From: a virus
Direction: 5' to 3' (one strand)
Length of the DNA stretch: 64,000 nucleotides
Virus record (IMG/VR): IMGVR_UViG_3300033149_002311
Coordinates: 25,265 to 89,264 of that record
Shown here: positions 1 to 64,000 of the stretch, in pieces
How positions within the stretch are numbered: the stretch's first letter is position 1
Layout of the letters: each line of letters starts with the position of its first letter
Notes under the pieces: model-generated
Database searches by the model: none
What the model was told of the DNA's origin: nothing
The model's input: only the letters and a program-made list of their open reading frames with translations
Made by a program: the position numbers and the translations under genes

Positions 1-245
1 TTGAATTTAGTTGAGGATTTCCATAGAATATGATTAATGCATTTATCAATGCATTTAAAGTATTCCATAGGGTTGTGCTTTCATGCACAGCAGTGGAAGA
101 AACGCGGACACCCGTAAATATCCGCGTAATTATAGAAAAATACAAATGGCCAATACTGCCTTGGGGGTCCTTGCCTCCCCCTGACACTTAGCTAGGGTAA
201 CGGGAACGGGGAAAAATTAAGAGAGAATTAGAGGGAAGTGTAATA
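1..245 (+). promoter_or_regulatory. Noncoding leader with three hairpins
   Basis: No convincing gene lies before position 246. Three local hairpins can be drawn on the plus strand: TGTGC 74-78 with GCACA 85-89, ACGCGGA 102-108 with TCCGCGT 121-127, and GGGGG 163-167 with CCCCC 177-181. A direct repeat of ATGCATTT occurs near 38-55. I could not find a good -10/-35 pair, so transcription may enter from outside the window. The stretch could be an untranslated leader of the rightward operon. Confidence 0.4.
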
Positions 246-464
246 ATGGAAATTGATAAAGTTTATAGAATCGATCATTCCCGTAAGGGTATTTTTATAC
301 TAAAAATCACCAGTCAGGATGACACATGGACTACTGGTGTGATTGTTGAAGGTAAGACCACCACCCTCAACCCAGCTAATTCATGCGGGGAAGGTGAAAA
401 GGTGACTCTGCGTACTGCATTCATTCGGTCTGCCAAAGAAATAGGGCTTAAAGATCATGGCTAG
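246..464 (+). CDS. Hypothetical 72-aa protein
   Basis: I do not recognise this protein. The ATG follows a purine-rich ribosome binding site (GAGGGAAG) by about eight bases. The sequence is predicted to be mostly beta strand at its N-terminus (KVYRIDHSRKGIFILKI), which suggests a small SH3-like or OB-like fold, but that is only an impression. It opens the first rightward gene run and overlaps the start of the next gene by 8 bases, so the two are probably translationally coupled. Confidence 0.75.
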   Translation: MEIDKVYRIDHSRKGIFILKITSQDDTWTTGVIVEGKTTTLNPANSCGEGEKVTLRTAFIRSAKEIGLKDHG

Positions 465-1083
465 TGTTAATGGACTGTCCGCTGGTTATGTGCCAGAGAC
501 CCCACCAGAACCGCCCAAGAAAAAGCGGAAACGTAAAAAGGCATTAGGGGGGCATACCTGCGAGGCTTGTGGTGAGGACTACACAGCCAAGGTATCTGTA
601 TTTTATACCCCTGATGAGCATGGTACTTATTGTCTGGGCTGTATGGCTTTCTTTGGGATGGGACAATGGGGAGCGGGTTGCACCAATGTTGATCCCAAGA
701 CCACAATCAAGAAGTTGGCTGAGATCAAGGAGGCCCAGTGGGCGATCATGTTGGCCAGTCGAAGGTTCGGCGGGGCCGTGTACAACACAATTGAATTGGG
801 CTTTGGTGATGTGTTTAAGGTTACTAGAGTGGGGGGTAAATCGGGAGGTCCGAAGTGTACTTTGAAAGAAGCACATTCCCGCTTTAGCATTGATGTGGCT
901 GTAGGGGAAGAGCGAGTTACCCTGTACCCACATGAAGTAGCAGCGATGCCCTTTTTGGATATACTGCAATTGAAAAATGGGGGGCTGTACGAAGAGAGTT
1001 TTGTGACCCCGGAAGACCAGGGGTATTTTAACCCCACTAAAAAAGGAAAGGCTGAGATTATCGATACCTTTGGAGATAGATAA
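457..1083 (+). CDS. Zinc-finger protein with basic N-terminal stretch
   Basis: This 208-aa protein has a lysine/arginine-rich segment (PPKKKRKRKK, residues about 19-28), then a CxxC pair (CEAC) and a second CxxC (CLGC) about 24 residues later. Together these look like one zinc-binding ribbon. The C-terminal half contains GGKSGGPK, which recurs in the unrelated-looking protein at 12589-12894. DNA or RNA binding is plausible from the basic tail plus zinc ribbon. No specific family was recognised. It overlaps the preceding gene and its stop overlaps the next start (TAATG). Confidence 0.75.
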   Translation: MASVNGLSAGYVPETPPEPPKKKRKRKKALGGHTCEACGEDYTAKVSVFYTPDEHGTYCLGCMAFFGMGQWGAGCTNVDPKTTIKKLAEIKEAQWAIMLASRRFGGAVYNTIELGFGDVFKVTRVGGKSGGPKCTLKEAHSRFSIDVAVGEERVTLYPHEVAAMPFLDILQLKNGGLYEESFVTPEDQGYFNPTKKGKAEIIDTFGDR

Positions 1084-1418
1084 TGAATAAGCATAAGGAC
1101 TGTAAAAGAGGTTTCATCCAACTCTCAAGAGCTTGGTACGCAGATGCGTGTTTAAAGGGTATTGATGATATAACGATCGGTTTCTACCACCCGGAAGGTG
1201 GGACAACTGGGGAATTTTCGATTAAATGGGAAAAACTAGGTGGTAAGGTGGTACCTAAACTCACTGCATTCGATGATGCTTGGGATGCTTTATTAAATTT
1301 TAAGGACTTACTGGAATTGATGGCTACTGTTGATAGTCAAAACATCACACCGAACGAATTCTGTATATTGTTAAGGTCTCTTGGCATTGAAGATAGAACG
1401 AAGGAAATAAGAAATTGA
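1083..1418 (+). CDS. Hypothetical 111-aa protein
   Basis: The ATG shares one base with the upstream TAA (TAATG), a sign of translational coupling. The protein has a mixed alpha/beta appearance with a tryptophan-containing amphipathic middle (DDAWDALLNFKDLLELM). No catalytic motif or known family was recognised. It is part of the run of small early genes. Confidence 0.7.
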   Translation: MNKHKDCKRGFIQLSRAWYADACLKGIDDITIGFYHPEGGTTGEFSIKWEKLGGKVVPKLTAFDDAWDALLNFKDLLELMATVDSQNITPNEFCILLRSLGIEDRTKEIRN

Positions 1419-1495
1419 AAGGTATAATTATCACTATATTACTAACAGCGTTTATTATTTGGTTATTCGAATCAGATATAGCATATATGGGGTGA
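1415..1495 (+). CDS. Single-pass membrane peptide, 26 aa
   Basis: A TTG codon overlapping the upstream TGA (TTGA) opens a 26-codon frame with an AAGGAAATAAG ribosome binding site just upstream. The peptide is a lysine followed by a run of hydrophobic residues (GIIITILLTAFIIWLF) and a short acidic tail, which is what a one-pass inner membrane peptide looks like. Its stop at 1493-1495 lies three bases before the next gene. The fit to the gap and the coupling argue for a real gene. The non-ATG start and small size keep confidence moderate. Confidence 0.5.
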   Translation: MKGIIITILLTAFIIWLFESDIAYMG

Positions 1496-1498
1496 TCA

Positions 1499-1717
1499 AT
1501 GGACGTTAATGAAATATTGATAGCGCGAAAACAACTGAATAAGGATATATGGGTATTGCTTAATGATTTTGAAAAAACAACTGGCATGGAAGTTAGTTGT
1601 GTGGATTTAACAAAGCATAAAGTTAAATTTGGGAGAGAAATTGTTGGGGGCGTGGGCGTGGAATTACAGTTATCTATTTATTTAAACCCAATACCTGATG
1701 ACTCATTTAATAGGTAG
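1499..1717 (+). CDS. Hypothetical 72-aa protein
   Basis: ATG start with GGGGTGAT upstream as ribosome binding site. The N-terminus is helical (NEILIARKQLNKDIWVLLNDF) and the C-terminus probably forms strands. No known family was recognised. It is the last gene before the promoter at 1721-1749. Confidence 0.7.
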   Translation: MDVNEILIARKQLNKDIWVLLNDFEKTTGMEVSCVDLTKHKVKFGREIVGGVGVELQLSIYLNPIPDDSFNR

Positions 1718-1720
1718 TGG

Positions 1721-1749
1721 TTATCAGCAGCCCATGTCCGTGGTATACT
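1721..1749 (+). promoter_or_regulatory. Sigma70-like promoter, extended -10
   Basis: -35 TTATCA (1721-1726), 17-base spacer, -10 TATACT (1744-1749) preceded by TGG, which makes an extended -10. A GAGGAG ribosome binding site and the ATG at 1766 follow directly. The architecture matches six other promoters in the window. Confidence 0.75.
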
Positions 1750-1765
1750 ATATAGAGGAGCGTAT

Positions 1766-1966
1766 ATGACTGATATCACAGATATCGATATTGGTAAATC
1801 CAACGAGCGTCTTGCTGCAGTTGAAGCTATGAGGCGTGATTATAATGCAATTGTTGAACAAGTTAAGATAGTAGCTAAGATTAGAAAGGCCAGTTTTGAT
1901 GCCCACATCGAAGAGGGGTTTACGCCGGGACAGGCATTAAGATTATGTCAATCAATGACAATATAA
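1766..1966 (+). CDS. Hypothetical 66-aa protein
   Basis: First gene after its own promoter, with a strong GAGGAG ribosome binding site. The protein is almost entirely helical and charged (residues about 12-45), consistent with a short coiled coil or helical bundle. The C-terminal part (EEGFTPGQALRLCQSM) resembles a short helix-turn-helix-like tail seen in many small phage proteins, without a specific match. Confidence 0.7.
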   Translation: MTDITDIDIGKSNERLAAVEAMRRDYNAIVEQVKIVAKIRKASFDAHIEEGFTPGQALRLCQSMTI

Positions 1967-1976
1967 GGGGAGTGAA

Positions 1977-2306
1977 ATGAATACAGAAAATATGATTAAT
2001 GTAACACACCTAGACACACGTAAGTTGATTAAAAGTGTATATGAGATAAGTGTACCTGTAGGTATGGGGTTTCTTCAGGCAGTTGGTGGTAGTCTAAGTG
2101 ACGAGGATACCGACGCGATCATCGCAGATGGTGGTACAAGATTTTTTAATGGTCAGCGTTGTATCGTGTCGATGGATTATATCTATGGTCGTCAATGTAA
2201 ATTTGGAATTTTTGAAGATGAACAAGGTGAACGTTGGATTAGAAATGAATGGTATGACCATACACCCACTCAACTTGAAAAATTACTGGAAATGGCGGCA
2301 TCATGA
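1977..2306 (+). CDS. Hypothetical 109-aa protein
   Basis: Strong ribosome binding site AAGGGGAG precedes the ATG. The protein has a short N-terminal tail, a glycine-rich loop (AVGGSLSDED) and a C-terminal acidic, tryptophan-containing section. No known family was recognised. Its stop overlaps the next start as ATGA. Confidence 0.7.
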   Translation: MNTENMINVTHLDTRKLIKSVYEISVPVGMGFLQAVGGSLSDEDTDAIIADGGTRFFNGQRCIVSMDYIYGRQCKFGIFEDEQGERWIRNEWYDHTPTQLEKLLEMAAS

Positions 2307-2632
2307 ACGCTAATATCGAGAAGATGCGAGAACTGGCCGAAGAAGATTTATCCAATCTGTCAAAAATAACCACGATTGAAGAATTAGGCGATTATATGAA
2401 TTCATTAACTGATGATTTTATGTTAGTTATGAATGAAATTACCAACGGTGGGAAGATTAGCATCAGAATAATCGGCATGATATCTGATATCATGATACAA
2501 TATAAATTCTTCTTTGAGGCATATTCTGAAAACAAATCAGTGATCGAAATGGTCAGTGTGATAATGGCCAATAGACGTAAATTTCTAGAAGACGTATTCA
2601 AGGTGATGGAGGAGGATGCCAATGGGGTGTAA
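2303..2632 (+). CDS. Hypothetical helical 109-aa protein
   Basis: ATGA overlap with the upstream gene. The sequence is strongly alpha-helical, with many Met, Ile and Glu residues and a moderately hydrophobic central part (IRIIGMISDIMIQYKFFFEA). That part could be membrane-associated but is short of a clear transmembrane helix. No family was recognised. Confidence 0.7.
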   Translation: MNANIEKMRELAEEDLSNLSKITTIEELGDYMNSLTDDFMLVMNEITNGGKISIRIIGMISDIMIQYKFFFEAYSENKSVIEMVSVIMANRRKFLEDVFKVMEEDANGV

Positions 2633-2726
2633 TATGGAAAGCGTTATTCGGATAGATTATCAAATAAAAGAGTTGTAAGAGAAGAGGCAATTAATTATCG
2701 AGAAGGTTATTGATAAGTATTGCCCA

Positions 2727-3041
2727 GTGAAAATAGGTGACGTAGTTATAGTTAATGGTTATTCGTATGGAGGTAAAAGGATGGATATTGAGGTAGCAGC
2801 GGCTAAAACAAAGAGCCTTATTTATTCAAGGAGAGGGTCAGAAGCATTTGAAGTCTTTGAAAATTTCCCGCGCAAAAAATCCGCCCTCCTTCATGTGATG
2901 ATATTACTGGATGCAGTTGAATCTGGGCAAAAGGTAGTGGGGGAAAAAGCTAACCGTTGGCTCGGGTGGTCGCAATGTGCTGCATATAATTCTGGTGTAG
3001 TTACTTTAGATGAAATGAAGCAAATTAATAATGAGGCATAG
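2727..3041 (+). CDS. Hypothetical 104-aa protein, GTG start uncertain
   Basis: The frame opens with GTG at 2727 (MKIGDVVIVNGYSYGG), but no good ribosome binding site sits at the usual distance. The nearest GAGAAGG lies about 20 bases upstream, and the region 2633-2726 holds no other convincing gene. The N-terminus looks like a small beta-barrel (KOW or SH3-like), and the rest is helical. No function was recognised. Confidence 0.6.
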   Translation: MKIGDVVIVNGYSYGGKRMDIEVAAAKTKSLIYSRRGSEAFEVFENFPRKKSALLHVMILLDAVESGQKVVGEKANRWLGWSQCAAYNSGVVTLDEMKQINNEA

Positions 3042-3042
3042 T

Positions 3043-3237
3043 ATGTATATAACATATGATTGTTATTTTGAATTCAATGGAACAAAGACAGTTGTAAAGT
3101 CTAATAGGGGGATCAGTACCTTTAAAGACGGATTTTGGGTTACTGATTTACTTCAATTGTCGCAGAAATCATTAGATAATATATATTGGATACCACCCTC
3201 CAGAATATTACACATTACAAAAGTAAATGAACATTAA
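3043..3237 (+). CDS. Hypothetical 64-aa protein
   Basis: I chose the ATG at 3043 because GAGG (3033-3036) sits at ribosome-binding distance and the preceding gene stops at 3041. An in-frame ATG at 3031 is the alternative. The protein is beta-rich with several aromatic residues. No family was recognised. Confidence 0.6.
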   Translation: MYITYDCYFEFNGTKTVVKSNRGISTFKDGFWVTDLLQLSQKSLDNIYWIPPSRILHITKVNEH

Positions 3238-3466
3238 AATCGAATTACTTGATAGGGATGGTAACGTTCTTGCTACAACGGAAACGCCTAGTAATCATAA
3301 GCCCGTTGGGATGTATATTAATGGGGCTGCTAAAATTTATCGCGCTCGATATACACTCGAAGGTTGCGTATCATATGGGTTAATAGAGCCTGAAACATTG
3401 GCCCGTGGTTATATAACCATTCACCCAGGACCAAAGGGATTTTTAGAATTCAATGAATCGCGATGA
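3227..3466 (+). CDS. Hypothetical 79-aa protein
   Basis: Overlaps the previous gene by 11 bases and the next by 14. The N-terminus (NIKIELLDRDGNVLATTETP) reads as a beta hairpin, and the whole protein is probably a small beta domain. No function was recognised. Confidence 0.65.
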   Translation: MNIKIELLDRDGNVLATTETPSNHKPVGMYINGAAKIYRARYTLEGCVSYGLIEPETLARGYITIHPGPKGFLEFNESR

Positions 3467-3740
3467 ATTAATGAAATTATCCGCGGATAAGGCCCTTAAG
3501 GAGTTAGATTGGGATAGTATAGAATATTTATTTAAACCAAGAAACATGGGTGCTCTGTTGTTGCGCCTTGATTTCGAAGGGTTTAAAAATAAAGTGTATG
3601 AGGCATTCGTTGATGATTCACCGACTGCCATGCCACACCGATTTAGAGGGCAATATTGGCCAGCATGGCATTCAGCGATCGAAGTAGAAGAATTCTACAG
3701 GGTAATTAAAGCTAAGCATGATGAATTATTGGGTCATTGA
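3453..3740 (+). CDS. Hypothetical 95-aa protein
   Basis: Helical, acidic N-terminus and an aromatic-rich centre (RFRGQYWPAWHS). It overlaps both neighbours, as is usual in this operon. No family was recognised. Confidence 0.65.
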   Translation: MNRDELMKLSADKALKELDWDSIEYLFKPRNMGALLLRLDFEGFKNKVYEAFVDDSPTAMPHRFRGQYWPAWHSAIEVEEFYRVIKAKHDELLGH

Positions 3741-4131
3741 TAAACGCGATTTGAGCATTACCGGTCCGGTTAAATCCGTAGATCATGTTTCGAATATGGA
3801 TTTTCACTTGGTAGTAATCACGAATTGGTATGATGTAAAAGCACAATTTACACCCACCCAAAAAGAAGATTTATTTGAAAAACTAAAAAATTCACGTAAA
3901 TATCCCATGTGCATCGACCAAGCGATATTTTGGGCTCTACCGGGGAACAAGAAACCGAAAGCGATAAGGAGAGCCCCCACGACGACCGACAGTGCCACAC
4001 TGGACGAGGTATATCGGCAGGCAGCGGGAGTCCTAGGAGAGCCAGAGAAGGCTCTCCGGGATAGATATGCACACCTAGGTGCTGGTCTACAGTCCATGAA
4101 CCTCAGGAATAGGATGAGAAAGTATGATTAA
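3718..4131 (+). CDS. Hypothetical 137-aa protein with GC-rich 3' half
   Basis: Two adjacent ATG codons (3718 and 3721) could start this gene. The first 70 residues are a mixed domain (MNYWVIDKRDLSITGPV). The C-terminal 60 residues are arginine-rich and helical. From about 3955 to 4075 the base composition becomes much richer in G and C than the neighbours. The same stretch contains a perfect 8-bp hairpin (4036-4043 with 4050-4057, loop AGAGAA). The reason is not evident. Confidence 0.65.
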   Translation: MMNYWVIDKRDLSITGPVKSVDHVSNMDFHLVVITNWYDVKAQFTPTQKEDLFEKLKNSRKYPMCIDQAIFWALPGNKKPKAIRRAPTTTDSATLDEVYRQAAGVLGEPEKALRDRYAHLGAGLQSMNLRNRMRKYD

Positions 4132-4543
4132 TGATTGGATTAATGGTGGTATCGAACTGGTTGGTGCATATTTCACGTGGATGAATGCTTGGGTATTATA
4201 TAAAGATCGGGAAATAAAAGGTATATACTGGCCCGCTATGGCTTTTTTTGCATTTTGGGGCTTATGGAATCTTTATTATTACCCCAGCTTAGATCAGTGG
4301 GTGAGTTTCGCAGCAGGAATCGTATTAGTAGCAGGTAATTTAACTTGGGTAGTGATGGCTATTAATATTAAATATGGAATGTATGATTATATTTGGTGGC
4401 ATTGGATTATAAAGGGTAATTTTTGGCATAAAAGGATGAATTCCGCTTATTGGTACAATAGAACTAAAAATATAGATTCAGCGATAAGTTTATGTCAACA
4501 AAATCGTGATCGATATGAAAGATGTGAGGTTAAATACGGCTGA
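4124..4543 (+). CDS. Multi-pass membrane protein
   Basis: A 139-aa protein with three hydrophobic segments (about residues 9-27, 36-53 and 61-81) rich in tryptophan and tyrosine, then a charged cytoplasmic-looking tail. It lies two genes before a cell wall hydrolase. A holin role is possible, but the long soluble tail and tryptophan-rich helices are not typical, so I leave it as an unnamed membrane protein. Confidence 0.7.
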   Translation: MINDWINGGIELVGAYFTWMNAWVLYKDREIKGIYWPAMAFFAFWGLWNLYYYPSLDQWVSFAAGIVLVAGNLTWVVMAINIKYGMYDYIWWHWIIKGNFWHKRMNSAYWYNRTKNIDSAISLCQQNRDRYERCEVKYG

Positions 4544-4697
4544 TATAACAATGGAAGATATGATCAAGCAGATTGCTAAAGGTAATAATATCGATCTAGA
4601 TGTGGAAGCTATTAATACTATTAGGCGGTTGCGAAATGAAGGTGATACCCATGCTGCTAATGTTATTGAAAGATTGCTTATGGAGTTAAAGAAATGA
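4515..4697 (+). CDS. Hypothetical 60-aa protein
   Basis: Short helical protein that lies partly inside the end of the membrane protein gene and overlaps the start of the lysin gene (ATGA). An upstream GTG at 4506 is an alternative start. Neither start has a clear ribosome binding site, so translation may be coupled. No function was recognised. Confidence 0.55.
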   Translation: MKDVRLNTADITMEDMIKQIAKGNNIDLDVEAINTIRRLRNEGDTHAANVIERLLMELKK

Positions 4698-5086
4698 TTT
4701 CAGCCTTAATGTGCCTAGCACTTAATATTTATTTTGAAGCGGCAGTTGAATCAATCCCCGGTAAATGGGCAGTCGGTCAAGTAGTTATTAATAGAGTTGA
4801 AAGTAGACGATACCCCGATACTATTTGTAAAGTTATTAAACAATACAAACAGTTTTCGTGGTATTGGGATGGTAAGTCAGATAAACCAGATAAAAAATCA
4901 AAAGCTTGGAAGGATTCGTATAAAGTGGCTGAGATATTGATATATAACCGGTATAATGACATCCACGATTTTTCTGAAGGGGCTAGTCATTATTATAACC
5001 CAAATATAGCTAGCCCTAATTGGCAAAATTCAGGAAAATTGACAACTGTTATAGGTAATCACGTTTTTAGAAGATTAAAATTATAA
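4694..5086 (+). CDS. SleB/CwlJ-type cell wall hydrolase
   Basis: This 130-aa protein matches the Hydrolase_2 (SleB) family. It has the LALNIYFEA motif with the presumed catalytic glutamate near residue 15, then QVVINRV, a YPDTICKVIKQ segment and QFSWYWDG. The family acts on peptidoglycan, mostly as lytic transglycosylase-like enzymes. There is no export signal. It sits in the early operon, far from the amidase and holin-like genes of the late operon (30,458-31,400). It may serve as a second lysin or in early wall remodelling. The motif match is clear. The role is inferred. Confidence 0.8.
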   Translation: MISALMCLALNIYFEAAVESIPGKWAVGQVVINRVESRRYPDTICKVIKQYKQFSWYWDGKSDKPDKKSKAWKDSYKVAEILIYNRYNDIHDFSEGASHYYNPNIASPNWQNSGKLTTVIGNHVFRRLKL

Positions 5087-5095
5087 TCACACCCA

Positions 5096-5124
5096 TTGTC
5101 AGCGACATGTGGATGTGGTATACT
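5096..5124 (+). promoter_or_regulatory. Sigma70-like promoter, extended -10
   Basis: -35 TTGTCA (5096-5101), 17-base spacer, -10 TATACT (5119-5124) with TGG upstream. It precedes the gene starting at 5146. Confidence 0.8.
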
Positions 5125-5145
5125 AGCTTATAGGAGAGAGTGAGT

Positions 5146-5565
5146 ATGGGAACTAATTATTACGTAGAAGCAGAAATTGGTGATGCATGCCCGGTGTGCA
5201 AACACCGTAAAGAAATTGAGAAAGAATTACATATTGGTAAGTCATCCAGGGGGTGGTGTTTCGCCCTGCACTCGATTCCCGAACTAGGTTTAACCAACTG
5301 GCATAATTGGCAAGTTTTTCTTAAAGATAAATCCATTAAAAATGAATATAGAGAACAAATAACTCTCGATGAACTTTCAGATATCGTACTTAACAGAAGC
5401 CGCACTCCGTGTTGGGATCACCCACCACTTGCATACACTAGTTGGGAAAAATTCCATGAGTTAAATCATTCCATGGAAGGGCCGAATGGTATGATCCGTA
5501 GTGCGAGGAATGATGGCCACGGTGGTGATGAGCCTTGGGACTTATATGAGAATGAGTTTTGCTAA
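5146..5565 (+). CDS. Conserved phage MGTNYY protein with CxxC
   Basis: The protein begins MGTNYY and contains HIGKSSRGWCF, a signature of a small conserved hypothetical family found in many phages. An N-terminal CPVCKH and a C-terminal histidine/cysteine-rich area suggest metal binding. I prefer the ATG at 5146 over the GTG at 5140, because TAGGAGAG (5131-5138) is then at proper distance. The biochemical role of the family is unknown to me. Confidence 0.75.
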   Translation: MGTNYYVEAEIGDACPVCKHRKEIEKELHIGKSSRGWCFALHSIPELGLTNWHNWQVFLKDKSIKNEYREQITLDELSDIVLNRSRTPCWDHPPLAYTSWEKFHELNHSMEGPNGMIRSARNDGHGGDEPWDLYENEFC

Positions 5566-5951
5566 TGAACAGACGCACCTTTTTAAAGTTGGTTGCTGGA
5601 GCTATCATTACTCCTTATGTCGTGCAAGCGAACATACCGGAATATAAATCGGGGCCAGATGGTTATCTGAAAGTCTATATTAAAACTAGTGATGGTGAGT
5701 TTGTTTACGAAGCCCCTTATACAATGGAAATTAAAGAGAATGTAATAAAATTATTATCTATTGAAGATTTGGTTATACACCCCAAAAAAGAAATCTATGT
5801 TAGAAGCATATCGGTGTCCATCCCTGATGATTTCAAGCCATACACTCATAGGAAAAAATTATTACTATGGGACGGATTTACACCAGTATCGGCAGATAGT
5901 AGTCTAACTATAGAGTGGGAAACTAATGGTATCATGGAGATCGCAATATAG
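5565..5951 (+). CDS. Putative exported protein with twin-arginine signal
   Basis: The N-terminus reads MNRRTFLKLVAGAIITPYVV followed by QA. That is a twin-arginine motif (RRTFLK), a hydrophobic core and an AxA-like cleavage site near residue 23. The remaining ~105 residues look beta-rich. Folded export through the host Tat pathway is inferred from these features. The start shares one base with the upstream stop (TAATG). Mature function was not recognised, and a periplasmic role such as host envelope modification is a guess. Confidence 0.65.
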   Translation: MNRRTFLKLVAGAIITPYVVQANIPEYKSGPDGYLKVYIKTSDGEFVYEAPYTMEIKENVIKLLSIEDLVIHPKKEIYVRSISVSIPDDFKPYTHRKKLLLWDGFTPVSADSSLTIEWETNGIMEIAI

Positions 5952-6160
5952 TGGCTAGTAAAGTCATAGATAAGATGGATGCTAATTTGGCAGAATTGAT
6001 GTCTTGGGTCCCAGATGAATTACATCAAGCATTAAAGCAGGCATACGTGCTGGGGGCAAGAGAAGTTTATAAAAGCACAATAAATATGCAGACCCTTTAT
6101 GAAGAGTATGATAATATGCTGAAAGGTAAATATCTGTGGGATAAGAAAGATTCGACGTAG
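5951..6160 (+). CDS. Hypothetical 69-aa protein
   Basis: GTG start overlapping the upstream TAG by one base, with GGAG nearby. All-helical, with no recognised family. Confidence 0.6.
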   Translation: MASKVIDKMDANLAELMSWVPDELHQALKQAYVLGAREVYKSTINMQTLYEEYDNMLKGKYLWDKKDST

Positions 6161-6165
6161 AGTGG

Positions 6166-6194
6166 TTGTATAGTACATATGACTGTGATATACT
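6166..6194 (+). promoter_or_regulatory. Sigma70-like promoter, extended -10
   Basis: -35 TTGTAT (6166-6171), 17-base spacer, -10 TATACT (6189-6194) with TGA upstream. It lies just after the preceding stop and before the ATG at 6217. Confidence 0.7.
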
Positions 6195-6216
6195 ATATAT
6201 AGAGGAGAGATTAATC

Positions 6217-6378
6217 ATGAAGAAAGAAGCAACGCATTTTCGAAAAGGTAAGACGATCCGTGGTCCTGAAGGTGATAAAACGTACCGATACCACAATGAA
6301 GCTAAACGTGCATCACGCGCCATCCAAAAGAGTGGTGGGATTTTACGTAATGTAGAGAAGTTCCCTAATGTCGGTTAA
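6217..6378 (+). CDS. Small basic protein, 53 aa
   Basis: ATG at 6217 with GAGGAGAG upstream and its own promoter at 6166. The peptide is strongly basic (FRKGKTIRGPEG, NEAKRASRAIQK), so nucleic acid or host protein binding is possible. No family was recognised. The start was chosen by ribosome binding site. A longer frame upstream would run through the promoter. Confidence 0.65.
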   Translation: MKKEATHFRKGKTIRGPEGDKTYRYHNEAKRASRAIQKSGGILRNVEKFPNVG

Positions 6379-6622
6379 TATTATAAAATCGAATGGTGAT
6401 CATGAAGCCAAAAAGTTTATCAACGTACCGACACTACAGGAATTACAGGAATTAATCGGGGGTTATATTAAAATAATTTGTTTAGGTGGCAATAGACAAA
6501 TGATTGTTGATGAAGATGGTTTACTTAAGGGTAAACTAGCCAATCAGGAAGCATCTGCACTAGCAAAGCGTTTAATTGTCGGGGATATAGTTATTCTCGA
6601 GGGAAGTCATAGAATATTATGA
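6368..6622 (+). CDS. DUF3846-like protein
   Basis: The pattern TLQELQELIGGYIKIICL, MIVDEDGLLKG and a closing GDIVILEG resembles DUF3846. This is a small phage and plasmid family of unknown function, usually 80-100 aa. Overlaps both neighbours by a few bases. Confidence 0.65.
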   Translation: MSVNIIKSNGDHEAKKFINVPTLQELQELIGGYIKIICLGGNRQMIVDEDGLLKGKLANQEASALAKRLIVGDIVILEGSHRIL

Positions 6623-6882
6623 ATCAGATGCAATTACGAAGAGAGCGAGATGTAGTATTCATTGCATTAGAGAAAAAATCCCGGAATGGTGTAACCGTTA
6701 AAGATTTAATGGAAAGTAACTCTGAATTATTCAATAACACCACCAACACCAGAGATTACATTAGAAATTTACGTAACAGGTGTGACTCGGTACAAGTAAG
6801 GATTCATCACAGTATAACGCATTATCATATAGCACCGAATTTATATGATATGTTTCATTTTAAACGGGAGAAAAGAGTATGA
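6619..6882 (+). CDS. Hypothetical, possible winged-helix protein
   Basis: An 87-aa protein whose order (ALEKKSRNGVTVKDLMESN, then a charged helix and a beta hairpin) resembles a winged helix-turn-helix. DNA binding is therefore possible but unproven. ATGA overlap with the upstream gene. Confidence 0.55.
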   Translation: MNQMQLRRERDVVFIALEKKSRNGVTVKDLMESNSELFNNTTNTRDYIRNLRNRCDSVQVRIHHSITHYHIAPNLYDMFHFKREKRV

Positions 6883-7364
6883 ATTTGCACGATTTGGTAT
6901 CAACACCACGTGGTAAAGGTAGAATAATAGCTTTAAGTGTCGATAAACGGGCTATCAGGGTCCGACATCCGGGTGCACGTGGTTATCGCGAATACCCAAT
7001 GTCGGATGTAAGTGTGGTGCATAAAGCCAAGAAAAAAGACAAGTCTTGGAAGTTTAAGGTAATGAACAGTAGTGCCATTGATTGGGATTTGGTTATCGAA
7101 GACTTAAATCGTGACAATCCGATACAGTTGATCACAATGAATGAACAGCGGTACGTGGCTGTGCACCATACTCTATTTATGAAAGCCGATGATATCGATA
7201 TGACGTTGCCTGCAGGTTTGACATCCATTGAATTGAAGGGTGCTACTATTTTTATTACTCCCGGCCATTTCTCGGCATGGGTGGACTGGGCTAGAAAAGT
7301 GAAGTCTGCTAAATGGGTGAATCGCAACCCATGTACTGTTGAAATTTCAATGCCAAGTATCTAA
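6879..7364 (+). CDS. Hypothetical 161-aa protein, SH3-like N-terminus
   Basis: The first 50 residues (DLVSTPRGKGRIIALSVDKR) look like a small SH3-type barrel of the kind often seen in phage early proteins. The remainder is an alpha/beta domain ending in a tryptophan-rich helix. It lies in a tight overlapping array upstream of a methyltransferase-like gene. No function was recognised. Confidence 0.6.
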   Translation: MNLHDLVSTPRGKGRIIALSVDKRAIRVRHPGARGYREYPMSDVSVVHKAKKKDKSWKFKVMNSSAIDWDLVIEDLNRDNPIQLITMNEQRYVAVHHTLFMKADDIDMTLPAGLTSIELKGATIFITPGHFSAWVDWARKVKSAKWVNRNPCTVEISMPSI

Positions 7365-7954
7365 TGGAGATCGATAATTTCTTAAGTTTTATTGACAGGG
7401 GTGAAATCCCACCAAAACCACCGGGGTGCACCATGATGGGGCGACAAGGGTTGGATATCGGTTTTGATGGTCGATCTGAATGCATAAAGCGTGGGATGTG
7501 GGCTATTGTTGAAAGACAGTGGGTGAGGAAGTTAGCCGAATGGATCGATGGCCGTAATTGTCTTGAAGTAATGGCTGGGGCCGGTTGGTTAGCAAAAGCC
7601 TTAGATGATGAAGGGGTGGGTATAATTGCTACTGATGATTATTCGTGGGATGGGAATCAACATCCTGTGAATATGACTAGGGTGCACCCAGTACAGTGCA
7701 CCCCGGCCATCGACGTGGTGGCATCCCCCGAGCCCGACGTGCTCATCATCTCATGGCCCCCCTATGGCAGTAGCGATATTATCGACATATGCTCCCGATG
7801 GGGTCCTGATCGCCCGATAGTATATATCGGGGAAGAGGGCGGGTGTAATGCGCCCGAGGAATTTTTTGATAATTTTGAGATAACGGGTCCGGACATTCAT
7901 CTACCGCAATGGTACGGTCTGCATGATCAAATTATGATAGGGCATTATAAATGA
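7364..7954 (+). CDS. Class I SAM-dependent methyltransferase-like protein
   Basis: Motif I reads CLEVMAGAGWLAKAL (residues about 66-80), followed by an acidic strand end (IIATDDYSW). A catalytic-type SWPPYG motif sits near residue 130, resembling the (N/D/S)PPY motif of N-methyltransferases. At 196 aa it is short for a DNA methyltransferase and no target recognition domain is visible. The substrate is therefore unknown: DNA, nucleotide or protein. A GC-rich patch (about 7681-7790) lies within the gene. A one-base overlap joins it to the upstream gene. Confidence 0.65.
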   Translation: MEIDNFLSFIDRGEIPPKPPGCTMMGRQGLDIGFDGRSECIKRGMWAIVERQWVRKLAEWIDGRNCLEVMAGAGWLAKALDDEGVGIIATDDYSWDGNQHPVNMTRVHPVQCTPAIDVVASPEPDVLIISWPPYGSSDIIDICSRWGPDRPIVYIGEEGGCNAPEEFFDNFEITGPDIHLPQWYGLHDQIMIGHYK

Positions 7955-8109
7955 ATGATCAGGAATTTGACCGTATTATTGCTAAGGTTGATGAAAGTCT
8001 TAACGAAGAAAATCAAGCTAGATTCAGGGCCATGGACCGAGAAGTGCAAAAAATAGTAGTGTGGGATATGTTAGACCATAAAATTATTGATTTTAATGTG
8101 GGGCATTGA
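7951..8109 (+). CDS. Hypothetical 52-aa helical protein
   Basis: An ATG overlapping the upstream stop region opens a 52-codon frame (MNDQEFDRIIAKVDES...) that ends two bases before the next ATG. It is charged and helical. The coupling and exact fit to the gap argue for a real small gene. Confidence 0.6.
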   Translation: MNDQEFDRIIAKVDESLNEENQARFRAMDREVQKIVVWDMLDHKIIDFNVGH

Positions 8110-8110
8110 A

Positions 8111-9175
8111 ATGTTAAGTAAATCATATGAATTATCGCTGTCAAAGAACTACGTCAATCATTGGGGTATGGTGGAGGGTGTGCGTGAATTGTTGCAGAAT
8201 GCCATTGATAGTGACTCACCGTTTGAGTGGGAACTTGATGATGGTAAGTTGTTATTACACTCCCGATTCAGTAAGTTAGAGCCAAGAACGTTATTACTCG
8301 GTTCATCATCTAAAACGGATGACCCTGATTCTATCGGTAATTTCGGTGAGGGTTATAAGATCGCTATGTTAGTATTAACCCGGTTGGGTTATGATATGAA
8401 GATATATAATGGTCGAAACACTTGGGTACCAGAATTCCGCTTTAATCGCAAGTATGAGTCTGATATGTTATATGTGGTTTCATCATCCGCCAGTGTTATT
8501 AATGAAGGCGTAACGTTTGAAGTATCGGGTCTGTCCGATTTTGATATAGACCAGATAAAAGATATGTGCCTACATCTGCAAGACGACATCGGTGAGATTA
8601 AACAGACCAATTATGGTAGGATTTTAATCAATAAACCGGGGCGTTTATATGTTGGTGGTTTGTTCATCTGTAACACTGAATTAAAATATGGATATGACAT
8701 CGATCCGAAGCATATCACACTGGAACGAGATCGCCAAACAGTTAGCAACTGGGATTTACAAAAACTTACCACTAAGATGTGGTTTGAAACCAGTGATATG
8801 GACTTAGTAGTAAGCCTGATTGAGGCCAATTTAGATGATGTAGGTTATGCTGATTGGGGCACACCTGAAGTAATAAAGGATGCCTGTTATAGGCATTTTA
8901 GAGCCAAGTGTCCCGAGGAAGTTATAGCTAAGGATCAGGCAGAACTTGAAGCCTTAGTGGAAAGAGGTATGAAGGTATATGTATCCAGTGGTTATTATGG
9001 GAATATAGTTAAGAGTACCTCTGCATATCGGGCCGATGTTAAGGGTTATAAGTTAAACATCAGCATCAATCAGGAAATGGAAGAATGGTTTAAAAAGAAT
9101 AGACGATATATGCGGCGACATGCTATAGTGGCTTTTAAGAAATTATTGCTGGAGTCTAAGAAATGGAAACGATAG
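8111..9175 (+). CDS. GHKL-type ATPase domain protein
   Basis: The N-box GVRELLQNAIDSD (residues about 23-35) and the G-box IGNFGEGYKIAML (about 74-86) mark a Bergerat-fold ATP-binding domain as in Hsp90, histidine kinases and MutL. No histidine kinase dimerisation or MutL domain is evident, and the C-terminal ~150 residues are unassigned. I chose the ATG at 8111 because the previous gene ends at 8109. Similar stand-alone ATPases occur in other phages without a proven role. Confidence 0.75.
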   Translation: MLSKSYELSLSKNYVNHWGMVEGVRELLQNAIDSDSPFEWELDDGKLLLHSRFSKLEPRTLLLGSSSKTDDPDSIGNFGEGYKIAMLVLTRLGYDMKIYNGRNTWVPEFRFNRKYESDMLYVVSSSASVINEGVTFEVSGLSDFDIDQIKDMCLHLQDDIGEIKQTNYGRILINKPGRLYVGGLFICNTELKYGYDIDPKHITLERDRQTVSNWDLQKLTTKMWFETSDMDLVVSLIEANLDDVGYADWGTPEVIKDACYRHFRAKCPEEVIAKDQAELEALVERGMKVYVSSGYYGNIVKSTSAYRADVKGYKLNISINQEMEEWFKKNRRYMRRHAIVAFKKLLLESKKWKR

Positions 9176-9567
9176 ATTTCAAAAAAGGCATGCCAGTTCG
9201 GCATATACCACCGCACGTTAATGGAGATGAAAATCATTCAGATTGTGAGAATGGCATAGTTTCCTCGATAAATGATAAGTGGGTATTTGTAAAGTATGAT
9301 AATTTGTGTTGTAATATGGTAACGGGGGATGAACCATACACTGCGCAGGCTACTAGCCCTGAGAATTTGATAATAAGAAAAAAAGCAAGAATATTGAAGG
9401 ATGATATTATCAGCAGATTCATGGCCGGGGAAATTGGTATTTTATTAAAGAATGATTTTGATAAATATGATTACTTTGTTCAGTTGCCACCTGTTATGTT
9501 AAATGGAGAAGAAATACATAGGTCTTATTATTTTTATAAAGACGAGGTTGAATTAATTAATGAGTGA
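9163..9567 (+). CDS. Hypothetical 134-aa protein
   Basis: Begins within the end of the ATPase gene. The N-terminal half (GMPVRHIPPHVNGDENH, then SSINDKWVFVKYD) resembles a KOW/SH3-type domain that commonly binds nucleic acid or partner proteins. The rest is mixed. It overlaps the helicase start by 8 bases, so it may act with the helicase. Confidence 0.6.
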   Translation: METIDFKKGMPVRHIPPHVNGDENHSDCENGIVSSINDKWVFVKYDNLCCNMVTGDEPYTAQATSPENLIIRKKARILKDDIISRFMAGEIGILLKNDFDKYDYFVQLPPVMLNGEEIHRSYYFYKDEVELINE

Positions 9568-11242
9568 TGTAAAAATTGAGTATGATGATAAGAAAGGTAG
9601 GTTCATTATCTCAAGTCCACCGTGGGATGTAGAACGGGCGAGGTCAATACCTAATCGTCGTTGGAATAAGAAAAATCGAGTGTGGTATGCCCCTGCCCTG
9701 CGGGCAAATGCAAAGTATATTCTAGAAGTCTATAAAAGGGATGCCGATTTTTCACCCGAAGCATTGCTGGCCCTAGCAAATGCTGTGTTGCCAAAACAAA
9801 TAGACAAAAAGAATGCCTTCCCATCATGGTATAATTATAAAACTAAACCGTTTAATCATCAAAAAAAGGCAGTGGAAGCAATACACCCTGTGAATCATTC
9901 CGCGTTGTTCTGCGAACAAGGTACAGGGAAGTCAAAAATAGCTATTGATAGTTATACTGCACGGGCTATGCAAGGTAATATAAATGCAGTCTTAGTCGTT
10001 TGTCCGGTGTGTGTTCGGGATAATTGGATGAATGAAATTGATGTACACTGTCCGATTGAGCACTCATCAATGGTGCTGGATACGAAGAAAATCAAAAAAG
10101 TCCAAGAATGGATGGTGGATGAGAAGGGATTTAAATGGTTAATGGTAGGTGTTGAATCATTGGCGCAGGGTAGAGCATATGAATATGCGGAAAAATTTAT
10201 GCTTATGCACACTGCAGGTATGCCTGTTGATGAGTCATCGCGCATAAAGAATTTTAAGGCAACAAGGTCTGAACGGTGTGTGTCGTTAGGGTTAATGTCT
10301 AATTATCGAATGTTAATGACTGGAACTCCGATAACTCAAGGTATCCATGATTTATATATGCAGTTTGAATTTCTTGATTCACAAATTATTAGTATCGGTG
10401 ATTATTATTCATTTAGAAATCGATATGTAATTATGGGTGGCTTTGAAGATCGGCAAATTGTCGGTTATCAAAACGTTGAAGAATTAATGGATTACGTTAA
10501 ACCATTTACATTTTATGCTCAGAAAAAAGATGTTCTCGATTTACCAGAAAAGTTGTATACTAAACGTATAATAAAAATGTCATCCGTTCAGGCAAAAGCT
10601 TATAAAGAACTTAATGGAAAGGGCAAGGAAACAATTATTAATGGCACATTAATTGAAATAGAGCACGTTCTAGAGAAAATGTTACGTTTGCAGCAGATCG
10701 TCGGCGGTTTTTACCCCACGGAGTTTGTTGATGTTATTACCGGAAAGATCAAAGGTGATACTAAATCATTACCGGGTAAGAACCCCAAACTTGAAGAATT
10801 ATTATTAGTAGCAGAAGAAATAGCGGGGTCAGCTGTAATTTGGGCCAGATATCGCCATGAGATAAAAATTATCGCAGACGCTCTACGGGAGAAGTATGGT
10901 GAGGATACCGTCGTTGAATACCATGGTGGGATTGACTATGATCAGCGGGTTCAGAATGTAAAAGATTATGAATCAGGTAAGAAAAGGTGGTTTGTTGGTA
11001 ATCAGAGTGCGGGTGGTATTGGTATTAATCTAGTATATGGTAATACTATGATTTATTATAGTAATACATTTTCACTTGAGGAACGTTTACAAAGTGAAGA
11101 TAGATCACATCGCATTGGTCAAAAGAATGATGTATTATATATCGATTTAATGATGGAAGATTCGATAGACTTCGATATAGTGGAGGCCATTAGATTGAAG
11201 TGTGATATGGCGGACTACGTTAAGAGTAAGTTAGCATCATGA
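9560..11242 (+). CDS. SNF2-family helicase/ATPase
   Basis: A 560-aa superfamily 2 enzyme. Motif I is CEQGTGKSKIA (about residue 118), motif II has the variant DESS (VDESSRIKN), motif III is LMTGTP, motif V is GNQSAGGIGINL and motif VI is RSHRIGQK. The N-terminal 60 residues (RRWNKKNRVWYAP) resemble the HARP-like substrate recognition segment of SMARCAL1-type proteins. It probably translocates on double-stranded DNA during replication, recombination or fork remodelling. It is compact compared with cellular SNF2 proteins, as usual for phage versions. Confidence 0.88.
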   Translation: MSDVKIEYDDKKGRFIISSPPWDVERARSIPNRRWNKKNRVWYAPALRANAKYILEVYKRDADFSPEALLALANAVLPKQIDKKNAFPSWYNYKTKPFNHQKKAVEAIHPVNHSALFCEQGTGKSKIAIDSYTARAMQGNINAVLVVCPVCVRDNWMNEIDVHCPIEHSSMVLDTKKIKKVQEWMVDEKGFKWLMVGVESLAQGRAYEYAEKFMLMHTAGMPVDESSRIKNFKATRSERCVSLGLMSNYRMLMTGTPITQGIHDLYMQFEFLDSQIISIGDYYSFRNRYVIMGGFEDRQIVGYQNVEELMDYVKPFTFYAQKKDVLDLPEKLYTKRIIKMSSVQAKAYKELNGKGKETIINGTLIEIEHVLEKMLRLQQIVGGFYPTEFVDVITGKIKGDTKSLPGKNPKLEELLLVAEEIAGSAVIWARYRHEIKIIADALREKYGEDTVVEYHGGIDYDQRVQNVKDYESGKKRWFVGNQSAGGIGINLVYGNTMIYYSNTFSLEERLQSEDRSHRIGQKNDVLYIDLMMEDSIDFDIVEAIRLKCDMADYVKSKLAS

Positions 11243-11613
11243 TATGTGATTATTGCAAAAATAAGGTTAAATTAGTTAGGGGCGTCGCGGTATACCCATA
11301 CCGGCCTGATTTATATAATAAAAAGTTTTATTTTTGTGAGCCATGTGATGCTTATGTTGGAACACACCCAAATGGCAAACCGTTAGGTAGGTTAGCTAAC
11401 GCGGAACTGAGAAAATGGAAAAGTAAGGCGCATGCTGCGTTTGACCCCCTATGGGATAGGAAGATGATCAAGGATTCATGCTCTAAAACTAAAGCAAGAA
11501 AGGCCGGGTATAAGTGGTTAGCTAAAGAATTAGGTATTAATTATAAGGATTGTCATATAGGTATGTTTGATATAGGTATGTGTAAAAAAGCGGTGGAGGT
11601 CTGTATTAAATAA
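11239..11613 (+). CDS. DUF3268-like zinc-finger protein
   Basis: Starts with CDYCKNKVKLV, continues with VYPYRPDLYNKKFYFC and CDAYVGTHPNGKPLG. That order matches the DUF3268 zinc-finger-containing phage family. Four cysteines form the likely zinc site. The helical C-terminus contains an AHAAFDPLWD segment also typical of the family. Coupled to the helicase by an ATGA overlap, so it may be a helicase partner. Confidence 0.8.
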   Translation: MICDYCKNKVKLVRGVAVYPYRPDLYNKKFYFCEPCDAYVGTHPNGKPLGRLANAELRKWKSKAHAAFDPLWDRKMIKDSCSKTKARKAGYKWLAKELGINYKDCHIGMFDIGMCKKAVEVCIK

Positions 11614-11618
11614 GGGGG

Positions 11619-11647
11619 TTGACAGCCCCATACCCATATGCTATACT
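11619..11647 (+). promoter_or_regulatory. Consensus sigma70 promoter
   Basis: -35 TTGACA (11619-11624), 17-base spacer, -10 TATACT (11642-11647) with TGC upstream. One of the best matches in the window. Confidence 0.85.
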
Positions 11648-11668
11648 ATGGGTATAGGAGGTGATACC

Positions 11669-11842
11669 ATGAACGTAATACAACGGGTTAAGATCGAGGG
11701 GCATATTTTCAAGCAATTAAATTTCCCTATTTTCCCACAGGGTTACGAATTACGGTGGACAGCTTGTGATAAGAAAGGTAAACCATTGCGTGATGGTAAA
11801 TCTTATAAAAGTTTGGATGAGGTTGTTGAAAATGTGCATTGA
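11669..11842 (+). CDS. Hypothetical 57-aa protein
   Basis: ATG at 11669, preceded by a near-perfect ribosome binding site AGGAGGTGAT (11656-11665). An earlier in-frame ATG at 11648 overlaps the promoter and is less likely. The short protein (MNVIQRVKIEGHIFKQ...) was not recognised. Confidence 0.65.
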   Translation: MNVIQRVKIEGHIFKQLNFPIFPQGYELRWTACDKKGKPLRDGKSYKSLDEVVENVH

Positions 11843-12320
11843 TTGGAAGCAATTAGCACAATCTGCTGGTTATAAGTCTTTAAAAGCTACGTATATTAAA
11901 GCGGCGCAATCTGCTGGTAAGCGTAAAAATCCAATGAGAAAAAAAGATGAACTTCTTAAACATTTTAATTGGGTGATATGTCGGGTCAAGCATTATGCTT
12001 ATTATACTGGTAAGTCTGCAGAAGAAATTCTCAATGATTGGGAAGTAAAACGTACTTATTGCTGGTTAAATTACTACCAAGATTGTGCACAGCCTAAATT
12101 TCACTCAAATAGTAAAAAACAGATAGGTATTAAGGGATTAAGAAAGCACTATAAAAAAGACAGTTGGTATAGAAATGATCCCGCAGCTAGGGCAGCGCGA
12201 GTATGTAGTGCTATCAGTGACATTCAAATGAGGCGCTCAACGAAGACTAAGTCCCGTTGGGGTAGTTTACGTAAAAAGTGCGCAGTGAAGCACCGAGAAT
12301 ATTTAAGTAATCATGGTTGA
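11832..12320 (+). CDS. Basic hypothetical 162-aa protein
   Basis: ATG at 11832 overlaps the previous gene's end. The protein is highly basic and contains a repeated AQSAG motif near its N-terminus plus several tryptophan/tyrosine-rich segments. Nucleic acid binding is plausible. No named family was recognised. Confidence 0.6.
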   Translation: MCIDWKQLAQSAGYKSLKATYIKAAQSAGKRKNPMRKKDELLKHFNWVICRVKHYAYYTGKSAEEILNDWEVKRTYCWLNYYQDCAQPKFHSNSKKQIGIKGLRKHYKKDSWYRNDPAARAARVCSAISDIQMRRSTKTKSRWGSLRKKCAVKHREYLSNHG

Positions 12321-12346
12321 CACTGCACTCCATATCATGGTACCAT
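12317..12346 (+). promoter_or_regulatory. Probable promoter with overlapping palindrome
   Basis: -35 TTGACA (12317-12322) and, 18 bases on, TACCAT (12341-12346) as a weak -10. A perfect 10-bp palindrome ATGGTACCAT (12337-12346) overlaps the -10 and could be an operator. Confidence 0.55.
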
Positions 12347-12588
12347 ATATATACATCTGTAAGCCAGTTGCATGAAGGGAAAACGCGGTAAGAAGTAAGG
12401 AGTTAAGTCCTAAAACTTATTGCAAGTACCAGATTAGAAGGGGAGGTTGGGTTAAACTTAAATAACACTCAACTATCCTTCTTTGTGAAGACTCTATAAA
12501 TCGTTTTTGTCAATACCTTTAGGGCTAACGTGTTTACAGTTCAATTGGCAGGGTAGGCATTAACAATAATTAAACAAAGAGAAAAGAG
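12347..12588 (+). ncRNA. Long structured leader or small RNA
   Basis: About 240 noncoding bases separate the promoter at 12317 from the ATG at 12589. A bulged hairpin can be drawn at 12436-12482 (AGAAGG with CCTTCT outside, GTTG with CAAC inside). I do not recognise a riboswitch class. It could be a regulated leader or an independent small RNA. Confidence 0.4.
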
Positions 12589-12894
12589 ATGGCTAACACA
12601 ACTGATTTAATGATTGCATGTTTTGATGAAGATAATATAATTTTAGGGATATCTAAAAAGACTGGGGTATTTTTTGAAAAAGTTTCTAATGGGGGAAAAT
12701 CAGGTGGCCCGAAATCTCTTTCAATTGAGGCTTACGGGGCCTGCTACAGAAGTCTCGGTAAAGAACGGATAAATGAAGTAATTAAAGCTTTTAAAGAAGC
12801 TGATTTCCAATTTCCGGAAAATGCCGTATTAATTATTGATGACGACAACGATGTATTTTCCGGCGTAGTACCATATTTGAATATCGACGATTGA
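12589..12894 (+). CDS. Hypothetical 101-aa protein with GGKSGGPK motif
   Basis: Preceded by AAAGAGAAAAGAG as ribosome binding site. Acidic overall. The segment NGGKSGGPKSLS repeats a GGKSGGPK octapeptide present in the protein at 457-1083, and both are followed by a helical S/T-L-x-EA stretch. This suggests a shared small domain. Function unknown. Confidence 0.65.
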   Translation: MANTTDLMIACFDEDNIILGISKKTGVFFEKVSNGGKSGGPKSLSIEAYGACYRSLGKERINEVIKAFKEADFQFPENAVLIIDDDNDVFSGVVPYLNIDD

Positions 12895-12919
12895 CAGTAT
12901 GATCCCTATGTGATATCAT
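12891..12919 (+). promoter_or_regulatory. Sigma70-like promoter, extended -10
   Basis: -35 TTGACA (12891-12896), overlapping the preceding stop, 17-base spacer, -10 TATCAT (12914-12919) with TGA upstream. Confidence 0.75.
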
Positions 12920-12950
12920 AGAGGTCAGGTCAGAGAATAGAGGTGATACA

Positions 12951-13265
12951 GTGTCAAAGGTTTTTATTACACAGGAAGGTAATCATAATTACACCGAGGC
13001 TCAGGAGTTTGGGGAAGTAATTTTTTTAACATCGAGCGAATTCAGCCCGATACCGACATCTCTGAAAAATAGTGATATTATTAAAGAAATTCGGAAAAAC
13101 ATGTCCGATTACATTCCTGGTATTGATTATATCATGCCTTCCGGTTCACCGATAGCAATTGGTGTTACATTTATGATTGCACGGGAAAAGGGAGCAACTG
13201 TTAACATTTTAAAGTGGGATAATCACTACAGACGTTATAATAGCATTATTGTTAAAATAGACTAG
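12951..13265 (+). CDS. Hypothetical 104-aa protein, GTG start
   Basis: GTG preceded by GAGGTGAT. The C-terminal half (PSGSPIAIGVTFMIAREKG, then KWDNHYRRY) resembles a conserved small phage family in which a glycine/serine loop precedes a helix. I cannot name its function. Confidence 0.65.
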   Translation: MSKVFITQEGNHNYTEAQEFGEVIFLTSSEFSPIPTSLKNSDIIKEIRKNMSDYIPGIDYIMPSGSPIAIGVTFMIAREKGATVNILKWDNHYRRYNSIIVKID

Positions 13266-13278
13266 AGAGGAAGCAAAA

Positions 13279-13716
13279 ATGTCAGAAGAACTGGTGTACC
13301 CCGAATACAATAATCTGTCGGCTGCGAATTTAGCCCGACACATGAAAACCGTTCGAGCAGACTTAGATGATGCTGATGTAATTAAAAAGAAATTGCAGAA
13401 ACGGTTTGATTTCTTACGTTTACAAGCAATCCCCACCGCCATGGAAGATGAAGGTTTAAGTAACTTTAAACTAGATGGTATTGGTCGAATCGGTTTAACA
13501 TCTGACATTTATGCTAGTATCGTTTCTGGTAAAAAAGTGGACGCCTATAAGTGGCTAAAAGATAATAAACATGGTGATCTGATTCAACCAACTGTTAATG
13601 CGTCGTCATTAAAAGCGGCTATCAAGCAGATTTTGAAGAAAGGTGAAGAGGTCTTGCCGGAGGAGTTATTCAAGATAACTCCGTTCTCCCGAGCAAGTAT
13701 TACCAAAGCAAGTTAA
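13279..13716 (+). CDS. Conserved phage protein, helical N-terminus
   Basis: The N-terminal ~60 residues form a probable coiled coil (LARHMKTVRADLDDADVIKK). The C-terminal part (KVDAYKWLKDNKHGDLIQP) is a compact helical domain. Together with the following gene it resembles pairs of phage proteins next to replication or recombination functions, such as Gp157-like proteins. That assignment is weak. GAGGAAG ribosome binding site upstream. Confidence 0.55.
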   Translation: MSEELVYPEYNNLSAANLARHMKTVRADLDDADVIKKKLQKRFDFLRLQAIPTAMEDEGLSNFKLDGIGRIGLTSDIYASIVSGKKVDAYKWLKDNKHGDLIQPTVNASSLKAAIKQILKKGEEVLPEELFKITPFSRASITKAS

Positions 13717-13781
13717 CCCTATCAACCCGTTGCGTGGTGGGGCTGAAGTACGAAAATCGCAACAGAACAGAGGAAAGTTAA

Positions 13782-14531
13782 ATGACAACGGCGAAGAAAA
13801 AAGAAGTAGCAGTCACTGGCAATACATTGCCTTCTTACATCAAGCAAAACGAGACCGCCCGTGGTTCCGAGAATGTGGGTTCCGAAGATTTGGTAATCCC
13901 GCGAATCGAAATCGTGCAGGCACTATCACCGGCTCGTAAGAAGAAGGACCCCGGTTACATCGAGGGTGCAGAAGAGGGCATGCTGTTCAATAGCCTGACT
14001 CGTGAGTTATATGGTACTGAACTTATGATTGTCCCGGTAATGTTCAAGAAAGAGTACCTAGTATGGAAAGATCGTGACCAAGGTGGTGGTTTCCGGGGTG
14101 CTTTCCCGAACAAGGCCGAGGCTGAAGCGCGGGCTGTGGAGGTTAAGACTGAAGAAAAAGCCGATGCTGAAGCAGTTGAAACTGCACAGCATTTCGTAAT
14201 GATTGGCCATGCTGACGGTCGCATTGAAGAAGCAGTATTGTCGATGTCGCGCACCAAGCTGAAAATCAGCCGTGCACTGAATAGCCTGATTCGCCTTAAT
14301 GAGGGTGATCGATTCAGCCGGGTATACCGTCTGGGGGTTGTTGAAGAAACAAATTCCAAGAATCAGTCATTTTTTAACTATTCGATCTCCAATGTGGGCT
14401 TCCCAGTTGAGGCCGTTTACAACAAGGCTGAGGATATGTATGAGTCCGTTGTGAGTGGGGATGTGAGCGTTGAAGCTGATCGTAGCTTCGAGGGTGAAGT
14501 TAAAACAGAAACGGAGGGTTCTGAGTACTAA
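13782..14531 (+). CDS. Conserved phage protein, possible ssDNA-binding role
   Basis: This 249-aa protein has the pattern LPSYIKQNE...DLVIPRIEIVQALSP, then GMLFNSLTRELYG and VPVMFKKEYLVW. That pattern occurs in a widespread uncharacterised phage family located near DNA metabolism genes. The acidic C-terminal tail resembles tails of single-stranded DNA-binding proteins. The family link is from memory and the function is inferred. It is the last gene before a strong hairpin and the RNA island. Confidence 0.55.
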   Translation: MTTAKKKEVAVTGNTLPSYIKQNETARGSENVGSEDLVIPRIEIVQALSPARKKKDPGYIEGAEEGMLFNSLTRELYGTELMIVPVMFKKEYLVWKDRDQGGGFRGAFPNKAEAEARAVEVKTEEKADAEAVETAQHFVMIGHADGRIEEAVLSMSRTKLKISRALNSLIRLNEGDRFSRVYRLGVVEETNSKNQSFFNYSISNVGFPVEAVYNKAEDMYESVVSGDVSVEADRSFEGEVKTETEGSEY

Positions 14532-14541
14532 AGAAATTAGA

Positions 14542-14615
14542 CGGGCTAGTTGGTTGCAATCGGGTTGCCATTTCGAAGATAACCCGATTGCAACCAACTA
14601 GCCCGCGTAATTTTT
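14542..14615 (+). terminator. Very long perfect hairpin, probable terminator
   Basis: A perfect 25-bp inverted repeat (14542-14566 with 14581-14605) with a 14-base loop, followed after five bases by TTTTT (14611-14615). It ends the upstream transcript and isolates the RNA island downstream. The stem is far longer than needed for intrinsic termination, so another role such as a cruciform or RNase III site is possible. Confidence 0.75.
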
Positions 14616-14696
14616 GGTAACGACAATTTGAGCCATTGAAATACAAGTGAGGCTTCGCGTACATACGCAAATAGAAGATTGTCGTTACCATTTTTT
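14616..14696 (+). ncRNA. Stem-loop element with T-run
   Basis: GGTAACGACAAT (14616-14627) pairs perfectly with ATTGTCGTTACC (14678-14689), enclosing 50 bases that can fold further (GCGT with ACGC around ACAT). Six T follow at 14691-14696. It could be a second terminator or a small structured RNA of the Ro60 island. No Y RNA motif is evident. Confidence 0.5.
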
Positions 14697-14856
14697 GGCG
14701 TGGTAGCTCAGTTGGTAGAGCAGCTACACTCTTAATCAATACTTGTCCCTTAAAATAACTTATTCGGTGTAGTTAGCCAGAGTCTAAAGGACCGGCGAAT
14801 AAGAGTTTCCACTTTTAATGGGTTGGTCGGAAGTTCGAATCTTCCCCACGCCGCCA
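14697..14856 (+). ncRNA. tRNA-Lys(UUU) interrupted by an 84-nt Y RNA-like insertion
   Basis: The first 26 bases (14697-14722) form a tRNA 5' part: acceptor GGCGTGG, TA, D-stem GCTC/GAGC with loop AGTTGGTA. The last 50 (14807-14856) form the rest: anticodon loop CTTTTAA with anticodon TTT at 14814-14816, variable TGGTC, T-arm GGAAG TTCGAAT CTTCC, acceptor CCACGCC, G73 and encoded CCA. Omitting 14723-14806 gives exactly 76 nt. The insertion lies between tRNA positions 26 and 27 and is closed by ACTCTTA 14728-14734 with TAAGAGT 14800-14806. Inside lie ATACTTGTCC (14739-14748) and GGACCGGCGA (14789-14798), resembling the 3' and 5' strands of the Ro60-binding Y RNA helix. An alternative pairing CTTATTCG/CGAATAAG would form a pseudoknot. 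It lies 0.4 kb upstream of the Ro60 gene. Confidence 0.8.
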
Positions 14857-14871
14857 TTTTTAAAGAGTATT

Positions 14872-14937
14872 GCGGGTCGGATGATTGAGCGTTATCACTT
14901 TGGATGCTAATCCGCTCAGTCGTTTAAATTAATCCGC
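14872..14937 (+). ncRNA. Y RNA-like hairpin between the two tRNA chimeras
   Basis: GCGGGT (14872-14877) pairs with ATCCGC (14932-14937) with one G-U pair. ATTGAGCG (14884-14891) pairs with CGCTCAGT (14913-14920), also with one G-U pair. Between them is an asymmetric internal loop: CGGATG on the 5' side and 11 bases on the 3' side. The strand GGGTCGGATG resembles the Y RNA 5' strand (GGNCCGA) in the usual, terminal-stem orientation. It may be an independent Y RNA or a spacer hairpin. Confidence 0.5.
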
Positions 14938-14946
14938 ATCTTTATG

Positions 14947-22821: not shown

Positions 22822-22850
22822 TTGACTAGATAGTGGGCATGTGATATAAT
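22822..22850 (+). promoter_or_regulatory. Consensus promoter for DNA polymerase
   Basis: -35 TTGACT (22822-22827), 17-base spacer, -10 TATAAT (22845-22850) with TGA upstream. The start codon at 22860 is so close that the transcript would have almost no leader, suggesting leaderless or near-leaderless translation. Confidence 0.85.
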
Positions 22851-22859
22851 GGGGATACA

Positions 22860-24692
22860 ATGAATTTTCCTAATTTAAGTAATTATCCTTGTATCTCTCT
22901 GGACACAGAGACAACTGGATTAAAATTTTGGGTAGATAAAGTGTTCGGTATATCAATATCAACACCTGATGGTAAAGATTATTATTGGGATATAAGACAG
23001 ACACCGAAAGTTATACCGTGGTTAAATAATGAATTAAAAAGAGTAAAATTAATAATATTCGCTAATGCTAAATTTGATATGCACATGCTCCGGGAAATTG
23101 GGGTCCATGTGCCGGAAGATAAAGTTGATGATGTTATAATCAGAGCAGCTTTAATTGATGAGCATTTATTGGCATATAATCTGGATTATCTCGGTAAAAA
23201 GTATCTTGGTGTGGGTAAAACCGAAGAAATATGGGATGATCTAGCTAGGATGTTTGGTGGTAGGGCCACCCGGAACGTGCAAGCAGAAAATTTGCAACGA
23301 GCACCGGTAGAATTAGTAAGTAAATATGCCAAACAAGACACGCGTGTGACATTAGATCTATGGGTATACCAACAACCGATCATTGAAGAACAAGAATTAG
23401 TAAAAGTTCATAAATTAGAGTGTGATTTAATACCGGCACTCCTTGATATGGAATACCGAGGAGTTAGAATTAACGTTGATAAAGTTGAGCAGACAATCGA
23501 TGAAGTTACTATATTGATTGATGACCAACAGAAAGATTTAAACAAGACGGCTGGGTTTATGGTTAATCCCAACCCCAGTGGTAGCATTCACAAATTATTT
23601 GAACCAAAACAAGATAGTGAGGGCACTTGGATAGCTAATGATGGAACTAGGTTAGTAAAAACCGGAGCAGGGAAAGCGTCAATTAATGCCGACGCGTTGA
23701 GAGCAATGAAACACCCCGCCGCCTCTAAGATTTTATCGTTACGTAAATTGCTTAAGACCCGAGACACATTCCTTAAGGGCCATATTTTAGGCCATCATCA
23801 CAATGGCATCATTCATTGTAATTACAATCAGACAAAAAGCGATAATGACCTAGGAACAGGAACAGGCCGTTTAAGTGTAAATAGCCCAGCTCTCCAGCAA
23901 ATTCATAAAAGAGACAAAGCAATTGCCAGTATTGTCCGGGCTCTGTTTTTGCCGGATGAAGGACAGCAATGGAATTGTCGCGATTGGTCACAGATGGATT
24001 TTCGGGTTGCCGGTCATTATGTTAACGCCGAAGCATTGAATATAGCGTATGCTAATGATCCCGATGCCGATTTTCACCAAATGATTGCTGATATGACTGG
24101 TATACCCAGATCACCAGAGGGAGGTAATCCTCTAAACGCCAAGCAAATAAACTTAGGATTACTATTTGGCATGGGCAGCGGTAAACTAGCTGCCGAGATG
24201 GGACTACCATATACCCTTGCATCATTTGAAAAAAATGGTAAAAAGCACACCTATTTAAAGCCCGGACCCGAAGCCATGGAAATATTCGATAATTATCACG
24301 GTAAATTCCCGGAATTTAAGACTATGTTAGGTAAGGCATCTAGTATAGCAAAATCTCGCGGTTATGTAAAAACTATCATGGGCAGGCGTTTAAGATTTCC
24401 CGGTGGAAATTTTACACATAAAGCGGGAGGTGTTATATTTCAAGGATCAGCTGCAGATGCTTTAAAATTGAAAATAATTGAGATATATAATTTTTTAAAA
24501 GGAACTGAGGGTAGATTGCTGCTAAACGTGCATGATGAGATGGACTGTAGTGTACCTAAAGATGATGTAAAATTAGATGCGGGGATTAAAGAGATAATGG
24601 AGACGTTTGATTCTAATTCCCTGATACACTTCAGGGTCCCGATTCGATCTGACAGCGGAATCGGTCCCGACTGGTGGCAAGCTAGCAAATGA
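22860..24692 (+). CDS. Family A DNA polymerase (DpoZ-like)
   Basis: A 610-aa Pol I-type enzyme. The N-terminal 3'-5' exonuclease has LDTETTG, ANAKFD and YAKQDTRV. Polymerase motif A is RDWSQMDFRVAGH, with Asp where E. coli Glu710 lies. The O-helix is NAKQINLGLLFG, with Leu at the Phe762 position and Phe at the Tyr766 position. The Arg754 equivalent is not evident. Motif C is NVHDEMD. There is no 5'-nuclease domain. With PurZ, MazZ-like and DatZ-like genes following, it is a candidate DpoZ, the family A polymerase that prefers dZTP in 2-aminoadenine phages. That preference is inferred from context. Confidence 0.88.
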   Translation: MNFPNLSNYPCISLDTETTGLKFWVDKVFGISISTPDGKDYYWDIRQTPKVIPWLNNELKRVKLIIFANAKFDMHMLREIGVHVPEDKVDDVIIRAALIDEHLLAYNLDYLGKKYLGVGKTEEIWDDLARMFGGRATRNVQAENLQRAPVELVSKYAKQDTRVTLDLWVYQQPIIEEQELVKVHKLECDLIPALLDMEYRGVRINVDKVEQTIDEVTILIDDQQKDLNKTAGFMVNPNPSGSIHKLFEPKQDSEGTWIANDGTRLVKTGAGKASINADALRAMKHPAASKILSLRKLLKTRDTFLKGHILGHHHNGIIHCNYNQTKSDNDLGTGTGRLSVNSPALQQIHKRDKAIASIVRALFLPDEGQQWNCRDWSQMDFRVAGHYVNAEALNIAYANDPDADFHQMIADMTGIPRSPEGGNPLNAKQINLGLLFGMGSGKLAAEMGLPYTLASFEKNGKKHTYLKPGPEAMEIFDNYHGKFPEFKTMLGKASSIAKSRGYVKTIMGRRLRFPGGNFTHKAGGVIFQGSAADALKLKIIEIYNFLKGTEGRLLLNVHDEMDCSVPKDDVKLDAGIKEIMETFDSNSLIHFRVPIRSDSGIGPDWWQASK

Positions 24693-25132
24693 CAACTCGA
24701 TCAGAGGCTAAAGAGGCGGGATCAAAAAGATATCATGGTTGTCCGTGCATCAGGTGTAATAAAACCGAAAAATATACATCTAACGGAGGGTGTATAATTT
24801 GTAAGGCGGCTAGAAGAATAAAATACCACAGCGAGAACAAAGCGAAGGAAAAAATTCGTAGAAGAAAATATTATCAAGCCAATAAAAGAACTGAAATAGC
24901 TAACCGATCGGCATATGGTAGACGTAGAATTGAAAGACAAGCCACACCACCATGGGCCAGTAAGAAGATTATGATAAAATTATATAGAGAGGGACATCTA
25001 TCGGGTATGCATGTTGATCATATCATACCTTTAACTAATAATATGGTGTGTGGTTTACATTGGGAAGAAAACATGCAATTATTAACCCCGGAAGCGAATA
25101 TAGCCAAGGGTAATAAATTTATAGAGGATTAG
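24689..25132 (+). CDS. HNH endonuclease
   Basis: The C-terminus has MHVDHIIPLTNN, CGLHWEENMQLL and EANIAKGNKF, a complete HNH motif. Upstream are two CxxC pairs (CIRC, CIIC) for structural zinc and a basic helical segment. The gene directly follows the polymerase gene with an ATGA overlap. That is typical of free-standing homing endonucleases, but it may also be a nicking enzyme for packaging or defence. Confidence 0.85.
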   Translation: MTTRSEAKEAGSKRYHGCPCIRCNKTEKYTSNGGCIICKAARRIKYHSENKAKEKIRRRKYYQANKRTEIANRSAYGRRRIERQATPPWASKKIMIKLYREGHLSGMHVDHIIPLTNNMVCGLHWEENMQLLTPEANIAKGNKFIED

Positions 25133-25135
25133 TAA

Positions 25136-25378
25136 ATGAGTCATGAGGATTGGCTGAAAGATAAAGGTGAAATCTATTTGGATTATACTTTCGATGAGAT
25201 TAAGCGAAAATGGAATGGTAGGATTATAGCATATAAAGGCCATGTTATATTATATGAAACTGAAGGACATAATGATGAAGAGTGTGTTAAAGATGCTCTA
25301 AAACTGATATTTGATGAAATCAACGAGGAATTAAGTGATGGCGGAGAAATTGAAAACCTGTCGTGTTTGCAAAGATGA
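25136..25378 (+). CDS. Hypothetical 80-aa acidic protein
   Basis: Small acidic protein (LDYTFDEIKRKWNGRIIAYK) with a helical C-terminus. No family was recognised. Overlaps the next gene by 41 bases. Confidence 0.6.
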   Translation: MSHEDWLKDKGEIYLDYTFDEIKRKWNGRIIAYKGHVILYETEGHNDEECVKDALKLIFDEINEELSDGGEIENLSCLQR

Positions 25379-25523
25379 TTTCGAGGTGAAAACTGGATTC
25401 TACCCATCCAGAGCTAAAAGGTATGATTGGATTTGCAAAGGCTGCTCCGGAATTAAACAAAAAGATTGGCGTAAAAATAAAAAGGGGGTTGGTGATGAAA
25501 GTGTGCCCGTTCTGCCAAAGTAA
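25338..25523 (+). CDS. Small zinc-ribbon protein
   Basis: ATG at 25338 after GAGGA. Two CxxC motifs (CRVC and CKGC), 23 residues apart, in a 61-aa protein with TGFYPSRAKRYDWICKGC. Resembles small phage zinc ribbons of the recombination endonuclease VII-associated kind, but lacks a nuclease domain. Role unknown. Confidence 0.65.
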   Translation: MAEKLKTCRVCKDDFEVKTGFYPSRAKRYDWICKGCSGIKQKDWRKNKKGVGDESVPVLPK

Positions 25524-25701
25524 AGATTTAATAATGCTCAATGTTCCGTTCAGTGAGAAACGTTATGTTAAATGTAATAAATGCGGGGGTAGCGGCCCTA
25601 TAGCACTTGATAAAGCAATGGCTGAGAAAAAGTGGGATTACCGACCAATACCACAGAGAATAGAAATGGGTATACTTAAAGGGGAAAGTGACAATGGATA
25701 A
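25495..25701 (+). CDS. Lar-like restriction alleviation zinc ribbon
   Basis: The 68-aa sequence KVCPFCQSKDL, then KCNKCGGSGP and A-x-KKWD resembles the Lar/restriction alleviation family. That family has two CxxC motifs and a conserved W near the end. In E. coli, Lar reduces type I restriction. Many phage homologues have no proven activity. Start chosen at 25495 with GGGGTTGGTG upstream. Confidence 0.65.
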   Translation: MKVCPFCQSKDLIMLNVPFSEKRYVKCNKCGGSGPIALDKAMAEKKWDYRPIPQRIEMGILKGESDNG

Positions 25702-26737
25702 AAGAGTAACATTAATTTGCGATCTACAATTTGGGTCGACTGGTAAGGGCTTAATTGCAGGCTATATTGCTGAACGTGATGCACCTGACACCATCGTTAC
25801 AGCGTGGGGAAGCAACTCAGGTCACACATATATTGATGGTAATGGTCGAAAATTCGTGCACACTATGTTAGGTAATGGTATCGTATCTCCATGCTTAAAC
25901 AAAGTTATGATCGGCCCCGGTTCGTTGATCAACCCAGACAACTTGATTAAAGAAATCGGTCAGTGTGAAGACGTAATTGCTGGTGCTGATATCATGATCC
26001 ATCCGCATGCTGCAGTGATTACCGATAAACATGTCGATATCGAAAATAACACAATGACCGGGATTGGTAGTACTAAAAAAGGCGTCGGGGCAGCATTAAT
26101 TCAAAAGATACAACGAGACCCAAAGGATATGAATACGGCGGTGAAAATGCTTGACAATTCACCCTTGGGTCAATTCGTGGTATCATCAGAGCAATATAAT
26201 GCCGCATTAGATTCATCACACAACATCTTAATAGAGGGGGCACAAGGGTTTTCATTGGGAATTAATAGCGGTTTCTATCCTTATGTTACCAGTCGAGAAT
26301 GTACCCCCGCTCAGATTGCTACAGATTCCGGTGTTCCCATCGGTTGGTTAACAAATATCATTGGTTGTATGCGTACTTTCCCGATCCGAGTTGCTAATCG
26401 ATATGATGAAGACGGGAAACAAATCGGTTGGAGCGGGCCACATTATTCTGATCAAAAGGAAATTACATTTGAAAGTATCGGGGTAGAGCCTGAATTAACA
26501 ACCGTTACGCAACTCCCACGGCGTGTATTCACTTTTTCAAAGAAACAGACCAAGGAAGCAATGCGAATGTGCCGCCCTACTGAAATATTCGTAAATTTCA
26601 TGAACTACATAGACGATCCCGACAGTAGGGAAGAACTAATTCGAGACATTAATGGCCAATGTAGAAAACAAGGTGGTAATGGCGTCGTATATCTAGGTTA
26701 TGGGCCAACAGTTAACGATATAAGGGAGCAAAAATAA
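25694..26737 (+). CDS. purZ: PurZ, 2-aminoadenylosuccinate synthetase
   Basis: A 347-aa adenylosuccinate synthetase homologue. The P-loop is DLQFGSTGKGLIAG: the catalytic Asp of PurA (GDEGKGK) is replaced by Ser, the hallmark reported for PurZ. GSNSGHT keeps the conserved His. PurZ joins Asp to dGMP, giving the precursor that host PurB and kinases convert to dZTP, the 2-aminoadenine nucleotide. It is shorter than PurA (~430), as known PurZ proteins are. MazZ-like and DatZ-like genes nearby strongly support the assignment. ATG at 25694 preferred over GTG at 25688. Confidence 0.92.
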   Translation: MDKRVTLICDLQFGSTGKGLIAGYIAERDAPDTIVTAWGSNSGHTYIDGNGRKFVHTMLGNGIVSPCLNKVMIGPGSLINPDNLIKEIGQCEDVIAGADIMIHPHAAVITDKHVDIENNTMTGIGSTKKGVGAALIQKIQRDPKDMNTAVKMLDNSPLGQFVVSSEQYNAALDSSHNILIEGAQGFSLGINSGFYPYVTSRECTPAQIATDSGVPIGWLTNIIGCMRTFPIRVANRYDEDGKQIGWSGPHYSDQKEITFESIGVEPELTTVTQLPRRVFTFSKKQTKEAMRMCRPTEIFVNFMNYIDDPDSREELIRDINGQCRKQGGNGVVYLGYGPTVNDIREQK

Positions 26738-27072
26738 TGGTAACTAAAAAGCAAGGATTAAAGTTTGATGAGGGCAAGCCCCGTTATGATTTAATTCCAT
26801 ATGACGCTATTGATGAAGTTACCCAAATCTTAACCATGGGTTCTGAAAAGTATGGTGATCGTAATTGGGAGCTGGGTATTAATGCTGGCCGTTTATTCCG
26901 TGCCGGTGTGGGCCATTTAATTGCTTGGTGGCGTAAAAAGGGTCCTGATGAAGAAAGTAATAGATCACACTTGGCCCATGCCGCTTGTTGTGTTTTAATG
27001 TTGCTCGCCCAAGAATTACGTAAAATGGATAAATTTGATGATCGACCGGAAGGCGGTAAATATGGATCATAA
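26737..27072 (+). CDS. DUF5664 dATP/dGTP diphosphohydrolase-like protein
   Basis: The pattern GLKFDEGKPRYDLIPYDAID, TMGSEKYGDRNWE and HLAHAACCVLML matches the DUF5664 family. It is annotated as a dATP/dGTP diphosphohydrolase domain and occurs often in phages. Its position between purZ and the MazG-like gene suggests a role in adjusting nucleotide pools for Z-DNA synthesis. One-base overlap with purZ. Confidence 0.8.
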   Translation: MVTKKQGLKFDEGKPRYDLIPYDAIDEVTQILTMGSEKYGDRNWELGINAGRLFRAGVGHLIAWWRKKGPDEESNRSHLAHAACCVLMLLAQELRKMDKFDDRPEGGKYGS

Positions 27073-27400
27073 AATATTGGCGGAGGGTGATATTGGTATG
27101 TTACAGGAGCAAATTGCTTCTTGGGCCAATGAAATATTCCCTGATCGAACGGTATTTAACGCAACGACAAAACTAATTCTAGAGGAGATACCTGAATGGT
27201 TACGAGACCAAAGTGATCCCCATGAATATGCTGATTTGGTAATCTTAATCTTAGATATAGCTTACCTTAAAGGCATTGATGTAAAAAAGGCGGTGTTAGA
27301 AAAGATGGAAATTAACCGCCAACGAAAGTGGGAAAGAAACCCGGAAACCGGATTTATGAACCACATTAAACCAAAGAAAGAGGAGCAAGAAAATGAGTGA
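27062..27400 (+). CDS. mazZ: MazZ-like MazG/DUF550 pyrophosphohydrolase
   Basis: A 112-aa all-helical protein with LQEQIASWANEIFP, LILEEIPEWL and EYADLVILILDIA. These form the EExxE and ExxD metal-binding motifs of the MazG superfamily, and the ending matches DUF550 proteins. In Z-genome phages MazZ hydrolyses dGTP/GTP to the monophosphate, the PurZ substrate. Start at 27062 chosen for GGAAGG upstream. Substrate specificity is inferred from the cluster. Confidence 0.8.
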   Translation: MDHKILAEGDIGMLQEQIASWANEIFPDRTVFNATTKLILEEIPEWLRDQSDPHEYADLVILILDIAYLKGIDVKKAVLEKMEINRQRKWERNPETGFMNHIKPKKEEQENE

Positions 27401-27596
27401 TAATAAGCAGAAAAAAGCAGATCTTCGATCTGTGATTAAAGAAGCGAATGCAATAGTCAAAGAACTGAAGGCCGAAGCAACGGCCAAACGTAAAGTTGCA
27501 GCGGCTGCTAATAAGGAACTTAAGGTAGCTATGAAGGCCGTTGACAAGGCAGTGAAGACCAAAGAGAGTCTAGCTGGTCGTTTAGCAAAGTTGTAA
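27393..27596 (+). CDS. Short lysine/alanine-rich coiled-coil protein
   Basis: A 67-aa protein that is one continuous charged helix rich in Lys, Ala and Val (VKELKAEATAKRKVAAAANK). It could be a coiled coil or a nucleoid-binding peptide. It ends just before a strong hairpin. Confidence 0.65.
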   Translation: MSDNKQKKADLRSVIKEANAIVKELKAEATAKRKVAAAANKELKVAMKAVDKAVKTKESLAGRLAKL

Positions 27597-27602
27597 AGTT
27601 GC

Positions 27603-27622
27603 GGGGCCGGGAGACCGGCCCC
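27603..27622 (+). terminator. GC-rich hairpin, possible terminator
   Basis: GGGGCCGG and CCGGCCCC form a perfect 8-bp stem with a GAGA tetraloop. There is no T-run after it, so it may be a pause, processing or mRNA stability element rather than an intrinsic terminator. Confidence 0.55.
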
Positions 27623-27642
27623 AATATTAAGGGGGGTTTGAA

Positions 27643-27873
27643 ATGGCTGGATCATTAAATCATATCGTAAACGACGATGGCACTTTCACCATGGATTTTA
27701 TTGAGAATCTTGGTGACGCCCACGAAGCATTGGAAGAATGTTACCAGCTTATATACATATTAGCTGACGGGAATACTGAAAAGGTATCTAAAGCCTGTAA
27801 TCTTATAGGAGTAGTCAATCCTTGGGAGATAGAATTTCCAGATGAACAACCAAAAGCACCAATGAAAATATGA
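27643..27873 (+). CDS. Hypothetical 76-aa protein
   Basis: ATG after AAGGGGGG. Acidic, with a helical centre (NLGDAHEALEECYQLIYILA). Not recognised. ATGA overlap with the nuclease-like gene. Confidence 0.65.
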   Translation: MAGSLNHIVNDDGTFTMDFIENLGDAHEALEECYQLIYILADGNTEKVSKACNLIGVVNPWEIEFPDEQPKAPMKI

Positions 27874-28367
27874 CACACACAGAGTTAACACTGAGAGCAG
27901 AGAAATGGTTAAAGAGCCAAGGATGTGGTATAGTGTTTCGTGATGAATTTAAGGCAAATACACATAATGGGGAGCAACCAGACGGAATTGGCTGGCGTGA
28001 CGGGCTATCTATATTAATCGAATGTAAAACATCCCGTTCAGATTTTCTCGCAGACAAGAATAAAAAATTTAGGCGGAAGGCTGATACTGGGATGGGTGAC
28101 TGGCGATTTTATATGTGCCCACCAGACGTTATTAAAATTGATGATCTTCCCACTGGCTGGGGTCTGCTTTATATATTACCAAAGCAAATAAAAAAGATAC
28201 ATGGTGTCCCTAGTAATTGCCATTGGTGGAACAAAAAACCATTTGAAGGAAACAAAAGATGTGAAACACAGATGATGTACTCAGCACTAAGGAGAATAGT
28301 GGTTCGAGGCCACTTTGACTTGATTTATGAGAAACTTGGCCAGCGACCATGTGATGTGCCTGATTAG
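27870..28367 (+). CDS. PD-(D/E)XK nuclease-like protein
   Basis: In this 165-aa protein, QPDGIGWRDG followed by LSILIECKTSRSDF gives the PD...ECK core of the PD-(D/E)XK nuclease fold, preceded by a helical segment. Related proteins occur widely in phages. The activity may be DNA repair, recombination or degradation of host DNA. For a phage with modified DNA, selectivity for normal DNA would be useful, but nothing here proves it. Confidence 0.65.
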   Translation: MTHTELTLRAEKWLKSQGCGIVFRDEFKANTHNGEQPDGIGWRDGLSILIECKTSRSDFLADKNKKFRRKADTGMGDWRFYMCPPDVIKIDDLPTGWGLLYILPKQIKKIHGVPSNCHWWNKKPFEGNKRCETQMMYSALRRIVVRGHFDLIYEKLGQRPCDVPD

Positions 28368-28379
28368 GTATGGGGGTGT

Positions 28380-28622
28380 ATGATGGATGAAAGAATGGTT
28401 GAAGAAACACGCAGCGGGTCGCTAACAAAAGCAGGTAAGGAACATATTGACTCCAATGATTTGTTGTGTGCGGAATTACCAACCCCAGATTGGATGATAG
28501 TTTTTGATGATGCTGATATGAAACCAGAAGTATTCACCGATCACTTTGCCGCCCAAAAACGATTTAAAGCGCTAGCTAATAATTGGAGCTGCCATCTATT
28601 TCAACGGGTTGAGAGTACATAA
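28380..28622 (+). CDS. Hypothetical 80-aa protein
   Basis: Two adjacent ATG codons (28380, 28383) after GGGGGTG. The C-terminal half (DWMIVFDDADMKPEVFTDHF) looks like a strand-helix unit. No family was recognised. Confidence 0.6.
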   Translation: MMDERMVEETRSGSLTKAGKEHIDSNDLLCAELPTPDWMIVFDDADMKPEVFTDHFAAQKRFKALANNWSCHLFQRVEST

Positions 28623-28685
28623 TAGTTTTAGATGATGCTGATTTCTTATTATAAATAGAATTTGTGATATTAAGGGGAATAGAGA

Positions 28686-28928
28686 ATGTCTAGATCGATG
28701 AAATCACCTAGAGAGAAGTATATGAATGATCCCGAATATCATCATTTGGTCCACACTCTTGAGGGTATGATTGAGTCTGCGCGATTTACACCATCTGAAT
28801 TAAGGGAGGCTTGCGTGTTAGCAAGTATAAATTATGAAATGCGACATATCAGAGAGCATCACATTGAACCTAGGGTTGAGGATGCTTTACATACATTAGA
28901 CAGATGGGCTGATGGGAGGGGGCGTTAA
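28686..28928 (+). CDS. Hypothetical 80-aa helical protein
   Basis: ATG after AAGGGGAA. Histidine- and arginine-rich helices. The segment EYHHLVHTLEGMIESARFTP resembles small phage proteins of unknown role. Coupled to the next gene by TAATG. Confidence 0.6.
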   Translation: MSRSMKSPREKYMNDPEYHHLVHTLEGMIESARFTPSELREACVLASINYEMRHIREHHIEPRVEDALHTLDRWADGRGR

Positions 28929-29515
28929 TGGAAATCACAATTAAAGATATTTTAAGAACCGGGCATGTTACCAGATGGCAAATTGTTCGCACCGCTCGAC
29001 AACAAACACTGGCTGAGCACCTTTATCTAGTAACTATGCTAAGTCTGGAAATAGCAGAATTAATTAATCTAGGTCCATTACCTGATAATGAGAAAATCAA
29101 ATTAATGAACTGGTCATTGAACCATGACGTTCCAGAAGTAATTACCGGTGATGTTGCAACACCGATGAAGAAGATGATCAAAAGCAAATGTAATGAAGAC
29201 CCATTTGATATCCTTGATCGCCAGATGTATGAGGTATATGGTGATGCTAAAGATGCAATATCTGGAACCTATATCGAGGCTGTGGTTAAATTAGCAGATA
29301 TCATGGATGGTATTGTATTTCTTAGCACTGAAGGTATGGGTGACCATGCATCCTATGTCCGATCGTGCTTGGTGAATACTCTAGGTAGAAATATCCAAGT
29401 GGCCAAAGCTAAATGGCCGATCCATGATTGGTTAAGTATTTTAGATTTATTGGGAAATCTAGCTCAAAATAACAATGTCAGCCAAATCGAATTCGAGAAT
29501 CTGCATCGTGGATGA
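28928..29515 (+). CDS. datZ: DatZ-like HD-domain dATP triphosphohydrolase
   Basis: A 195-aa HD-domain protein: RQQTLAEHLYLV, NHDVPEVITGD (HD motif, about residues 57-67) and a C-terminal VKLADIMDG Asp. Size and motif spacing fit the DatZ family, which removes dATP (to deoxyadenosine and triphosphate). Adenine is then excluded and 2-aminoadenine can be used instead. 5'-nucleotidase YfbR-like enzymes share the fold, so identity rests on the purZ/mazZ context. Confidence 0.82.
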   Translation: MEITIKDILRTGHVTRWQIVRTARQQTLAEHLYLVTMLSLEIAELINLGPLPDNEKIKLMNWSLNHDVPEVITGDVATPMKKMIKSKCNEDPFDILDRQMYEVYGDAKDAISGTYIEAVVKLADIMDGIVFLSTEGMGDHASYVRSCLVNTLGRNIQVAKAKWPIHDWLSILDLLGNLAQNNNVSQIEFENLHRG

Positions 29516-29921
29516 GAGTACATTTTGGGATTACCTACGGAAGGGGATGAAGGGGTACTGGCATGTTCAACGTCATGAGGATAAATTAACGCTGGGTATA
29601 CCCGATGTGTCGTTTGGCATCGGTGGTGGTGGTGGTTGGATTGAATTGAAATATCTCCACGAATGGCCCAAAATGGTTAATACGGTAGTCAGTATTGATC
29701 ATTACACTTCTGAGCAGAGGAGGTGGTTGCGTAACAGGGGTAGATACAACCAGAATTGTTGGTTATTTTTAAGAGTTGGTAAAGATGAATTCATGTTGTT
29801 TGATTGGCAGCAAGCCCAAATGGTTGGGCAGTTAACCAAACGCGAATTAATTGTGCAGTGCGACCACATATGGTCTGGGAAAATTGATTTCCAAGCATTA
29901 GTAAAGATATTATCAAGTTGA
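29475..29921 (+). CDS. VRR-NUC/PD-(D/E)XK nuclease-like protein
   Basis: This 148-aa protein has LGIPDVSFGIGGGGGWIELK, which fits the PD...ExK core of VRR-NUC or resolvase-type nucleases. The preceding helix and the QRRWLRNRG segment are also typical. It starts 41 bases inside datZ (GTG at 29508 is an alternative) and is the last rightward gene. Its end overlaps the end of the leftward operon by 9 bases. Confidence 0.65.
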   Translation: MSAKSNSRICIVDESTFWDYLRKGMKGYWHVQRHEDKLTLGIPDVSFGIGGGGGWIELKYLHEWPKMVNTVVSIDHYTSEQRRWLRNRGRYNQNCWLFLRVGKDEFMLFDWQQAQMVGQLTKRELIVQCDHIWSGKIDFQALVKILSS

Positions 29922-30458
29922 TATTATCTTCTGCCTAGTACCGAACCACCACAAGATAATAGTACTGGTTATATAAAGGATTACGAGGATAATTTGTTGA
30001 ACCAGCGCTAAGGCCATATCTTTATCGATAACACCATCCAAACCACCGACCAATTCCATTAATTGCGTGTAAATAAGAGTAGTTAATATGGTCATGTAAA
30101 TGGTCATACTGGGTCTAATCATACCGCGAAAAAAATCAACCATTATCATAAAAAATTTACCAACTGTACCAAGTTTGCTGGGGTCGGAATAGGTAGCTTT
30201 ATCATTAGATTGGGACTGTGTGAAAGCTTGCATCTCTGATAGGTTTATTTTAACATCACCCTCAACCTTTGCTAATTCCATTTTAAGGTTAGCTTCTAAT
30301 TCCATACTATCTTGTTTTAAACCTTCCATTTTTTCATCATGATCGAAGATTAATTTTTGCTTTTTAATTTCACCAAACAAACTAATACCAGCTCCAAGCA
30401 ATCCGGTGGTGCCACCTGAAATGATGGCTCCTAATGCATCACCTAAAAAATCAAACAT
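29913..30458 (-). CDS. Membrane protein with two C-terminal helices, lysis candidate
   Basis: ATG at 30458 with AAGGAAA upstream. A glycine-rich N-terminus (LGDALGAIISGGTTGLLG), a long charged helical middle (about residues 35-95) and two C-terminal transmembrane helices. As the last gene of the late operon, after an amidase and a small membrane protein, it may act in lysis (holin, antiholin or spanin-like). An intrinsic terminator lies just upstream of it. Confidence 0.6.
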   Translation of the reverse strand: MFDFLGDALGAIISGGTTGLLGAGISLFGEIKKQKLIFDHDEKMEGLKQDSMELEANLKMELAKVEGDVKINLSEMQAFTQSQSNDKATYSDPSKLGTVGKFFMIMVDFFRGMIRPSMTIYMTILTTLIYTQLMELVGGLDGVIDKDMALALVQQIILVILYITSTIILWWFGTRQKIIST

Positions 30459-30473
30459 ATCAATATTTCCTTT

Positions 30474-30515
30474 AAAAAGCACCACCCGGACGCGGGGAGG
30501 GTGTTCCGGGTGGTG
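30474..30515 (-). terminator. Intrinsic terminator in the late operon
   Basis: On the minus strand a perfect 10-bp stem (30506-30515 with 30480-30489) is followed by C and TTTTT (30474-30478). It lies between the two small membrane protein genes and should reduce expression of the last gene. Confidence 0.75.
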
Positions 30516-30526
30516 AAGTCATACAA

Positions 30527-30715
30527 CTATTTACCGGCTTTAGCTACAGCATCTTTAACAAAAATCAATGCCAGCCCACCGAATATACTTTGTAACATAA
30601 GGTTAACATCTATGGTTCCAGTAATATATGCACTGATAGAACCAACTATCGCCGTCATCCCTGTCCAATTACTTTTACTAGATAAGAAGGTGGATAGATT
30701 TTGATCAAACTTCAT
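30527..30715 (-). CDS. Small holin-like membrane protein
   Basis: A 62-aa protein with two hydrophobic segments (TAIVGSISAYITGTID, about residues 20-35; LQSIFGGLALIFVKDAVA, about 41-58), charged ends and a TAGGAGA ribosome binding site. Next to the amidase gene, size and topology fit a class II holin. This is inference, as no sequence family was recognised. Confidence 0.6.
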   Translation of the reverse strand: MKFDQNLSTFLSSKSNWTGMTAIVGSISAYITGTIDVNLMLQSIFGGLALIFVKDAVAKAGK

Positions 30716-30860
30716 AACAATCTCCTATATTAAGTTAAATTTGGCCCTGATATTAATTCGTCCCCTGCCCTCCTTCTTATTAACCTATGGAATAGCTATA
30801 TATGTACCTATATACATCTCAGAGTGGCGGGGATGTACCTCCCCGTGCGACGGAGATATA
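30716..30860 (-). promoter_or_regulatory. Intergenic stretch with small hairpin
   Basis: Contains a GC-rich hairpin (CGGGG and CCCCG around TGTACC, about 30831-30850) just after the amidase gene and the ribosome binding site of the holin-like gene. No promoter was recognised. Confidence 0.35.
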
Positions 30861-31400
30861 TCAACCATGCATATCAAGGAGTGCCGCAGCGAGTGCCGTA
30901 CACCCGACGTATCTACGCTCTTCAATCATATCCGCATGGTGCACAAATTCTGGTTCCACAATAATTGCTGGGCAATGAGTAGCCCTTAAAAAATAATCTG
31001 GCCCTTTAGCAGGATTCATCTGGTACCAACCCTGTTTGACACCCCTAGATGGTGGCCAAATGTAGCGCATAGATTCCTGTATATATTCGGCAATAATCTC
31101 ACCTTTGGAACTACCGGGACAATATAAAGTTTCGCTACCCTCCCCGATGTGAGTGCCATGAGAGTTGATAGCGCTATTAAAATGAATCTCAACAGCAATA
31201 TCACCATCATCCGGGTTATGATTATTTATAAAGGTAACTTTACTAGTTAATGATATTGGCGGAACAGCTATGGATGCTTGACCAAGTAAATCAACAAGTA
31301 AATCCCGCCATTTCATAGCCTCCTTCCACTCAGTGAAATTATCAAAGCTTGCACCTTGTTTACGTTCATAATGTCCCGCACTTACAAAAATCATATTCAT
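30861..31400 (-). CDS. N-acetylmuramoyl-L-alanine amidase (endolysin)
   Basis: A 179-aa Amidase_3-type protein: IFVSAGHYERKQG (first zinc His), VEIHFNSAINSHGT (second His region), EGSETLYCPGS and VEPEFVHH near the C-terminus with the catalytic Glu. It cleaves the amide bond between muramic acid and L-Ala. No signal peptide or binding domain, so it depends on a holin, probably the gene at 30527-30715. ATGA overlap with the upstream tail gene. Confidence 0.85.
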   Translation of the reverse strand: MNMIFVSAGHYERKQGASFDNFTEWKEAMKWRDLLVDLLGQASIAVPPISLTSKVTFINNHNPDDGDIAVEIHFNSAINSHGTHIGEGSETLYCPGSSKGEIIAEYIQESMRYIWPPSRGVKQGWYQMNPAKGPDYFLRATHCPAIIVEPEFVHHADMIEERRYVGCTALAAALLDMHG

Positions 31401-31789
31401 ACCACCGTTGGTGCTGTTGTAGTTAATGATAGGCTAACTGCAGGTATACTAACTGGATTGTCGACAATAGCAGTTGGAGCAGTTAAATTAATCGCTATAT
31501 CAGCAGGTGGGATGTCTTCCATTTTGACCAAATTGCCATCACTAGCATATCTCCAGTTGGTACCATCACTATACGCGATGGGAGTATTAACATTATCGGA
31601 TATTACTACCAATTGCCATTGATATAGGGCAGCATTAGGTAGGTTAGCCCATGAATATGTTGGTTTTGCTCTAATAATACCTAAAGTTACTTTTTTTGTT
31701 TCATCTGCTGAAATATCGACAATAGCAAACTCATCATTGAAATCTGGTATTGCAACAGCTGGTAAATCTGATATTTTAATGGCGGTCAT
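31397..31789 (-). CDS. Small tail-associated protein with TTAP repeat end
   Basis: 130 aa. The N-terminus (IKISDLPAV...DEFAIVDISADETKK) resembles the start of many phage tail fibre or tail appendage proteins. A SDGTNWRYASDG segment is shared with the next gene. The C-terminus carries two copies of a motif of type VPAV-x-L-x-LTTTAPTVV, also found 13 times in the protein at 46569-47693. Confidence 0.6.
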   Translation of the reverse strand: MTAIKISDLPAVAIPDFNDEFAIVDISADETKKVTLGIIRAKPTYSWANLPNAALYQWQLVVISDNVNTPIAYSDGTNWRYASDGNLVKMEDIPPADIAINLTAPTAIVDNPVSIPAVSLSLTTTAPTVV

Positions 31790-32121
31790 GATACTGCCGG
31801 TGCAGTTGTTAACATAACTAAATCTATTGTAGGGGGTCTTAAAGCGAGTATCGTACCATCTGACATGCGACGCCAGTCTATGCCATCACTATAAACAATA
31901 GATCGATTATCAGCACTAGGGCCGTTAATGTCATCAGTTACGATCGCTAGATGCCATTGGTAGGTAGCTTCATCACCTAGACCAGATATAGTTACAGCAT
32001 CTAATGTTCGAATTTGATCAATCGTCATCTTCTTCGAAATACCACTTTGAGCGACTATAAATGCATCCGTAAGTGCAACTTCGGTAACCGCTGTTAAATT
32101 TGATATTTTTGTTGAAGCCAT
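31786..32121 (-). CDS. Paralogous small tail-associated protein
   Basis: 111 aa with the same plan as its neighbour: STKISNLTAV...TDAFIVAQSG, YSDGIDWRRMSDGT, and a single C-terminal IDLVMLTTAPAVS motif. The two genes overlap (ATGA) and probably arose by duplication. Likely part of a tail tip or fibre. Confidence 0.6.
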   Translation of the reverse strand: MASTKISNLTAVTEVALTDAFIVAQSGISKKMTIDQIRTLDAVTISGLGDEATYQWHLAIVTDDINGPSADNRSIVYSDGIDWRRMSDGTILALRPPTIDLVMLTTAPAVS

Positions 32122-32132
32122 TATATATCCCC

Positions 32133-33086
32133 TTATGCATCAACTATCAATAGATTCAATGCCCACCCAACAGCCCCAGAACCGCCATCACCAGCAACCC
32201 CCAAACCACTGCCACCACTGCTGCCAGTGACAGTGTTAGTACCAGCATCGGTAATGGATCGCCCAACTTTTATAATTGCACCACCAGCACCTCCCCCACC
32301 GCCACCACCACCACCACCACCCACAATACCGTTTGAGCCACCAGCCCCGCTGGCATTAATCACAGCGGCGGCATCGATAATAATACTAGGGGCTATGAGA
32401 ATAATGGGTCCACCACCCTTACCACCCGCACCACCCGCACCACCGGATGAATCATCATAGATACTACCTCCATAACCGCCCCTACCACCCGCACCACCAG
32501 AAAGGATTGCTGGGAGGGTTTCTAAAGCCGATATTTTACCTCTGGTGGTGGTATTGGTGCCACCAGCGCCACCATTACCACCACTGAGACTTCCGGGGGC
32601 ACCGAGAGTACCACCTATAGCATCATATACTCCAAATTGCCCAGGGAAGCCCGAATTACCATCGTTATAGAAAGTGCCACCACCGCCGCCACCACCGCCG
32701 CCACCACCACCAATAGCTCCACCATTACTTAATTCGTAACTTTTATCAGTACCTCGACAATTTATATTACCATTGATGATGATAGAAGTAGAAGCTCTGA
32801 TAATTACAGGGGCGTCAAACGCAACTGCTACACTGGCATCAATAGTAAATGTGGTACATTGATATAAACCACCTGCAACGCTGCCATTTACAGAATGAGT
32901 TATAGCGCCATCAGATTGATCACCAAAATTCATTAACCACGGATTGAATCTATGCCAAATATTAGGGGCACCATCAGCAGCCTCTGCGGTAGCTATATGG
33001 TTATTACGCAACCACGTTATTAAAGTTGTGGTGATAGGACTTTCTGGATCAATATCAGAATCTGGAATAGCATTGAAATCGGTCAT
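32133..33086 (-). CDS. Glycine-rich adhesin or tail fibre tip
   Basis: 317 aa. Residues about 120-300 are dominated by polyglycine and GG-x-GG runs. These resemble the stacked polyglycine II helices of receptor-binding tips such as S16-type gp38. The N-terminal part (LITWLRNNHIATAEAA) and beta-rich middle may attach it to the tail. It is the likely host recognition protein, though homology is inferred from composition. Confidence 0.65.
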   Translation of the reverse strand: MTDFNAIPDSDIDPESPITTTLITWLRNNHIATAEAADGAPNIWHRFNPWLMNFGDQSDGAITHSVNGSVAGGLYQCTTFTIDASVAVAFDAPVIIRASTSIIINGNINCRGTDKSYELSNGGAIGGGGGGGGGGGGTFYNDGNSGFPGQFGVYDAIGGTLGAPGSLSGGNGGAGGTNTTTRGKISALETLPAILSGGAGGRGGYGGSIYDDSSGGAGGAGGKGGGPIILIAPSIIIDAAAVINASGAGGSNGIVGGGGGGGGGGGAGGAIIKVGRSITDAGTNTVTGSSGGSGLGVAGDGGSGAVGWALNLLIVDA

Positions 33087-33095
33087 ATTTTTTCC

Positions 33096-35174
33096 TTACA
33101 AAATTTTATAGGCTTCATCACCATTAGCAAAATAGCCACTATCGGGGGCTATCCAAGCATATGCACTTTTTTGTTCATCACTGGCACCATTGATGATTAT
33201 AGCATCCTCTAATAAAATAAAATCACCAATCTCAGTTAATAGAGCATCACCATCTTGTTTTAAAACGGTATCCCCTGAATAATCTGGAAGCGTATCAGGG
33301 CCGATATAGCCATACTTACCTGTGAAATTAAATTCTTGAGCTAGATATTCATATATGGTTCCAGATTCTATTTGTCTTTTTTCGATAACCAACATATCTA
33401 AACTAATATCAAGACCACTGGCATCCTGCATAAGTCTAGTAGTTAAAGTAATAAAATCCCCTGTCTCTACTTCATCCTTGGCATCCAAACGAAATTTAGC
33501 TAGTCTAGGTGTTTCTGACAATAGGGATAAGGTACGCCCAGCTATTTGTAAAACTAAACCAGCCCCCCCACTAGCATTTAACCACCTTGATTCTATCCTT
33601 CTACGTCTAGTTTCGTCATATTTATCAGCACTTTCTGTATCAGAATCCACCTGTATATATAAATTTCTGTAATTAACTATATCAGTATTAGTGTAATCCC
33701 TAATAGCATAATACATCCAAAATTGACTTACACGTAATTTAGGTTCATGCCAAATCTTTATGGAGTTAGCTAAAATATTATCATTGTCATTAATGGAGAT
33801 AGTAGTCGTTATAGGTGCGAAAGCTTTTAATTTAATTTCTTGTTCGCTATCGGCCCACCACACATACATTAAGTTCTGTTGAACTAACTCTTTAACAAGT
33901 TTATTGATACCAGTCGGTTCTGATATTATAGCAGTTAAATTGTTTGAAGACAATAATGTATTTTTCTCAACAGCCCAATCAGTAGATGGTATATAAGATG
34001 ATGGTATATCTGTATAATTCATATAGAGGTCTTCAACTATATCAACAACATTAACGTTTTCATAAGCTAAACACAACTGAACTGAATCACCGGCATCATG
34101 ACTGTCTAGAGCGGTGCCCCATGTTTGCCTAGTTAATCCACTTAAAATATCATTAGTATTATCTGTGAAATATATTATCTCTGAATTTATTCTAACATAA
34201 CCACTTTTACCATACTCAATAGAAAAATTATTACCGGGAACCAGATATATTGAAGTATCTGTACTTAAAAAATCAACATCTAAAGTTCCTTTCGATGGTG
34301 CGGGGGCAAACGATCTATCATCATCCGCTAATTTTAATATATCTTTAGCAATTATAGATACTCTACCATTACTATCAGGACCAGTGATCTTTTCTATTAT
34401 ATATACCCTGGCATTAAAGTTTGTTATATCAAAAAGACCATTAACTAAATAACCATCATAATAAGTTAATGTGCGGCCTTGATAATAAGTATTTCTGGTT
34501 ACAAATTTACCCCAAAATGTTCCTCTTTCATAGGCATTATAAGAACGATTTAATGCATATTTATCAACCCCACGATCATGGTGGGGAAAATCAATACAAT
34601 TTATAGAAATAGATGCGCGATTACCCAACCCACCTGCAATATCGATTTTAGGTGGTGTAGCTGAAATCCTATCTAATGTAGGCACAGCGATACCGAGGCC
34701 AGCTTCATCCCAGATATCTGCTGGGAAATCAGCCGTGACGCCAGTTACCCATATCTCATTTTCAGTAGGACTTCCATTGTAATTAGCTACGTCCTGACAA
34801 TTGGATCGCGTATTATAACAGGCATCCGGCCTGTTAATAAGTACATAAGTACTAGTTACATCAGGCTGTATTACCCAATTATCCGCAACTGTAACTATTT
34901 TAGTACCATTGTCGTTCGCCGTAATTCTACCTTCTTGCCCAGCCCCTGTTCCACCAGAAATATAAACAACATAGCCAATTAGGGTATCATCACCAAAAGA
35001 GTCACTAGCAGATATCGTAATAGTGTTAACTCCACCAGCTTGAGCAGTCCCAGATGCTTCCCTACCTACGGCACATTCATCCCTGCCATATGTACGAGTA
35101 CAGTAATCCAAAGATAGTTTTATGGCGGGGAATGGTGTGCGCCCTACCACGGATTTTTCTGAACTATAACTCAT
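33096..35174 (-). CDS. Tail tip/hub protein (DUF2163-like region)
   Basis: A 692-aa beta-rich protein. LDYCTRTYGRDEC and CYNTRSNCQDVANYN recall the paired cysteine motifs of tail tip proteins related to lambda gpL or DUF2163/BR0599 of gene transfer agents. Its place, two genes downstream of the tape measure and before the adhesins, fits the distal tail hub. ATGA overlap with the upstream gene. Confidence 0.65.
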   Translation of the reverse strand: MSYSSEKSVVGRTPFPAIKLSLDYCTRTYGRDECAVGREASGTAQAGGVNTITISASDSFGDDTLIGYVVYISGGTGAGQEGRITANDNGTKIVTVADNWVIQPDVTSTYVLINRPDACYNTRSNCQDVANYNGSPTENEIWVTGVTADFPADIWDEAGLGIAVPTLDRISATPPKIDIAGGLGNRASISINCIDFPHHDRGVDKYALNRSYNAYERGTFWGKFVTRNTYYQGRTLTYYDGYLVNGLFDITNFNARVYIIEKITGPDSNGRVSIIAKDILKLADDDRSFAPAPSKGTLDVDFLSTDTSIYLVPGNNFSIEYGKSGYVRINSEIIYFTDNTNDILSGLTRQTWGTALDSHDAGDSVQLCLAYENVNVVDIVEDLYMNYTDIPSSYIPSTDWAVEKNTLLSSNNLTAIISEPTGINKLVKELVQQNLMYVWWADSEQEIKLKAFAPITTTISINDNDNILANSIKIWHEPKLRVSQFWMYYAIRDYTNTDIVNYRNLYIQVDSDTESADKYDETRRRRIESRWLNASGGAGLVLQIAGRTLSLLSETPRLAKFRLDAKDEVETGDFITLTTRLMQDASGLDISLDMLVIEKRQIESGTIYEYLAQEFNFTGKYGYIGPDTLPDYSGDTVLKQDGDALLTEIGDFILLEDAIIINGASDEQKSAYAWIAPDSGYFANGDEAYKIL

Positions 35175-35929
35175 GAACGAAGTCCCATTAATTGCATCCC
35201 TAAGGTCATCGTATTAGGTCTATCAAATTTGGGGGGCATCGGAAAGCCATCCATCCAACAAAACACAGCGTCATCATAATCAGGATTCCATGAATACCAA
35301 AATGGTTTTACTTCGGCATGATCTATGAACGTGCTCCAGTCATCACGAGCAAATGCTAATGTTTGAATTGTAAATGATAAACTAAATTTAACACCCTTCC
35401 TTATAATTGATCGACCTATAAATTGACCACCCTCTGAAGTTTGATTTATTATCTTATCCATCCGGGATTCTTTAGGTAACATAGCCCCTGAGCCTACGGC
35501 GCGATCCATTTCTAAGGATGCTCCAATTGATGCTACCCCGATAGCACTAGCTGCACCTGTGGAAGTAATTTTAAGACGCCAATATCTGGCAGAAGTTAGA
35601 GTAAAAACATTAAAAATTGGACTGCTATCAACCGGTGTTACCAAATCACCTATATCAACAATACTAGCAGAAAAATTATCCGTGCTGTACTGACATTGAA
35701 TGGTAGCAGCATTATCAAATAAAGTGTGGGCAGCTATACCAAAAAAATCAGCCGGTCTAGCTGATCCATAGTCAACTGTTAAATAAACCACCCCCGCAGC
35801 ATTTGCCTTCCAATAATCATAAGTATTCCAATCATAGGCATTTTCCTTGGGGAAACCGGTGGCCTCACTAGTGACTGTTACTGTCCCAGTGGTAAAGAAG
35901 TTTTCGTATCCGAATTTTGGTTTAGCCAC
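35171..35929 (-). CDS. Minor tail protein, discoidin-like segment
   Basis: 253 aa from a GTG at 35929 (GGAAGGAACTTAAC upstream), two bases after the previous stop. FPKENAYDWNTYDYW and RYWRLKITST look like an F5/8 type C (discoidin) beta-sandwich. The C-terminus (DYDDAVFCWMDGFPMPPKF) is typical of distal tail proteins. Likely a distal tail component. Confidence 0.65.
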   Translation of the reverse strand: MAKPKFGYENFFTTGTVTVTSEATGFPKENAYDWNTYDYWKANAAGVVYLTVDYGSARPADFFGIAAHTLFDNAATIQCQYSTDNFSASIVDIGDLVTPVDSSPIFNVFTLTSARYWRLKITSTGAASAIGVASIGASLEMDRAVGSGAMLPKESRMDKIINQTSEGGQFIGRSIIRKGVKFSLSFTIQTLAFARDDWSTFIDHAEVKPFWYSWNPDYDDAVFCWMDGFPMPPKFDRPNTMTLGMQLMGLRS

Positions 35930-35930
35930 G

Positions 35931-37226
35931 TTAAGTTCCTTCCCAAATCTTACTAGATGAGCTGTTTGCATCAGCTATGATTAAGCAACCATCATTACCT
36001 TCCACTGCTGCTACTTGTGGGCCCAATGTACCTAAATTTGACCACGTTATACCATCAACTGAAGTTTGATACATACCAAAGTCACCCGATGCTATCCACC
36101 CAGTACCATAATAGGCTATATTTCTATGGTGCTTACCTGATACGGGTTTTTCGTTTTGGGCCTGTCTCTCAGTCCAAGTAACTCCATTAATGCTAGTAAG
36201 TATTTGACCAAGACTACCGACAGCAACCCATAAATTGTTCGCATAAAGCATACCAAACATGATACCTGAAATATTACGCCAACCTTGAGTCCATGAAACA
36301 CCATTATCTGACGAATAAGCTTGCCAATTTGTTGTTAATGTCCAATTCCCAGCCCCGTCTGTAGCAACTGAAGCACCAGCAGTGCCCGTGCCCGTATTAC
36401 CCCAAGTTAATCCATCATCGATAGATATCCTGGCATTACCTATATATGGTGCAACCCACACACCATTACCATAAGTTATGTTTCGTATACGATTAACCGA
36501 GGTTACTGTATCTACAAGAGTCCAAGTGTTACCGATATCCGTAGATCGGAATATCCAGTTAGTTGTACCGTCGGTGCAAGTGGTTATCCATGTACCTGCT
36601 CCATTTGATTCCACAATATAAGTAATTTGATCAGCCGACATAATTTGTGGCAATGATACTGTTGGAACCCAAGTAGATCGATCAGTTGATTTCCACATTA
36701 CTAATACCGCTGCGATCATCCATGTACCGGTTGAAACGTCAAATGCTATGTCATATTGGGACGCTTCAGACGGTGTTGATGGAGTTCTGTCAGTAAATGT
36801 AAACACCGTTGGTATGGTACATGTTGTGAAACGTGTCATCACAAATGCACCAGAACCTTCTAACGACATCGACACAGTTTCTTCTGCAGTGTGTTCACCA
36901 CCCCTAACAAAGGAAGTTATAGCAAAATTACCGGAAAGAATATCACCATTTTCAAATACTACTTGCATCGATAAGATATTCCTATTATAACAGGCATCCT
37001 CAATAAATTGCGCCGCTGCATCACCAGTGAATATTCCAGAACCAGATGCTGAAATCGATCTGGTGCCCAATCCATCAGGGTTAAGTTCTCTCCAATCATT
37101 AGAATCAAGATTTGTAATTTCTATTGTTTCATTATTGATAGTAATAGTTTTAGAGCGTAAGGCACCTATAGTCGTCATCGTACCACTGATATCAACTTGT
37201 AATAACAAATTTCTACCTTTTGCCAT
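35931..37226 (-). CDS. Tail tube paralogue fused to BNR-type beta-propeller
   Basis: The first ~135 residues are clearly related to the major tail protein at 40159-40572 (both share LRSKTITINNET, SGSG and FENGDI). Residues about 140-431 carry repeated S-x-D/N-G-x-x-W motifs (SIDDGLTWGN, SSDNGVSWTQ, SINGVTWTE, SVDGITWSN) typical of BNR/sialidase-like or photosystem assembly-like propellers. A second tail tube protein with a surface propeller may decorate or cap the tail. Confidence 0.75.
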   Translation of the reverse strand: MAKGRNLLLQVDISGTMTTIGALRSKTITINNETIEITNLDSNDWRELNPDGLGTRSISASGSGIFTGDAAAQFIEDACYNRNILSMQVVFENGDILSGNFAITSFVRGGEHTAEETVSMSLEGSGAFVMTRFTTCTIPTVFTFTDRTPSTPSEASQYDIAFDVSTGTWMIAAVLVMWKSTDRSTWVPTVSLPQIMSADQITYIVESNGAGTWITTCTDGTTNWIFRSTDIGNTWTLVDTVTSVNRIRNITYGNGVWVAPYIGNARISIDDGLTWGNTGTGTAGASVATDGAGNWTLTTNWQAYSSDNGVSWTQGWRNISGIMFGMLYANNLWVAVGSLGQILTSINGVTWTERQAQNEKPVSGKHHRNIAYYGTGWIASGDFGMYQTSVDGITWSNLGTLGPQVAAVEGNDGCLIIADANSSSSKIWEGT

Positions 37227-39535
37227 TACGCAACACCTATACTGGCTATAGTTGCGCCATCTGCTATTTCATCATTAATCTTATCGATTAAACGGCGAAT
37301 GGCACTTTTACTAATTAAGTCATCATCATCACCTAAATTAATCCTAAGATCAACCGCCCCCGCCCCGCCCGCACCCACAGTAGTGGGGGCAGCTATTGTT
37401 GGGGCGGTTGGCGCTGCAACAGAAGCACCACCACCACCACCACCACCACCGCCCCCGCCGCCGCCTACTACCCTTAATTGTTGGGCACCCTGGAGTGCAG
37501 CACCCGCAGCTAAAGCTAAATTAACGGGATAAAACGGGGTAGCATGCAAAGCAAGCATTATAGCCTGCGCAGTAGATGCTATTATACCGGCACGTGCAAA
37601 TAATTTTTGTTGAGCATTCATTTTCGCACCAGCTTTACCTGACAATGATGCTAAGGCATTAAAAATGTTAGCTGCGGCACCCAATCCAGCAGTTAGCATA
37701 AATCGGCGGGTATTTTCACCCTCTTGTGTAATTCTATTTTTATTTTTTTGGTATTCATCTTCCAGCAGTAATAATCTTTCTTTACCTTCCCCCTCTATCA
37801 ATTCTTGTTCGGTGAAAGCGTCAGTAACTATTTGAACACGCTGGTTATAATTTAATGCTAGTAAATCCAATTCACTCAATAATGATTCATCTAATGCTGC
37901 AAGTCGGCTGGCGACTGTTTCAGGATCGAGACCTCCTAAAGCTTCTTTGCGGGTAATACTAGTCAAGGCTTCTTGGTATTCCTCTTCTAATTCTATCATT
38001 TTAGCTTTAGCGGCTGTTATATTTATAATTTGAAGAGCAAGAGCATTAGTAATTATAGCAGTTTGCTCATTGTAACCGAGAGCTAACAACTGCTTTTCGT
38101 TCATCATAGATCTATCAAGTTCTGCAAGTCGACTGGTTGCCATTTCCTTAGTAGTATCACTTAAGGCAACCTTTTGATTTTCAAATGCCTGAATAGTTTC
38201 TATTAACCTATTTATGACTTCTTTTTGTGGGCCACTTAGGGATAACAACGATGCCTTATACTGCAATATCTGAACATTGGTATTACCTAATGTAGCAATT
38301 TGTTTTTCTAAAGAAGCCTGAAATTTATCGTTCGCTTCTTTTATTTTATTCGCCGCAGCTACGTCTTCATCTACTTTTCTTTGCGCTTTTACTTTTTTAG
38401 GACCTTCCGCTGCTAGTTTTCTCAACTCTCTTCTAAGTTTGATTTCTTTTCTAAGAGCCTCCTCCATAGCTTTGGATTTTTTAAAATCATTACTGATACC
38501 AGTTCTAGTTAAAAAGTTTGCTTCTGTAAAGGCTTTCCTTTGTTCCGCCAGCTGAAAAGTCACCATCCTATGCTGACCGACCAATTCTTCGAGGCTGAGA
38601 TCGGAATATGCTTTGGTACTACCGATTAGTGATTTTAAGCCTGCATTAATAGAATCAGATACGGATTTAAGGGATCCAAGGGCACCACTATTCTTTATCA
38701 CTTGTTCAGTGAATTTACTCATTCTCTCATTCATTGTATCGAGGGAACCAGCTAATGTTTTTTGAGATGCTGCTAAACCCGTCCCGCCGACCTGTTTAGC
38801 TACTCCTTCTAATATTAATTCTTGTGCTTTAAATAATTGATTAGTTGCAACTAAATTCTTTATAATATCAGTTTGAGTTTGTGAAAATATAACACCCTGA
38901 CGACGAAGAGCGGTCATACCCCTAACAGGGTCTTCTAAAGCTTTAGCTAAAGAAAGCACATTAGTTTTTAGGGAACCAAAACCAGCCTGTGATAAATCTT
39001 GAGCTAATCTTAGCGTTTCCTTAAAAGCTTCACCTGATATAGATCGAAATGTAAGTAGTATTCCTGATGCTTCTCTAACCGCTTTTGCTGATGTCAGTGT
39101 AGCATCACCAAGACCCACCGCAAACTTATCTATTTGTTTGGATGTTAACCCTGCAGCATAGCCAGTAGCCTTAACTTGACCTTCTAATTGCTGTAATTGA
39201 ACTTCAGCGGCAATTCCCATAGAGATAGCTTTGCGGAGTGCTAAGGTAAAAGCAGCAAAAGCTAAACCCCCCACTAAAATAAGGGGGTTTACACGACCTA
39301 GTGCCGCGCCAAGGGCACCAATTCTACCGGCAATCGGCCCTAATGGCCCTTGTAAAATAGCAACAGATGATGCCATTTCCCTGAGAGCACTGGAAGCATC
39401 AGTGACACCTTTTTTAGTTTTTTTAGTTTTTTTATTGAATTTTTCAACTTTATTACTAGCCTTATCAAACTGTTGAGTAAATTGTTTGATATTAGCTCTT
39501 AATTCAACAATTAAGTCTTCAACTCTAGTGGTCAT
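37226..39535 (-). CDS. Tape measure protein
   Basis: A 769-aa, mostly helical protein. The N-terminus (VEDLIVELRANIKQFTQQFD) is typical of tail length tape measures. It has a central hydrophobic part (residues about 65-115), two related helical repeats (RLAELDRSM...LLALGYN and RLAALDESL...LLALNYN) and a polyglycine linker near the end. It sets tail length and is ejected first. The length suggests a tail of roughly 110-120 nm by the usual 0.15 nm per residue rule. Overlaps the chaperone frameshift product by ATGA. Confidence 0.88.
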   Translation of the reverse strand: MTTRVEDLIVELRANIKQFTQQFDKASNKVEKFNKKTKKTKKGVTDASSALREMASSVAILQGPLGPIAGRIGALGAALGRVNPLILVGGLAFAAFTLALRKAISMGIAAEVQLQQLEGQVKATGYAAGLTSKQIDKFAVGLGDATLTSAKAVREASGILLTFRSISGEAFKETLRLAQDLSQAGFGSLKTNVLSLAKALEDPVRGMTALRRQGVIFSQTQTDIIKNLVATNQLFKAQELILEGVAKQVGGTGLAASQKTLAGSLDTMNERMSKFTEQVIKNSGALGSLKSVSDSINAGLKSLIGSTKAYSDLSLEELVGQHRMVTFQLAEQRKAFTEANFLTRTGISNDFKKSKAMEEALRKEIKLRRELRKLAAEGPKKVKAQRKVDEDVAAANKIKEANDKFQASLEKQIATLGNTNVQILQYKASLLSLSGPQKEVINRLIETIQAFENQKVALSDTTKEMATSRLAELDRSMMNEKQLLALGYNEQTAIITNALALQIINITAAKAKMIELEEEYQEALTSITRKEALGGLDPETVASRLAALDESLLSELDLLALNYNQRVQIVTDAFTEQELIEGEGKERLLLLEDEYQKNKNRITQEGENTRRFMLTAGLGAAANIFNALASLSGKAGAKMNAQQKLFARAGIIASTAQAIMLALHATPFYPVNLALAAGAALQGAQQLRVVGGGGGGGGGGGGGASVAAPTAPTIAAPTTVGAGGAGAVDLRINLGDDDDLISKSAIRRLIDKINDEIADGATIASIGVA

Positions 39536-39750
39536 GATTTTTTATCCAATAATTCCTTCAAATCATTGAATTCCTTCCTAGTCATAGGCTTATCCTCAGA
39601 TTCAATGGTATTAGCTTTAGTATACCCTTCACTAGCGGCTAATAATTCACACATTGTCGATTCCCAAAATTGTTGAGGCGACCACATTAACACTCCTAGA
39701 GCAAATCTCATGTGAAGACGGAAATCCTTAGCCTCCTCGTCTTCACTTAC
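39532..39750 (-). CDS. Tail assembly chaperone, -1 frame extension
   Basis: Reached from the gene at 39747-40136 by -1 frameshifting on A AAA AAG (39750-39756). After the slip the ribosome reads VSEDEEAKDFRLHMRFALGV, followed by LMWSPQQFWEST, and stops at 39532-39534, overlapping the tape measure start. The RFALGV...WSPQQFW pattern matches the rcc01693/TAC_1 tail chaperone family. The fusion is the equivalent of lambda gpGT and would load the tape measure for tube assembly. No separate start codon serves this part well. Confidence 0.85.
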   Translation of the reverse strand, partial: VSEDEEAKDFRLHMRFALGVLMWSPQQFWESTMCELLAASEGYTKANTIESEDKPMTRKEFNDLKELLDKKS

Positions 39751-40136
39751 TTTTTTGGGTCTTCAGTTTGTTCCTCCGCAGATTTACTACCGGAAATACC
39801 ATATACCAAATAAGTTATAATCGGACCAGCATCCTCTACCATAGAGCCTTTAACTAAATCCTGATTAACTATATTTAACATACCATCATCAACTACCATT
39901 TGCCCGATCTCATTTATACTAGGGGCTTCATCTTTATTATAACCCCAAATACCTGACCAAACTACGGCAGTCACCTTTTTAAGTGAAACGCTCCCCGTTT
40001 GTAAATCTATCACTAATTGAGGGAGCGTTGTATTCAACACATCTTCCAATTCACATAGTGCCTCAAATGATGGCCTCATAATATAAGTTTTACCTGACAA
40101 ATTAATACTAACTTCCCCGCGCTGACTATTAGCCAT
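39747..40136 (-). CDS. Tail chaperone short form (GTA gp10-like)
   Basis: 129 aa. RGEVSINLSGKTYIMRPSFE and ALCELEDVLNTTLP match the GTA-gp10 family found between the major tail protein and tape measure genes. It ends DPKK then TAA, directly on the slippery sequence, so most ribosomes stop here and a minority make the longer chaperone. Confidence 0.8.
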   Translation of the reverse strand: MANSQRGEVSINLSGKTYIMRPSFEALCELEDVLNTTLPQLVIDLQTGSVSLKKVTAVVWSGIWGYNKDEAPSINEIGQMVVDDGMLNIVNQDLVKGSMVEDAGPIITYLVYGISGSKSAEEQTEDPKK

Positions 40137-40158
40137 CGTATTGCTCCTTTGATAAATA

Positions 40159-40572
40159 TTAAGCCCGAATTAATGTTACATTCGCTGAACTTTCGAATGA
40201 TGCGCTGAAAGTTTGTTCAGCAGTATGTTCACCACCATACTCAAATGACGTAACTTGGAAGAAACCTTGGATGATATCACCATTTTCAAATACCATCTGA
40301 AATTCCTGTGTTAAACCATCCATAGCTAAATCTTCAATATCATTCACAGCAGCATCATCTTGAAATACACCAGAACCACTCATTGATACAGAGCGGATAC
40401 CAGTATTACCCAATAATTGACGCCACGGGGCATCATCACTTGTGGTAATGTCAACAGTTTCGTTATTGATAGTGATAGTTTTAGATCGCAATCCTGCAAT
40501 AGTGGTGAATGTACCCGGTGAGGTACCATCACTGATCTTCAATAAAATATTACGTCCTCTACTGGCTGCCAT
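40159..40572 (-). CDS. Major tail tube protein (TP901-1 type)
   Basis: 137 aa. GRNILLKISDG, LRSKTITINNETVDIT, SGSGVF and FENGDIIQG match the TP901-1/GTA gp9 major tail protein family. It polymerises into the tail tube around the tape measure. A paralogue with an added domain is encoded at 35931-37226. Confidence 0.85.
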   Translation of the reverse strand: MAASRGRNILLKISDGTSPGTFTTIAGLRSKTITINNETVDITTSDDAPWRQLLGNTGIRSVSMSGSGVFQDDAAVNDIEDLAMDGLTQEFQMVFENGDIIQGFFQVTSFEYGGEHTAEQTFSASFESSANVTLIRA

Positions 40573-40586
40573 TTTCAGTTCCTCTA

Positions 40587-41225
40587 TTAATTAAACATAT
40601 AAATATAATCGCTTTTAATGCGATCGACTTTTTCTGCACCAAGCTCTTTTAAAAAATTTAATGGTGCATACATATCATTATTAAATCTTTCCGCCATCCC
40701 TTTCTTTATTTCAACAAAAACTACGGGCTTGTGTCTACATATCGTTTCCTTTGCCCCCTTTAATGCTAAATATTCAGCGCCTTCTAGATCTAATTTCAAT
40801 AATCCCAGTGATGGTAAATCTAAATTATCAATGCTATCCATTGGGATTTCACCATTAGGGTCTTGTTTAACAAATCTAGACCCTGTATTACCCGGTCTAG
40901 TTATATCATCCATTGAAGTTACAAGTCCCTGACGATCACCCAGCGCTTCATTAAATTGTTCTATATTTAGAAATTCTTTTGTATTCCTACATAAACATTC
41001 AAACGTGTCGGGTGCTGGTTCAAATGATAAGACATACTTAAATTGTTTAGCCATCTCAATCGACCATGTTCCCACGTGGGAACCACCATCGATAGCATAT
41101 CCCCATGATGTCACATAAGATAAAGCTATATTAAGACGATCTATCTGAAAACCATTCTCCTTTTCAAATATTTTACCAAAATATTGATCGCTATCGGGCA
41201 ACCATAAACCGCCATGCTGTTTCAT
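40587..41225 (-). CDS. FkbM-family methyltransferase
   Basis: 212 aa from ATG 41225 (AGAGGAAAGT upstream). Motifs AIDGGSHVGTWSIEMA, SFEPAPDTF and LLKLDLEGAEYLALKGA define the FkbM family, which usually O-methylates sugars. It overlaps (ATGA) a glycosyltransferase-like gene and lies between tail genes, so it probably finishes a glycan made by the neighbouring enzymes. Confidence 0.85.
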   Translation of the reverse strand: MKQHGGLWLPDSDQYFGKIFEKENGFQIDRLNIALSYVTSWGYAIDGGSHVGTWSIEMAKQFKYVLSFEPAPDTFECLCRNTKEFLNIEQFNEALGDRQGLVTSMDDITRPGNTGSRFVKQDPNGEIPMDSIDNLDLPSLGLLKLDLEGAEYLALKGAKETICRHKPVVFVEIKKGMAERFNNDMYAPLNFLKELGAEKVDRIKSDYIYMFN

Positions 41226-42022
41226 ACTTTCCTCTGCCAATATTTATGCTCATGCATCGTTGTTAAATCTATATCATTGGATCTACCAGACTTCTTCCTA
41301 TCGCCTTTTAAATGATCCATAACACTACCTAAGATGCTATTAATAAATATATGACCGCGATTTGGTGATGGTATACCATAACCCGGAATATTTTTAGAAA
41401 TTCTAATTTTATCAAATACATATGAATCATGCCACTCGGCAAAATCTATAACCTTACCATTTTTATATACATCAGCAAACTCGGAAATAAAGGGGTGGCA
41501 GGCTGGGTGATTTAAATTATACCCAACAAAACCACATTCGCTATATGATCCGGGGCGATTTAAAAAGCTGAGAGCGACATTATTCGGCAGAAGGCTGTCT
41601 AAAAAATCAATAGAAATTTTAGCAAAAGTTAATACATCAGCGTCTACCCAGAACATCTTCCCGGTTTTATTAACTGATGCTGCATCCTCGATAGCAAATA
41701 CTTTTCGAGCAAACTTTATCATATCAAATCTGTAGTTATATCCTTCCATTATACATTTCTTTTTCCATGGTAGGGGCTGATTAACCAAGGCCCCATTAAA
41801 TAATGGGTTATCTGAATATTCCCCCAAAAAAGTATAGCAGTTCTTGACATATTTTATCAAGTTTACATTATGATGTCGTAACACAATGGGGTCATCAGAC
41901 CCCTCGTGGTATATCATGAGGGATACTTCGGGGGGCCAAAATTGTTTAAAAGTCTCTATGAATCTACGGCCATACTCATGAAACCCCTTTTTACTAAAGC
42001 TTGTTACGACTGTATAATTCAT
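41222..42022 (-). CDS. DxD glycosyltransferase-like protein
   Basis: 266 aa. A GT-A-like order with TVVTSFSKKGFHEYG at the start and a metal-binding type MFWVDADVLTF near residue 128. Likely transfers a sugar from a nucleotide donor. Overlaps both neighbours by ATGA, within a cluster of modification genes. Confidence 0.65.
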   Translation of the reverse strand: MNYTVVTSFSKKGFHEYGRRFIETFKQFWPPEVSLMIYHEGSDDPIVLRHHNVNLIKYVKNCYTFLGEYSDNPLFNGALVNQPLPWKKKCIMEGYNYRFDMIKFARKVFAIEDAASVNKTGKMFWVDADVLTFAKISIDFLDSLLPNNVALSFLNRPGSYSECGFVGYNLNHPACHPFISEFADVYKNGKVIDFAEWHDSYVFDKIRISKNIPGYGIPSPNRGHIFINSILGSVMDHLKGDRKKSGRSNDIDLTTMHEHKYWQRKV

Positions 42023-42885
42023 GACAATTGTTCCTTAAGATATTGCATGGCCTCCCCATTTTTTAACTCTTCTAAAGTCCATTGACAATATGCTAAATCA
42101 TATGCCCATTGTAACCGTTCAGACTCAGAGGGAAAAAACAATTCTTTTTTAAGATTTATTAATTCAGCATTAGCTACTGGATTAGCAATACACTCCCCCA
42201 AACTAATGGCAGGGATACCGAAAAATATCGCATCTAATGAAGCATTACTACCGTGGGTAACAAGGCAATGAACACGATCTAATTCAGCATATATTTTTTT
42301 ATTTGGGCCAGAAAATATTGTCCCTTCAATCGGTGTGGCATTTTTAAACGAGGGTTTGGGCCGATATATAATCGGTTTTTTTGTACATTTGCGAATTCGA
42401 GCAATTATTTTAGCGGCAAATTTATTTGCATCACCCAATCGCCACCAATCACAATATTTTTGTGATTTACCGGCAAACAAAATATATTCACCCTCCGTAT
42501 ATCGTGGGCGCATACTGATACCAAGAGCATCCCAGCGATCAGATGGTCTTGATTTTTTCTGAAAATATGCCATTGGTTGAAAAGCATCTACTGAAAATCT
42601 CCATAATTGTGGCATTGTTTTATGTGCACCTTGTTCTTTACAACGTACATAACCTTTGTCCACATATATGATATGCTTTCCGCAAGCTAAATGATCATTC
42701 ATACAACGTTTACTTTTTCCTTTAACCGAAATTATCATAGCAATATCTGTATCATCCGTGGGGTCTTCATAATCTGCCATACGTCGTATTTCACAATCAA
42801 AACCGTGTATAACTGCACCACTGAGCATGTCATCTGCGATATTTCTTTCATGCGGTTTATCAGAACGGTAAATAACAATTTTCAT
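42019..42885 (-). CDS. Glycosyltransferase-like protein, copy A of three
   Basis: 288 aa. It shares with the next two genes KKPIIYRPKPSF, LVTHGSNASLDAIFFGIPA and LAYCQWTLEELKNG. This resembles the C-terminal domain of GT-B or capsule-type sugar transferases, where a donor phosphate is bound at the T-x-x-S-N loop. Donor and acceptor unknown. Confidence 0.65.
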   Translation of the reverse strand: MKIVIYRSDKPHERNIADDMLSGAVIHGFDCEIRRMADYEDPTDDTDIAMIISVKGKSKRCMNDHLACGKHIIYVDKGYVRCKEQGAHKTMPQLWRFSVDAFQPMAYFQKKSRPSDRWDALGISMRPRYTEGEYILFAGKSQKYCDWWRLGDANKFAAKIIARIRKCTKKPIIYRPKPSFKNATPIEGTIFSGPNKKIYAELDRVHCLVTHGSNASLDAIFFGIPAISLGECIANPVANAELINLKKELFFPSESERLQWAYDLAYCQWTLEELKNGEAMQYLKEQLS

Positions 42886-42886
42886 T

Positions 42887-43738
42887 TTAAAATACCTCCT
42901 TAATTAAATAATCCCACGCCAATCCAGAACGAATTTCAGGCATACTCCATTGCGTGTATGCCACATCATTAAATAATTGTTGGCGTATTTCACTTGATGG
43001 ATATAATGGATGTTCAATATCCTTTAAACCCATCTTAGATAAAGGTTTTGCTAAACCTTCTAATGTGAAAGAAGGGATTCCTTTAACCAAAGCATCGATC
43101 CCAACGTTACTATGGTGTGTTACCACCGCCCATGCACTATCGAGTACCTCTTCTAATTCCTGTTCGGGGGGTGAATATGTTGTCCCATCAATTGGACCAG
43201 CCCCCGGCCAAGAAGGTTTTGGACGATAAATAATTTGTCGAGATGTATATCCTTTTAAAGTTGCGATAGCATTTTGTTCCCATTCTTCGGGGGCAAGGCC
43301 GAATACCCATGCTGCCTTTTCAGATTGCCCACATAATAAAATATGGCCTTCTTCATTTTTCTTCATCGGACAGGGGGTGATATTAAATCGTTGCACACGA
43401 TCGGTTCCATGTTTTATGTTTTGGAAATAATCACTGGCATGAAGAGAATCTACAGCTATTCGGTGGTATCCTTCTAATTGACCTCCTTCCGTTCTTCCCC
43501 AATAACCGAGATCAATGAAAACTGCATGCGCATCTTTACACTTAGAATATGTGCGTTGAATTTTTCTTAATTTATCTTTAAGTCCATAAAATATGGCAAT
43601 ATCAGCTTCTATCCCACCGCCCCACCCATTTACAGATTTTACACGATGACTGATACCGCGATTAATAAGTCCTGCCCGCCATGCTGTACATACCTCATGT
43701 GATCTTTTCCCATCACCTTGATAAATTATCGCATGCAT
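42887..43738 (-). CDS. Glycosyltransferase-like protein, copy B of three
   Basis: 283 aa from ATG 43738 (GGGGGGTTATTGAA upstream). It begins MHAIIYQGDGKRSHEV and has RQIIYRPKPSW, VVTHHSNVGIDALVKGIPSF and VAYTQWSMPEIRSG, the same motifs as its neighbours. Divergence from copies A and C is substantial, so the triplication is not recent. Confidence 0.65.
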   Translation of the reverse strand: MHAIIYQGDGKRSHEVCTAWRAGLINRGISHRVKSVNGWGGGIEADIAIFYGLKDKLRKIQRTYSKCKDAHAVFIDLGYWGRTEGGQLEGYHRIAVDSLHASDYFQNIKHGTDRVQRFNITPCPMKKNEEGHILLCGQSEKAAWVFGLAPEEWEQNAIATLKGYTSRQIIYRPKPSWPGAGPIDGTTYSPPEQELEEVLDSAWAVVTHHSNVGIDALVKGIPSFTLEGLAKPLSKMGLKDIEHPLYPSSEIRQQLFNDVAYTQWSMPEIRSGLAWDYLIKEVF

Positions 43739-43739
43739 T

Positions 43740-44555
43740 TCAATAACCCCCCTTTTGTAATAATTTAAATGGCAACCCCTGTTTAATTTCTTCCTTGGAC
43801 CATTGTAAATAAGCGAGGTTGTAAAAAAATTGTTCGCGTGGTAATTTTTTAGGATCTTCAATATTCAACAAACTTCCCGCGCTTAATTTTTTTGCTATAC
43901 AATTCGGGGCATCTATGAATACAGGAATACCTTTAAGTAATGCTTTATTGGTAATTGAAGGACTGTTCCAAGTTACAATAGCATGTGCATTATCGAGTTG
44001 TTCCATAAGAGGCGTGGTATTGTCAACATTAACATTAGCATAAGAATTTTGCGGAAATTTAGATTTTATTGGTTTAGGCCGATATATGATTGGTCTATCT
44101 GTTATTTTTCTTAGTCGTGTAATTATGTCATCTGGCCAATCACGCGACATAGAATAACGAGTATCTTGATGGCCAAATTGGCCTATAACTAATATTGCTT
44201 CGCCATTCTCTTTCCATGGTTCAATTGCTAAATTAAAATTATCCCAACGATCAGAGGAATGATCAATAACCATCCCCAAACCATTGCCATTATAACCATT
44301 GACATCCACAGCATAATATCGTTGACCATTAATATGGGGGATATAACCATTTTCCATTACAATCCATAATTTATCTTGACTTTTATGGAATTCTCCAGCA
44401 TGATGGTGAGATGAATTACTCCATGGTAGCCATGTAACAAGAACATCTGCGTCAATATACTGAGAAACAAACTCACATCCTGCGTTGCGAAGCCCTTGTT
44501 GAACTTCCCCCCAAGGGTATCCATCGCGATGTTTTATTAAATTACACGCTTTCAT
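43740..44555 (-). CDS. Glycosyltransferase-like protein, copy C of three
   Basis: 271 aa with RPIIYRPKPIK, IVTWNSPSITNKALLKGIPVF and LAYLQWSKEEIKQG. In this copy the T-H-x-S-N loop of A and B reads T-W-N-S-P, which may reflect a different specificity. ATGA overlap with the DUF115-like gene upstream. Confidence 0.65.
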   Translation of the reverse strand: MKACNLIKHRDGYPWGEVQQGLRNAGCEFVSQYIDADVLVTWLPWSNSSHHHAGEFHKSQDKLWIVMENGYIPHINGQRYYAVDVNGYNGNGLGMVIDHSSDRWDNFNLAIEPWKENGEAILVIGQFGHQDTRYSMSRDWPDDIITRLRKITDRPIIYRPKPIKSKFPQNSYANVNVDNTTPLMEQLDNAHAIVTWNSPSITNKALLKGIPVFIDAPNCIAKKLSAGSLLNIEDPKKLPREQFFYNLAYLQWSKEEIKQGLPFKLLQKGGY

Positions 44556-45139
44556 ATTAAATGAGCCCCACCTAAAGGTGTTTTATAAAATTCTTTTAAT
44601 TCTGAATCTTCACACGCATTTAATACCACAATTCCCATACTATCCAGTTTTTCCGCCATCGATTTAAAACACGGTAGCATATTTTTATATTGTTTGGGTC
44701 TACTAGCTACTGGATATCCATCATGCCAATGAGACTCTTTTCCATTGAATTTCATATCGAATCCGAGTAAAACTATTATTCTAGCCCCGAGATGAACCGC
44801 TAAATTCATAGCTGCATAACCAGAATTATTACCATGTTTTAATTGCATATGACCTAAATCAATTCCTTTACACCCAGTTAATTTATAATTTTGTATATCA
44901 GGGTGGTCAACATTTTTATCACCAGTTATTTTAACACCACTGTGTGCTATTAAACCATTTTTATGCCAATTAAAAAATCTCTTGTCTGTGAAATATACTA
45001 CTTCAGCCCGTGGTATAACTTCATATGATCTATTAACGGCGATTATTCTTTTATTCTTTAAAAGGTCCCAATCATAACCTTTTAAAGACGGGCCACCACC
45101 AGCTATATAAATTACCCTTTCATCGTTGCGAAGTTCCAT
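44552..45139 (-). CDS. DUF115-like glycan synthesis protein
   Basis: 195 aa. YIAGGGPSLKGYDWDLLKNK, AVNRSYEVIP and NSGYAAMNLAVHLGARIIVL match the DUF115/MptE-like fold, related to sialyltransferase-like and flagellin glycosylation proteins. The same fold forms the C-terminal half of the protein at 50966-52450. It starts 28 bases inside the upstream tail gene after GGAG. Confidence 0.7.
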   Translation of the reverse strand: MELRNDERVIYIAGGGPSLKGYDWDLLKNKRIIAVNRSYEVIPRAEVVYFTDKRFFNWHKNGLIAHSGVKITGDKNVDHPDIQNYKLTGCKGIDLGHMQLKHGNNSGYAAMNLAVHLGARIIVLLGFDMKFNGKESHWHDGYPVASRPKQYKNMLPCFKSMAEKLDSMGIVVLNACEDSELKEFYKTPLGGAHLI

Positions 45140-45495
45140 GATAACTCCGGTCTGTTGTCTTCTCGGTCATAACCCAATGGGATAGGGCCGGATTGTAAAG
45201 GGAAAACATATATATAGCCTGATATAGTAGAATCATTTAAACTATCGAACACCTCCTGTATTTTGATTCTAGCAGCCTCATAACCAAATTTACTGCCGCG
45301 GACCCTAACCTGAAAAGTTGGGTATTCATATTTAGTCCCAGGGGTTTGATCAGGGGCGTCACCCCCAGTCTCAAATAATGCGATCACGTTATCGGGAGTG
45401 GGTGGCATATATGATTTAGCAAGTACCCAGTCGGTTACCCCACCAACTACGCCATCAGACGTTAATTCAGCACCAATATCATCTAATATGCTCAT
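45112..45495 (-). CDS. Tail terminator / minor capsid-like protein
   Basis: 127 aa. PDNVIALFETGGDAPDQTPG and YEYPTFQVRVRG followed by AARIKIQEVFDSLN match the small protein family often annotated as minor capsid protein, equivalent to tail terminators. Fits its place between the HK97 gp10-like gene and the tail genes. Confidence 0.8.
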   Translation of the reverse strand: MSILDDIGAELTSDGVVGGVTDWVLAKSYMPPTPDNVIALFETGGDAPDQTPGTKYEYPTFQVRVRGSKFGYEAARIKIQEVFDSLNDSTISGYIYVFPLQSGPIPLGYDREDNRPELSWNFATMKG

Positions 45496-45878
45496 CTTTT
45501 AAGACTCTTTGTGGCTATCTTAATATCCTTTGCAATTCGTTTGCTCATCCCAGATATAGCCTTTCTAGCTGGTATTTCTAAAAATTTAGCCATACCATTG
45601 GTGTGCCAAGCATCAATTATTTCATGGACAGCAGCCGCATAATTCACATTCCCACCACCAAATTTAATAGAGATAACATTACCAATCGGCCCGGTAACTT
45701 TACCGGAATCCCTTAATGCACCAGTGGCTACAGGGACCAATTCTTTGCTCTGTATTAAAATACCATTCGCCTCCTCTTTTAAAGATTTAGTAAGAGCCGC
45801 CTCAGCTATTTCACCATATCTTTTCATCTGGGATTGAATTTTATTAATCCCTTTAATATCCATAGATATGGTTGTCAT
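45492..45878 (-). CDS. HK97 gp10-like head-tail joining protein
   Basis: 128 aa. VPVATGALRDSGKV and NVNYAAAVHE plus the final AKFLEIPARK are typical of the HK97 gp10/neck family. It likely forms the head-tail interface. Overlaps both neighbours by ATGA. Confidence 0.85.
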   Translation of the reverse strand: MTTISMDIKGINKIQSQMKRYGEIAEAALTKSLKEEANGILIQSKELVPVATGALRDSGKVTGPIGNVISIKFGGGNVNYAAAVHEIIDAWHTNGMAKFLEIPARKAISGMSKRIAKDIKIATKSLKR

Positions 45879-46204
45879 ATTACCTCCTGACCGAAAAATA
45901 TTTTAACATGATGATCACCGCCCTCATCAGTAAATTTTTCAACATTAAATATCGGGGGCGCAGTACCATCAGGTAAAGTTACACTATCCTCAGGACCCAT
46001 AGATGGTATACCACCCACCCAACATTGAAGCCTAGATACAAGTTCAGAACCATCAGAACCACGGATTATCGTATCCTTATGAACAATTCTGGCAGAGTAG
46101 GGAGTAGGATCACCATAAGTAGGTACATTATATTCATCCCGACTAATTAATGGCCTGTGTACAACAGTAGCTGGCATCATATCTAGAAAATCGTTAATAG
46201 CCAT
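45875..46204 (-). CDS. Head closure/connector-like protein
   Basis: 109 aa from ATG 46204, just after the upstream stop. DEYNVPTYGDPTPYSARIVHK and QCWVGGIP resemble head-tail connector (gp16/SPP1 stopper type) proteins. The order terminator, gp10, connector supports this. Confidence 0.65.
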   Translation of the reverse strand: MAINDFLDMMPATVVHRPLISRDEYNVPTYGDPTPYSARIVHKDTIIRGSDGSELVSRLQCWVGGIPSMGPEDSVTLPDGTAPPIFNVEKFTDEGGDHHVKIFFGQEVI

Positions 46205-46206
46205 TT

Positions 46207-46569
46207 TTAAATACTCGGTACTGTAGTTAATGAATCCCGGATAAACCATTCAAAAAATTCAGAGCCATACCGGTTTGTACCATCCCCAACCCACATTATA
46301 CCCCGGTACATACCGACTGTCAATAGATCATTTTCATGCCACACATATTGGGTTATACCACTAGAAGGTGTTGGTACAGATGATACTCCTTGACCAAGAT
46401 TTCCAGGGTCAACGCCATCATCAATTCTAATTATCTCAAATTGAGCAGTGAACCCCGATAAATCTAAAATAGCCCCAGCATCATTTTTAAAACTTATTTG
46501 CAAAGCTTGCGGGATTTCACCTTTAAGATATGCGCCAATCATTTGTTGTGTAGTGTATATAGCAGCCAT
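46207..46569 (-). CDS. Hypothetical beta-rich structural protein
   Basis: 120 aa. LQISFKNDAGAILDLSGFTA and YRGIMWVGDGTNRY recall the N-terminal beta domain of BppU-type baseplate proteins. It lies in the neck gene cluster. Function inferred only from place. Confidence 0.55.
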   Translation of the reverse strand: MAAIYTTQQMIGAYLKGEIPQALQISFKNDAGAILDLSGFTAQFEIIRIDDGVDPGNLGQGVSSVPTPSSGITQYVWHENDLLTVGMYRGIMWVGDGTNRYGSEFFEWFIRDSLTTVPSI

Positions 46570-47693
46570 TATGATATTCCTGTATTTTTCGTACGATCTA
46601 ACCGCGTAGTTATAAACCCGGTGCCCGGTTCTGTAGACGTTAAACTTTTAGCTGGGTATGCTACTGTAACAGCTGAAACTACCGGCGCAGTGGTACTTAA
46701 TATTAAATCAACTACTGGTATAACTAAATTTATTGTAGTAGTTTCACCAATTATTGGAACAGATGTTGATAATAATAAATCAACTTGTGGGATTTCGATA
46801 TTAATATTAACCGGTACTGAAACAATAGGTGCAGTTGTTGAAATATTAAGGGCTGCAACTGGGATGATAACATCTATATTGATACCGATGCCAACTATCG
46901 GAGCAGATGTTGATAAAACTAAATCAACCGTTGGGGTCTCAATATCAATAACAGCGCTAACACCAACTGTCGGAGCGGATGTTGATAAAATCAAATCAAC
47001 TGCTGGGATATCAATACTAACGTGGGCCGTAGTAAATACAACTGGGGCCGCTGTTGATAACACTAAATCAACTGTGGGGGTCTCAATACCTGTACCCAAT
47101 AATACTACAGGTGCGGTAGTTGGTAATAATAAGTTAACTACCGGGACTTCAATATTTCTATTTTCAGTGGTTAGTGCTGCTGGTGCAACCGTTGATAAAA
47201 CTAAATTTGTAGCTGGTATTATAATATCAATACCAGCACTAATTTCCACCGATGGAGCAGTTGTTAAAAATGTTAAATCGGTAACAGGTACTTCAATGTC
47301 TACATGATCAGTAATGACTACCGTCGGGGCTGTTGTAGAAAGCGTCAAACTAGCAACAGGTACTTCAATGTCTACATGATCAGTAATGACTACCGTCGGG
47401 GCTGTTGTTAATAAGGAGAGGTTCACTACTGGTATATTAATACCTATCCCAACTGAAGGAGCAACAGTTGTTAAAGTAAGATTTACAGCAGGAACCTCAA
47501 AACTAATACCAACCGATGTCACATCTACGGTTGGTGCTGTTGTTGATAAAATTAAATTAGAACTTGGTACTTCTATAGATACACCAGCAGGTGATGCCTC
47601 ATTAAAATACCCACCCCCAGGAATTAGGTATTCATTACCATCATCAGCAACTTCATAGTAGCCGACACTAGGGATTAGGATTACATCGGCCAT
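46569..47693 (-). CDS. Thirteen-repeat beta protein
   Basis: 374 aa. After a ~45-residue head (ILIPSVGYYEVADDGNEYLI) the rest consists of 13 copies of a module ending L-x-LSTTAP-x-V, spaced 20-27 residues. Each copy reads as a beta hairpin with a turn at the AP. The same module occurs in the small tail proteins at 31397 and 31786. A long fibre or spiral is likely. Proline/threonine-rich repeats would also suit glycosylation. Confidence 0.7.
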   Translation of the reverse strand: MADVILIPSVGYYEVADDGNEYLIPGGGYFNEASPAGVSIEVPSSNLILSTTAPTVDVTSVGISFEVPAVNLTLTTVAPSVGIGINIPVVNLSLLTTAPTVVITDHVDIEVPVASLTLSTTAPTVVITDHVDIEVPVTDLTFLTTAPSVEISAGIDIIIPATNLVLSTVAPAALTTENRNIEVPVVNLLLPTTAPVVLLGTGIETPTVDLVLSTAAPVVFTTAHVSIDIPAVDLILSTSAPTVGVSAVIDIETPTVDLVLSTSAPIVGIGINIDVIIPVAALNISTTAPIVSVPVNINIEIPQVDLLLSTSVPIIGETTTINLVIPVVDLILSTTAPVVSAVTVAYPAKSLTSTEPGTGFITTRLDRTKNTGIS

Positions 47694-48974
47694 TTATGTC
47701 ACCACAAAGGCAGGGTCAGCCCACAATGTATAACTAGCTTTTGTTATATTGATCCAAACTTCGGCCACGGCATTATCACCCGTTTCGGAAGTTGTGACGG
47801 CCATTTCCTGCTCGTTATTGTCTGTAAGGTCTTCTGTCCATACTTCTGAACTGGTTATGATATCGGACGGTGAAAGTACGTCACCTAGTGAATTCTCTAC
47901 CCATCCCTTGTTAGTCGTATCATCTTGATATACCAAATCAATAAATACTTCATCATCTGTAAGATTAGCTGCAGAGTCATGTAATATTTGCACTGTTACT
48001 GTTTTAGCTGTTGACGCATCCAAACGAACCATGCCCAACTTAACTCTGAATGGCTCAATGAAAGAGGCATTTGCAGTGGTGATTATCTTTTTAGAAAATG
48101 AAGTTGTACCATCACTTGCATTTAAATAGGTAGTAGTGTCAACCTCTGCCTTCCCGGAATAAGACATAAGAATATCTTCAAGATTATTATCACCACTGCT
48201 GCACCCTGATAAGATTATTTCGTCCAATAAGCTAAGAGCAGCGCTCGACTCATTGGTGTATGTACCTAAATCAACATTACTAAGATATAGATGAGCATCT
48301 CCTGCTGCATTCTCCAAAAGATTAGTACAATCTGGTAATGATCCTCCGCGCATAGTTACTGTTTGAGAAGCCGATCCCGCGCGAAAAATGCTTGTTACTG
48401 TTCCTCCTGCTGTTATATTTGTCCCAATCAACTCCAAATGACACCTAATAGAGGTTGTTTGTGCTCTGAAAAAACTAGTAAGATTATTGATAGAATGAAT
48501 AGTACAATAATGAAGCTTCGTTAATTTGTCAGCAGCAGAAGCTAACCAACCAAACTGGGCACCACCACTTACCGTTCCGATATGAAGTAAGCATTTATAG
48601 AAATTAGAATCATTACCCCACATATCATCAGCAGCTTTAAACGTCATAGAATGACAAATCGCATTGGTAATCGATAAATCAGCGCCAGCCGTTGTGCATT
48701 CTTCTATCGCACCGAAACTTTCAACATCACAATTTGCATCGTCGGCGCCGACTATTCTGGCTAATGTGATTAATGCCTGACTTGTGCCGTAATCGTGGTC
48801 GTGAACATCTGAGCAAATAATAAAATCACCAGAGCCAGCTCCATCTGTTATTGCTAACGTAATAGTTGCATAAACGTTGCCAACACCTAACGATGAATAA
48901 GCACCTGTTTGTTTTGTGGTGCCACCGCCTGCAATGCGTGTGCCATAACTTGATTTAACGTAGAAATATGCCAT
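47694..48974 (-). CDS. Beta-helix-like structural protein
   Basis: 426 aa, rich in short strands with Gly, Thr, Ser and Asn, starting AYFYVKSSYGTRIAGGGTTK. The pattern TLAITDGAGSGDFIICSD, then repeated L-x-x-C-T-I turns resembles right-handed beta-helix virion proteins. Likely a fibre or head decoration. Confidence 0.55.
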   Translation of the reverse strand: MAYFYVKSSYGTRIAGGGTTKQTGAYSSLGVGNVYATITLAITDGAGSGDFIICSDVHDHDYGTSQALITLARIVGADDANCDVESFGAIEECTTAGADLSITNAICHSMTFKAADDMWGNDSNFYKCLLHIGTVSGGAQFGWLASAADKLTKLHYCTIHSINNLTSFFRAQTTSIRCHLELIGTNITAGGTVTSIFRAGSASQTVTMRGGSLPDCTNLLENAAGDAHLYLSNVDLGTYTNESSAALSLLDEIILSGCSSGDNNLEDILMSYSGKAEVDTTTYLNASDGTTSFSKKIITTANASFIEPFRVKLGMVRLDASTAKTVTVQILHDSAANLTDDEVFIDLVYQDDTTNKGWVENSLGDVLSPSDIITSSEVWTEDLTDNNEQEMAVTTSETGDNAVAEVWINITKASYTLWADPAFVVT

Positions 48975-49501
48975 TACAAGAATGCCCCATTAATTTCAGT
49001 CCACCGATGTATAACCTCCAAATCTCGATACCACTGATTGGAGATTGCATCAACATAGCGATCATTAACTAAACCATACTCCTGGCTTGTTATACCAAGA
49101 TACGTAGCCCGTTGATTATTATTGGCTCCTTCGGTCTGAACGCGATCATAAACAGGCTGACAACTTAATAACGAATCTGTGTCAAGCAACATTGATGCGC
49201 CTAAAAAACGTCGATCAAAATCTATCTGTGTTTGGTGATCTGGCACCTTATCGGGATTACCATTCATAATGGCTACATTTATTTGCTGCTGCACTTCTTC
49301 CCATGCCAAATCGTTTTCTAGTACAGAGATAATCCCTAAACGTTCTGCTGAATATTCAACTTCAGTCCAGGCACCATTAACTTTTCTAGCACCACGAATA
49401 TGCACCTTCCCTAAATGATCAGTAAATTCATGGCGTATACTTCGCAAGCCACTTACTTGCGTGTCGCTATCTGCGATTGTTTGATTTGAAACTATGCTCA
49501 T
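48974..49501 (-). CDS. Hypothetical virion-associated protein
   Basis: 175 aa from ATG 49501 (ATGA overlap with the sigma factor gene). HEFTDHLGKVHIRGARKVNG, then a helical C-terminus (RYVDAISNQWYRDLEVIHRW). Encoded directly upstream of the beta-helix-like protein. No family was recognised. Confidence 0.55.
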   Translation of the reverse strand: MSIVSNQTIADSDTQVSGLRSIRHEFTDHLGKVHIRGARKVNGAWTEVEYSAERLGIISVLENDLAWEEVQQQINVAIMNGNPDKVPDHQTQIDFDRRFLGASMLLDTDSLLSCQPVYDRVQTEGANNNQRATYLGITSQEYGLVNDRYVDAISNQWYRDLEVIHRWTEINGAFL

Positions 49502-49965
49502 CTGCACGCCCCCATTACCCGTCTACAAATCCTGTTAAGTCTGGATTTTATTGTTCCTAGCGCGACCCCGTATTTCTTCGCGAGTTCAGGCCCACTATAT
49601 CTAAGCACATATGACTGGAACAAAAGCCTGCGATGTTTGTGTGTGATATTTTCCGTAAGCATAAAAAACCAGATTAGATTGAATTGTTGCTCCTTCTCAA
49701 ACGGTTCGTCAGTAATCCCCACAACTTCCATTCTTGACTGTAGTTTTCTAGTTCTATCTATCTCTGCATTCTTTAATGTAACCCGGATGTAGGCACTAAC
49801 ATTTTTCGGCTGTTTATCTTCCCTCGAAACGTCCCACAAAGCGATCAACGCTTCCTGCTCTGCCTCTCGATCCGTGTAGCCCCAACTTCTTAGTACCTGT
49901 ATACCGATTGCCCGGATATTGGGTGTTGCTTTCAGAAGCTGGTTAAATGTCAGATTTGTACACAA
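49498..49965 (-). CDS. ECF-like RNA polymerase sigma factor
   Basis: 155 aa. Region 2-like GYTDREAEQEALIALWDVSR and AYIRVTLKNAEIDRTRK are followed by a region 4 helix-turn-helix, SGPELAKKYGVALGTIKSRL. This is the minimal two-domain layout of extracytoplasmic-type sigma factors. It may redirect host RNA polymerase to phage late promoters. Being inside the late operon suggests positive feedback. The promoters I recognise elsewhere are of host sigma70 type. Confidence 0.75.
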   Translation of the reverse strand: MCTNLTFNQLLKATPNIRAIGIQVLRSWGYTDREAEQEALIALWDVSREDKQPKNVSAYIRVTLKNAEIDRTRKLQSRMEVVGITDEPFEKEQQFNLIWFFMLTENITHKHRRLLFQSYVLRYSGPELAKKYGVALGTIKSRLNRICRRVMGACR

Positions 49966-50483
49966 ATCGCCACCAGATGATTACCAAGTTCATCCTGGTA
50001 CGGAGTCATTCCGTCAGCATCAGTTTTCCATAAATAACGGTATTGCAGTGTTCTGGTCGTCGGTATCGCTAAAGCCCCACACGGTTCGCCAATTGTGGCG
50101 TATAGTGTTTTGTGTTCGATCAAATTGCCAGAAATAAACTTATAAGATGGCCTTTTAACCGCCGTAGGGTGGTGTTTGTGTACCACCCACTCAACAAGAT
50201 CTGGTGGGGGTAGTTGGATCACATTGGTGTCATTAATAATTGCGAGTTCTTCTTCATTTAAGATTCGCTGACTAGCCCCAAATATAAGCCCAAGCTCCCC
50301 GAGGGTAGCGGTTCCCTGCGGCCAACTGTCGTTGAAAGTCTTTAAGTTGAAAGCGCGATAGCCCATATTACAAACTACTGTGTCTACTACACGCACACAT
50401 TCGCCGACCGGAATAGCGGCAACAGCATTACTGCTCCCACCACCAATTAGGATCAATAGAAAAACCCAAAAATAGTTTTTCAT
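49950..50483 (-). CDS. Exported protein with signal peptide
   Basis: 177 aa from ATG 50483 (AAGGAG seven bases upstream). A Sec signal peptide (MKNYFWVFLLILIGGGSSNA) with probable cleavage after VAA near residue 23. The mature domain contains several cysteines. Periplasmic role unknown, perhaps envelope modification during infection. Overlaps the sigma factor start. Confidence 0.6.
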   Translation of the reverse strand: MKNYFWVFLLILIGGGSSNAVAAIPVGECVRVVDTVVCNMGYRAFNLKTFNDSWPQGTATLGELGLIFGASQRILNEEELAIINDTNVIQLPPPDLVEWVVHKHHPTAVKRPSYKFISGNLIEHKTLYATIGEPCGALAIPTTRTLQYRYLWKTDADGMTPYQDELGNHLVAICVQI

Positions 50484-50508
50484 CACATCACTCCTTATTA
50501 TATTACAG

Positions 50509-50964
50509 TTAAGTTAACTCAAAGATACCAGTTGCACTTGGCGTCACTGTTAATGTATTGCCGTCAGTGACAGTAAACTGACTAGTTGAAAGTTGTGAAC
50601 TTGCAACTAATCTCTGAACACCGGCAGATGCACCCGTGGTTAAGTCATATAATACTGCAAACTTGGCATTAACAATACTACCACCTGAAGCGGACCAAAT
50701 AGTTGCAGTGGCATCAAACCGCATCACACCCGCGGATGCACCCTCTGCCCAAGTTATACCCAACAATGACTTACCACCCGCTGCATAGCCATTTGCTGCA
50801 GAAACTTCATTCGTCACCTGACTGCGTGTAGATAAAGTTGCTATTGCTGCATTTGATGCACTAGTGAATAAAGCCAACATAAAAGTATCACCATCAAGAT
50901 CGATAGTGTTATCGGCCATATACTCCCGAAATTTATTGTAAATAATCCACGCTTGTGCTGCCAT
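50509..50964 (-). CDS. Virion protein of a common phage family
   Basis: 151 aa. KFREYMADNTIDLDGDTFML and TSASNAAIATLSTRSQV are typical of a small conserved phage structural family, often encoded near the head genes and unnamed. Beta-rich. Likely a decoration or fibre component. Confidence 0.65.
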   Translation of the reverse strand: MAAQAWIIYNKFREYMADNTIDLDGDTFMLALFTSASNAAIATLSTRSQVTNEVSAANGYAAGGKSLLGITWAEGASAGVMRFDATATIWSASGGSIVNAKFAVLYDLTTGASAGVQRLVASSQLSTSQFTVTDGNTLTVTPSATGIFELT

Positions 50965-50965
50965 T

Positions 50966-52450
50966 TTAATTACCTCCTATGGTTAATTTTTCGCTAAGTT
51001 TAGCACCTTCTTTCATCATATGTGCGATTAATCCATTACCATGAACATTTAATTCAAATTTGTCACCTAAAGATATGATAAACCGTTGAAAATCTTCAAA
51101 TTGACTGGCCATCCATGCAGCGCACTTAAACGTTTTTCCCATACATACTAAATCATGTACTTCACATTCATCATTTTCTATTTGGTTGTATGCATGGTGT
51201 TCACCCCCCATGTAACAAGAATCAAACCCATATACTTCCATTTTTTTGAAACCCAGCATTCTCATCATCCAAATAGTTCTAAGAACTACTGTTGATCCAC
51301 CAACTACGAAATAATACTTACCAAAATAATGATTATCTAATATTTCTTTCTCCCCCATCTCATTTAAAACATGGAAAATTTGAACGTTCTGACCTTCCAG
51401 TGCATCAAATACATCAGGGTGGCATTGAGATGCCATTAAATATTTACATGTATCGATTGGGTTTTGCACAAATCTAACATTATGCTGCCTAGCGTCTACC
51501 ATTACATGCACAGACGGCTTAAACCCTCTTTCTACCAACCAATCATGTGTATTATTAACTGCCACCAACATATAACCCTCTTCCTCAACTTGTCGACGTA
51601 ATTCAGGTAGGGTGTCATTAAGAGATGGGCCGCCAGCAACAATTGCGATCTTTTGTTTATCATTGATTTCATAGGGTTTTACCTGAGGTAGTTGACGTTT
51701 AACATTAACACGGACATTTTCTAAAATATCCGCAATATTGGCGTTCATACCCATATTAATCTTAAGACGCTTTTTCCCCCATAACTCGGGCTGGATCACA
51801 GAATTAACCTTTAGATCGTCCCAACTTAATCCATCAGTTTGTTCAACAACTATCTTAAATGAACTGATATCACCCCTGATCAATGCATTTGCATCAACCT
51901 CGATAACATTAGCACTTGATTTCTTCAATGCTTCCATCCGGTTTAAATAACAATCTACCCATACTGCCCAGAATTCCCGATCGCGCGGGCCATATTTGGG
52001 GGTATTCATAAAGGGGGTTCGACAACAGGAATCGATCAACTCTTCGCGATCCCGGCGCACCACTACCCACGTAGCATCTGGGTATGAATGATGCCAATCA
52101 CGCCACATCAGGAGCAGTTTAGCATCCTTATACATCCACGGAGGCCCCTTAGGTATCTCGAAGTAACCATCGTCTACTAGTAGTCTATCAACAAGAGATT
52201 TGAGGTTAACGCCCGATGAGATATCATGGGGGGGCAGGGGGTGTATACCAAGATGATCCGCACCCAACATAGATAATGCAGTCTTCATAAGACCATCACG
52301 CAAATAACGATTTTCATAAAATCCATTCAGGTTTTCAGAACTGCCGGGTTCAGTTGTACCAGACCAAGCGCCACACTCATGTAAAAGATGGGCAACCATG
52401 GAGGTACCAGAACGGGCCACACCCGTCACAAATATTGGTTGTGGGGTCAT
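50966..52450 (-). CDS. Sulfotransferase-DUF115 fusion
   Basis: 494 aa in two domains. The N-terminal ~215 residues start FVTGVARSGTSMVAHLLHE, the P-loop-like PAPS-binding motif of sulfotransferases, followed by WVVVRRDREELIDS. The C-terminal part (about 260-494) has IAIVAGGPSLNDTLPELRR, FKPSVHVMVDAR and LGFKKMEVYGFDSCY, the DUF115 glycan-related fold. A fusion of sulfate transfer and sugar-related domains points to modified glycans. Confidence 0.75.
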   Translation of the reverse strand: MTPQPIFVTGVARSGTSMVAHLLHECGAWSGTTEPGSSENLNGFYENRYLRDGLMKTALSMLGADHLGIHPLPPHDISSGVNLKSLVDRLLVDDGYFEIPKGPPWMYKDAKLLLMWRDWHHSYPDATWVVVRRDREELIDSCCRTPFMNTPKYGPRDREFWAVWVDCYLNRMEALKKSSANVIEVDANALIRGDISSFKIVVEQTDGLSWDDLKVNSVIQPELWGKKRLKINMGMNANIADILENVRVNVKRQLPQVKPYEINDKQKIAIVAGGPSLNDTLPELRRQVEEEGYMLVAVNNTHDWLVERGFKPSVHVMVDARQHNVRFVQNPIDTCKYLMASQCHPDVFDALEGQNVQIFHVLNEMGEKEILDNHYFGKYYFVVGGSTVVLRTIWMMRMLGFKKMEVYGFDSCYMGGEHHAYNQIENDECEVHDLVCMGKTFKCAAWMASQFEDFQRFIISLGDKFELNVHGNGLIAHMMKEGAKLSEKLTIGGN

Positions 52451-53055
52451 TAGTTCACCTCCTTTTCTACATAATACATGCCATTCGAGATTAAATCCCG
52501 TGCGTCGACGACATTACCTAATTCAGCTAGTTTATCACGCCACCACAAAAATGGTTTTACTGTTAAATGTAAAGGTGAACCAATAATTTGACCAAAACTG
52601 TCCGGTACCAAACAGATATAGAAAAAAGCACCTCTTTTACAGGTGTTAATAATATTTTGGAGGGTAGCCATTACATATTCAGTTGGGATATGCTCCATCA
52701 CATCACAACAATAAGCATAATCATAATCATGGGCGTGGCTCACCATGGCTGGTGAATCCCATAAATTGATTTCAAAAAAATTGAGATTTACCATATTAGA
52801 TATGCTATTCCGAACCTCATCATCCATCGATTGATTGGTAATATCCAACATCGTAACGCCGTAATCCTCTTTTGCCAATGCTAAACTAGCACGTGCCGTG
52901 CCGCTACCACAATCTACTATGCTACTAAATTCAAACGGTTTAACAATCTTTTTAAAAGCATTTAGACTATTTTCACCGGGGGAATGAATTCTATACCCAT
53001 CCGTGTCCCAACATTTTTCATACTTCTTTTTCTCTTCTTGATGTGTATTACCCAT
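52450..53055 (-). CDS. Class I SAM methyltransferase
   Basis: 201 aa. Motif I SSIVDCGSGTARASLALA, then VTMLDITNQ and CDVMEHIP (motif IV-like). UbiG/Methyltransf_11-type fold. Directly follows (one-base overlap) the sulfotransferase fusion in reading order, so it probably methylates the same small-molecule or glycan substrate. Confidence 0.75.
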   Translation of the reverse strand: MGNTHQEEKKKYEKCWDTDGYRIHSPGENSLNAFKKIVKPFEFSSIVDCGSGTARASLALAKEDYGVTMLDITNQSMDDEVRNSISNMVNLNFFEINLWDSPAMVSHAHDYDYAYCCDVMEHIPTEYVMATLQNIINTCKRGAFFYICLVPDSFGQIIGSPLHLTVKPFLWWRDKLAELGNVVDARDLISNGMYYVEKEVN

Positions 53056-53125
53056 TTTTGCGCTCCTTAATTCGCTAATTACCTAACAAGTAAAATTTAT
53101 CATACCTATTTTTGTCAATCCCCAT

Positions 53126-53689
53126 TTAAACGGTCGGCCTAGGTGTATGCTGATACCAATGCAGAGTGATGGACGCCCGCATGGTTTGCCCACCAATATT
53201 AGTTATTCGTATTAAATGTGTACCAGGACCGGGTACGAATTCACCGAAACCACCTACCACCCCGCCTGCTGCATTACCACCAGAACCACCCGGAATATAT
53301 TCTGCAGGGTATGGGTCCCCCAAATCGGTAATAACCGGGTCGTGGTGTAGTGCTATATTGGATTCAACCATAGAATAGTAAGCCCTATTCCTTATAATAG
53401 CCAACGAGCCCACATTACTCGCTGTAACATTAGTAAAGAATTGTAATTCTGAATCCCTACCAACACTAACATTGTACAATAGATGTGGTGAATTATCGGG
53501 GGATATAGTGATAAGTAAATCAGCATATCCATCAGCCGCTATTATATCCCCCCATAAATGCCCCCCGATAAATGTCGTACCATCATGTGTTCTTAAATGG
53601 AAAACATCTATAACGGGTAAAGGCCAATCTGAACCGACTGGCCTTTTAAATTTAAGGTCTTGATCTTCGTAATAAATTGGTGCGGCCAT
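53126..53689 (-). CDS. Hypothetical virion protein with glycine-rich end
   Basis: 187 aa from ATG 53689 (TTG at 53698 also possible). Beta-rich; residues about 140-165 are glycine/proline-rich (GGSGGNAAGGVVGGFGEF). It is encoded between the radical SAM gene and the methyltransferase, so it could be a substrate of the modification enzymes. Confidence 0.55.
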   Translation of the reverse strand: MAAPIYYEDQDLKFKRPVGSDWPLPVIDVFHLRTHDGTTFIGGHLWGDIIAADGYADLLITISPDNSPHLLYNVSVGRDSELQFFTNVTASNVGSLAIIRNRAYYSMVESNIALHHDPVITDLGDPYPAEYIPGGSGGNAAGGVVGGFGEFVPGPGTHLIRITNIGGQTMRASITLHWYQHTPRPTV

Positions 53690-53713
53690 ATTATTCAACC
53701 ACCATGGTGTTCA

Positions 53714-54649
53714 TCAGTATGCTACACACTTCTCACAAACCGTCCCGGTTAAGTCTTTCTTTAAATGAGCCCTTCGAACCTCCTGAAATTTCTCTGAATT
53801 CCAAGCATCCATGAAAGATTCTTTTTTGAGGTCCCCAACTACAAAACGTCCATCCGCATCAAAACAACATAAGGAAAGTCCCCCGTCGGCCCTTACATGA
53901 CCTTCTGTGAACGCGCTCCAACAAGGAAGAGGTGGCCTTAATTGCCCCAACCGCCCTTGATTACCGGCAGTAGGACGATAACCTAGTTCTGCCTCTCTTT
54001 GAGTGGCTACAGAACCCATTGAATAAAGCGGTAGCCAATAATGTTCATCAATATAGGGTCTAACTTTCTCATCCAGCAAAGCCTCCATTTTTCCCTGCTG
54101 CTCCCCATCATATTTAATAGAAGAAGCATAAAGACCACATTTATGATTACCCCTGATCTCAAATGCAGCTTTCATATTAGCAAAAGCATTACCATAGAGT
54201 TTTGGCTTAACACCCATAACTTCCTTAAATTGGGCATCATCAGAGGCATTGATAGACCATTTCAGTGAATCAAGCCCTGCCTCCATGCATTTTAATACCA
54301 TATCAGGGAAAGCAATAGAGGCATTAGATGTTAGGAAAACATAGGGAATTTTAGCAACCTGTTTAGTAAAACGAATAGCCTCTACTAGAATATCGGGGGA
54401 CATGAATGATTCCCCCAAGTAGAAAACGCCTATCTCTTGTACCCCGGCATCCGCCATTTCCATGACGATCCGTTTATATAAATTGATATCCATATCTGTA
54501 TTTAATTGTTTATCCCTCGTCCTTAAAGCACAAAATCCGCACCGGTAATTACACTTATTAGTAAGTTCAATTTTTACTGACTTTGGGGCTGGTAGGATAG
54601 AGCGAAAATCTTCTACTTTGGTAATTGAATCAATCCTGTCAGTAATCAT
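53714..54649 (-). CDS. Radical SAM protein with SPASM-type C-terminus
   Basis: 311 aa. ELTNKCNYRCGFCALRT holds the CxxxCxxC iron-sulfur motif. FYLGESFMS and LTSNASI follow in typical radical SAM order. The C-terminus has CWSAFTEGHVRADGGLSLCC and a closing CEKC, as in SPASM or twitch domains that hold extra clusters. SPASM enzymes modify peptides or proteins, or act on sugars. Located among head genes. Start at 54649 chosen for GAGAG upstream. Confidence 0.85.
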   Translation of the reverse strand: MITDRIDSITKVEDFRSILPAPKSVKIELTNKCNYRCGFCALRTRDKQLNTDMDINLYKRIVMEMADAGVQEIGVFYLGESFMSPDILVEAIRFTKQVAKIPYVFLTSNASIAFPDMVLKCMEAGLDSLKWSINASDDAQFKEVMGVKPKLYGNAFANMKAAFEIRGNHKCGLYASSIKYDGEQQGKMEALLDEKVRPYIDEHYWLPLYSMGSVATQREAELGYRPTAGNQGRLGQLRPPLPCWSAFTEGHVRADGGLSLCCFDADGRFVVGDLKKESFMDAWNSEKFQEVRRAHLKKDLTGTVCEKCVAY

Positions 54650-55076
54650 TATTATCACTCTCTACATTATTAGATGGGTTATCATTCATTCCCTTAGTGA
54701 ACATAGGATCAGCACGATCTGAATTATCCCTCACAGAGTCCTTATCTGATACACTTATACCACCAGCATAAGCAATTGGAGCATATAAATTAGCATCAGA
54801 CTCCTCAAGAAATGTAGCCAAATCAACATAATGCTTATAGATTTGGCTGTATGATATCTTGAGGTCACCAACTGTTTTATCGACTTTTCTGGCATATTTA
54901 CCAGCTAGAGTTCTAACGATTCGAATTGCTGCTAAACGATTATTTGCTTCATTAGCGATAGCATATGCAATTTCCTCATCTTGAACTATTTTATCAGCAT
55001 TATCGGTATCACCAATTAAAAATCTAACTTCATCCCTATTATTAGCGCTAGGGTCGCCGGTGTATGTCCAAGTCAT
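54639..55076 (-). CDS. Head-tail adaptor protein
   Basis: 145 aa. NRDEVRFLIGDTDNADKIVQ and EEIAYAIANEAN match the gp6-like head-tail adaptor family that docks below the portal. The C-terminus is acidic and disordered. Located shortly downstream of the major capsid gene, as expected. Confidence 0.8.
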   Translation of the reverse strand: MTWTYTGDPSANNRDEVRFLIGDTDNADKIVQDEEIAYAIANEANNRLAAIRIVRTLAGKYARKVDKTVGDLKISYSQIYKHYVDLATFLEESDANLYAPIAYAGGISVSDKDSVRDNSDRADPMFTKGMNDNPSNNVESDNNDY

Positions 55077-55334
55077 TTAATGTACTATCCCAGTATTTTG
55101 ATATAGGGAGCCAATAACAGCCAATAAAATTACAATGGTAGCCCCCGCTACTATTAACCATCGATTGAAATGTTTATTATCCATTTCATCTAATTTACGG
55201 AATATAGCCTTTTGTCCAGACGCGATTTCTGCATAACGTTGGGAACAAACCCTTTCGTAAGATTCAATTTTTACAAGGGCTTCCGTGGCTTTTTCCAAAG
55301 CTCTGGTATCTACATTATCTTGAGCAGGCATCAT
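55077..55334 (-). CDS. Small membrane-anchored protein
   Basis: 85 aa with a charged helical N-terminal part (ATEALVKIESYERVCSQRYA) and one C-terminal transmembrane helix (LIVAGATIVILLAVIGSLY). The layout resembles XhlA-type lysis proteins, but the place among head genes makes the role uncertain. Confidence 0.6.
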   Translation of the reverse strand: MMPAQDNVDTRALEKATEALVKIESYERVCSQRYAEIASGQKAIFRKLDEMDNKHFNRWLIVAGATIVILLAVIGSLYQNTGIVH

Positions 55335-55643
55335 CTATCTACTAGCCCCATGTAAATTTACTTTAGTTATACCAGCCCCAGCTGTGAGTACTGCGCTGCA
55401 TGCATTACCTTTTGTAATAGATAAGCCTTTAGGGAACAATACTTCACGCTGCTGATGTACATGGCCTTCCCAAATTACGTCGGTGTCATCCCTGATTTGC
55501 AATAAAAGAATTTCAGCAGCCCCCACAGCACTAGCATCGACAGAATGTATAATGTGTTGCCTATTCACATCAGCTACTTTAGTCGCTGTTGCAACACCAG
55601 CAGATGCGGTTGCAGGCTCCACCCAACCAGTTTGTTCAGCCAT
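55335..55643 (-). CDS. Hypothetical head-associated protein
   Basis: 102 aa, beta-rich, alanine-rich. HIIHSVDASAVGAAEILLLQ and EVLFPKGLSITKGNACSAVL resemble small decoration proteins found next to capsid genes. No firm family. Confidence 0.55.
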   Translation of the reverse strand: MAEQTGWVEPATASAGVATATKVADVNRQHIIHSVDASAVGAAEILLLQIRDDTDVIWEGHVHQQREVLFPKGLSITKGNACSAVLTAGAGITKVNLHGASR

Positions 55644-55655
55644 GAATCACCTCTG

Positions 55656-56105
55656 TTAGTTGATAATTGTAAGGTCTTTAAAACTTACCGCAAATTTATC
55701 CTCACTTGTTTTAACCCGCGCAATTTCGTTCTTTTTAACAATAGATGTTACTTCACCAGTTATCTCAACGCCGTTATCAATAAATGTTACCATATTACCC
55801 TTGGTAGGGGTAATTTCATTTTTTGGTTGAATTAAATCAAGTTTGATTTCAGTGGTATCTGACATCATTACATTTTCCAGAATTTCAATTCTTCTTTCAA
55901 GGCGAAGCATTCTAGATTCAATATCTGAGCCATATTGACTGGCATCGCCCTCTTCTACATCAATTTCTACATGATTGGCACTTTCCAACGAAGTTTGAAC
56001 ATTGATTGGTAATGAAAAATATTTAGCGGGTGGCAGAAGATCACCATACTTACGCTCTTCTCCCATTAATTTACCAGGTTTTAAAACTCTTACTATTTTA
56101 CCCAT
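55656..56105 (-). CDS. Hypothetical protein with coiled coil
   Basis: 149 aa. A central heptad-like helix (SRMLRLERRIEILENVMM, about residues 63-80) and a C-terminal KOW-like beta domain (VTFIDNGVEITGEVTSIVKK). In the head cluster. Not recognised. Confidence 0.55.
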   Translation of the reverse strand: MGKIVRVLKPGKLMGEERKYGDLLPPAKYFSLPINVQTSLESANHVEIDVEEGDASQYGSDIESRMLRLERRIEILENVMMSDTTEIKLDLIQPKNEITPTKGNMVTFIDNGVEITGEVTSIVKKNEIARVKTSEDKFAVSFKDLTIIN

Positions 56106-56132
56106 AATATATGCTCCTTACGCACTACATTA

Positions 56133-56366
56133 TTAAGTTTGATTAGCCCACGTAGGGCTGGCCTTGGTGTTCGTGTTGGTGTAAAGTTCACCAGTATCTA
56201 AAGCAATAGCGATAGAACCTTTACCGGCCCAACCCGCGCCGTCACCGGACGTACCATCTGCCGGTGTCGTAGCGGTTGTAAACAAAAACACACCATCACC
56301 AAACATAACACCGGACTTAGAGCCGATAGCACCCTTGGTAATTGATGCAACTTGTCGATTACCCAT
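56133..56366 (-). CDS. Small head-associated protein
   Basis: 77 aa. GSKSGVMFGDGVFLFTTATT and SIAIALDTGELYTNTNTKAS resemble short beta proteins found after major capsid genes in many phages. Probably a decoration or head-completion factor. Confidence 0.55.
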   Translation of the reverse strand: MGNRQVASITKGAIGSKSGVMFGDGVFLFTTATTPADGTSGDGAGWAGKGSIAIALDTGELYTNTNTKASPTWANQT

Positions 56367-56389
56367 AATACATTTCCTCCTGAATAAAT

Positions 56390-56417
56390 GTAAGAACCTA
56401 CGAGAGCAGGTTCTTAC
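56390..56417 (-). terminator. Hairpin after the major capsid gene
   Basis: A perfect 10-bp stem (56390-56399 with 56408-56417) and 8-base loop, ten bases after the capsid stop. The minus strand continues ATTTATTC, a weak T-run. It probably reduces readthrough or protects capsid mRNA. Confidence 0.65.
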
Positions 56418-56426
56418 ATAGCTAAC

Positions 56427-57377
56427 TTAACTTACCGTCGCACTGAAGAAATAACCAGCTGCTGCCAGCACCAACTTCTGATCATAAGCGAATTCACCCT
56501 CGATACGATCAGAAGACAGAGCTTCCATACGGAATCGTTTAGTGCGCATACCACCAGCAGCACCAGAGAATGCACTCCACACGAAGCTGTAACCAGCACT
56601 CGGCACCATGATACCGGGATTTGGGGCAACATAACAAAGCAGAGCATTTTTACCAGCGATGAAGGCATTAACGGTCGTAGCCGCACCCTCAGCAGAAGTG
56701 GTATAAGAGGCACTTGCAACCATATAACGATCCACTTCGAAGAAGCGGGCTAAGATAGCAGCAGTAATGGAATCACTGGAGGTATGCTTGAATCGTTCAG
56801 TGATCAGTGGGTGGCGTTTCAGAGCCTGATGCGTTTCATAACTCACGATCAAGGTGTTGGCCGTCAGACCGGTAGCCTTCTTGATGGTGGCCTTACCAGC
56901 ATCAATATCAGCTTCCGGATCAGATGAACTATCGTCCCACTTAGTGAAGTCGGTGGCACCAACAACATCCGTTGTCCACTTACCGATACCAAAATACTTG
57001 CTCATCCAATTAACTTCTTTCTGAATCAGAAGCTGTTGCGCAACAAATTCCGATGCTGAACGATCCATATCGATCTCGGAATTAGAACGAATCTGATCAG
57101 CAATATCCTGATGCAGGGCATATACTTCAGCAGTGTAAGTTGCCGTATTAACATCGAAACCGCCACCAGCAGACTCAGTGCCGGGGGCGCGTGGTTTTGC
57201 GTTATCGCGGCGAAAATCAACCGAATCAAACACAAAATATTTATCAGACTGAAATGTAACCGGCACCGACGGAAAAGCCGATGACGCGATAAAATCAGTT
57301 GACTGCTGCATGTAGGCAACACTAACGTTGGTAAGTGCGCGGACTACATGCACATCACCGCGAGTTGGTTGTGGCAT
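56427..57377 (-). CDS. Major capsid protein
   Basis: 316 aa. Position after the protease, scaffold and cement genes, plus length, identify the capsid subunit. ESAGGGFDVNTATYTAEVYA and QEKEVNWMSKYFG-like helices are followed by GLTANTLIVSYETHQALKRH and SAFSGAAGGMRTKRFRME, a pattern seen in HK97-fold capsid proteins of this type. Codon use is more GC-rich than in the early genes, as is usual for highly expressed genes. Confidence 0.85.
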   Translation of the reverse strand: MPQPTRGDVHVVRALTNVSVAYMQQSTDFIASSAFPSVPVTFQSDKYFVFDSVDFRRDNAKPRAPGTESAGGGFDVNTATYTAEVYALHQDIADQIRSNSEIDMDRSASEFVAQQLLIQKEVNWMSKYFGIGKWTTDVVGATDFTKWDDSSSDPEADIDAGKATIKKATGLTANTLIVSYETHQALKRHPLITERFKHTSSDSITAAILARFFEVDRYMVASASYTTSAEGAATTVNAFIAGKNALLCYVAPNPGIMVPSAGYSFVWSAFSGAAGGMRTKRFRMEALSSDRIEGEFAYDQKLVLAAAGYFFSATVS

Positions 57378-57406
57378 AACTAAATCCTCCTAAATTAAAT
57401 TAAAAA

Positions 57407-57817
57407 TTACTGAGCTTCAACTTTGAAGGTCTGTAAGCCAATAGTAACAGTAGCCAATTCACCGGCACCTGCGCCCTCTAGTACGATACCTGCAGCATAA
57501 TCACCGAGGTCAGCACCAGTAATCGAACCCTCAACGGTCTTTGCCTCACCACTGGCATCGACACCCCAAGATTGATTGGCGACAAGGGTTTCACCTGTGC
57601 CGACAACAACCTTAGTAACACCGCTCATGCAGATCTTACCAGCAACACCAGAATCTTGATTGTCCTGTAGAACACCCAGCACAACTTCACCATCGGCATC
57701 ACAAAGTGAGAATATACCATTACTGGCGCTCATTTTCACGCATTTAAACTGATTACTAGCCATGTCAGCATCGGATACAAGAGCACCGACGCAAAAGCCA
57801 TTCTGTTCCCAAGTCAT
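57407..57817 (-). CDS. DUF2190-like capsid cement protein
   Basis: 136 aa. FKCVKMSASNGIFSLCDADG and VVLGVLQDNQDSGVAGKICM are typical of DUF2190 proteins, small beta-tulip capsid stabilisers encoded beside the major capsid gene. Confidence 0.8.
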   Translation of the reverse strand: MTWEQNGFCVGALVSDADMASNQFKCVKMSASNGIFSLCDADGEVVLGVLQDNQDSGVAGKICMSGVTKVVVGTGETLVANQSWGVDASGEAKTVEGSITGADLGDYAAGIVLEGAGAGELATVTIGLQTFKVEAQ

Positions 57818-57837
57818 TTTAATAACCTCCTATTTAA

Positions 57838-58797
57838 TTAATGAGTACGTTCAGCAAGCTCTTTCTTGGCCAACTCTGGGTTCTCATCCATGGCCTTCAC
57901 AAAAGCTACCTCTTTAGTAATGCCATCACGTGCTGCGATGACGCCAGCTGCCTTTTCCAACTGGGCGATAGCAGATGTGTCATCATCACCGTCGTTATTG
58001 TGACCATACTCCTTGAAAAGATTGGTAATGTTATCATCAGCAGACTTCAGAACACGATCCAATTCTTTGTTCTCGTCATCGGACAGAGCAGCAGAAATCT
58101 TCTTCAAGATTTTACCGAAGACGTCAGACTTAACAGACAAATTCTTGAATCCATCAGCCTTGGTGATAAACTCTTTCAACAGGCGCTCGTCACGTTCTGC
58201 CTTAAGAATTTTTTCATTTTCCTCAGCCCGATCATTAGCCTTCTTGATCGCTTCGGCGTTGGTTTCATTAGCCTTCCAAAGTTCTTCCACCATCGGGCGG
58301 ATTTCTTCCGTGATATCACTCAGATCAAAACTACCATCATCATTCTTCTTGATAGTGGTAATATTGGCTTTCTTCTTGATACCAGCCATTTTAGTGATGG
58401 CGGCGACAGTCTCTTCGGATAGATCACCTTCGATAGAATCCAACAGATCCATAGCCACTTCGGCTTCCGTCTTGCTTTCACCTTCCAGAATCGATTTAAC
58501 CACCTTAGTAGCAAACTCGCTACCAGCCAACACTGATTTCATCAGTTCAACGTCACCTTCCATTACTGCTTTCAAGAACGCTTCGTTACCTTCTGCGAAC
58601 TTAAGAACATCAACAAACTTCTTATCTTCAGCGATTGCCTTCAGGATTTTTGCCAAATCCTCATCAACATTTTTAAGGACTAAATCACCCATTGTATCAC
58701 CTCCTTCACTTTTCATTATTAAAAATTTCCGCTTGTTTGCGGCCTTATCTACTAAGCTAACTTCACCGATCTTCAGTTTAGTTAATCTCGTTGCCAT
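57838..58797 (-). CDS. Scaffold-like protein
   Basis: 319 aa. Starts LKIGEVSLVDKAANKRKFLI, a leader often found on phage proteins cleaved or processed with the prohead. The rest is helical and highly charged, with coiled-coil segments (KANETNAEAIKKANDRAEEN). Place between protease and cement genes fits the scaffold. Confidence 0.75.
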   Translation of the reverse strand: MATRLTKLKIGEVSLVDKAANKRKFLIMKSEGGDTMGDLVLKNVDEDLAKILKAIAEDKKFVDVLKFAEGNEAFLKAVMEGDVELMKSVLAGSEFATKVVKSILEGESKTEAEVAMDLLDSIEGDLSEETVAAITKMAGIKKKANITTIKKNDDGSFDLSDITEEIRPMVEELWKANETNAEAIKKANDRAEENEKILKAERDERLLKEFITKADGFKNLSVKSDVFGKILKKISAALSDDENKELDRVLKSADDNITNLFKEYGHNNDGDDDTSAIAQLEKAAGVIAARDGITKEVAFVKAMDENPELAKKELAERTH

Positions 58798-58801
58798 AAC
58801 A

Positions 58802-64000: not shown

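What the first reader, a model, noticed from the sequence alone, without database searches (positions are those of the whole stretch)
40587..54649. Glycan or protein modification cassette interleaved with virion genes
Among the head and tail genes lie an FkbM methyltransferase, a DxD glycosyltransferase, three paralogous glycosyltransferase-like proteins, a DUF115-like protein, a sulfotransferase-DUF115 fusion, a class I methyltransferase and a radical SAM/SPASM enzyme. They are expressed late with the capsid and tail, next to Thr/Pro-rich repeat proteins. This suggests assembly of a methylated, sulfated glycan on virion proteins, or installation of another modification. I know of no described phage system with this enzyme set.
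Basis: inference. Interest (0 to 1): 0.75.

Follow-up and report, generated by a model that had tools for sequence, protein, structure and literature searches.

The report
Phage cassette for decorating virus particles
An uncultured tailed phage carries, inside its particle-building genes, a set of sugar-transferring, methylating and sulfating enzymes that recurs in many other phages and probably coats its own particles with an acidic sugar chain, although no chemical proof exists yet.

Summary
In detail: all nine enzyme genes exist at the stated places, on the virion-gene strand, in two blocks tightly packed with head, neck and tail genes. The cassette is not unique. Its core is a DUF115-type transferase (D115), then up to four paralogous transferases (P1-P4), GT-A-type transferases and an FkbM methyltransferase. 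That core recurs in order in many uncultivated phages and, after the tail genes, in Caulobacter jumbo phages. A model of P2 (pLDDT 94) matches CMP-Kdo transferases (KpsC, KrkA, WbbB) best among solved structures. D115 and the sulfotransferase-fused DUF115 domain also point weakly to sialic acid, Kdo and pseudaminic acid transferases. The sulfotransferase recurs in 14 of 37 dereplicated DUF115 loci, often near the major capsid gene. D115 directly follows the neck gene in all close relatives whose neck gene was recognised. Best explanation: late, phage-encoded glycosylation of virion proteins, with D115 as the likely attaching enzyme and the others extending, methylating and sulfating. Acceptor and sugar are not shown. 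P2 and P3 lack the Kdo-transferase nucleophile, and the radical SAM enzyme's role is open. Virion glycosylation is known in mycobacteriophages, with unrelated enzymes; this is a new variant.

The parts
40587..41240 (-). FkbM-family methyltransferase (last gene of block A)
   Evidence: PF05050 E 1.2e-12; phrog_8156 methyltransferase; same slot before the major tail protein in relatives
41222..42022 (-). GT-A-type glycosyltransferase candidate with invariant FWVDADV, SECGF, EWHDS and MDHLKG motifs
   Evidence: No Pfam match; invariant D127/D129 in 5 relatives; homologues in MW202713 and pelagiphage Mosig; its AF2 model failed
42019..42885 (-). P3: paralogous GT-B transferase, slot 3 (DKGYxR; lacks the KpsC nucleophile Asp)
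42887..43738 (-). P2: paralogous GT-B transferase, slot 2 (DLGYWG; GQSEKAAW in place of the KpsC nucleophile motif)
   Evidence: AF2 pLDDT 93.8, pTM 0.88; best PDB matches KrkA/KpsC/WbbB Kdo transferases, E 1.2e-7; motif comparison; start codon 43738 has a GGGGGG ribosome-binding site
43740..44555 (-). P1: paralogous GT-B transferase, slot 1 (VMENGY; GQFGHQD)
   Evidence: Homologues in Caulobacter jumbo phages, pelagiphage Mosig, MW202713; motifs
44552..45139 (-). D115: DUF115 / alpha-2,3-sialyltransferase-like transferase; first gene of block A
   Evidence: phrog_4603 5e-37; WaaZ KdoIII transferase 1.4e-5, far below that model's cut-off; CstII E 0.011; directly follows the neck gene in relatives
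50966..52450 (-). Sulfotransferase (Sulfotransfer_3) fused to a DUF115 (Maf/PseD-type) domain
   Evidence: PF13469 9.4e-8, PF01973 1.2e-18; FlagModPseD 9.4e-6, below cut-off; PAPS motifs ARSGTS and VRRxxxxIxxSC kept in most of the aligned homologues
52450..53055 (-). Class I methyltransferase, overlaps the start of the sulfotransferase gene by 1 nt
   Evidence: PF08242/PF13649 over cut-off; 78% identical in sister phage L008, also adjacent to the sulfotransferase there
53126..53698 (-). Protein of unknown function between the radical SAM and methyltransferase genes
   Evidence: No Pfam or PHROG match
53714..54658 (-). Radical SAM/SPASM enzyme (CX3CX2C plus auxiliary-cluster cysteines); accessory
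   Evidence: PF04055 and PF13186 over cut-off; 8 cysteines invariant in 42 sequences; absent from sister phage L008
45112..46249 (-). Three head-tail connector (neck) genes directly upstream of block A; the last overlaps D115 by 28 nt
   Evidence: phrog_2595, phrog_5, phrog_3881 connectors; overlaps
40159..40572 (-). Major tail protein, 14 nt downstream of block A
   Evidence: phrog_1407 1.2e-27
46569..47693 (-). Ser/Thr/Pro repeat protein with 13 LSTTAPxV-type repeats; candidate acceptor (inference)
   Evidence: copy number varies in relatives (31 in L008, at least 10 in L021/L022)
56427..57377 (-). Major capsid protein (context)
   Evidence: phrog_1005 5e-80

Best explanation
This is a phage-encoded virion glycosylation cassette, transcribed with head, neck and tail genes and therefore acting while particles are assembled. 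Proposed order: (1) D115, the constant first gene, attaches the first sugar to a virion protein, as Maf/DUF115 enzymes do on flagellin (inferred). (2) P1, P2 and P3 extend the chain, one step each, probably with CMP-activated 3-deoxy-ulosonates such as Kdo from the host (fold shown for P2; donor and activity inferred; P2 and P3 lack the canonical nucleophile and may use another chemistry or donor). (3) The GT-A enzyme adds another residue. (4) The FkbM and class I methyltransferases and the sulfotransferase-DUF115 fusion cap the chain with methyl and sulfate groups (motifs shown, substrates inferred). (5) The radical SAM enzyme is an accessory of unknown substrate. Candidate acceptors are neck and tail proteins and the TTAP repeat protein. 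The result would be an acidic coat that alters adsorption, stability or recognition of the particle.
For: Gene overlap with neck genes and 14 nt to the major tail gene. D115 directly follows the neck gene in every locus where that gene was recognised and is at least 43% identical, and block A ends at the major tail protein in most loci whose contig reaches that far. Conserved D115-P1-P2(-P3-P4)-GT-MT order in window-clade contigs; D115-P-P-GT order in Caulobacter phages CcrSC and CcrColossus, after the tail genes. P2 fold: the first 16 and most of the first 30 PDB matches are Kdo transferases, probability 1.00. P4 of relatives keeps the nucleophile motif QVPxDGSV (KpsC DQTFNDMSV) and RPHP. In other phages D115 lies just after major head protein genes, and the neighbouring cassettes hold methyltransferases, NDP-sugar epimerases/dehydratases, GT2, hexapeptide transferases and RmlD. 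Sulfotransferase in 14 of 37 dereplicated D115 loci, fused to DUF115 here. Precedent: mycobacteriophage capsid and tail tube glycosylation (PMC12363180).
Against: No chemistry: no mass data, no acceptor identified. About 11 clusters of T4-like phages carry a solitary D115 on the opposite strand, next to replication genes where tested, so DUF115 alone does not imply virion modification. P2 and P3 lack the nucleophile of the Kdo transferases they resemble. Radical SAM homologues in Betaproteobacteria lie in non-glycan contexts. The cassette between tail and lysis genes in Caulobacter phages would also suit late modification of the host envelope.
Confidence: 0.6

Rival explanations
1. The enzymes modify the host cell envelope or flagellum late in infection (blocking superinfection, or freeing progeny from binding to debris) rather than the particle.
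For: The nearest characterised relatives of these folds act on capsule, LPS and flagellin (KpsC, WbbB, WaaZ, PseD). In Caulobacter phages the cassette lies between tail and lysis genes.
Against: The block is locked between neck and major tail genes in the window clade and near MCP genes elsewhere, with overlapping reading frames; envelope-modifying phage genes known to me (gtr-type) are mostly prophage-expressed and carry membrane partners, none of which was noticed among the ORFs here.
Confidence: 0.2
2. The cassette hypermodifies phage DNA bases with glycans.
For: Phage glycosyltransferases are well known to modify DNA (cited in PMC12619734); relatives in some T4-like phages lie near replication genes.
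Against: This phage already has a separate early base-substitution system (PurZ and DpoZ over cut-off); the thymidylate synthase matches ordinary ThyA models; the cassette is embedded in virion genes, not replication genes.
Confidence: 0.07
3. An accumulated set of unrelated cargo genes without a joint pathway.
For: Content varies strongly between relatives; the radical SAM gene is absent from sister phage L008 and its bacterial homologues have no glycan context.
Against: Conserved order and four P groups; sulfotransferase-DUF115 fusion plus separate co-occurrence elsewhere; around the radical SAM gene in other phages cassette genes make up 27% of ORFs within 2 kb against 0% beyond 6 kb (Fisher p 8e-14 for <2 kb against >4 kb).
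Confidence: 0.08

Closest known systems
Mycobacteriophage virion glycosylation (Che8, Corndog, Myrna; Freeman et al. 2023, read through PMC12363180 and PMC12619734)
   Same: Phage-encoded glycosyltransferases; there the capsid and tail tube proteins are glycosylated
   Different: Che8 gp108-110 are not homologous to any cassette enzyme and lie at the genome end, not among virion genes; no sulfotransferase or DUF115 reported in the passages read
KpsC / KrkA / WbbB retaining Kdo transferases (CMP-Kdo; families GT107/GT99 from my knowledge)
   Same: Fold of P2; acid motif (E/D-x-G-Y/F) and S-type motif; nucleophile and HP motif in the P4 paralogues of relatives
   Different: P2 and P3 lack the nucleophile Asp, P1 has it shifted by one, HP is KP; sequence similarity is marginal (E 0.05)
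DUF115/Maf and PseD flagellin transferases, CstII and WaaZ
   Same: D115 and the fusion's C-terminal domain match weakly to moderately
   Different: Encoded in a phage late operon; donor and acceptor unknown
Cassettes of Caulobacter phages CcrSC gp169-174 and CcrColossus gp126-131
   Same: D115-P-P-GT-methyltransferase order, after tail genes
   Different: No sulfotransferase or radical SAM seen in the stretch read; carry a GT9-type gene and sit before the lysis genes; function unstudied as far as found
Pelagibacter phage Mosig cluster
   Same: FkbM, GT-A, two P-family genes and a sulfotransferase
   Different: Near ribonucleotide reductase and primase genes, not virion genes

Membership tests
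Phage virion-protein glycosylation system | Glycosyltransferases encoded by the phage | tested here: met
   D115 matches phrog_4603 and the P2 fold matches glycosyltransferases
Phage virion-protein glycosylation system | Structural protein carries a glycan dependent on these genes | not testable with these tools
   Needs mass spectrometry of virions
Mycobacteriophage (Che8-type) virion glycosylation enzymes | Homology to the mycobacteriophage enzymes | tested here: not met
   Che8 gp108-110 show no significant similarity
KpsC/WbbB-type Kdo transferases | Two-domain GT-B fold of that type | tested here: met
   Foldseek E 1.2e-7, probability 1.00, TM about 0.5
KpsC/WbbB-type Kdo transferases | Nucleophile Asp (KpsC D160 position) | tested here: not met
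   Ala in P2, Tyr in P3, shifted by one in P1; kept only in P4 of relatives
KpsC/WbbB-type Kdo transferases | His-Pro motif | tested here: not met
   RPKP in P1-P3; RPHP in P4 and in CcrSC gp170
KpsC/WbbB-type Kdo transferases | CMP-Kdo as donor | not testable with these tools
   No assay; no CMP-sugar synthetase in the record, so the donor would come from the host
DUF115 (PF01973, MptE-like/Maf) | Profile match over the curated cut-off | tested here: inconclusive
   Over cut-off for the fusion domain (67.9 against 34.6 bits), below it for D115 (28.3 bits)
PAPS-dependent sulfotransferase (PF13469) | 5'-PSB loop and 3'-PB motif | tested here: met
   ARSGTS and RRDREELIDSC present and kept in most of the 19 aligned sequences; PF13469 33 against 27 bits
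FkbM methyltransferase (PF05050) | Profile match over cut-off | tested here: met
   48.8 against 22.7 bits
Radical SAM/SPASM | CX3CX2C plus auxiliary-cluster cysteines | tested here: met
   C36, C40, C43, C246, C264, C265, C308, C311 invariant in 42 sequences
Radical SAM/SPASM with a known substrate | Match to a named NCBIfam equivalog over its cut-off | tested here: not met
   All 25 matches shown lie far below their cut-offs

The most novel reading that the evidence does not exclude
A widespread, so far undescribed class of phage virion decoration: a DUF115 transferase primes a virion protein and a virus-specific family of Kdo-transferase-like enzymes (P1-P4) builds an ulosonate-based, methylated and sulfated polymer from the host CMP-sugar pool, giving phages an acidic glycan coat and explaining phage sulfotransferases and the DUF115 genes of P1 (pmgO) and D3-like phages.
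Probability: 0.25. Interest if true: 0.8.

Novelty: new variant of a known kind. Interest (0 to 1): 0.6.

Why it matters
Virion glycosylation was shown only recently, in mycobacteriophages. [quoted passage not shown] Because homologous cassettes exist in isolated Caulobacter phages, the question is directly testable on a bench. A particle coat would affect adsorption, stability and immune recognition of phages.

Tried and rejected
An alignment of all P-family sequences was too divergent for a collection scan; split into slots it worked. P2-type proteins: 48 viral contigs but none confirmed in bacterial genomes with the patterns used. Structure prediction of the GT-A candidate failed (pLDDT 42) and was not used. 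A background sample through thymidylate synthase returned only two loci; distance bins around the radical SAM gene and a sample drawn through the neck gene were used instead. Phage sulfotransferase homologues by tblastn in isolated phages: none with two queries. Idea that the bacterial home of the radical SAM enzyme is a glycan cluster: rejected. Idea that P1-P3 are plain Kdo transferases: not filed, because the nucleophile and HP motif fail. DNA modification: disfavoured by context and by the separate Z-genome genes. Literature searches for DUF115, sulfotransferase and virion glycosylation in phages found no functional description of this enzyme set. The original mycobacteriophage paper is not held, so it is cited through other papers.
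Full report
WHAT IS THERE. The window lies in an 89,264-base IMG/VR virus record. The late genes run on the minus strand from terminase and portal (61073-62560, 59682-61076) through the capsid (56427-57377) to neck, major tail and tape measure. Two enzyme blocks interrupt them. Block A (40587-45139) lies between the last head-tail connector gene and the major tail protein: D115, P1, P2, P3, GT-A, FkbM methyltransferase. Block B (50966-54658) lies between head genes: radical SAM/SPASM, an unknown protein, a class I methyltransferase, and a sulfotransferase-DUF115 fusion. Gaps inside block A and at its upstream border range from -28 to 1 nt, and the major tail gene starts 14 nt after it. Separate transcription from the virion genes is therefore unlikely, although a perfect sigma-70-like sequence at 46323-46295 (mostly kept in sister phages) could add an internal start.

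THE P FAMILY. P1, P2 and P3 have no Pfam match over cut-off. They are paralogues. Together with relatives they form four groups, P1 to P4, each with its own motif set. The model of P2 (pLDDT 93.8, pTM 0.88) finds the retaining Kdo transferases KrkA, KpsC and WbbB as its best PDB neighbours (the first 16 and most of the first 30, E from 1.2e-7); among viral models it finds CcrColossus and several 'capsule polysaccharide biosynthesis' proteins of Tetraselmis virus 1. The KpsC nucleophile sits in DQTFNDMSV (the 8fuw D160N chain reads NN there). P4 proteins of relatives keep this as QVPxDGSV together with RPHP. P1 has GQFGHQD, P2 GQSEKAA and P3 GKSQKYC, all with RPKP. So the fold is shown for P2, and the catalytic mechanism of P1-P3 is open.

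OTHER ENZYMES. D115 matches phrog_4603 (alpha-2,3-sialyltransferase) at 5e-37, WaaZ (KdoIII transferase) at 1.4e-5 and CstII at 0.011. The C-terminal domain of the fusion matches MptE-like at 1.2e-18 and PseD at 9e-6. The NCBIfam matches are far below their model cut-offs. Three separate transferase types thus all point towards 3-deoxy-ulosonate donors; each pointer is weak alone. The record has no CMP-sugar synthetase family and no NDP-sugar epimerase (the record may be incomplete), so donors would come from the host. The sulfotransferase keeps both PAPS motifs.

DISTRIBUTION. A scan with D115 found 259 viral contigs; 80 were kept, of which 73 carried a recognised D115 in 52 clusters at 90% identity. 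Among 37 clusters with at least 5 kb downstream, the sulfotransferase family is present in 14, P family in 8, GT-A in 5, FkbM in 5 and radical SAM in 3. Of 20 genes just upstream of D115 that I chose for testing because of their size and position, 18 are major head or virion structural proteins and one is a portal; this choice was not random. Downstream genes in such loci include methyltransferases, epimerases/dehydratases, GT2, hexapeptide transferases, GT-D and RmlD, that is, glycan biosynthesis. About 11 clusters (L033-L048, L051) show a solitary D115 on the opposite strand; in the three loci tested a polymerase clamp loader is the likely neighbour. A sample drawn through the neck gene instead of the cassette showed D115 directly after that gene in every locus with a recognised neck gene at 43% identity or more (one such locus, L298, gave no call), and in none of the four recognised distant ones. 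The rest of the cassette varies from about two to about nine genes and ends at the major tail protein in most loci whose contig reaches it. A constant first gene and a variable remainder fit a priming enzyme followed by exchangeable extension and capping enzymes (inference).

ISOLATES. Homologous cassettes lie after the tail genes in CcrSC (gp169-174) and CcrColossus (gp126-131). Mosig has FkbM, GT-A, two P genes and a sulfotransferase, but not beside virion genes. DUF115 alone lies between the major capsid and head-tail connector genes in the D3-like Pseudomonas phage PMG1 and is pmgO of phage P1; pmgO, pmgP and pmgQ scored nonessential there (PMC10695390).

RADICAL SAM. 65 viral contigs carry relatives, 59 of them close, in 41 clusters, with eight invariant cysteines. 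In 23 of 34 loci of at least 6 kb a cassette glycosyl- or sulfotransferase is nearby, and cassette genes fall from 27% of ORFs within 2 kb to 0% beyond 6 kb. The last figure is partly limited by locus ends. Yet 83 bacterial loci, mostly Betaproteobacteria, encode relatives, the best 60-67% identical, and the tested neighbours are respiratory, regulatory and other core genes. The enzyme is absent from sister phage L008, and tblastn found only weak relatives in isolated phages. Its role is left open.

MECHANISM AND NOVELTY. The best reading is late glycosylation of virion proteins. Position, operon overlap and recurrence are shown; acceptor, donor and linkage are inferred. Virion glycosylation by phage enzymes is published for mycobacteriophages (read through PMC12363180, and PMC12619734), but Che8 gp108-110 are unrelated to this cassette. 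No functional description of the present enzyme set was found. I therefore call it a new variant of a known kind.

Noticed in passing
window 25688-26737 (+) and 22860-24692 (+): PurZ (NF038379, 357 bits against cut-off 300) and DpoZ (NF038380, 837 against 500): the phage very probably carries a 2-aminoadenine (Z) genome. An HD hydrolase at 28928-29515 and a MazG-like ORF at 27035-27400 may be the DatZ and MazZ partners, but were not confirmed by NCBIfam.
   Followed up: partly
window 46323-46295 (-): Perfect sigma-70-like promoter (TTGACA-17-TATAAT) inside a gene upstream of the neck genes; the -10 box is kept in sister phages, the -35 box differs by one base in one of them.
   Followed up: partly
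window 31397-31789 and 31786-32121 (-): Two adjacent small proteins end in the same TTAPxV-type unit that is repeated 13 times in 46569-47693; possibly a shared C-terminal tag.
   Followed up: no
window 15238-16815 (+); record bases 12970-14184 (+): By eye a TROVE/Ro60-like protein and an RtcB-like RNA ligase: possible RNA repair genes of the phage. Not run against a library.
   Followed up: no
L033-L048, L051: T4-like phages with a solitary DUF115 gene on the opposite strand, next to a polymerase clamp loader gene where tested; function unclear.
   Followed up: no
L211-L290: A strongly conserved radical SAM/SPASM family, mostly in Betaproteobacteria (about 60-67% identical to the phage protein), without a named NCBIfam equivalog, near respiratory and regulatory genes in the loci tested.
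   Followed up: partly
window 40159-40572 and 35931-37226 (-): Two proteins match the same major tail protein family (phrog_1407) on either side of the tape measure gene; the second is a long fusion.
   Followed up: no
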